Shown here one piece after another: positions 1-29,226 of a stretch of DNA of 29,226 nucleotides. Source of the DNA: a virus; the IMG/VR virus record IMGVR_UViG_3300042503_000153, positions 1-29,226 of that record. The stretch is one strand, 5' to 3'. The notes under the pieces were generated by a model, which was not told the DNA's origin, ran no database searches, and worked only from the letters and a program-made list of their open reading frames with translations. Each line of letters starts with the position of its first letter. Position 1 is the first letter of the stretch. The position numbers and the translations under genes are program-made.

Positions 1-382
1 GCAATTCGCCTTCTGCCCAATCCACACACTGCCCGACGTAACTTCCCATCGACCAACCAAAGCTTACGCAGTCACCTATCCCCTGCTTCCACGGGCCGAA
101 TGGCTTGCCGTAGACCTCACGGTGTGCTCGGTCGGCGTGGCGATAAAGAAACGTGTCCTTCTGCTGCGCCTTCTGCATGACGTCTTTGCCAGCGTCAGAG
201 AAAAGCGGCTGGTCCAGTTCAGCGAGAAACTGTCGCGTACCGACAGGATCTGGCGTGTAGCCGAACCGTGCATCAATGGCGTCAGCCGTGCGGCGAGTGG
301 CACGCTCGACCAGCACGCCGAGAATCGCCATGACGACGACGAACGATACGGCAGACAGTGACCAGCGATCAGCGCGTGACAT
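1..382 (-). CDS. Membrane-anchored protein with cysteine-peptidase-like motif, partial (runs off left edge)
   Basis: The frame opens with ATG at 382 and stays open to base 1, giving at least 127 residues with no stop. Residues about 7-26 form one hydrophobic helix (SLSAVSFVVVMAILGVLV), so the N-terminus is probably a membrane anchor or uncleaved signal. A charged helical stretch follows, then near residues 101-116 a segment reading KQGIGDCVSFGWSMG. Gln, four residues, then Cys followed by aromatic residues resembles the oxyanion Gln and nucleophile Cys of papain-like peptidases; the catalytic His would lie beyond the window. The start overlaps the end of the preceding gene by 14 bases, which fits translational coupling. 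It may be a virion or lysis-associated peptidase; the function is inferred from one motif only. That the ORF is real is supported by continuous opening, position in the operon and plausible composition. Confidence 0.72.
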   Translation of the reverse strand, partial: MSRADRWSLSAVSFVVVMAILGVLVERATRRTADAIDARFGYTPDPVGTRQFLAELDQPLFSDAGKDVMQKAQQKDTFLYRHADRAHREVYGKPFGPWKQGIGDCVSFGWSMGSYVGQCVDWAEGEL

Positions 383-923
383 CGGCAGCAGCCCTCGACA
401 GGTCACGGAGTGCAGACACCCACGCCGCACGGCTCTCGGGCGTCACAGGACCGCCAGACGAGCCGACGGCGTCATCCAAAAACTTGTGGACGGCATCACG
501 CACTTGCGGCTGGCGAGCACCGATGCTCTCGCCCTTGCAACGCATCTCGCGGGCAGCAATCCGCAAGTCATCGAACGCGACGCCTGTCTTGAGTCTCTGG
601 TCGTTCTTTCCGTCGTACTCGATGCAATCTGCGAGAGAGCCGCAGAGTTCTGCCATGATCGAAGAATCTTCTGCGGCAGTCGGGCCGACAAACTTGCCGC
701 GAAGCGAGAACGCATCCGGTGGCACTGGTGCAGGTGTGGGGGAGGGTGCTTGTCGATGCGGTGCAAACGCAATCGCCGCAGCCACGAGCAAGGCCACGGC
801 GGCGACGTGCTTGCCGTCGATGGTTGGCATGTGTGCTGTGGCGATGAACGCCTGCACCTTCTCGGTTATCTGCTTGCCAGCGAGCACGTAGACCGCGAAC
901 GCGATGAGTAACGCTGTGATCAC
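369..923 (-). CDS. Two-helix membrane protein with soluble C-terminal domain, unknown function
   Basis: 184 residues starting with GTG in a GTGA overlap with the stop of the upstream gene. Residues about 2-18 and 38-54 are hydrophobic helices, the second followed by a proline-rich linker (APSPTPAPVPP). The C-terminal 110 residues look like a helical soluble domain with Cys93, Cys99 and a later Cys in the run REMRCKGESIG. Two N-terminal membrane segments plus an extended linker suggest an inner-membrane protein projecting a domain away from the membrane. Its place between a hydrophobic holin-like gene and another membrane-anchored gene makes a lysis or host-envelope role possible, but no family is recognised. 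Confidence 0.75.
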   Translation of the reverse strand: MITALLIAFAVYVLAGKQITEKVQAFIATAHMPTIDGKHVAAVALLVAAAIAFAPHRQAPSPTPAPVPPDAFSLRGKFVGPTAAEDSSIMAELCGSLADCIEYDGKNDQRLKTGVAFDDLRIAAREMRCKGESIGARQPQVRDAVHKFLDDAVGSSGGPVTPESRAAWVSALRDLSRAAADVTR

Positions 924-1291
924 TTTTTCCTCAGTAGCGGTAGGAGAGTCTCAATGGTTCCAGCGGCGATAGCGACGACCAACGAGCGAGCGGCTGGGCG
1001 AACGATGTACCAAAACGGGTACGTCGCATACGGCACGCACAGCACGGCGACCGAGTCGAACAGCACGCCGACAGCCTCAAGCACGATGGCTCGCTTCTCT
1101 TCGCCCGTCAGCGTCTTGGTTGAGTCGAGCGTCTCGACAGTCAGCCGCACGAGTGCAGCGACGAGCAGCCCGAACTCGCCCCACGTCAATCCGTCCTTCG
1201 CAGACACGCGAGCCGTGACGAGAAACGCAGACACCTTTGACGCGATGTCATTGAACGGCGCAGCGGCAGCGAGTGGAGCGTCAGCAACCAT
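920..1291 (-). CDS. Small hydrophobic phage protein, holin-like candidate
   Basis: 123 residues from an ATG at 1291. It begins with an alanine-rich helix. Two hydrophobic stretches follow: one around residues 38-52 (WGEFGLLVAALVRLTV), and a longer one in the C-terminal third containing AVGVLFDSVAVLCVPYATYP, then FWYIVRPAARSLVVAIAAG, ending in a basic LRKK tail. Size, hydrophobic segments and positively charged C-terminus fit a holin or other small membrane effector, but no specific holin family is recognised. It is followed by two further membrane-associated genes, which together could be a lysis block. The stop overlaps the next start as GTGA. Confidence 0.7.
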   Translation of the reverse strand: MVADAPLAAAAPFNDIASKVSAFLVTARVSAKDGLTWGEFGLLVAALVRLTVETLDSTKTLTGEEKRAIVLEAVGVLFDSVAVLCVPYATYPFWYIVRPAARSLVVAIAAGTIETLLPLLRKK

Positions 1292-1321
1292 GCCGCCAGA
1301 CTAGGCGGGACGGGACGCAGA

Positions 1322-2050
1322 CTAGACCGGCTCTGCCTGCCCCTCTCGGTAGAGCACCAGGGCAATGGCGGAATAGCACGCAATATCCTTGAGAGTGTCT
1401 TCAATGCCGTCGAACTCGCACTTCCCACGGCGGAAGTACGCCTTGAGTCGGTGCATCTTGTCGGAAATCCGTAGGATGCAGCCCGCCCAGGCTGGCATAT
1501 TCACCACGTCGGCACTCTGCCGGATGTTGCTCAGCGCGTCCTCGTCAACGCCGTAGTCAAGAGTCTTGGCGAGATGCAGGGTTTTCAGTTCCTCAAGGAT
1601 GGCGAGGAACTCCCGCGAGCCGGGTCGGATGTCGTCGCTCTGATTGGCGAGGATGCTGTCACCCGTCCACCGGATGTCATCCTGCACGGCTTCCATCTCT
1701 CGCTGCCCTTGCAGAATCCAATCAGCCGGCACCGGTTCCTCTCGCTCTGCGGCGTACTTCTCGGCACTCGCCTGCGTGATTTCCTTCCACCGATCTGGTG
1801 CCTCGTCTGCCGGTGCATGGCACTTGCCACCGTCGCAGCATCCTCCAGACAGGCGAGTCTCCACAGCTGCTCGCAGTTGTGCGTTTGTGTCTTCGAGACT
1901 GGTGATGATTCCTTGCATCTTTTTCCTTTCGATTAGGAGCCGAGCGGTGTCCGCAGCCAGAGCACCCGATGTGCCGCACCACTGTCCCTGGAATCTGTAC
2001 GCTCGCTGGCGGGCTTCGGCGATGTACTCGTCAGTCAATTCGTAGTCCAT
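1322..2050 (-). CDS. Protein with C-terminal DUF1599-like nucleotide-modification-associated domain
   Basis: 242 residues, ATG at 2050, three bases after the previous stop. The N-terminal half is charged and helical with a small Cys/His cluster at about residues 70-77 (GGCCDGGKCH). The C-terminal part from about residue 145 matches the pattern of the family called nucleotide modification associated domain 1 (DUF1599): a helix with EELKTLHLAKTLDYG, then a helix with RISDKMHRLKAYF, then GIEDTLKDIACYSAIAL. That family is frequent in phages and is related in style to all-alpha nucleotide pyrophosphohydrolases, so a role in nucleotide pool or modified-nucleotide metabolism is plausible. The Cys cluster could bind metal. 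Family assignment is from motif memory, not a search. Confidence 0.75.
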   Translation of the reverse strand: MDYELTDEYIAEARQRAYRFQGQWCGTSGALAADTARLLIERKKMQGIITSLEDTNAQLRAAVETRLSGGCCDGGKCHAPADEAPDRWKEITQASAEKYAAEREEPVPADWILQGQREMEAVQDDIRWTGDSILANQSDDIRPGSREFLAILEELKTLHLAKTLDYGVDEDALSNIRQSADVVNMPAWAGCILRISDKMHRLKAYFRRGKCEFDGIEDTLKDIACYSAIALVLYREGQAEPV

Positions 2051-2053
2051 GCG

Positions 2054-3220
2054 TCAAGCCTTGCCCTCGGCACCATCGCACGTCCTTGCATACGCCATGT
2101 GAAGCTCTGCCAGCCCGCCCTCTTGGGAATAGATAAATCCCTGCATCGCTCGCTCTGACCCAATAAAGCCAGACTCCACATGCCAAGCATCCGGCGGGAC
2201 GATAGTGGGATGGGTTCTGACGATGACTCCGTCAATCGTGCTGATCTCTGCCGCCTGGTGGTGCAGGTGCCCAACGTGCCATTCCCGGTGCCTGCACTTA
2301 GACCACAAGGACGACGCCTCAAGAGCCATAATTCCAGCGAGTTTCTTCTTTGCCTTGTCGCCGTGCGTGATGCCGATGAGGTTGCCGCCATGCGTCAGAT
2401 ACTTCCGGCTGGTGAACTCGCCGTTCACGGTCACGCGGCGGTCGTTGCGGTATCGCTCGATAAGGATTTTCTGGAGCGCAAAGCTGAGAGCAGAATCGTG
2501 ATTGCCGGGAACAATCAGCACGTCTGTTGCCACGGTCTCCGCTGAGTGTTCAACCGCTCGAAAGATTGCTGACGCGGCCGTGTCAATCGCTTTCTGTAGC
2601 CGAGAGTCTCGGTCAAGGTACGTGCCCGAGGTAGTCGTGCCCGATACCGTGTCGAAGTGCATCGTGTCGCCGGCCAGCACGATTGAACGCCTGACGACGT
2701 GCAGGGCGTTACCACGGTCGATCAGGTTTGCACTGGCCTTGGCAACGACTGCACTGGCGATGTTAAGGTCGTAGTCTGCCCCTGTCGTGTGCCGCCACGA
2801 CCGGCTGCCCATGTGCAGGTCGCTCATTACGACCACGCTCCACAAGCCATCACGTTGCCGCTTGTGGGCTTTGGCTAATGGCCGCCGCACATCCTTCTTT
2901 GCGGCGTCAATCATCGCCTGCACCACCTCGCGTGTTGTCGGCCCGCCTTTCGGCTTGAGCCTCACAAACACCCGGTGCAGTTCGATGCTGCCGCCTTCTC
3001 CGTCACCACACTCCCACTTGGTTGCCTCACTGGCAGCAATCTCGAAGCGGCTCATGTCCGCCTCAATGTGACGCAGCAAGTCCTCAACCGTCTTGATTCG
3101 CTTGCTGGTGGAGCGTGCCTCTAGCACGTCGCCGGATTGCGACTGCGTCACCTCTTCGGCGTCGGCCCGCTTGGTCGGCGGCACCTTGGCTTTGATTGCG
3201 TCGCCTATCTTCGCAGCCAT
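2054..3220 (-). CDS. Calcineurin-like metallophosphoesterase (SbcD/Mre11-style)
   Basis: 388 residues. The ATG at 3220 is chosen over an in-frame codon at 3253 because AAGGAGAT lies 7-8 bases upstream. The metal-binding motifs occur in the standard order: DLHMG at about residue 134, GDTMHFD at about 184, GNHD at about 239, THGDK at about 285 and GHLHH at about 317. These ligand two divalent metals in metallophosphoesterases. An N-terminal region of about 120 residues is charged, helical and unassigned. Likely substrates are DNA ends or other phosphodiesters; phage versions often sit near replication or structural genes with unclear roles. It overlaps the preceding small gene by 16 bases. Family assignment is secure, substrate is not known. 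Confidence 0.93.
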   Translation of the reverse strand: MAAKIGDAIKAKVPPTKRADAEEVTQSQSGDVLEARSTSKRIKTVEDLLRHIEADMSRFEIAASEATKWECGDGEGGSIELHRVFVRLKPKGGPTTREVVQAMIDAAKKDVRRPLAKAHKRQRDGLWSVVVMSDLHMGSRSWRHTTGADYDLNIASAVVAKASANLIDRGNALHVVRRSIVLAGDTMHFDTVSGTTTSGTYLDRDSRLQKAIDTAASAIFRAVEHSAETVATDVLIVPGNHDSALSFALQKILIERYRNDRRVTVNGEFTSRKYLTHGGNLIGITHGDKAKKKLAGIMALEASSLWSKCRHREWHVGHLHHQAAEISTIDGVIVRTHPTIVPPDAWHVESGFIGSERAMQGFIYSQEGGLAELHMAYARTCDGAEGKA

Positions 3221-3429
3221 AGGGAAATCTCCTTCCATCCAGCGACGAGCCACTTCCGCTCTGCGGCAGTCTCGGCTACCAGTTGACCGATCTCGCGTGC
3301 AGATGCAGCCCCGTAATCGCCAGACTGAAACCGGCGACGCACGTCCAGCAGCTGCTCCTGCACGTCAGGCGGCAGACGGTCGAGCCACGGCTTAGGGCCG
3401 GGCTTGATGCCACGCACGCGATCACGCAC
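3205..3429 (-). CDS. Small basic helical protein, unknown (possible DNA-binding)
   Basis: A frame of up to 107 residues is open here, but the part before 3429 lies over the end of the upstream gene and reads as its shadow. A GTG at 3429 overlapping the upstream TGA by 8 bases gives 74 residues. The protein has a KPWLDRLPPDVQEQLL segment, then a helix with AREIGQLVAE and a final KEISLWLRR. Short phage proteins with a WLDRLP start and a terminal helix ending in WL-R are often small DNA-binding or terminase-small-like proteins; this is only a resemblance. No clear Shine-Dalgarno precedes the GTG, so the start is uncertain. Confidence 0.6.
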   Translation of the reverse strand: MRDRVRGIKPGPKPWLDRLPPDVQEQLLDVRRRFQSGDYGAASAREIGQLVAETAAERKWLVAGWKEISLWLRR

Positions 3430-3607
3430 GGCGTCGGCTAGTGCGGCGACGCTTGGGCGTTTCGTCTTCACGCTCGGGCTCCTTCCCTTTGAGATGAATC
3501 CACCCGTCATCGTCTGGGATGCCGCCACCAGCGTGCTCCTCGTCGTCGTCCAACTCGGGCGGCAGGATCACCGCCTCGGTCTTCGGCTGTGGCTTGGTGC
3601 GTCCCAT
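3422..3607 (-). CDS. Small bipolar acidic/basic protein, unknown
   Basis: 61 residues, ATG at 3607, 21 bases after the previous stop. The middle is acidic (PPELDDDEEHAGGG, then DDDGW), and the C-terminus strongly basic (PKRRRTSRRR). It is likely disordered. No family is recognised. It sits between a zinc-ribbon-like protein and another small gene, and is kept because it fills an otherwise empty interval in the correct strand and is followed by an overlapping start. Confidence 0.55.
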   Translation of the reverse strand: MGRTKPQPKTEAVILPPELDDDEEHAGGGIPDDDGWIHLKGKEPEREDETPKRRRTSRRRA

Positions 3608-3628
3608 GCCACTAGGGTGGCAGCACTG

Positions 3629-4027
3629 TCAAGCGTTCCGCCTAGCGTTGCTGATAGCCCGCCGCACGAGCATCCTGCCCGCAAGGTCGAGGAACGGCAG
3701 GCCGCGAGCCGTGGCCTCGGCCCGCATGACGGCAACCACCTCTTCGATGCGTTCCGGCTTGCTGCACTCGTCTGGCCCCCATGCGTCCATCTGCGCTGCC
3801 TTGGCTCGGCACTGGCACGTTGGCGTTGGGTTGATGCCGAAGCGTTTCAAGAGGCGGGATAGCTCAGTGCCGGGGCCGTGGTCGGGTGGGGATTGTAGTG
3901 CGGGCGTTGCATTCACCGGAGCCTCTGGCTGGCTGCGGCACCGCCTGATCGCATTTGGATATTGGCTCTGAAACCCGCACCGAGGGCAGGTCATCGCATC
4001 GTTATGAAGGTCGCAGTAGTTAAACAT
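3629..4027 (-). CDS. Phage protein with N-terminal zinc-ribbon-like motif and conserved helical C-terminus
   Basis: 132 residues. Cys5, His8, Cys14 and Cys17 in YCDLHNDAMTCPRCG form a plausible single zinc-binding knuckle. A proline-rich linker leads to a second segment beginning GPGTELSRLLKRFGI, with CQCRAKAAQMDAWGPDEC supplying three more cysteines, and ending in a helix LAGRMLVRRAISNARR. The layout (GPGTEL, short Cys pairs, then arginine-rich helix) resembles small conserved proteins at the end of tail operons in environmental phages, function unknown. The start overlaps the end of the upstream gene by 8 bases. A nucleic-acid or protein adaptor role would fit, without direct proof. Confidence 0.72.
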   Translation of the reverse strand: MFNYCDLHNDAMTCPRCGFQSQYPNAIRRCRSQPEAPVNATPALQSPPDHGPGTELSRLLKRFGINPTPTCQCRAKAAQMDAWGPDECSKPERIEEVVAVMRAEATARGLPFLDLAGRMLVRRAISNARRNA

Positions 4028-4850
4028 GAAACCTCACGGAAGGCAGCGTTCCGTAAGACGGGCAAAGCCCACCCGTAAGCGACTCTGCGTTCACACGTCC
4101 GTAAGCATCATTGCCACCCACAAACACCGACCAGTTCACAGAACAATAGCCACCACTGAATGAAAGCCCTGGGAGCCCACTACCGTTCAGCGTTGAGCCC
4201 ATAATTGAAAAGCAGCACGTCCTACCGTTTTCGGTCCTTGGGCGATAAGGCAAAGTAATCCACGATCCCAATGGCGATATGAAAATAAAGCCGCCAACCG
4301 AGTTATCAGCAAACCAAGGAATGTCGTCGTACACTGGAGCCAACACACTGCACTCAGTGGTTTTGGGAAACGTCATCGCATAAGTGCAGCAGCAGCGAGA
4401 CCCAACGGTTGTGCCCCAAAACGCTTGAGAGCCAAACGCTGCGTAATTCAGCCCGACGCTCTGAAAGCAACTCGACTCTGTCGCTGCAATTCCGCTTGAA
4501 AGTCGGTCGAGAACATATGTTCCGTCCCATGCGGTCCCTCCGCTGAGTGTGGCGTAAATATGGTCTGGGCTAACACCGCCCGCAGATAGGCATCCGCACT
4601 TGCATTCGCACGCCCCATCCGCACATACCGTCCCCACGCCCTTGAACACCTTACCCGCCCCTTGGCACTGGCATTGCGGCTTGACCGTGCAAGTCGTGCC
4701 CTCGCAGCACGCGCCCTCTTTGCAGGCTTGCAGGCAGTCGGCTTCGGTGGTGTAGGACTGCCTACCTGCAATCGTCACGCCGCCAGGCGCTCCCGCAATC
4801 AGCGGAACGCCGGACCCGTCAGTGAGTGAAGACGCTTTGTAGCACGGCAT
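4020..4850 (-). CDS. Cysteine-rich distal tail protein with GACC-type segment
   Basis: The ATG at 4850 overlaps the upstream TGA by one base (TGATG), giving 276 residues; the earlier in-frame start would overlap the upstream gene by 82 bases. Residues about 39-87 contain 12 cysteines in 49 residues, including ACKEGACCEG, QCQCQGAG and CECKCGC. The order GACC, C, then G-x-F-x-G-x-G-T-x-C recalls a small disulfide or metal-binding motif that I associate with planctomycete proteins. The rest is beta-rich and contains further cysteines (RCCCTY, RTCCF). It follows another cysteine-containing gene in the distal tail block, so a stabilised tip or receptor-contacting protein is the best guess. Confidence 0.8.
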   Translation of the reverse strand: MPCYKASSLTDGSGVPLIAGAPGGVTIAGRQSYTTEADCLQACKEGACCEGTTCTVKPQCQCQGAGKVFKGVGTVCADGACECKCGCLSAGGVSPDHIYATLSGGTAWDGTYVLDRLSSGIAATESSCFQSVGLNYAAFGSQAFWGTTVGSRCCCTYAMTFPKTTECSVLAPVYDDIPWFADNSVGGFIFISPLGSWITLPYRPRTENGRTCCFSIMGSTLNGSGLPGLSFSGGYCSVNWSVFVGGNDAYGRVNAESLTGGLCPSYGTLPSVRFHV

Positions 4851-5512
4851 CACGACCACTCCACAGAGATCGTTACATTGCTGCTGCCTTGCTCTAAAAC
4901 TATTACCGGAGGCGTTAGCGTGCTGGCCCACGCAGACCCTGGTGGATAAACTGGGTTGAATGACATCTGCGCACTGCCGCTGTATGCGGGGCAGTAAATT
5001 GGCACTTCGTGGTAGTAATTGAGAAAGCCCATGTATCCGCCCGGCGTCTGTTGATAGTTCCGCAAATCGCGGTATTCCTCGTGCTGCAGCTCTCTCCCGC
5101 CAAGCACTAATTGCATTGTGAGCATCATTTGTTCGGATGAACTGGCAATGTCGTATCTAGTCCCGAAGTAAACGGACGGGCCAGGCCATAACCCGCCATT
5201 TGGCAAAGACAGATAGCTGAAGTTCTTGCCCCACGATTTTGGAGAACTGGTGTTGGCTGTCAGCGAGTAGGTGCCGGCTATCTCGGACCCAAGAAAAGAA
5301 CACGACTCGTATCTCGTATCCGAAACGCTGATCTTGTAATTGCTCCACCGCAAGTAGTCTTGTGCTTGAATAGTGATCGTGGCAGAGGTAGCGCCATTGA
5401 GCACGCACGCTTTCTCGGCGCAGCAATACCACCCATCCCCGCAGCACCCGCAGTTCTCTGCGATCTTGCCGTCCTTGACGATGATCGAGCCGTTTTTGGT
5501 GGCGAGTGTCAT
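4850..5512 (-). CDS. Distal tail protein with N-terminal cysteine knuckle
   Basis: 220 residues from the ATG at 5512, which forms an ATGA overlap with the upstream stop; an in-frame codon at 5536 is less likely. Residues 21-36 carry six cysteines (ENCGCCGDGWYCC, then AC), suggesting a small metal or disulfide site. The remainder is beta-rich with many Tyr, Ser and Gly residues, as in virion surface proteins (for example LPNGGLWPGPSVYFG). No enzyme motif is seen. The two consecutive cysteine-rich genes may be partners in the same part of the tail tip. Confidence 0.78.
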   Translation of the reverse strand: MTLATKNGSIIVKDGKIAENCGCCGDGWYCCAEKACVLNGATSATITIQAQDYLRWSNYKISVSDTRYESCSFLGSEIAGTYSLTANTSSPKSWGKNFSYLSLPNGGLWPGPSVYFGTRYDIASSSEQMMLTMQLVLGGRELQHEEYRDLRNYQQTPGGYMGFLNYYHEVPIYCPAYSGSAQMSFNPVYPPGSAWASTLTPPVIVLEQGSSNVTISVEWS

Positions 5513-6252
5513 GTGCAGGCCGTGGTGTCGATCCACGCTAGGCCACCGTTAGCGGCGTGCGTGAGCACTTGCTGAGTGGACGCCGAGTAGCCTGTCATGC
5601 TGTGCCAATCCCAGCCGACTAGCACCCACTCATCGGCAACATACGCGATGAGGCAAGCGGAACCCGACAGCGTGGCGATGTAGTTCTTCGCCGTGTATGT
5701 CGTGCCAGACACCACTGCATCCGTGACGGTTGTCGTGCTGCCTTTCGTCCACGTCCCTGAGAACGTGCCACGAATGACGCCGGCCTGCATCCGGATCAGC
5801 GCCCAAGTTGAATCCTTCCACAGCACATGAGCGCCAGACGCCTTGCCGAGATCCGCCGCCTTAAGCTGCACGACGCCACCTACCGCCACCCGCCCAACAG
5901 CGTTCGCCGCAATCGGCTCCACTGCCACGCACCAGGCCGTCGTCGTCACAGACGGCGTGCCACCCGTCAGTACGGGCATTTCCTCGAATGACGCTGTAGC
6001 ACCGCCAGACGACGACGTAGGCGTGATTGCCACGCCAGTGATCGCCAGCACGCCCCAGCGTGCGACGGTCACAGACGGACGGCAGTACGCCCATGTGTAC
6101 GGCTTCAGCACAGGCGAGCCAGGGACGCCTTCTGTGCCGGGATTGGCACCGAGCACCAAGTCGGCAGCGTCCTGCGCCCGATTCCACGCCCGTGCCGATA
6201 TGGCACCGCGTAGCGGCTGGCCGGGCTCGATGCGTCCGTCTGGACGTGGCAT
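5509..6252 (-). CDS. Virion structural protein, distal tail block
   Basis: 247 residues; the ATG touches the stop of the upstream gene at 6252. The N-terminus (IEPGQPLRGAISARAWNRAQ, then DAADLVLG) is a helix of a type seen in structural proteins of environmental phages, followed by a beta-rich, Thr/Ser/Ala-rich body and a C-terminal Trp-containing segment (EWVLVGWDW). No catalytic motif. Its place directly after the tape measure and a second tail protein suggests a baseplate, hub or tail-tip component. The specific role is inferred from position. Confidence 0.78.
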   Translation of the reverse strand: MPRPDGRIEPGQPLRGAISARAWNRAQDAADLVLGANPGTEGVPGSPVLKPYTWAYCRPSVTVARWGVLAITGVAITPTSSSGGATASFEEMPVLTGGTPSVTTTAWCVAVEPIAANAVGRVAVGGVVQLKAADLGKASGAHVLWKDSTWALIRMQAGVIRGTFSGTWTKGSTTTVTDAVVSGTTYTAKNYIATLSGSACLIAYVADEWVLVGWDWHSMTGYSASTQQVLTHAANGGLAWIDTTACT

Positions 6253-7139
6253 TAGACGTACCCCGTGCCTATGCCAAGCAGAGAGAAGTCTGAGTCTTTG
6301 TAGACCTTGGAAACGTAGACGGCTTTCGGTTGCTTGATTAGCGAAGAACCAGACACAGAGTCCTCATACCGCACCCACAGGTACTCGTGCCCTTTTTTCT
6401 CAACGCCGCTGATGCTGCCGATGGTCTGCCCTGTCACGTTCTTTGACGCCACGAAGCGATACGACAGCGACCACGGGCCTTTCCCCTTCTGGTCGTCCCA
6501 TTCCTGCGAGCCGCTGCAACCGAGGAAAAGAACCTCGCCAGCGTCAAACCCACGAAACGTGGCGTTGTTCGTCGTGCCAGTAATCCCAGCCAGTCCACGC
6601 ACATACGCAGCCGTCACGTACGCATTTGGCACGTCATAGCTTTCCTGCCACTGAAGCTGCGGCACGACAATGTCAACGCCGTTGACGCCGTTTGAATCGA
6701 CGCCGATAGCACCTGACATATTTGTGGCAGACGACGGGTATCGCTTCTCGAAGTCGAGCGTGCCGCCAGAGCCGACAGAGCACGCTTGCGTGATGTGCTG
6801 CGTTCCGCCCGTCGTGTCAAACGACCGAGCACGTTTCAGCGGGTCTGACGTTGAAGGCTCTGCACCAGCCTTCTCGTAGTTGATCGTGACTTGCCACGCA
6901 TTGTCGCCGAGGTACGCGACGCTGTATTGCTCCACCCACAGTTGAGCATCGTCGACGCCGGGATACTGCCAGCCGTAGCCGCCGCTACTGATCTGCTGGT
7001 TGATGTCAGCGTGCAGCACAGTGTCGTCTGCGGTGCCGAAAACCTTGTAGCTCTTCGTGTATGACGACGTCGCCTTCTTGCCACGCCGCACAATCGTCGC
7101 CTGACGTGAGTCGCCGTCTTCTACCCAAGTAAGTGCCAT
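6252..7139 (-). CDS. Tail protein following the tape measure (distal tail candidate)
   Basis: 295 residues; its ATG overlaps the tape measure stop as TAATG. The sequence is beta-rich without signal peptide or enzyme motif. The N-terminal half includes DDAQLWVEQYSVAYLGDNAW and DTTGGTQHITQA; the C-terminal half has GPWSLSYRFVASKNV and HEYLWVRYED. In long-tailed phages the gene directly after the tape measure usually encodes the distal tail protein or a tail-tip initiator, and the size is within that range. Family-level identification is not certain. Confidence 0.8.
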   Translation of the reverse strand: MALTWVEDGDSRQATIVRRGKKATSSYTKSYKVFGTADDTVLHADINQQISSGGYGWQYPGVDDAQLWVEQYSVAYLGDNAWQVTINYEKAGAEPSTSDPLKRARSFDTTGGTQHITQACSVGSGGTLDFEKRYPSSATNMSGAIGVDSNGVNGVDIVVPQLQWQESYDVPNAYVTAAYVRGLAGITGTTNNATFRGFDAGEVLFLGCSGSQEWDDQKGKGPWSLSYRFVASKNVTGQTIGSISGVEKKGHEYLWVRYEDSVSGSSLIKQPKAVYVSKVYKDSDFSLLGIGTGYV

Positions 7140-10100
7140 TACGCCGCCACCTTTCCGCCGTCGTCAATCTTGCGGGTGTTCTTAGCCGTTTCTTCCGCCG
7201 CCTTCGCCGTGCGTTCAGCGAGCGACGAGCCGCCAAATATCTGCCCGAGATTGGTTGACGAGAACGTGCCAGCCACTTCGCTCTTGCTTGTCGCAGAGTC
7301 AGCGCCAGCGGCACCAGCGCCCGCCGTCGCTGCCTTCTCGGAAGATGACGATGCCGCACTGGCGACGTTGACGCGAGAGAAAGCAGCGTAGTAGGCGTCG
7401 AGTAGTTTCGACTCCATCTCACTGCCCACGTTGCCACGCTCAATCAGTGCGTCCATGCTCGCGCCGATGTTTGAGATTTCATCAAGCGACGATGCAGAGC
7501 CGAGGGCGCTCAGTAGTTCAGCAGCGCTAGCAGCGTCTTTCCTGCGTTCACTTGCGCCGGTCGTGGCGTCGGACAACTTGCCCTCTGCCGCCTGCGTCGC
7601 AGCGCGACGGTCATCCGCCCGCTGCTGGTTCGCAACCTGCCTGCCGTCCTTCGTTGCCTGGGCGTCGTCTCGGATGGCTTGCTCTCTGTCCTTGCGTTCC
7701 TGCTCTGCCTGTGCGTTCTCTGCTGACGCCTTGCCCGTGCGGCCCTCAATGCCTGGACGCTCCTGCCGTCGCTGCTCTGCTCTCGCGGCGTTCTCGTCCC
7801 TAATCTTCTGCACTCGCTCTTTCGTGTCCTTCGCACCCGTGATGAATCCCTTCACCCTCGTCCATGCGATCTGTATGCCAGCCACGAGGTTGTCAAACGT
7901 CGCCATCACGCCGTTAGCGATGTTGTCAAAGAAGCCCATAATGAAGGCACCCATCGTGTTCAGCAGGGCAGCGGAGTCTGTATAAATCTTGTCCCACGCG
8001 ATGTAGATGCCCGAGCCGATGTCAGTGAATACGTCCTGAAACGCAGCCACCCACGGATCAACGTAGGACATCAACGCTTCGGTGCCACGCAGCCAGCCAG
8101 CGACAAGCCCGGCCCAGAGCACGTCCATCGCACCGGACAAGTCACCTGCGGCGACGGCTTCGTAGACTCCGTTGAAGGTGGTCGTGGCAGTCGTGGCGAG
8201 ATCTCCCAGGACGACAATTCCGTCAGAGATAGCCGTAGAAAAGCCGCCAGCAATCGCACTGCCAGCCTCAGAGACATAGCCAGCCAAGCCCGAGAACGCG
8301 CTGGAAAGCTGCGGGCCGAACTGCTTGACGGCGACGCCGACGCCTACAGCGGCAGCAGACAAAAGCAGAAGCGGTGCCAGAGGTGCGAGCCACGCAGCCG
8401 CTACCGCAGCAGCAGACGCCACAGAGCCAGCCACAGCCATTGCAGTGGCGGCGAGGTATGTGCCGATGCCAGCGACGGCAGAGCCGACGAATGCCGCCAC
8501 GCCACGAGCAGCCGAGCCGAGCCACGCCGCTGACATCGCAGCGGTTGACGCAATCGTCTTGCCGACAGCACCCGTGAGATTGGCGGCGTACTGTGCCATC
8601 CGTGCTGACGCACCCGTTGCCCACCACACGAAAGACTTGTAGGTGAGCGTCAGCCCGCCGACGATGTCGCCGACGAAGCGAGCCATGCCGGAACCAGACA
8701 CGGCAAACATCGCACCACGCAGAGCACTCGACGCCATCACGACGCCGTTGAGTCCTCGAATCGTTGCAGAAAAGAATCCAGCGCCAGCAGCGATTCCGCG
8801 ATTGAATCCCGTGAAGAACACCGGGAACATTGCCGCAGCAGCAGCCGAGGCGGCACCGCTCATCCGCACAAAGCCGGCTGCACTCGATGCGGCGAAGCCT
8901 GCCAACGCCGTGGTAGACGACGCCGCAAAGCCAGCCATCGCACTGCCAGCAGTTGCAGCGAACGATAGGACGGACGCTGACGCTCCCAGCATCGACGAGC
9001 CGATTGAGTTTGCGAGCTTAAGCGTTGCAGGCATCGCCAGCGCGAAGCTCTTGCCCACGCCAGTGACAGTGCCCATCAGCATCGTCAGCGGCGACAAGGC
9101 GAAAGCTGCCGCCTTGCCGATCCCAGCGAACCCGAACGAAGTCACCTGTAGCGAAATGCCAAGCCCGACCATTGCACTGCCGACCGCGACCGCAGCTACA
9201 GAGAACTGTGCAAACGCCGCGACCGCTTCCTTGTTGTCAGTCGCCAGCTTGGTCAGCCCGTCGATGAAGCCCGTGATGAACGGCACGACGCTGGCTAGAG
9301 CCGGTGCCACAGCGTCAGAGACGGCGATAGCCATACGCTGCAAAGCTGCGAGCACGTTGCCAGCCGAGCCAGCAAGGCCAGACATCATGACCTTGTACTT
9401 TTCGCTGACAGGAAGAGCTTTCTTCATCTTGTCAGACATCTTTGCGAAGCCTTCGCTTCCGACTTTTGTGAAGACGGCAGCGGCCCGCACGGCGTCAGAG
9501 CCAAATATCTCAGCCAGAAGTCGCTTTGCCTCGTCCGGTGCTTTTGAAGACAGTGCTTTGTTGAGCATGTCGAACATCTCTGGCATTGCCTTCATCTTGC
9601 CAGTGTTCAAGTCAATGAAGCTCTTCGCAGTCAGGCCGATTGAGTTGAGCGCACCTTCCGCCTCAGATGCCGGGTTGATCATCCGAAGGAACATAGACTT
9701 AAGCGATGTGCCTGCGTCTGATCCCTTGATTCCAGCAGCGCCGAGGAGTGCGATTGAGGTGGCGGTGTCTGACAGAGATTGGTCCGCAAGCTTCGCAACG
9801 GCAGACGCCTGCGAAAACGCTTGCACCATCTGCTCAATCGTGACGCTAGAAGAGTCCGCCGCAGATGACATGATGTTTGCCGCCTGGGCGGCAGTGCCAC
9901 CGAAGACGTTCATGATGTCAGTGAGAACTTCGGCAGCATCTCCAACGGCGACCTGCCCGACGCTGGCAAACTCCAGCGCAGACTTCCCGGCACCGCCTAG
10001 GACGTCTGGAAGTTCCATGCCAGCCTTCAGCAGCGCCAGCATCCCCTCCGCTGCGGCAGTCGGCCCAACGCCGAGAGCCTTCGACATATCCATCGCAGAC

Positions 10101-10372
10101 GCTTTGATTTGGTCGATCTGCGCCGATGTTGCGCCCGTGCTCGCCCGAATATTCAACAGCGTGGATTCAAACGCCGCACCCTGCTGCACGGCAGCGGCAA
10201 TCGGTGCCGCCATGCCAATGCCAGCAGCCGCGAGCCGCCCGCCACCCGAGGCGAGCGAGCGGCCCATATTGCCGAGCGACTTATTGACCTTGGTCAGTGC
10301 CGAGAAAAACTTCCTCGGATCGGCACCGATCTCGACAAATACGCCACCGGCTCTGACTGCTCCAGCACTCAT
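7139..10372 (-). CDS. Tail tape measure protein, TP901 type
   Basis: 1077 residues. It sets tail length and is threaded through the tail tube. The N-terminal part (about residues 1-310) shows typical TP901-family features: GADPRKFFSALTKVNKSLG, then MAAPIAAAVQQGAAFESTLL, then alternating Gly/Ala/Ser-rich helices such as DIMNVFGGTAAQAANIMSSA. Residues about 350-700 are strongly hydrophobic and alanine-rich, consistent with the membrane-active middle of tape measures. Residues about 840-980 are highly charged (Arg, Gln, Glu, Lys) and probably coiled coil. It starts in an ATGA overlap with the stop of the frameshifted chaperone product, the normal arrangement for this gene pair. Confidence 0.95.
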   Translation of the reverse strand: MSAGAVRAGGVFVEIGADPRKFFSALTKVNKSLGNMGRSLASGGGRLAAAGIGMAAPIAAAVQQGAAFESTLLNIRASTGATSAQIDQIKASAMDMSKALGVGPTAAAEGMLALLKAGMELPDVLGGAGKSALEFASVGQVAVGDAAEVLTDIMNVFGGTAAQAANIMSSAADSSSVTIEQMVQAFSQASAVAKLADQSLSDTATSIALLGAAGIKGSDAGTSLKSMFLRMINPASEAEGALNSIGLTAKSFIDLNTGKMKAMPEMFDMLNKALSSKAPDEAKRLLAEIFGSDAVRAAAVFTKVGSEGFAKMSDKMKKALPVSEKYKVMMSGLAGSAGNVLAALQRMAIAVSDAVAPALASVVPFITGFIDGLTKLATDNKEAVAAFAQFSVAAVAVGSAMVGLGISLQVTSFGFAGIGKAAAFALSPLTMLMGTVTGVGKSFALAMPATLKLANSIGSSMLGASASVLSFAATAGSAMAGFAASSTTALAGFAASSAAGFVRMSGAASAAAAAMFPVFFTGFNRGIAAGAGFFSATIRGLNGVVMASSALRGAMFAVSGSGMARFVGDIVGGLTLTYKSFVWWATGASARMAQYAANLTGAVGKTIASTAAMSAAWLGSAARGVAAFVGSAVAGIGTYLAATAMAVAGSVASAAAVAAAWLAPLAPLLLLSAAAVGVGVAVKQFGPQLSSAFSGLAGYVSEAGSAIAGGFSTAISDGIVVLGDLATTATTTFNGVYEAVAAGDLSGAMDVLWAGLVAGWLRGTEALMSYVDPWVAAFQDVFTDIGSGIYIAWDKIYTDSAALLNTMGAFIMGFFDNIANGVMATFDNLVAGIQIAWTRVKGFITGAKDTKERVQKIRDENAARAEQRRQERPGIEGRTGKASAENAQAEQERKDREQAIRDDAQATKDGRQVANQQRADDRRAATQAAEGKLSDATTGASERRKDAASAAELLSALGSASSLDEISNIGASMDALIERGNVGSEMESKLLDAYYAAFSRVNVASAASSSSEKAATAGAGAAGADSATSKSEVAGTFSSTNLGQIFGGSSLAERTAKAAEETAKNTRKIDDGGKVAA

Positions 10373-11108
10373 ACGTGTTTCTGCCAGTCTTTGCCAAAGA
10401 GGCGTTTCAGGTCATCAGGCGTCGCCTGTCTCGGCTTCGGTTTCTTTGCGTAAGGATTCAGCTTGCGAGGGTCTGCCTTCGGCGAGTTCTTGTCCCGGTT
10501 GATGTTTGCCTGCTGTGCCAGCAGGTTTGCCGTGTGCCACCAATCGTGCTCTAGGCGGCTGTCACGAGCGGCGAAGAGTTGTCTGACGGTCCACTCGCCT
10601 GGATAGACTCCGAGGATTCCTGCGGCTTCCCAGATGGCATCCCAGACGCTCCTGCGAGGCTCTCCACCGTCGCCTTCTCCAGACCCGCCTCCGCTCTGCC
10701 GAGCATCTCGTTTGCCACTTCGTCCATCTTGGACGCGAGAAGACCGATCATCTTGCGGAGGCGCTGCGGGAAAAAATCGACAAGTTCCTGCTCTAGCGCT
10801 TTCGTCGCAGCGTCCAGAGAATCGCCACGCAGACCGTCAAGGAAGTCTTCTCGCGACAGTCCCTTAGTCTCGACTTGCTTGGTCAGCAGTGCGTAGAGGA
10901 TCTCGCCAATCTTGGCGTACTGGCTACGCAGCACTTGGAACGTCTGCGAGATGTTCGCAGCGTCCACCATGTCGAGTGGCACAGCCTTCCGCTCGCCGGT
11001 CTCCTCGTCCACGACGTCAACGGTGACGTTGTCGCGGACACGCAGGGCAGAGGCGACGGTCAACGCCACCTGCCACGGTCTGCCTTGGTCGTCCCTGAAC
11101 TCACGCAT
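10369..11108 (-). CDS. Tail assembly chaperone, long isoform made by -1 frameshift (gpGT-like)
   Basis: Joined product: frame 0 from ATG at 11108 through codon 113 (Phe), then -1 frame from 10770 to a TGA at 10369-10371, about 246 residues in total. I translated the -1 frame by hand from 10770 to the stop; it has no stop codon. The trans-frame part begins with a Gly/Arg/Ser-rich linker, continues with SVWDAIWEAAGILGVYPGEW and TVRQLFAARDSRLEHDWWHT, and ends with DDLKRLFGKDWQKHV. The TGA overlaps the tape measure ATG as ATGA. Lambda and many other phages make gpG and gpGT in this way, both chaperoning the tape measure during tail assembly. The slippery site is listed separately. Confidence 0.92.
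10551..11108 (-). CDS. Tail assembly chaperone, short isoform (gpG-like)
   Basis: 185 residues when no frameshift occurs, ending at TAG 10551-10553. The N-terminus (MREFRDDQGRPWQVALTVAS) and the central helical part (ISQTFQVLRSQYAKIGEILY) are typical of small tail chaperones upstream of a tape measure. The residues after Phe113 (KMIGLLASKMDEVANEMLG, then a low-complexity Ser/Pro/Gly tail) overlap the -1 frame. It starts two bases after the last of the tail-tube-like genes. Role by analogy with lambda gpG: keeps the tape measure soluble and recruits tail tube subunits; not part of the mature virion. Confidence 0.9.
   Translation of the reverse strand: MREFRDDQGRPWQVALTVASALRVRDNVTVDVVDEETGERKAVPLDMVDAANISQTFQVLRSQYAKIGEILYALLTKQVETKGLSREDFLDGLRGDSLDAATKALEQELVDFFPQRLRKMIGLLASKMDEVANEMLGRAEAGLEKATVESLAGASGMPSGKPQESSESIQASGPSDNSSPLVTAA
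10770..10776 (-). promoter_or_regulatory. Programmed -1 ribosomal frameshift slippery site T TTT TTC
   Basis: On the minus strand the heptamer TTTTTTC lies with its phase exactly matching X XXY YYZ: the first T ends codon 111 (Asp), then TTT (112) and TTC (113). This is a canonical -1 slippery sequence. The -1 frame is open from here to a stop that overlaps the tape measure start. I could not identify a convincing downstream pseudoknot by eye. Confidence 0.88.
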
Positions 11109-11110
11109 GC

Positions 11111-11476
11111 CTACTCCCTCACTAGCCTAGGGTCGGTCATCTTGCCCTCAAGCGTGAAAGTCGCCACGCCATCCACCGGGTCGCTCTCGCTGATGCCTGT
11201 CATCACGGCGAGAAAAGAAAACCCAGCGGCACCGCCTGACACAGTGAACGTCCCGCCCGTGTGCATCTTCTGAAACGCCGTCCCGAGTCCAGATACGTCG
11301 TTCAGTTCCACACTCACCGTGCAGTCGTAGCCCGTGTTGTAGGTCGCCGCGTAGCGACTGCCGTACGGGTTGACGTCAATCGTGCGAGCCGACTCTGTCA
11401 GCGTGACGTTGCGAGCGCTGGCGATGTACCCGCCATCGAGAACGATGGAACAGTCTTTCCCCAGCGTGATCGCCAC
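11111..11476 (-). CDS. Tail-tube-like protein, paralogue 3
   Basis: 121 residues, GTG start at 11476 directly after the upstream TAA, with AAGGAG six bases before it. The protein opens with AITLGKD, has SARNVTLTESARTIDVNPYG and a C-terminal GGTFTVSGG plus SDPVDGVATFTLEG. The same layout occurs in the two genes just upstream, so the three are paralogues. All-beta composition, length and location before the tail chaperone and tape measure fit tail tube (major tail) subunits, which form the hollow tube of the tail. Which of the three is the main tube subunit cannot be told from sequence. Confidence 0.8.
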   Translation of the reverse strand: MAITLGKDCSIVLDGGYIASARNVTLTESARTIDVNPYGSRYAATYNTGYDCTVSVELNDVSGLGTAFQKMHTGGTFTVSGGAAGFSFLAVMTGISESDPVDGVATFTLEGKMTDPRLVRE

Positions 11477-11800
11477 TTAGAACTCCTTGGCTGTCACGTT
11501 GTAGGTGACTGCTCCGTCAACGCCGATGTTTTCCGACACGCTCATGATCGAAAACGAGCCAGCGGTGCCGGCTGCGTTCAGCGAGGTGATGAGCCCGTCA
11601 GGATCGTGGCACTCAATTTCCCAGGTCTTCGTCACGAAGCCCGCACGACTCACCCTGCGGCCAGGAACACCGGCAGAGCCGCCGACGTTGGATCGGTTTG
11701 AGATGTCAACCGTTTCGCATTCCTCGGTGAAGCTCGCCGAGATGATGCCTTCGCCGAACGGAGGAGCGGACGCTGCGTCTTTTCCGAGAGAAATAGCCAT
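11477..11800 (-). CDS. Tail-tube-like protein, paralogue 2
   Basis: 107 residues, ATG at 11800 with an AAGGAAA ribosome-binding sequence upstream. It begins AISLGKD like its neighbours, but the following part has diverged (APPFGEGIISASFTEECETV and GGSAGVPGRRVSRAGFVTKT), and the C-terminus keeps the pattern GSFSIMSVSENIGVDGAVTY. It is the most divergent of the three. It could be a specialised ring, such as a tube-initiating or terminating subunit, or a second tube subunit; inference only. Confidence 0.78.
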   Translation of the reverse strand: MAISLGKDAASAPPFGEGIISASFTEECETVDISNRSNVGGSAGVPGRRVSRAGFVTKTWEIECHDPDGLITSLNAAGTAGSFSIMSVSENIGVDGAVTYNVTAKEF

Positions 11801-11824
11801 GTGAGAATTTCCTTGTGTGAGTGG

Positions 11825-12157
11825 TTAGGCGCTGACCGTGCGAGAGCCCGACACAGTGAAGGTGATAATTCCGTCGAGCGGCTGGCTCTGACCAATGTTG
11901 GTGCAGATGTACGTCGCGTTTCCTGTCTGCGTGCCGCTGATGGTGAACGTCCCGCCGATGCTGACGCCGGGAGCGTCCACGCACTCAAGCTCAATCGTCT
12001 GCTCGATAAGAGCTTTCCTGAACTTGCGGGAAGTGTCACCGAACTTCGTGACGTCAACGTCTGACGCCGAGTTGGTGACGGTGCAGGAGCGAGCGTTTGC
12101 AACGCCCGTAATAGTCACGTCTTTGCCGAGCGTGATCTCAACTGAGCCAATTGGCAT
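11825..12157 (-). CDS. Tail-tube-like protein, paralogue 1
   Basis: 110 residues, ATG at 12157 with GAGAGGG six bases upstream. It opens with GSVEITLGKD, has NARSCTVTNSASDVDVTKFG and ends with GGTFTISG and PLDGIITFTVSG, aligning well with the gene at 11111-11476 across its length. It is all beta. It is the first gene after the 91-base intergenic segment that contains the 16-base repeated element, so it may head its own transcript. Role: probable tail tube subunit. Confidence 0.8.
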   Translation of the reverse strand: MPIGSVEITLGKDVTITGVANARSCTVTNSASDVDVTKFGDTSRKFRKALIEQTIELECVDAPGVSIGGTFTISGTQTGNATYICTNIGQSQPLDGIITFTVSGSRTVSA

Positions 12158-12230
12158 TTGGTGCCCTCTCGTGTGCGAGTGCCAGCGGTGCGGCTGGTTC
12201 GCTCACGGTATGGGCAGCAGGGCGGAATCT

Positions 12231-12246
12231 AGACCGGGTATGCCGT
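12231..12246 (-). repeat. 16-bp intergenic repeat, copy 2
   Basis: ACGGCATACCCGGTCT on the minus strand, three bases after the stop codon of the tail-completion gene at 12249 and about 75 bases before the start of the first tail-tube-like gene. An identical 16-mer lies at 26683-26698, also just after a stop codon. Weaker similarity continues for about 20 more bases on the downstream side. The rest of the 91-base gap shows no clear promoter or hairpin by eye. Confidence 0.7.
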
Positions 12247-12248
12247 GG

Positions 12249-13076
12249 CTAGTTTCTCGCCAGCATGTTTCGCCACTTCTCGTTAGCCTTCGCCACGGCG
12301 GCGTCAACTCGCTTTGAGCCAGCCATAAACGGGCGGGCTGGGTAGCGAGCCATGCGGGTGATGCTCGTCTTCTCCCAGTTGCGGCTGTAGCGGAAGCCGC
12401 CCTTGTCGATGACCCACTGGAGAGCACCGTATTCGTACTGGTTCCTCTGCGGACCGAGGCTTTGTCCCTTGGTGAAGCGACCGCTGGCGTCACGACCGGC
12501 ACCGCTCCTGCCTGCCTGCTTTCGTAGGTACGCATTCCTTGCAGCACCGACGCCGATACGCCACGCCGTCTGCTTCACCGTGCCGCCCATCTGGTGCAGC
12601 TGTGCCAGCCAGGGCTTCGTCTTGTACGTGCCAATCACAGCCGTCATGCGGGCAGGATCAAGCTGGTAAATGATGTCTTTGTAAAACCACCTCTTTGGAG
12701 CCCAAGACTTGATTGGATTTCCTGCTGCCCTTGGCTCTCCCGACCCGTACGCAGTAATGTCCAAATACAGACCACCGACAAACTCCACTGGCTTTCCGCG
12801 CCCCAGACGCTTTCTCGCTGCCGCTGATGTCCTCGGCCTAGTCTGGCCGATGCCCTTCTTCGCCTCTTGCATGATGTCTCTGCCAAGCAAGGACAACACT
12901 CTTGCGTTCATCTTGCCGATTAGCCTTGTGGCCTTGGGCTTGTCAAAGAAGTTGCCGCGAATGCTCGCCCGCAGCTGGAGCCTTCCGAGAGTCGCCGCAG
13001 ACATCTCGCGGCGATTGCCGCCGACCATGCCGGGACGGATAAACGCCCGACTCATGCCAGAAAGCATCGACGGCAT
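12249..13076 (-). CDS. Tail completion / virion morphogenesis protein (HK97 gp10-like)
   Basis: 275 residues. AGGAGG lies 5 bases before the ATG at 13076. The protein is strongly basic. The C-terminal segment (YPARPFMAGSKRVDAAVAKA, then a helix to the end) is the characteristic close of HK97 gp10-type and phage virion morphogenesis proteins, which cap or complete the tail and neck. The centre carries TAAYG-like and Lys/Arg-rich parts, including RWFYKDIIYQLDPARM and HQMGGTVKQTAWRIG. Its neighbours, a tail terminator-like gene upstream and tail tube genes downstream, support the assignment. Confidence 0.8.
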   Translation of the reverse strand: MPSMLSGMSRAFIRPGMVGGNRREMSAATLGRLQLRASIRGNFFDKPKATRLIGKMNARVLSLLGRDIMQEAKKGIGQTRPRTSAAARKRLGRGKPVEFVGGLYLDITAYGSGEPRAAGNPIKSWAPKRWFYKDIIYQLDPARMTAVIGTYKTKPWLAQLHQMGGTVKQTAWRIGVGAARNAYLRKQAGRSGAGRDASGRFTKGQSLGPQRNQYEYGALQWVIDKGGFRYSRNWEKTSITRMARYPARPFMAGSKRVDAAVAKANEKWRNMLARN

Positions 13077-13085
13077 AGCAGCCTC

Positions 13086-13547
13086 CTAGACAGTCGGCAG
13101 CACGTTCGTCTCGAACACTCGATACGTCGCCGTGATCACGGCACGCCAGACGTTCCGCTCCGTCAGTGCGTCGTCGGGATTTAAGTCGATGCTGACCGTC
13201 TGCGGGCTGGTCACGCCAGCCGGCCACGTTACCGCTTGCCCGAACGAATGGGCACGCACGTAGAGCATGACGCTGTCAGCCAGGTCAAGCATGCCATCCA
13301 CTTCAGCGTCAGTCGTGACGTGACGCCCGACGAAGACTGTGACGGTGTAATCGACTTGCATCACTTGGCGGCTGATGCGTGACACGTCAGCATTGCCAGG
13401 CACGACGAACACGCGGGGCACGCTCATGGCGTCTACGTCAATGTTCGCCCAGTTGCGACGCTCGACCGTGGTTGACGGAATCTCCCACGTCACGGAATCT
13501 AAGCCCGTGGCGAGGCTGTCGGCGATAGTGCGAAGGACGCTGCTCAT
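13086..13547 (-). CDS. Tail terminator / minor tail protein candidate
   Basis: 153 residues, ATG at 13547, GGAG 7 bases upstream. The fold looks alpha/beta, with SRQVMQVDYTVTVFVGRHVT then a helix LDLADSVMLYVRAH and a final strand WRAVITATYRVFETNVLPT. Strand-helix-strand proteins of this length before gp10-like and tail tube genes are commonly tail terminators (lambda gpU-like). The assignment rests on length, fold pattern and gene order, not on a diagnostic motif. Confidence 0.75.
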   Translation of the reverse strand: MSSVLRTIADSLATGLDSVTWEIPSTTVERRNWANIDVDAMSVPRVFVVPGNADVSRISRQVMQVDYTVTVFVGRHVTTDAEVDGMLDLADSVMLYVRAHSFGQAVTWPAGVTSPQTVSIDLNPDDALTERNVWRAVITATYRVFETNVLPTV

Positions 13548-13548
13548 C

Positions 13549-13674
13549 TCACCACTCCACTGCTAGTGTTCGCTGGACAGCCCATCGCATGAACGCCGCC
13601 GTAGTGCGTGCCGCCATCACGCCCGCTGCAAGCGAGAACGTGATGAGAGCAGCGAGGAAGATGGAGTCTCTCAC
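13549..13674 (-). CDS. Small single-helix membrane protein, 41 residues
   Basis: A GTG at 13674 shares its G with the upstream TAG (TAGTG), and AGGA lies about 10 bases before it. The frame reads MRDSIFLAALITFSLAAGVM, then MAARTTAAFMRWAVQRTLAVEW in continuation, and ends with TGA at 13549-13551, one base before the next ATG. Residues 5-20 form a hydrophobic helix, followed by a basic amphipathic tail. It fills the only larger hole in this part of the operon. Function unknown; single-helix phage peptides can be lysis-related or virion-membrane peptides. Confidence 0.6.
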   Translation of the reverse strand: MRDSIFLAALITFSLAAGVMAARTTAAFMRWAVQRTLAVEW

Positions 13675-14702
13675 TAGACGTTCCTGCTGAGAGTTGTCTG
13701 GAACGCCTGCACGGCGGAATTGACGGCAGTTACTTCCGAGCCAGACAGAGATTCCGACAGGAACACAAATGACTGCTCGCGGTTTGAGTGCAAGCTTGGG
13801 CCATCGGTATGGTTCTGTGCGCCTATGTAGAGCGGGCGGTTTGGTAGGTCGGTGGTGATGTCCGACGATGCCCCGGACGCCACTGAATTGCCGTTTCGGT
13901 AGACCGTCATCAGCGAAGTGCTTGTCCGCGAGACGACATGGAACCCAGTTACACTACCGACGGTCGACGTGGCAACTGTTACGCGATTCCGCCAGTCGTA
14001 GTACGAATTGCCGTCGGTTGATCCAATATGCTGGAGAAATCGGTTGCTCGTTGGGTCGGAGAAAAACTGAGCACCCATGTCCACTCGATACCCAGTCGAA
14101 GATGCTGGGTTTGTGCGCAGATACAGGCCGTATGCGCCTGTGTAGTCGCTAAAAAACGTGGATGGCACGGCGAACGTATTGGCATATGCCGTGCTGCCAT
14201 CTGGAGTGGCCCCCGTTGCGGAGTGCGTCCAGTTGCCTGAAAACGCCAGTCGATAGGCGGCGTCCAAGTCTCGCGGGTCTTTGAGGTTCCATTTGTGAGT
14301 CGATGCCGTGCCGCCGATGAACGGGTAAATCGCGCGCATTTTTGACCAGACGCCCGCGCTCTTCAGCGATCCGACGAGCGTCCCTATAGCAGATGACTGT
14401 GTTGCGTCCGTGATGCCCGCCGCTGTCAGGAACGCAGTGGCGTCAGAGTCCCACGTACTCAACGCTGTACGTACCCACGTATTCGGAGCCGTGCAAACGT
14501 AGAAATACCCAGACGAGTCATACGCTATCCGCCCCGCCGTCCCGCTCGCCGTCGCTGAGGCTGGCACGGATGACCACGACAGGCCAGAGCCGCCGCTCGC
14601 AGCGACGAGTTCCCAAGTGTTGCTGCCAGCGTAGCGGTACTCTCGCCCGTTTTGAGTTGACGTCGCACCCACTGAAGGGTTGGATGGGAATGAGAATGGC
14701 AT
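13674..14702 (-). CDS. Receptor-binding tail protein with LamG-like C-terminal domain
   Basis: 342 residues. Residues 1-35 (SNPSVGATSTQNGREYRYAG) form a short beta module common in fibre proteins. A second module at about 40-85 contains SGTAGRIAYDSSGYFYVCTA followed by a Trp-rich end. A helical part (SAIGTLVGSLKSAGVWSKMR) leads to a large beta domain with YPFIGGTASTHKWNLKDPRD, GYRVDMGAQFFSDPTSNRF and a strand carrying TVYRNGNSV, which is the pattern of laminin-G/concanavalin-like lectin folds. Such domains bind carbohydrate, so a receptor-binding role is likely. It is the last large gene of the adhesin cassette. Confidence 0.8.
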   Translation of the reverse strand: MPFSFPSNPSVGATSTQNGREYRYAGSNTWELVAASGGSGLSWSSVPASATASGTAGRIAYDSSGYFYVCTAPNTWVRTALSTWDSDATAFLTAAGITDATQSSAIGTLVGSLKSAGVWSKMRAIYPFIGGTASTHKWNLKDPRDLDAAYRLAFSGNWTHSATGATPDGSTAYANTFAVPSTFFSDYTGAYGLYLRTNPASSTGYRVDMGAQFFSDPTSNRFLQHIGSTDGNSYYDWRNRVTVATSTVGSVTGFHVVSRTSTSLMTVYRNGNSVASGASSDITTDLPNRPLYIGAQNHTDGPSLHSNREQSFVFLSESLSGSEVTAVNSAVQAFQTTLSRNV

Positions 14703-14705
14703 GAC

Positions 14706-15068
14706 TTAGTTTTCCCCTTCGATTTCGACCCACGCAAGCGTTGGCTCGTCCCATGAGTATTGTTTTTCATCCGTCGGCATCGGAGTCGGTGCTTGCCAAT
14801 CGTGATTCGCGTCGAGCGACCATGACGGAAACGGCCTCTGCGAGACAAAAACGTCCGCATCCGCTTCATACCGATAGCCGATTCCTGCGAACCGCTTGCG
14901 GATGCTGCCGCTGTAGCTGGTCTGCACCCATCTCCCGCCGAGCAACGACTCGCAGAAAGCGATGCCCTTTGCCTCGCTCTCCACGCCGTTGTCGATCAAT
15001 TCCGCGTTGGCGACGACGATCACCTGTGTCACCACGTTTTCGTCGTTGAGTTGTGCGAAGTGTGCCAT
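14706..15068 (-). CDS. MAHxA-family small structural protein, copy 2
   Basis: 120 residues, starting MAHFAQLNDENVVTQVIVVA. The middle has LLGGRWVQTSYSGSIRKRFA and continues into AGIGYRYEADADVF, ending in a Trp-rich tail. The family is common in marine and freshwater phages, next to tail fibre genes, with unknown function. A paralogue lies at 19293-19589; both follow a polyglycine-rich fibre gene. Copy 2 has about 20 additional residues at the C-terminus. Confidence 0.78.
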   Translation of the reverse strand: MAHFAQLNDENVVTQVIVVANAELIDNGVESEAKGIAFCESLLGGRWVQTSYSGSIRKRFAGIGYRYEADADVFVSQRPFPSWSLDANHDWQAPTPMPTDEKQYSWDEPTLAWVEIEGEN

Positions 15069-15070
15069 GA

Positions 15071-16633
15071 CTAGAACGTGATGCTCCCGCTGCCCGTGAA
15101 TGTGTAGATCGTGTAGCTACCACTAGTCGTGACCGTTGGCGATCCGGTGGTTGCTGCTGCTGCTGCCAGCGTGCGAATGATCACGACGCCAGAACCGCCG
15201 GTGCCGCCGAACTCTGAGTAACTGCCATTGCCGCCGCCGCCGCCGCCGCCCGATCCGGTGTTGACGCCGCCGCTGCCGCCATACCCCCATTGCGCCGAGT
15301 TACCGTCGCCGCCGCCGCCCGATCCGCCCGATCCGGCGGCAACGCCTTGCTGGCTGCTGCCGCCGCCACCTCCAGCGCGATAGACCGCAGAGCCGGTAAT
15401 GCTGCTAGACCGCCCCGCTCCACCGTGCCCGCTGGCACCATTGGCGAGGGTCGGTGCAGCGGCACCTGCGCCGCCGCCGCCGCCGCCGCGAAGACTCTCA
15501 TTCCAATAATTGGCTGGGCTTCCCTTGGCACCGGCATAACCCTGACCACTGACGCCAGAACCCTCGCCGTCGATGTAGTTACCAGACGAGCCGCCACCAG
15601 AACCGCCGTTTCCAGCGGCGAAGCCTGACCTTGCGCCAGACCCGCCCCCGTATGCCAACGCGGCGAGGAACGACGAATTGCCGCCGCTTGCCCCGATTCC
15701 CTCTGTAATCGGTGCAGGCGGCGCACCGCCGCCCACGATGACCGTGTACGCCTGACCGGAGTTTACCGTCACGGACGCGGCTTCAAGGTAGCCGCCTGCG
15801 CCGCCGCCGCCGCCGCCGTGATTGTATCCGCCGCCGCCGCCGCCAGCGATGACTAGGTAATCGATCACGCCGGGTGCGGTTGGCGTTGCCGCACTGCTCG
15901 CCGTCGACCACGCACCTTGGCCGAGCGCGTTCACGGCCGCGACACGGAAAGTGACCGACGTGCCGTTAGCTAGTGCCGTCTTTGTGTAACTGGTGCTTGT
16001 TGATCCGGTGCTGACGGTGGATGCCGATCCACCCGATGGGGTCCATTCGACAACGTACCCAGTAATCGGCGTTTGCGATAGGACAGCGGGTGCCGTCCAT
16101 GAAACGGTCGCCTGTGCATCGCCAGCCGTCGCAGTGACGCTCGTCGGTGCACCGGGAACGAACAGCGCACGCAGCACCGAGTCGCCAGTTGCAGAAAGCA
16201 CCCCGTCGCTGATTGTCAGGCCCGAACCAACCTTGACACCACCAAGCTCGCTTGCCGTTGCGGCGGCGAGCGTGAACGAGCTACCGCTACCACCACCGCC
16301 AGACGTTCCTGCCTCAACGTAGACGCCGCTTGCGTCCCAGAAAAAGATTCGACGCACATCAGTCGCGTGGTACAAGGTGCCGACACTACCCACTGCCGGG
16401 AAGCCCGCCGCCGTCGATGCCTCAACGATGTTCGCGGAGCCGCCGCCGCCGCTTGAGCCGCCACTGCCGCCGCCACCACCGCCTAGCGTCACCGACTGAA
16501 CCGAGCCGTCAGCCGCTTTGACAAACACGATGCCGTCAGCCCAATTGACGGCGAACTCATGCGACCCAAGCTCTGCCGCAGTTGGCGTGACGCCAGCGGT
16601 ATAGCTTCGCTTTACTTTTTGGCGGTTTGGCAT
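15071..16633 (-). CDS. Modular tail fibre with FnIII and polyglycine domains
   Basis: 520 residues. The N-terminal module (residues 1-50, ELGSHEFAVNWADGIVFVKA) resembles the tropism-determinant-type fibre N-terminus. A Gly/Ser linker follows, then a beta module AAGFPAVGSVGTLYHATDVR with FFWDASGVYVEAG, shared with the gene at 20773-21120. A short ELGGVKVGSGLTISDGVL element comes next, then a fibronectin type III domain at about 155-250 (PGAPTSVTATAGDAQATVSW, ending in AATP). The C-terminal 260 residues are extremely glycine-rich, like the polyglycine sandwich adhesin domains of T-even gp38. It ends in a beta strand rich in Thr. The likely role is receptor recognition. Confidence 0.85.
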   Translation of the reverse strand: MPNRQKVKRSYTAGVTPTAAELGSHEFAVNWADGIVFVKAADGSVQSVTLGGGGGGSGGSSGGGGSANIVEASTAAGFPAVGSVGTLYHATDVRRIFFWDASGVYVEAGTSGGGGSGSSFTLAAATASELGGVKVGSGLTISDGVLSATGDSVLRALFVPGAPTSVTATAGDAQATVSWTAPAVLSQTPITGYVVEWTPSGGSASTVSTGSTSTSYTKTALANGTSVTFRVAAVNALGQGAWSTASSAATPTAPGVIDYLVIAGGGGGGYNHGGGGGGAGGYLEAASVTVNSGQAYTVIVGGGAPPAPITEGIGASGGNSSFLAALAYGGGSGARSGFAAGNGGSGGGSSGNYIDGEGSGVSGQGYAGAKGSPANYWNESLRGGGGGGAGAAAPTLANGASGHGGAGRSSSITGSAVYRAGGGGGSSQQGVAAGSGGSGGGGDGNSAQWGYGGSGGVNTGSGGGGGGGNGSYSEFGGTGGSGVVIIRTLAAAAATTGSPTVTTSGSYTIYTFTGSGSITF

Positions 16634-16634
16634 G

Positions 16635-18863
16635 TCACGACACCGTGAGTGTTGCGGGCTGGCTCGTCACGCTCGACGCATTCGCTGCCGACACGACTAC
16701 GCGGAAGCGGTCGAGGTGGTCGGCGTTACTTGTCAAGCCGGTCAGGGCGAGCGTGGATGATGTCGCACCGGAGACGTTGGCAAAATCAGACTGACCTGAG
16801 AGTGTGATCGTCGCTGCGATGCTGCTGTTGTACGCCACAGTGGCGAACGTGCTGCCGCCGTAGGCGACGGCCTGCCAGCTTGCGGTTGCAGGCAGCGTCC
16901 TCTGCGTCCATGAGATGCCGTCAGTGCTTGTCGCTGCGATGTTGCCGCTAGCGGCTACTGCGACAAATGTGCCGCCTCCATAGGTGACGCTAGTCCAGCT
17001 TGTGGCTACAGGCAGCGTCCGCTGCGTCCAAGTGATGCCGTCAGGGCTCGTAGCCGCGACTGCGCTACCGAAAACCACAGCGACAAACGTGCCGTTGCCA
17101 TGCGTGACGCTTTGCCAGTTCGCGATCGCTGGCAGCGTCCTCACCGTCCATGTAATTCCGTCAGTGCTAGTCGCTGCGAGACTGTAGCCGTTAGCGACTG
17201 CGACGAATGTGCCGCCGCCGTAGGTAACGTGCGTCCACCCCGCGTTCGCAGGCAGCGTCCGCTGCGTCCATGTAATTCCGTCAGTGCTAGTCGCCGCGAT
17301 ACCGCCAGCGACTGCGACGAATGTGCCGCCGCCGTAGGTAACGTGCATCCACGCCGCGTTCGCAGGCAGCGTCCGCTGCGTCCATGTAATTCCGTCAGTG
17401 CTTGTCGCTGCGGTACTGCTGAGATACGCCAACGCTACAAATGTTCCGCCACCGTAAACGACACTGTACCAATCCGCGCTCGCAGGCAGCGTCCGCTGAG
17501 TCCAAGCGATTCCATCGGTGCTGGTGGCTGCGACTGCACCAACAGCCACGGCGGCAAACGTGCTGTTACCGTATGCAACGCTGTACCAGTTCGCACTCGT
17601 AGGCAGCGTCCTCTGCGTGGCAGCGAAACCCGCCGAATCGCTCTTCTGCCACTGATAGCTCAACGTGCCGCTCGGCTCTGCAATCGCAGTCACCGCGAAC
17701 GTCGCCGCACCACTACTTGCCGTCTGGTTCGTCGGTGGCGACGTGATCGTGATCGACCGTGACAGGCCGCTGGTGCCGTAAAACCAACCGCCGTCGATGT
17801 CGTCGTCTGCGCCAAGGCCACCCGCCGCAGACCACACACCGTCACCTCGCAGGAACGTCGAGGCTGACGCGGTGCCGGAACTGCCAAGCTGGGCGAGGGT
17901 CACGTCGCCCGTGCGACCTGCCACGCTCTGCACAGGTGCCGCCGCCGCAGCGCGGACAGTCGTGTGGTAAAGGTTGACGCTGCCCTCGGTCACGCTGTCC
18001 GTCGAGCCAGGAGACGGCGAGATTTCAATGAACGCAGAGCCAGACCATCGGTAAATTTTGTTGGTATTTGCACCCGTTGATACGACGTAGATTTTCCCAA
18101 CGTCGCCGCTGGCTGGCAGCGTTCCGCCAACGTCCACCACGTCGTCAACGAATGACGGGAGATTAGCGGACGGAACGAGGTTGTTTACCAGCGTGGCGTA
18201 AGTGCCTGCCGCCTGCTTGCCGTCCAACGCAGTCTGCAAGCCAGTGACGTCGCTCACGGCGTGAACGTGGGCAGAGGGAGCGAATGTGCTTGGTATTCCA
18301 GAGAGCGACGAATAGGTGATTGAGCCAACCGCGTGGACGTGGTCTGCCCGCGCCGCAGTCAGTGCCGTCCCGGCGGACGCCGTCCCGAGCGGCTGCGGTG
18401 TCTCGTCCGCGAGGTTGACCGGCGGGCCAGCTGGGCCAGCGGCTCCGGTTGCGCCCGTGGCTCCGACGGGGAGCACCAGATTCAAAGTCTGCGACGGTGC
18501 TGCTCCCGTGATCGTGGCGCTGGCTGACGATCCGCTCGCAACCGTACCGATACTGAGCGAGTTAGCAGGCCCAGTATCCCCAACGCCGCCCGTGGCACCA
18601 ACGCCGCCCGTGGCTCCCGTGGCACCTACAGGCAGTACAAGATTGAGCGTCTGCGACGGGGCCACGCCGGTGATCGTTGCCGACGCAGAAGCACCGCTAG
18701 TAACGGTTCCTATGGCGAGGGAGTTGGCAGGCCCAGCAACTCCCTGCGTCCCACTAGGGCCACGCTCGCCGCTAGGATTGACCGTGACGTTGACCGTGTC
18801 GCCGTTGCCGACAGTCGGATTGATCGTCGTTGAGCCGACGACTGTGACGGAAATCTCACTCAT
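16635..18863 (-). CDS. Long tail fibre with collagen-like stalk, Ig-like domain and seven inserted propeller repeats
   Basis: 742 residues from ATG 18863, which overlaps the upstream TGA as ATGA (a GTG at 18887 is less likely). Layout: beta N-terminus (1-35); a near-identical duplicated 46-residue unit with VLPVGATGATG collagen-like ends (about 44-142); two HVH motifs (175-177 and 199-201), as in metal-binding needle regions of trimeric fibres; a common fibre module (about 215-350) including PSFVDDVVDV and KIYRWSGSAF; the first half of an Ig-like domain (about 370-410); seven repeats of about 39 residues (416-685) with consensus W-x-x-V-x-Y-G-G-G-T-F-V-A-V-A and AATSTDGITWTQRTLP; then the second half of the Ig-like domain (about 690-742). 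Confidence 0.88.
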   Translation of the reverse strand: MSEISVTVVGSTTINPTVGNGDTVNVTVNPSGERGPSGTQGVAGPANSLAIGTVTSGASASATITGVAPSQTLNLVLPVGATGATGGVGATGGVGDTGPANSLSIGTVASGSSASATITGAAPSQTLNLVLPVGATGATGAAGPAGPPVNLADETPQPLGTASAGTALTAARADHVHAVGSITYSSLSGIPSTFAPSAHVHAVSDVTGLQTALDGKQAAGTYATLVNNLVPSANLPSFVDDVVDVGGTLPASGDVGKIYVVSTGANTNKIYRWSGSAFIEISPSPGSTDSVTEGSVNLYHTTVRAAAAAPVQSVAGRTGDVTLAQLGSSGTASASTFLRGDGVWSAAGGLGADDDIDGGWFYGTSGLSRSITITSPPTNQTASSGAATFAVTAIAEPSGTLSYQWQKSDSAGFAATQRTLPTSANWYSVAYGNSTFAAVAVGAVAATSTDGIAWTQRTLPASADWYSVVYGGGTFVALAYLSSTAATSTDGITWTQRTLPANAAWMHVTYGGGTFVAVAGGIAATSTDGITWTQRTLPANAGWTHVTYGGGTFVAVANGYSLAATSTDGITWTVRTLPAIANWQSVTHGNGTFVAVVFGSAVAATSPDGITWTQRTLPVATSWTSVTYGGGTFVAVAASGNIAATSTDGISWTQRTLPATASWQAVAYGGSTFATVAYNSSIAATITLSGQSDFANVSGATSSTLALTGLTSNADHLDRFRVVVSAANASSVTSQPATLTVS
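16809..17618 (-). repeat. Seven tandem repeats of about 114-120 bp encoding propeller-like blades
   Basis: Seven units, each encoding TLP-x5-W-x-x-V-x-[YH]-G, then GTFVAVA and AATSTDGITWTQR. At DNA level the blades around 17241-17288 and 17355-17402 share an identical 48-base block (114 bases apart), with nearly identical flanks, while other blades have drifted. This suggests recent duplication of at least one blade within an older array. Confidence 0.85.
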
Positions 18864-19240
18864 GCGCCGGGTGCCCTCGGAATGCACGATCCCGCGAGGA
18901 TCGTCCTAGTCATCGTCGTGCTAGGTGTGATCCATCGCAGAAACCAGAGGTACTTGATTGCAGGGCTCAACGCTGCCGTCTGCGTTTCGGTGAGACTCCA
19001 GATAACTGACCCTGTGGACGCTGTCACGACCTGGATCGTCGGCGTTGCAGCAGTTGTGCCAACCGTAGACACAGTGCCGCCGCCGCCGCCCTGAAAGCCG
19101 CCAACACTTGCCACATAGATGCCCGATTGCAGCGTGTAGCCAGTGATCGACTGCCCTAGGTTCATGGCGATATTGACCTCGTCGCCCACCACGAAAGTGA
19201 CGTCAAGTTGGCCTGGCAGCAAAGAGAAGACGTTGGACAT
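18860..19240 (-). CDS. Ig-like/BppU-like small structural protein
   Basis: 126 residues; ATG at 19240 with GAGGTG 5-6 bases upstream, stop overlapping the next start. The sequence is beta-rich: LPGQLDVTFVVGDEVNIAMN, then a Gly-rich turn, then TGSVIWSLTETQTAALSPAI and YLWFLRWITPSTTMTRTILA. The order of strands and the closing of the type 'L-R-x-L-x-G' resembles N-terminal Ig-like domains of upper baseplate or fibre-anchoring proteins. Probably connects fibre proteins. The 52-base gap upstream holds only the ribosome-binding site. Confidence 0.7.
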   Translation of the reverse strand: MSNVFSLLPGQLDVTFVVGDEVNIAMNLGQSITGYTLQSGIYVASVGGFQGGGGGTVSTVGTTAATPTIQVVTASTGSVIWSLTETQTAALSPAIKYLWFLRWITPSTTMTRTILAGSCIPRAPGA

Positions 19241-19292
19241 CGCGGCACCTCGTGGCTGGCATTGTCACGGCGACGAGCAGCACAGCGACCGG

Positions 19293-19589
19293 CTATGCCT
19301 GCACCCACGTTCCCGTCTCCTCGTCCAGCACCCATCCCTCGCCTGGGCAAGGCGGCACGAAGGCGTCAATGTCCTCTCGGTACTCGTAGCCTATGCCAGC
19401 GTAGTTCAGCCGGAACGGCGCGCCGCCGTCGCGGTGCTGTCCTGCTTGCGTGTGATAGCTCGTGCGTAGACACCGTTGCCCGCGCATCTCGGCGTAGTGC
19501 TTCTCCCAATCGACGCCTTCGTTTTCGTCGCGTCCGACGATTACCTCGGTGACGATGTTCTGCTCGTCGAGAAATGCGTAGTGCGCCAT
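19293..19589 (-). CDS. MAHxA-family small structural protein, copy 1
   Basis: 98 residues, ATG overlapping the stop of the upstream polyglycine gene as TAATG. It begins MAHYAFLDEQNIVTEVIVGR and shares with its paralogue at 14706-15068 the central TSY, the run LNYAGIGYEYREDIDAFV and the final WVLDEETGTW. Function unknown; always seen beside fibre genes in related environmental phages as far as I recall. A fibre chaperone or a small fibre-tip subunit are both possible. Confidence 0.78.
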   Translation of the reverse strand: MAHYAFLDEQNIVTEVIVGRDENEGVDWEKHYAEMRGQRCLRTSYHTQAGQHRDGGAPFRLNYAGIGYEYREDIDAFVPPCPGEGWVLDEETGTWVQA

Positions 19590-20443
19590 TAAAAAAACGT
19601 CACCGTGCCGGTGCCTCCCGTGATAGTCACGATTTCGTCACCCCCTGAAAACGTGATAGAGGATGCGAGACCCGCTGAGATTGTGACTCCGAGAGCCGCG
19701 CTAAATCGCAAGATGACGACGCCAGAGCCGCCAGCCCCACCAGCACCCGAGGAACCGCCCCCGCCGCCGCCGCCGCCAGTGTTGAGAGAGCCCGCAACGC
19801 CAGTAGTCGAGGTTGCCGTGCCGCCGTTGCCGCCGCCACCAGAGCCGCCAACAGCCGCTGTGCTGCCGATGGCAGTGCCACCACCGCCGCCGCCTGCGTA
19901 TGTCGATCCTGTCGTGAGCGACGACGCCTTGCCCGCGCCGCCAGCACCGCCGCGATTGGACACACCGACAGATCCTGCCGCCGCCGCGCCGCCTCCGCCG
20001 CCGCTGTAGTTGGCACTGAAACCAACGGCTCCAGCGTTGCCCTGGCCAACGGTGGCACCAGCAACAAGGTTTGCGTAAGAGCCGCCACCAGATCCGCCAA
20101 CAAAGCCCATGCCGTCTCGTTGGTTTGTTCCAGAATTTACGGAACGTGTCCCACCGAATCCGCCGCCGACGCTAATGATGCCGCCGAAGCTTGACGGTGA
20201 TCCGAGTGCGGCGCGAGTGTCGATAGAGGACGACGCCGCACCGCCGGCACCGATGCTGACGCTGTAGCTAGTGCCCAGCGTGATGCCAATCTGCTGTTCC
20301 TGCCAACCGCCGCCGCCGCCGCCTCCACCCATAAAGCCGCCGCCGCCGCCGCCGCCGACAACCAAGACGTTTACGATGCGGCTAATTCCAGCACGCAGCC
20401 GCGAGGCACTCGCCAACGACGTGGAGGCGTATCGCTGCGTCAT
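19589..20443 (-). CDS. Polyglycine-rich adhesin protein
   Basis: 284 residues, ATG in an ATGA overlap with the upstream stop. A short N-terminus (about 25 residues) leads to NVLVVGGGGGGGF, and about 220 residues then consist of long Gly runs separated by short Ser/Ala/Thr strands. The C-terminus is a Thr/Gly-rich beta end (TFSGGDEIVTITGGTGTVTF). This composition matches glycine-rich adhesin domains with polyglycine type II packing, used for host recognition. It corresponds to the C-terminal half of the 520-residue fibre at 15071-16633 without that gene's N-terminal modules. Confidence 0.82.
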   Translation of the reverse strand: MTQRYASTSLASASRLRAGISRIVNVLVVGGGGGGGFMGGGGGGGGWQEQQIGITLGTSYSVSIGAGGAASSSIDTRAALGSPSSFGGIISVGGGFGGTRSVNSGTNQRDGMGFVGGSGGGSYANLVAGATVGQGNAGAVGFSANYSGGGGGAAAAGSVGVSNRGGAGGAGKASSLTTGSTYAGGGGGGTAIGSTAAVGGSGGGGNGGTATSTTGVAGSLNTGGGGGGGGSSGAGGAGGSGVVILRFSAALGVTISAGLASSITFSGGDEIVTITGGTGTVTFF

Positions 20444-20769
20444 GTGATCTCCACACCGTAGGCATGGAACGCCACGTTTGCAGACGCGGCGTATACCGAG
20501 ACCACATCAGTAGCGGCGAGAGCCACACCGAGCGTGAGCGTTGCCGTGTCGTTTGCCGGCAGAGCCGCGTCGTATGCGACGTAGTGCTGATTGGCGATTG
20601 ACGCCCCCGCAGGCCGCACGGCGATCCGGTAGGTCGTGGCACTGCTGGCAAGATTGCAGATCGTGATAGTGCTGACGACTGCCTGCGTTGCCGATGGCAC
20701 CGTGTAGAGCGTTGTCAGCGTAGTGGCTGCCGGATTGGATTGCCCGAGAACTTTGTGAGCCTGTGGCAT
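20440..20769 (-). CDS. Conserved small phage structural protein
   Basis: 109 residues, ATG at 20769 with GGGAGG 7 bases upstream. The whole protein is one beta-sandwich-like domain: GQSNPAATTLTTLYTVPSAT, then VVSTITICNLASSATTYRIA and a final VVSVYAASANVAFHAYGVEI. This is a common module in fibre regions of environmental phages, without known function. Position suggests a fibre or decoration component. Confidence 0.78.
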   Translation of the reverse strand: MPQAHKVLGQSNPAATTLTTLYTVPSATQAVVSTITICNLASSATTYRIAVRPAGASIANQHYVAYDAALPANDTATLTLGVALAATDVVSVYAASANVAFHAYGVEIT

Positions 20770-20772
20770 ACG

Positions 20773-21120
20773 TCAGCCTCCCATCAGCAAAAACGGATGT
20801 ATTGAGTTATCTACCGCCGCACTGCCACCACCACCCGAGACGCCGACCTCCACGTAGACGGGCGATTCCCACTGGAATATCCGAGAGTTACTCTCGTCTA
20901 GGTACAGCGTCGTTTCTGACCCAGTCGCGGGGAACGCCGACGCGCTCGCATGCACTGACAGTGACGATCCACCACCAGACGCAAACTGCGTGACGGTTCC
21001 GTTGACTGCCCTGTAGAACAGTTTGCCGTCTGCCTCGTTGACAGCGATCTGACCGCTGACGAGAGACGACGGCACGTTGCCTGCCGTGGTGCTTCGGAGT
21101 ATGCGTACGGTGTTCGACAT
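20773..21120 (-). CDS. Fibre N-terminal-type protein (tropism-determinant-like N-terminus)
   Basis: 115 residues. Residues 1-45 (NTVRILRSTTAGNVPSSLVS, then GQIAVNEADGKLFYR) match the N-terminal beta module seen in the next two fibre genes and in major tropism determinant-like proteins. The second half (ASAFPATGSETTLYLDESNS with IFQWESPVYVEVG and a Gly run) is paralogous to residues 70-110 of the 520-residue fibre. It ends right after the Gly run, so it looks like the N-terminal half of that fibre split from its Gly-rich half, which lies two genes downstream. Confidence 0.75.
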   Translation of the reverse strand: MSNTVRILRSTTAGNVPSSLVSGQIAVNEADGKLFYRAVNGTVTQFASGGGSSLSVHASASAFPATGSETTLYLDESNSRIFQWESPVYVEVGVSGGGGSAAVDNSIHPFLLMGG

Positions 21121-21123
21121 CGC

Positions 21124-21723
21124 TTAGAACGTGCCGCCTGAGAGGTCAATGCCGGTGATGCTGCCGCCGCTGATTGTCACGTTGCTTGCAGCTTGGGTGG
21201 CGATTGAGCCTAGCCCAAGATTCGTGCGGGCCGCCAAGGCGTCTGTGAGATTCGACAGCGTCCTGTCCGCCTTCGTGCCAAGGCTCGTCGTGACGGTAGC
21301 CGAGAAGGAAGCGTCAGACCCGAGAGCGTCAGCCAATTCCTTCAGGGTATTCAGTGCCGTCGGTGCGGCTCCGATCACGTCCGAGATCTGCGTTGCTACG
21401 TAGCTCTGCGTCGCATACGTGGACGCTGCCGCACTCTGGCTGAGATACGTGCTAGCAGCATTTGCCGTGGTGAGATAGCTGGACAGCTGTGACGAGACGT
21501 CAACGGCAGCGACAGCAGATGTCACGTACGCCTTCGTCGCAAACGTCCCGCTGCCGCCAATGGCTGCGATGGTCGTTGCTGAACCGCCAGCACCACCAGT
21601 GCCGACGCCAACGTAGAGCGTCGAGTCTGCCTCATTGAAGGCAAGCTCTGCCTGCTGGAGACTCGACGGTGCCCCAGCTGCACCGGATGCGTTACGCCGC
21701 TTGATGCGAATCGTGTTGCTCAT
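21124..21723 (-). CDS. Tail fibre with tropism-determinant-like N-terminus
   Basis: 199 residues from ATG 21723, two bases after the upstream stop; a TTG at 21729 is also in frame. N-terminus NTIRIKRRNASGAAGAPSSL, then QQAELAFNEADSTLYVGVG is the typical anchor module. Then a long Ala/Ser/Thr-rich helical region (SAVAAVDVSSQLSSYLTTAN, repeated STYATQ-like blocks) suggests a trimeric coiled stalk, followed by a beta-helix-like end (NVTISGGSITGIDLSGGTF). Likely a fibre stalk or hub. Confidence 0.8.
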   Translation of the reverse strand: MSNTIRIKRRNASGAAGAPSSLQQAELAFNEADSTLYVGVGTGGAGGSATTIAAIGGSGTFATKAYVTSAVAAVDVSSQLSSYLTTANAASTYLSQSAAASTYATQSYVATQISDVIGAAPTALNTLKELADALGSDASFSATVTTSLGTKADRTLSNLTDALAARTNLGLGSIATQAASNVTISGGSITGIDLSGGTF

Positions 21724-21725
21724 GT

Positions 21726-21995
21726 TCAAAAATTCCCGCCGTCGAGGCTTGTGGTGAGGTTGTTGTCAGTCCATGTCGTTAAGTTGTTATTGAGTCGCCA
21801 CACGATGCCGTCCGAGAGCGTCAGCACCAGCATTCCGGCTTCCCGCCTCAGAGCCGGAATCGCGTCTCTCTCGGCGATGTCGGCCACGCTGCGGTATCCG
21901 CCCTTGCCGTACCGCGCCTCGTGCGAGGCGTGTGCATCCGTCGTGTCGAATGGCACGACCGGCGCGAGTACGTTGGTGCCCTTGATGCTTGACAT
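21726..21995 (-). CDS. Small fibre-associated protein
   Basis: 89 residues, ATG three bases after the upstream stop. The middle matches a module often seen in tail fibres: GGYRSVADIAERDAIPALRR, then EAGMLVLTLSDGIVWRLN. Here the module stands almost alone. The C-terminus is Asn/Thr-rich. Probably a fibre connector; function unknown. Confidence 0.75.
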   Translation of the reverse strand: MSSIKGTNVLAPVVPFDTTDAHASHEARYGKGGYRSVADIAERDAIPALRREAGMLVLTLSDGIVWRLNNNLTTWTDNNLTTSLDGGNF

Positions 21996-21998
21996 ACG

Positions 21999-22688
21999 TC
22001 ATGTGACCACGAGGTTGACTGTGCCAGTGATCGGATACGTGGTGCGATAGATGCCGTAGCTTGCCGCAGCCTGCCCAGCGAACGTGATTGTCCTCGTCGT
22101 CGTCTCCCAGGCGGACGACGTCAGTCCGCTGACTGCAAACGTCGGTACGCCGAAACTCGTCGGCAGGACGACGTAGATATACGCAGTCTGTGCGGTAATC
22201 GTCCTCGACTGTGCCCGAGAGCCTCCGAGGTCATTAGCGAGGCTTGCGACGATCTGAGCGTCAGTGATGGTCGTGGCAGCGAACGAGCCCCAGAATCGAC
22301 GCCTGAGCGTCGGAGCGACCTGTGCTGCCTCGGCAGTGGCAATCGTGTGAACACGCACCGTCTGCCGGAATGCGTCGCCGTAATGAAACACGGGGACGCC
22401 ACGCGGGCTGGTCACTTCGTACGTGATGTCCACGCCGTTGATCGTGTCAACAATCTTGTCATGCCGCAGCGGCTCGCCAAACGGCAGCGTGCCTGCCTTG
22501 ATGACGAAGTCACGCGACTCCCACTGCTCTACCACGCCGCTGGTGCCCTGCGACTCAAAGCGGCTTGTGCCAATCGTGGCACTGACTGTGCCGTAGTCAG
22601 CCCCGCGAGAGTAGCGGACAGACCGCGACGCACTCGCCGACAACTGACCGGCGAGCCACGCTGCACCGCTGGCGAGTAGATCGGACAT
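21999..22688 (-). CDS. Head-completion-like protein with fibre-like C-terminal domain
   Basis: 229 residues from ATG 22688, with GAGGTG five bases upstream; a GTG at 22694 is in frame but overlaps that ribosome-binding sequence. Residues 1-118 (SDLLASGAAWLAGQLSASAS, then the strand-rich part with EQWESRDFVIKAGTLPFGEP) look like a small head-tail joining or head completion protein; this type often follows capsid genes. Residues about 128-229 change character: IYVVLPTSFGVPTFAVSGLT and YGIYRTTYPITGTVNLVV match a beta domain common at the ends of phage fibre or baseplate proteins. It is therefore a probable fusion that stands at the border between head genes and the adhesin cassette. Confidence 0.78.
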   Translation of the reverse strand: MSDLLASGAAWLAGQLSASASRSVRYSRGADYGTVSATIGTSRFESQGTSGVVEQWESRDFVIKAGTLPFGEPLRHDKIVDTINGVDITYEVTSPRGVPVFHYGDAFRQTVRVHTIATAEAAQVAPTLRRRFWGSFAATTITDAQIVASLANDLGGSRAQSRTITAQTAYIYVVLPTSFGVPTFAVSGLTSSAWETTTRTITFAGQAAASYGIYRTTYPITGTVNLVVT

Positions 22689-22708
22689 ATGCACCTCTGA
22701 CTACAAGA

Positions 22709-22749
22709 CCGCCGGCGGCGCGGAAAGGATGAAACGCTGCCGCCGGCGG
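22709..22749 (-). terminator. GC-rich hairpin after decoration gene (terminator-like, no long U tract)
   Basis: 22709-22719 and 22739-22749 form a perfect 11-bp GC stem around a 19-base loop. The arms are themselves palindromic (CCGCCGGCGG). On the minus strand the hairpin is followed by TCTTGTAG rather than a run of T, so it may be an attenuator or RNA-stabilising element rather than a strong terminator. Confidence 0.6.
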
Positions 22750-22768
22750 CTTGCAGTGGGACGAGAAC

Positions 22769-23092
22769 TCAGCCGACGTTGAGGATGACCATCACCGACG
22801 CATCGCCCGACGCAGCCGCAGCAGCGGCCTTGCCCGCCCGCTTGTGCGTGCTGGCAGTCGTGGTGACGACGCTGTTGGTGGCATCCCAGTAGAGAAGCGC
22901 ACCCTGCGACACAGCGCCCGAAGCCTTGGCGATGCTCCACACGCCATCAACCGACACCGCACCCAGCGCGTTGGCGGCGATTGCACGAGGGGCCACGGTC
23001 ACGAGATCAGCGAGAAGGACGACATCGCCAGCGGCAACAGCAGCCGAAGGCGTGTAGTCGATGAGACAGCCAGCCTGAGAATAAGAAGCCAT
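22769..23092 (-). CDS. Capsid decoration protein, DUF2190-like
   Basis: 107 residues from ATG 23092. AGGTGATC, an exact complement of part of the 16S anti-Shine-Dalgarno end, lies just upstream; an earlier in-frame ATG at 23134 would be inside the hairpin-to-gene leader. The protein is small and beta-rich with Gly/Ala-rich turns: AAVAAGDVVLLADLVTVAPR, then LGAVSVDGVWSIAKASGAVS, then GALLYWDATNSVV. This is the pattern of DUF2190-type capsid cement proteins, which sit on the capsid surface in many copies. The gene is enclosed by hairpins on both sides. Confidence 0.85.
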   Translation of the reverse strand: MASYSQAGCLIDYTPSAAVAAGDVVLLADLVTVAPRAIAANALGAVSVDGVWSIAKASGAVSQGALLYWDATNSVVTTTASTHKRAGKAAAAAASGDASVMVILNVG

Positions 23093-23135
23093 TAGGATCA
23101 CCTGCTTTCTGAGAAATGGGTTGGTTGGAATCATG

Positions 23136-23167
23136 CCGCCGGGCGGGCTTGGGCTCCCGCCCGGCGG
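23136..23167 (-). terminator. Perfect 12-bp GC hairpin after capsid gene
   Basis: CCGCCGGGCGGG at 23136-23147 pairs perfectly with 23156-23167 across an 8-base loop, between the capsid stop at 23186 and the decoration gene start at 23092. No T run follows on the minus strand. It could act as a partial terminator or protect the 3' end of the capsid mRNA. Confidence 0.65.
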
Positions 23168-23185
23168 TCACGGTTTGTCGTCAGG

Positions 23186-24469
23186 TCACGAAGCGTCAGC
23201 CTTCACGCCGGCGAGGTACTCGGCCTTGGCAACGCCAAAGTCGAAGTAGCCACGCATCTGCACGCCCAGCGTGTTGAAGTCGGCTTCCGCCGTCTCAACG
23301 ATGGGAGACTGCACGCCGTTGAGGAACGCCACTTCCATCACCGGCATGTCAGCCGGCGAGGCAAGCAGGTAGTAGTCCTCGGCGCTGGACAGGTAGCTGG
23401 TCGAGACGACCTGATACCGACCGGCGAGCACGTTCACGTTGGGGCCAGCGGACGAGCCGCCAACCAGCAACGCCGAGCCCATGATCTCCGCAGCCGACAG
23501 TTCGATGTCGGACGGCACGAGCAGCACGCGAGGCTCAACGGCAACCGGGTTGCCATCGGGGTCTTTGAGCTTGCGGAACAGCGTGGCAATCGCCTTGAGG
23601 TTGCTCAAGGAGAGAGCACCCGCCGTGGTCTTCTTGTTGCCACGACCCGTGGTGAAGAACGTCGAATCGTCTTGGAACGAAGCCCAGAAGACGTCATTCA
23701 GCTTCAGAGCACCACCACGACCGATCCGCTGCGGCACCGCAGTCAGAGCACCGAGGTCATCGTTGATGAGGTCATTGCGAGTGACACTCGTCATGATGCC
23801 GTAGGTCTCTGCCGAGATCGTCCGCGACTCGTCGCTGACAGCAGCGTTCTTGAGTTCGCCGCCAGGGGCGACCTTCTCAAACTTCATGCCGCCGTTGAGC
23901 CGGTAGCTCGTCAGCGCCTTGAAGTCGTTCACGCTGCGAACAGACGAGATCGACCGCCACGAGGACTCGACGCCGTTGAAGCCGGCGAGCAGGAACTTGT
24001 TGACGGTCGCCGACAGGATGCCGCTGATGCTGTGGGTCGCCCAAGCAGCAGCGAGGATCGGACGCAGGGTCGCAGCGGAAATCCGACGCGAGCCGGTGTA
24101 GCCGCCTTCCTCAGCAGCCGAGAGCAGAACTTCGCCGAGGCTCGTCGTCCGCTGAATCTTGCCAGCGGCTTCGAGGGTCTTGGCGTCGTACTGCTTCTCC
24201 ACATTCGGCAGGTTGCCCTGGAGGGCGAACGCTGCCTCAATCACTTCGGGGCTGCGGCTGGTCGGCTGCGCCATGTGGATGGCAGGAGCCGCAGGCCGCT
24301 CGTCGCGGGTCGCAAGGAGCTTTTCCATGTTGGAAACTTTCTGCGTGAGGGACGCGATCACTTCGGCGTGATCGACTTCGGGCTTGGTCTCCACGGCGAC
24401 ACTCGCCGTGGCTTCCACCGCAGCCGTGACCGGCTCTTCGGTGGGCGTCTGGTTGGCGTTGTCCGCCAT
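23186..24469 (-). CDS. Predicted internal product: scaffold-capsid without protease
   Basis: An in-frame ATG at codon 178 of the fusion gene (24469) is preceded by GAGGAG with a 6-base spacer, the strongest ribosome-binding site in the head block. Initiation here gives 427 residues starting MADNANQTPTEE, just after the protease domain and before the coiled coil. In lambda, the scaffold Nu3 is likewise started inside the protease gene C, so the design is precedented. This would let the phage make much capsid protein and little protease. Predicted only; no protein evidence available. Confidence 0.7.
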   Translation of the reverse strand: MADNANQTPTEEPVTAAVEATASVAVETKPEVDHAEVIASLTQKVSNMEKLLATRDERPAAPAIHMAQPTSRSPEVIEAAFALQGNLPNVEKQYDAKTLEAAGKIQRTTSLGEVLLSAAEEGGYTGSRRISAATLRPILAAAWATHSISGILSATVNKFLLAGFNGVESSWRSISSVRSVNDFKALTSYRLNGGMKFEKVAPGGELKNAAVSDESRTISAETYGIMTSVTRNDLINDDLGALTAVPQRIGRGGALKLNDVFWASFQDDSTFFTTGRGNKKTTAGALSLSNLKAIATLFRKLKDPDGNPVAVEPRVLLVPSDIELSAAEIMGSALLVGGSSAGPNVNVLAGRYQVVSTSYLSSAEDYYLLASPADMPVMEVAFLNGVQSPIVETAEADFNTLGVQMRGYFDFGVAKAEYLAGVKADAS

Positions 24470-25000
24470 AGAAAACTCCTCGTCGGCTTCAGCCGCGATG
24501 GCGACGCTGGTAGCTGCATCAGCGCCCAAGGTGACAAACGAAACCTCACGCAGCGATGAGGCTTTGACGACTCGCACCGGCCCGATGTGGGCAGTGCCGT
24601 TGACGGTGGTGACGCCTTCGGCGTCGATCTTCTGGTGCCTGCGGACATCGGCACCCACGCTCGCCTGGAACTGGTAGCCAGCGGCACCAAGAGCGGCGAC
24701 CTGCCGTGCGTTCTCGTTGTCGGCGAGGATCTCGCCCTCAACGATGATCTGCCCAGCTTCGATGAACGGGCGACCCTGCCCGACGATTGAACCAAGTGCG
24801 TAGTCGTGACCGACCACCACGGGCACAGTCGCCGGAAGTTGCATCCCAGCCATGTCGATCACGACCGGCTCGCGGCTCCAGCCCTGACGGATAGGAGCAC
24901 CCGTGTAGGCGACGATGCGAAACTTCTTGCCAGCCGGTGCCGAATCGCCTTCGGCAGCTTGCAGAAACGTCACGCCAGAATCCAGTTTGATTGCGTTCAT
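23186..25000 (-). CDS. Prohead protease - scaffold - major capsid fusion protein
   Basis: 604 residues. ATG at 25000 lies in an ATGA overlap with the portal stop and has a poor Shine-Dalgarno. Residues 1-165 are an HK97-type (S78-like) prohead protease: His65 in VVVGHDYALG and Ser114 in YQFQASVGAD occupy the expected catalytic positions. Residues about 175-245 are acidic, Ala/Thr/Glu-rich, with a coiled coil (HAEVIASLTQKVSNMEKLLA), as expected of a scaffold or delta domain. Residues about 250-604 form the capsid part, of the Mu gpT-like type, with SSVRSVNDFKALTSYRLNGG and a late YLSSAEDYYLLA. Fusions of this kind are known in phages. The junction is probably cut by the protease during head maturation. 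Confidence 0.9.
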   Translation of the reverse strand: MNAIKLDSGVTFLQAAEGDSAPAGKKFRIVAYTGAPIRQGWSREPVVIDMAGMQLPATVPVVVGHDYALGSIVGQGRPFIEAGQIIVEGEILADNENARQVAALGAAGYQFQASVGADVRRHQKIDAEGVTTVNGTAHIGPVRVVKASSLREVSFVTLGADAATSVAIAAEADEEFSMADNANQTPTEEPVTAAVEATASVAVETKPEVDHAEVIASLTQKVSNMEKLLATRDERPAAPAIHMAQPTSRSPEVIEAAFALQGNLPNVEKQYDAKTLEAAGKIQRTTSLGEVLLSAAEEGGYTGSRRISAATLRPILAAAWATHSISGILSATVNKFLLAGFNGVESSWRSISSVRSVNDFKALTSYRLNGGMKFEKVAPGGELKNAAVSDESRTISAETYGIMTSVTRNDLINDDLGALTAVPQRIGRGGALKLNDVFWASFQDDSTFFTTGRGNKKTTAGALSLSNLKAIATLFRKLKDPDGNPVAVEPRVLLVPSDIELSAAEIMGSALLVGGSSAGPNVNVLAGRYQVVSTSYLSSAEDYYLLASPADMPVMEVAFLNGVQSPIVETAEADFNTLGVQMRGYFDFGVAKAEYLAGVKADAS

Positions 25001-26445
25001 TCGGCCCCCATTGGTTCGCCGTTCTCGTCAAGCGTTCCGCCGTAGTTCACTTCCGGCGCGAAGTCAACGAAGAGGTTGAGTTCCTTCATCAGCGCCACCT
25101 CGGCGGCTCGCTGACGCAGTTCCACGTCCCACTGCTTGCCAGCCTTGGCGTACTCAGCAGCCAGAGTGGTCGTGTGCGTTCGCAGCCGAGTTTCGGCAGC
25201 GTTGGCTTCCTTGGACGGGTCAACGTGCTCTTTGCCATCCCACTGCCACGACCAATCCCACTCGCTGAACGGCGGCACGCCTTCCGGCAGCACACCCGCA
25301 AGCGTGGCTTCGTTGACCCACGCCGCAAGCAGACGGTCAAGCATCACACGCTCAAGATCGTCACGCATGACCCGCTGGGTCGTCGCGTAGATTTGGTGGT
25401 CCATGCGACCGCTCGCATAGTTGTATGACGACGAGTCGAGAGCACAGACGTTGAATGGCAGATTCATGCAGCGACCCAACTCGCCGAGAATCTGACGCAC
25501 GAACGACGGGAACTGCGTCGTAGGCTGCTCTGCCTTCAGCTGCTCGAACGTCCAGCCGTCTGGCAGCGTGACCATCGTCCGCTTCTCAATCGGCATTTCC
25601 GCGAACGCTTCGACCTCGTCAATCTCGGCGGCAGGCGAGTTCGTCCGCAGGAAGCCAGCGAAGTCGGCGGCAGTCTCAGCAGCAGCAACAACCGCCTCGG
25701 TGTAGCGGCGAAGCTGACCAAACAACCGCAGAGCCGGTGCCACCTCTGGATACCCACGGTGCTGACCGGGCCGGATAGGCCGGAACCAATGCACCATCTG
25801 GGCAGCAGGCACGCGCTGGAATTGCAAAGTGTTGACGCGGAAATTGCTGCCGGGATGGAAGTTGAGAACTTGATAGGCAACGACGTTGCCGACGGCGTCA
25901 AACTCCATGCCGTCAACAGTCGAGCCGTCTGGCGTGATCGTCTCGCTCATCAGTTCCGTAGGCGTGGCGACCATCTCGGCTTCCACAAGCCGCAGGTCAA
26001 GCTGAACGCCAGGCAGGCGAGGATTGGAAATCATCAGCGAGAACGCTTCGCCGTCCACGACCAAAGCCTCACGCATCGTCCGCAGCTTCGCCGGAAGGTC
26101 GATCTGCCAGCCCCAGTCGAAGAACAGCTTTTCGATCGCCCGTGCGCTTTCGTCGTCGCCAAACTGCAACTGAAGACGCGGACCAGTGCCTACCAAGTCA
26201 TTGGCGAGCGTGGACGAGATGCCAGCGAGCCACGAGTTGTTGGCACGCTCGTAGCGAGCACGGTTCCGCATCTCGCGCCGCTTCATCGGCGAGAGTGCCG
26301 CATCCGCAGCGAAGGCGTCAGCGTTTGCCCAGTGCCGCCGGTCGTCTTGGCTCTCGGCAGCGTCAAACTTGGCACGGACACGCACGGGCATAGCCGCAGG
26401 CTGCGGTCTGTTGCCTCGCGTGAACAGGTTGCCGAGCATCCCCAC
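24997..26445 (-). CDS. Portal protein, lambda gpB family
   Basis: 482 residues. GTG start at 26445 directly after the upstream TAA with AGGGA upstream; an ATG two codons later is an alternative. The lambda-type portal pattern is clear: an N-terminal basic part with RRHWANADAFAADAALSPMK, then RREMRNRARYERANNSWLAG, later PFNVCALDSSSYNYASGRMD and YATTQRVMRDDLERVMLDRL, and a final WDWSWQWDGKEHVDPSKEAN. The portal is the dodecameric ring at one vertex that binds the terminase and forms the DNA channel. Length and position after a gpW-like gene agree with the family. Confidence 0.94.
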   Translation of the reverse strand: MGMLGNLFTRGNRPQPAAMPVRVRAKFDAAESQDDRRHWANADAFAADAALSPMKRREMRNRARYERANNSWLAGISSTLANDLVGTGPRLQLQFGDDESARAIEKLFFDWGWQIDLPAKLRTMREALVVDGEAFSLMISNPRLPGVQLDLRLVEAEMVATPTELMSETITPDGSTVDGMEFDAVGNVVAYQVLNFHPGSNFRVNTLQFQRVPAAQMVHWFRPIRPGQHRGYPEVAPALRLFGQLRRYTEAVVAAAETAADFAGFLRTNSPAAEIDEVEAFAEMPIEKRTMVTLPDGWTFEQLKAEQPTTQFPSFVRQILGELGRCMNLPFNVCALDSSSYNYASGRMDHQIYATTQRVMRDDLERVMLDRLLAAWVNEATLAGVLPEGVPPFSEWDWSWQWDGKEHVDPSKEANAAETRLRTHTTTLAAEYAKAGKQWDVELRQRAAEVALMKELNLFVDFAPEVNYGGTLDENGEPMGAE

Positions 26446-26649
26446 TTAGATCGTCCCTGGAGGGATCAGCTTGTTGAACCGCAGACCACGCCGCGCATTC
26501 GTGCCTGCACTCGCAGCCTTCGCCGCGAGGTACTTGTCAGCCTCAATCATTGAGGCGACATCCTGTGCCTCAACTTCGCCTGCGTCGGTGCGGACCCGCT
26601 TGGGACCGGATGCCGTCTCGGCAATCTTTGCGCGTAGTTCGTCGCTCAT
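26446..26649 (-). CDS. gpW-like head-tail joining protein
   Basis: 67 residues from the ATG at 26649, almost the same length as lambda gpW (68). A GTG at 26682 would add 11 residues. N-terminal helix SDELRAKIAETAS, then a two-strand hairpin (PKRVRTDAGEVEAQD) and a second helix (VASMIEADKYLAAKAAS) ending in an Arg-rich tail: the gpW helix-hairpin-helix order. It lies, as in lambda, between terminase and portal. Neither start has a clear Shine-Dalgarno. Confidence 0.82.
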   Translation of the reverse strand: MSDELRAKIAETASGPKRVRTDAGEVEAQDVASMIEADKYLAAKAASAGTNARRGLRFNKLIPPGTI

Positions 26650-26682
26650 GCGAGCAACGCTACGGGAAGCACCGGCAATCAC

Positions 26683-26698
26683 AGACCGGGTATGCCGT
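26683..26698 (-). repeat. 16-bp intergenic repeat, copy 1
   Basis: ACGGCATACCCGGTCT on the minus strand, beginning at the last base of the stop of the GNAT-like gene and about 34 bases before the gpW start. It is identical to 12231-12246, and similarity continues more weakly downstream (GATT, TGCT-x-CCC-x-TA). No typical sigma70 boxes are seen. Confidence 0.7.
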
Positions 26699-27114
26699 CA
26701 GACTTCGACCCACTCAGAGCCGCGCCGCTCAAAGAGCACGACGTCTGCCACGCCTAGCTTGCGGGCGATGTCTGCCGTGAAAGGTGAGAACACCGCCAGC
26801 GGCTTGGCTGCGTCGATAACCGGCACAGACAGCATGAACGAAGTCAACGCCGTCGCCTTGCCTGTCTGCCGATAGCGTTCCTCGACGTACTGCTCAAGCG
26901 TCTGCATGCCACGCCAAACGTGCGAGCACGCCCAAGCGATCATGGCACCATCAGCGTGCCAGACGGCGACCGGCGTGCAGCTGCTTGCGTCACCCTCAAG
27001 CACTTGGGCAACCTCAAGCTGAAACTCGCTGCCCTGCTTGGTTAGCCTCGAGCGGATAGCGAGCATGTCCCGAGGCTCGAGACCGTCGATGGTTGCGAGG
27101 GTGATCTGATTCAT
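26698..27114 (-). CDS. Small GNAT-like acetyltransferase-fold protein
   Basis: 138 residues. ATG at 27114 forms an ATGA overlap with the terminase stop; a longer frame reaching to 27294 would only duplicate terminase DNA in another phase. Residues 45-95 have the strand-strand-helix order of GNAT folds: TPVAVWHADGAMIAWACSHV, then TLEQYVEERYRQTGKATAL. The RQTGKA at residues 82-87 fits the R/Q-x-x-G-x-G/A acetyl-CoA loop. The C-terminus has FSPFTADIARKLGV. It may acetylate a phage or host protein, or be a degenerate fold with a structural role. The assignment is moderate. Confidence 0.7.
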   Translation of the reverse strand: MNQITLATIDGLEPRDMLAIRSRLTKQGSEFQLEVAQVLEGDASSCTPVAVWHADGAMIAWACSHVWRGMQTLEQYVEERYRQTGKATALTSFMLSVPVIDAAKPLAVFSPFTADIARKLGVADVVLFERRGSEWVEV

Positions 27115-29204
27115 TTCAGCCTTTTCAACTGGATGACCTTCTTGCCATTCGGCCCGCTCGGGATTGTCACCTTCTTCCGCTGCCTGCCACCCGCCTCGGT
27201 CGCCACGGGATGCACGCCAGCAATCGACGCCGCGACGGCAGAGCCCACGAGACAGTCCCACCAATGATTCTCGCGGCGGTTGTCTAGCTTCCACTCGTCC
27301 ACGACTCGCCCGCGTGCCTCAGTCCGCACCGGGTACTCGCTGGTCAGATGCTCCACCAGCATGTCATGCTCGCCAGCGTGGAGCGTGATAGCCTCGGGAT
27401 CGCCAATTGCTAGACGCAGGCGAGCCGCCGAAAACGTCTTCCAGAAGTTCGTGTCATAGACACCGTACCGCTGGCTAGTCGCCGTCTGCCTCATGACCCA
27501 GTTCAAACCAATCTTCTCGCCTCGCCCCTTCTTCTCCGTGAGCGAGCCGCCAGACGCACCGATGCCTTTGCCGTGACTCGGCAGCAGACTCGCCGCAAAC
27601 GTGGACCGCCGGCAGAACGTCCGCACCGTCTCGGTGGACTGCCCCCAGTTGGCGTCTATGAGCACCTGACGCACACGCATGGGCACGTCGTCCTCTCGCA
27701 TCCAATCCTTGCCGAGAAGGATCTGCGTCAGAGACTCTAGGCCAGCGGATAACGCACCCTCGAACCCGGCACCCTTGGCGGCTAGTGCTAGCGTCTTCTT
27801 TGCGTTCTTAGCTTCAAAGAACGTACTGGCTTGGTCAGGGTAAGTGCCGTAGGCCACGACGTGCCCGCCGAACGACTCGCCCCACGAGGCGACGAGCCAG
27901 TACAGAAGTTTGTCCTGCACGTCGATGAACGCCGTGAGCGTCTGGTGCGACAGCGGCACAGCCCCACGCGGAAGCGTCAACGCACGAGCAGCGAGTGACC
28001 GCTTGTCGAGCTTCTCGGACGAGATGTCATCCGCCAGCGGTGCGTTTTGGTACTCGGCTTGGAACGCCGATTCTCCACGGTCAATGCGTAGGTTCCACGC
28101 ATGCTGAATCGCCGTGAGTTCGTCGTCGTGTTTCCGCTCGGGCCACGCCACCCGAGAACCGGCATCCATCGTCGCCTGATTGGCAGCGTAGAAAGCGTCG
28201 GCGGCTCCTGTGCCCTCGCCGCTACGCTGACCCTCACGCCGCATCTCTGCGTACTGGCCCCAGAGTTCATCCGCAGTCGGCCACTCGTAGACGAGTTTCG
28301 TCCGCTCGCCCTGCCACGACGGATGACGCATCCTGTCGAGCAGACGGTCGGCCAGGTCGTCAGGACGGATGACGGTAATCGTCGCCAGCCCTGCGATCTT
28401 CTTGCCCGGTCCAGAGAGCCCGAGGATGGCACCGGCTAGGATGCGTTCGCGGGTAGAGACCTGCGACGGCGACGCAGATGACTCGTCTGTCTGTGGGTCG
28501 TCAATCAGACACAGGTCAGGACGGATCGTCTTGCCGTCCGGTCGAGTGTGACTGACGCCACGGATGCGACCCGTGATGCCAGCGACACGCACAGCCGCAC
28601 CAGCCGAGGCGGCACCAGTGATCCACGGCAGCGTCACCTTGTCTGCCGTCCATCCCATGTGCGTCGGCTCGCCCTCGCAAGTCTGCCCACGCACGCGAGC
28701 CGTGATGCCGTCCAACGCTCGCACCGGATAGCACGCCGCCGGGAAGTCCTCGGCGAGCAGGTCGTTTTGCTCTAGGTGACTCTTGAGCGTATCGAGCATC
28801 TGGCAGGCAATCGCTTGGTCAGAGCCCACGAGCATGACAAACGAGCGGTGCCCGTAGAGGCAGGCCCACAGGCACGCCCAGATCGACAGCGTGCTCTTAC
28901 CTGAGCCGCGAGGCATGGCGAAGGCAAACAACTCGCCACGCAGCACAGCCGCCTCAATCTTGGCAATAGCCGTCAGGTGATCCGGCGACCACGCCAGCGG
29001 GAATGACTCGGCACCGTAGACCTCGCAGAACTGGCGGAAGGACGACCGGCAGGCGTCGCGGCGTTTGGCGTCCTTGACCGGCGGGATGCTGCCGATGTCT
29101 CTGCCGGCGGCAGAGATGTTCCTAGACCACTGCCCGCCTTGAGCCTTCTGCCGCTCGTAGCTGCGTTTGGCTGCGTCTGTCTTTTTGGGAGTGCGGGCGT
29201 TCAT
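27111..29204 (-). CDS. Terminase large subunit, GpA-like
   Basis: 697 residues. Packaging ATPase and nuclease that cuts concatemeric DNA and pumps it into the head. Walker A is PRGSGKST at residues 98-105; Walker B is LCLIDD at 231-236 with a catalytic Glu in the following QTDE. The nuclease part has Asp428 (FIDVQD), Asp517 (LIDANWG) and Asp650 (HWWDCLVGS), the three acidic positions expected of an RNase H-like terminase nuclease. Family style and length are those of GpA-type terminases. The ATG directly follows an in-frame TGA upstream (TGAATG), so a further minus-strand gene may end at that point. Confidence 0.94.
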   Translation of the reverse strand: MNARTPKKTDAAKRSYERQKAQGGQWSRNISAAGRDIGSIPPVKDAKRRDACRSSFRQFCEVYGAESFPLAWSPDHLTAIAKIEAAVLRGELFAFAMPRGSGKSTLSIWACLWACLYGHRSFVMLVGSDQAIACQMLDTLKSHLEQNDLLAEDFPAACYPVRALDGITARVRGQTCEGEPTHMGWTADKVTLPWITGAASAGAAVRVAGITGRIRGVSHTRPDGKTIRPDLCLIDDPQTDESSASPSQVSTRERILAGAILGLSGPGKKIAGLATITVIRPDDLADRLLDRMRHPSWQGERTKLVYEWPTADELWGQYAEMRREGQRSGEGTGAADAFYAANQATMDAGSRVAWPERKHDDELTAIQHAWNLRIDRGESAFQAEYQNAPLADDISSEKLDKRSLAARALTLPRGAVPLSHQTLTAFIDVQDKLLYWLVASWGESFGGHVVAYGTYPDQASTFFEAKNAKKTLALAAKGAGFEGALSAGLESLTQILLGKDWMREDDVPMRVRQVLIDANWGQSTETVRTFCRRSTFAASLLPSHGKGIGASGGSLTEKKGRGEKIGLNWVMRQTATSQRYGVYDTNFWKTFSAARLRLAIGDPEAITLHAGEHDMLVEHLTSEYPVRTEARGRVVDEWKLDNRRENHWWDCLVGSAVAASIAGVHPVATEAGGRQRKKVTIPSGPNGKKVIQLKRLK

Positions 29205-29226
29205 TCAGGAGGCTGTATTTATGGCA
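29205..29226. other. Right-edge segment: possible end of an upstream gene, or a plus-strand start
   Basis: On the minus strand the last bases can be read as the tail of an ORF (A-I-N-T-A-S-stop) ending immediately before the terminase ATG. On the plus strand AGGAGG at 29207-29212 sits 8 bases before an ATG at 29221. Too short to decide. Confidence 0.3.

Follow-up and report, generated by a model that had tools for sequence, protein, structure and literature searches.

Three genes in the tail-tube slot

The window analysed here, a 29,226-nucleotide stretch of viral DNA, carries on its minus strand three small neighbouring genes, which we call A, B and C in their order of transcription (Table 1). 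Their open reading frames have the coordinates given in the original prediction; gene C starts with GTG, and the ribosome-binding sites of A and B are good. Codon bias is modest and gives no sign that the three genes are expressed more strongly than their low-copy neighbours.

The order of the surrounding genes is that of a siphophage tail module and is kept in relatives: terminator and completion genes, then A-B-C, then G/GT and the tape measure. For the probable terminator, the match of a relative (L264) to the tail terminator family phrog_123 covers nearly the full length (E 0.006). Gene G encodes 185 aa and is overlapped by an open reading frame in the −1 frame that ends at the start of the tape measure; in 3 of the 13 relatives examined, this frame opens only at the heptamer TTTTTTC. 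Gene G, the −1 frame and the heptamer form the classical G/GT chaperone arrangement. Because the terminator and completion genes lie upstream, and G/GT and the tape measure downstream, A-B-C occupy the position where one tube gene normally sits. Among the 20 proteins scanned from the window, itself a fragment, none matched a sheath family. We rejected A or B as the terminator, since a separate terminator-like gene is present.

Table 1. Features of the tail region and their coordinates in the window
Feature	Coordinates	Strand	Description
Conserved leader upstream of A	12158..12242	−	Hairpin 12175-12202; nearly invariant in close clade
Gene A, tube-fold paralogue 1 (putative)	11825..12157	−	110 aa; homologous to C
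Gene B, tube-fold paralogue 2 (putative)	11477..11800	−	107 aa; homology to C and A (profile comparison)
Gene C, canonical tail tube protein (predicted)	11111..11476	−	121 aa; AlphaFold2 model, phrog_1407
Probable tail terminator (T)	13086..13547	−	Position; L264 relative matches phrog_123
Tail completion / Neck1-like protein (K)	12249..13076	−	phrog_26, E 0.001
Tail assembly chaperone G	10551..11108	−	Position between tube and tape measure; −1 frameshift architecture
Slippery heptamer TTTTTTC, G to GT −1 frameshift	10770..10776	−	In phase, 13/13 relatives examined
−1 frame ORF, T part of GT	10372..10836	−	Open across G end up to tape measure start
Tape measure protein	7139..10372	−	1077 aa; phrog_1533 E 2e-58, PF10145 E 5e-34

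Paralogy of A, B and C

In single BLASTP comparisons, A and C share 36% identity (E 9e-17), while B resembles C with an E value of 1e-4 and A with one of 2e-4. Profile-profile alignment with hhalign, using about 33 relatives per profile, gave E values of 2.5e-14 for A-C over 102 columns, 2.9e-9 for B-C and 9e-8 for A-B. These pairs scored 45 to 83, whereas the best of 100 column shuffles reached 20 and reversed profiles scored 9 to 12. When the profiles were enlarged with more distant members, the values became 3e-20 (A-C), 5e-12 (B-C) and 2e-14 (A-B), and hidden Markov models (HMMs) of each family match nearly all members of the other two. Chance resemblance was rejected because the shuffled controls score far lower. 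The original prediction had described three tandem paralogous genes, all beginning with I-[TS]-LGKD and ending in a (P)V/L-D-G-x-[IA]-T-[FY] strand; an LGKD start and a D-G-x-x-T-(Y/F) end are present in all three alignments, and the paralogy is upheld by BLASTP as well as by profile comparison against shuffles. As judged from their sequences, A, B and C are confirmed as real, homologous genes.

Predicted fold of C and its relation to A and B

The tail-tube fold consists of a sandwich of eight strands, flanked by a helix, in which the β2-β3 hairpin is extended (PMC9022992). An AlphaFold2 model of C, moderately reliable at a mean pLDDT of 61, shows seven strands and one helix in tail-tube order, with an unstructured loop of 21 residues (29-49) between strands, so that a β-sandwich with a flanking helix and a long β2-β3 loop can be recognised. 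Searched with Foldseek, the model is most like PDB chains from the neck and virion structures of the Rhodobacter gene transfer agent, from the phage 812 neck, the monocin and lambda tail tubes, 80alpha and the tail tube protein of R4C; its best BFVD matches are for the most part major tail proteins and phage proteins without a name. The family phrog_1407, annotated as major tail protein, matches C with an E value of 4e-4 and distant members of the C family weakly. By its predicted structure, C is a tail-tube-fold protein.

Gene A aligns with C over its full length, apart from a 7-residue gap across the predicted helix of C; the domain-wide homology to a tube-fold protein is thus retained while the flanking α-helix is lacking. 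Its own PHROG match to a major tail protein is weak (E 0.024). In the corresponding alignment B keeps the helix and lacks the stretch matching one strand of C. The region equivalent to the β2-β3 ring-stacking loop is the most conserved part of A, and B keeps that region too. Because both are homologous to C, A and B are probably tube-fold proteins that depart from the canonical fold, A in its helix and B in one strand. The label 'tail-tube-like' that had been given to all three therefore holds directly for C, whose predicted fold matches tail-tube proteins, and for A and B by way of their homology to C; the model of B is poor (pLDDT 49) and matched no fold. A direct sequence search of the PDB with the profiles of A, B and C returned nothing credible.

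Copy number in relatives

In the first set of relatives, A-B-C was found at 159 of the 165 loci with a match, and the remaining loci run off the end of their contig. A search with the tape measure of L127, a divergent relative, reached far more distant phages. Iterated HMMs identified exactly A-B-C at 258 loci in IMG/VR, corresponding to 103 distinct triplets, and partial sets at 13 loci, every one of them at a contig end; 12 further distant loci all carry A-B-C as well (12/12). This survey of IMG/VR yielded no clade member with one, two or four copies, contig ends excepted. Identity to the copies in the window falls as low as 44% for A, 40% for B and 33% for C among these triplets, and in all relatives listed the three are separate open reading frames with their own starts and stops.

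Where phages outside the clade carry related tape measures (L283, L289, L290, L293, L220 and L222), a single gene of tube size fills the slot, and some of these genes match tail-tube families weakly. Their similarity to A, B and C is not significant beyond shuffled controls and they are equated with them by slot, so the view that one gene became three is drawn from position. The expectation that three diverged tail-tube-like paralogues stand where one gene is normal thus finds support in the fold of C, the homology of A and B, the tube slot and the single gene of outside phages; on the question of how many copies relatives carry, the answer from the 103 distinct triplets was invariably A-B-C. 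A tblastn search with C against 50,697 phage records gave no match even at E 10, and scanning bacterial and archaeal genomes with the profiles of A and of the tape measure found no relative. In one further phage (L305), two tandem paralogous genes of a different family, each of about 116 aa, lie at 2712-3065 and 3087-3434, just upstream of its tube-like gene.

Divergence, selection and covariation

B and C are each resolved cleanly in a maximum-likelihood tree of 72 sequences (100/100), and the A sequences form a coherent set. This topology places the two duplications before the radiation of the clade, and a recent duplication was rejected on the same tree. Within the close clade, dN/dS is 0.16 for A, 0.18 for B and 0.15 for C, values that indicate purifying selection on each of the three genes. 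Tape measures in the same set of phages fall to 22% identity and range from 677 to 1126 aa in length, and the A-B-C set stays constant. The tape measure has been exchanged repeatedly, as a module.

Protein distances within the close clade separate the genes of the module into groups. Those of A and B are correlated (r 0.63, P 5e-4), as are those of the completion protein, chaperone and tape measure among themselves (r 0.44-0.46, P 5e-4). A-B-C lie between the completion gene and the chaperone and tape measure, yet they do not share in this covariation; A-C and B-C distances follow none of the three, be it tape measure, G chaperone or completion protein. In the close clade C shows no correlation with A or B, and at larger distances the correlation is r 0.64-0.67.

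Roles of the three proteins

We put at about even the chance that these genes form a triplicated tail-tube module whose shaft contains more than one kind of subunit. In its more specific form, a non-contractile siphophage shaft in which, throughout the clade, two or three tube proteins of ancient divergence are arranged in a fixed way, the proposal is tentative and falls somewhat short of even. An ancestral phage would have had a single tail tube protein in the slot, and two duplications before the clade radiated would have produced A, B and C, all kept since. All three would be virion proteins: C would form hexameric rings stacked around the tape measure, and A and B, whose strongest covariation is with each other, would supply rings of the same tube, whether as alternating or segmental rings or as A/B heteromers. 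The tape measure could then be exchanged without change in A-B-C, since these would only line the tube. A role in the shaft is favoured because the three proteins are independent of the type of tape measure, of the chaperone and of the completion protein, and because a separate terminator exists; their constancy while the tape measure changes in length and identity speaks for a mixed shaft. The homology of the three genes, the predicted tube fold of C, the fixed order and number of copies, the age of the duplications, the purifying selection and the A-B covariation also count in its favour. Against it stand the models, which match the tube fold for C only, the helix missing from A and the strand apparently missing from B, and a codon bias no higher than that of low-copy neighbours. 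The lack of correlation between C and either A or B in the close clade is also unlike what intimate mixed rings predict, although their interfaces may be frozen. In contractile systems, moreover, additional paralogues with the tube fold are known to serve as single rings at the tube end (PMC8894135).

In such an arrangement C or A would alone make the shaft, and each of the other two would contribute one hexameric ring at the tip or neck, comparable to the tube-initiator layers of contractile machines; this is a real possibility to which we give a clearly smaller probability. The arithmetic would equal that of AlgoCIS, where Alg1 forms the tube and Alg5 and Alg7 the initiator layers, all of one fold (PMC8894135); specialised end rings might also depart from the canonical fold as A and B do, and C covaries weakly with D (r 0.27, P 0.02 uncorrected), which points the same way. 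However, end rings contact the ends of the tape measure, and neither A nor B covaries with it, with the chaperone or with the completion protein. The roles of terminator and completion protein are already filled by other genes and do not call for A or B, and all three genes sit in the tube slot, away from the tip genes, which follow the tape measure. With the evidence on the roles of A and B being indirect, we moderately favour a heteromeric shaft over single end rings. It is improbable that A, B or both decorate the outside of a tube made of C, as might be suggested by their being trimmed versions of the fold and by their covarying with each other and not with C in the close clade: both retain the region equivalent to the long ring-stacking loop, and the known tail decorations of siphophages are Ig-like or C-terminal extensions, not copies of the tube fold. 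Least probable of all is that A and B are outside the virion, as assembly factors or remnants of duplication. Their place in the virion is putative, and the modest codon bias would suit a role outside it; but neither gene is lost or broken in any of the 103 distinct triplets, and their low dN/dS and good ribosome-binding sites speak against it.

Comparison with known tails

The canonical siphophage tube proteins (lambda gpV, SPP1 gp17.1, the roseophage R4C tail tube protein and the tail tube of RcGTA) are like C in predicted fold, and their genes occupy the same slot before G/GT and the tape measure; at 130 residues, the R4C protein is also close to C in size. These phages have one tube gene, in contrast to the three separate homologous genes found here, of which A is without the helix and B apparently without one strand. 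SPP1, with its two major tail proteins, has more than one tube species in a virion, as this phage may have; its second form, gp17.1*, is a lengthened form of gp17.1 from the same gene, whereas here the genes are separate and diverged. Three proteins of one tube fold serve in one machine in T4 (gp19, gp54 and gp48). They do so likewise in AlgoCIS, as Alg1, Alg5 and Alg7 (PMC8894135). Both of these machines are contractile and have a sheath, whereas here sheath matches are absent from the 20 proteins scanned, and A, B and C lie side by side in the tube slot. In T5, the tube domain of pb6 is tandemly duplicated within one chain, so that a ring contains more than one type of domain (PMC9022992). 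The duplication is a likeness, but in T5 the duplicates are fused and form trimers, whereas A, B and C are three free genes, with no two tube domains joined in one polypeptide. Fused tube domains in T5 (PMC9022992) and tube-fold initiator rings in contractile systems are thus already known, and three tandem tube genes in a siphophage are a variant for which we found no report in the open-access literature.

The usual description of a long non-contractile tail has a single tube protein repeating along the shaft. The tails of these uncultured environmental phages may contain more than one. Their clade has diverged widely and exchanged its tape measure repeatedly, yet retains three tube paralogues, and so offers a natural test of a heteromeric shaft, as well as of co-evolution between tube, tape measure and chaperone. 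Because the tape measures of relatives differ so widely in length, the ratios in which A, B and C occur could show which of them belong to the shaft and which to end rings.

Leader of gene A and other features of the window

The leader upstream of A is non-coding, ends in a ribosome-binding site and has no match in Rfam. In the close clade it is more conserved than the synonymous sites of genes, and its predicted fold has a z-score of −3.9. Its hairpin occurs in one exact copy in the window, and the stem hardly varies, which makes covariation uninformative. Distant relatives often have a hairpin of different sequence at the same place, and in one of them (L263) it pairs the Shine-Dalgarno sequence. 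The segment CATACCCGGTCT of the leader recurs exactly at 26683-26694 on the minus strand, just before the GTG start of a 78-aa gene between terminase and portal, and is possibly a shared regulatory site.

Elsewhere on the minus strand, protease and major capsid protein are apparently fused in one 604-aa open reading frame at 23186-25000 (phrog_4523, phrog_3244, PF25209). A block of fibre- or adhesin-like genes at 13674-21995 (−) sits between the genes for head and neck, not behind the tape measure gene; it is glycine-rich, with collagen-like GATG repeats and WTQRTLP repeats.
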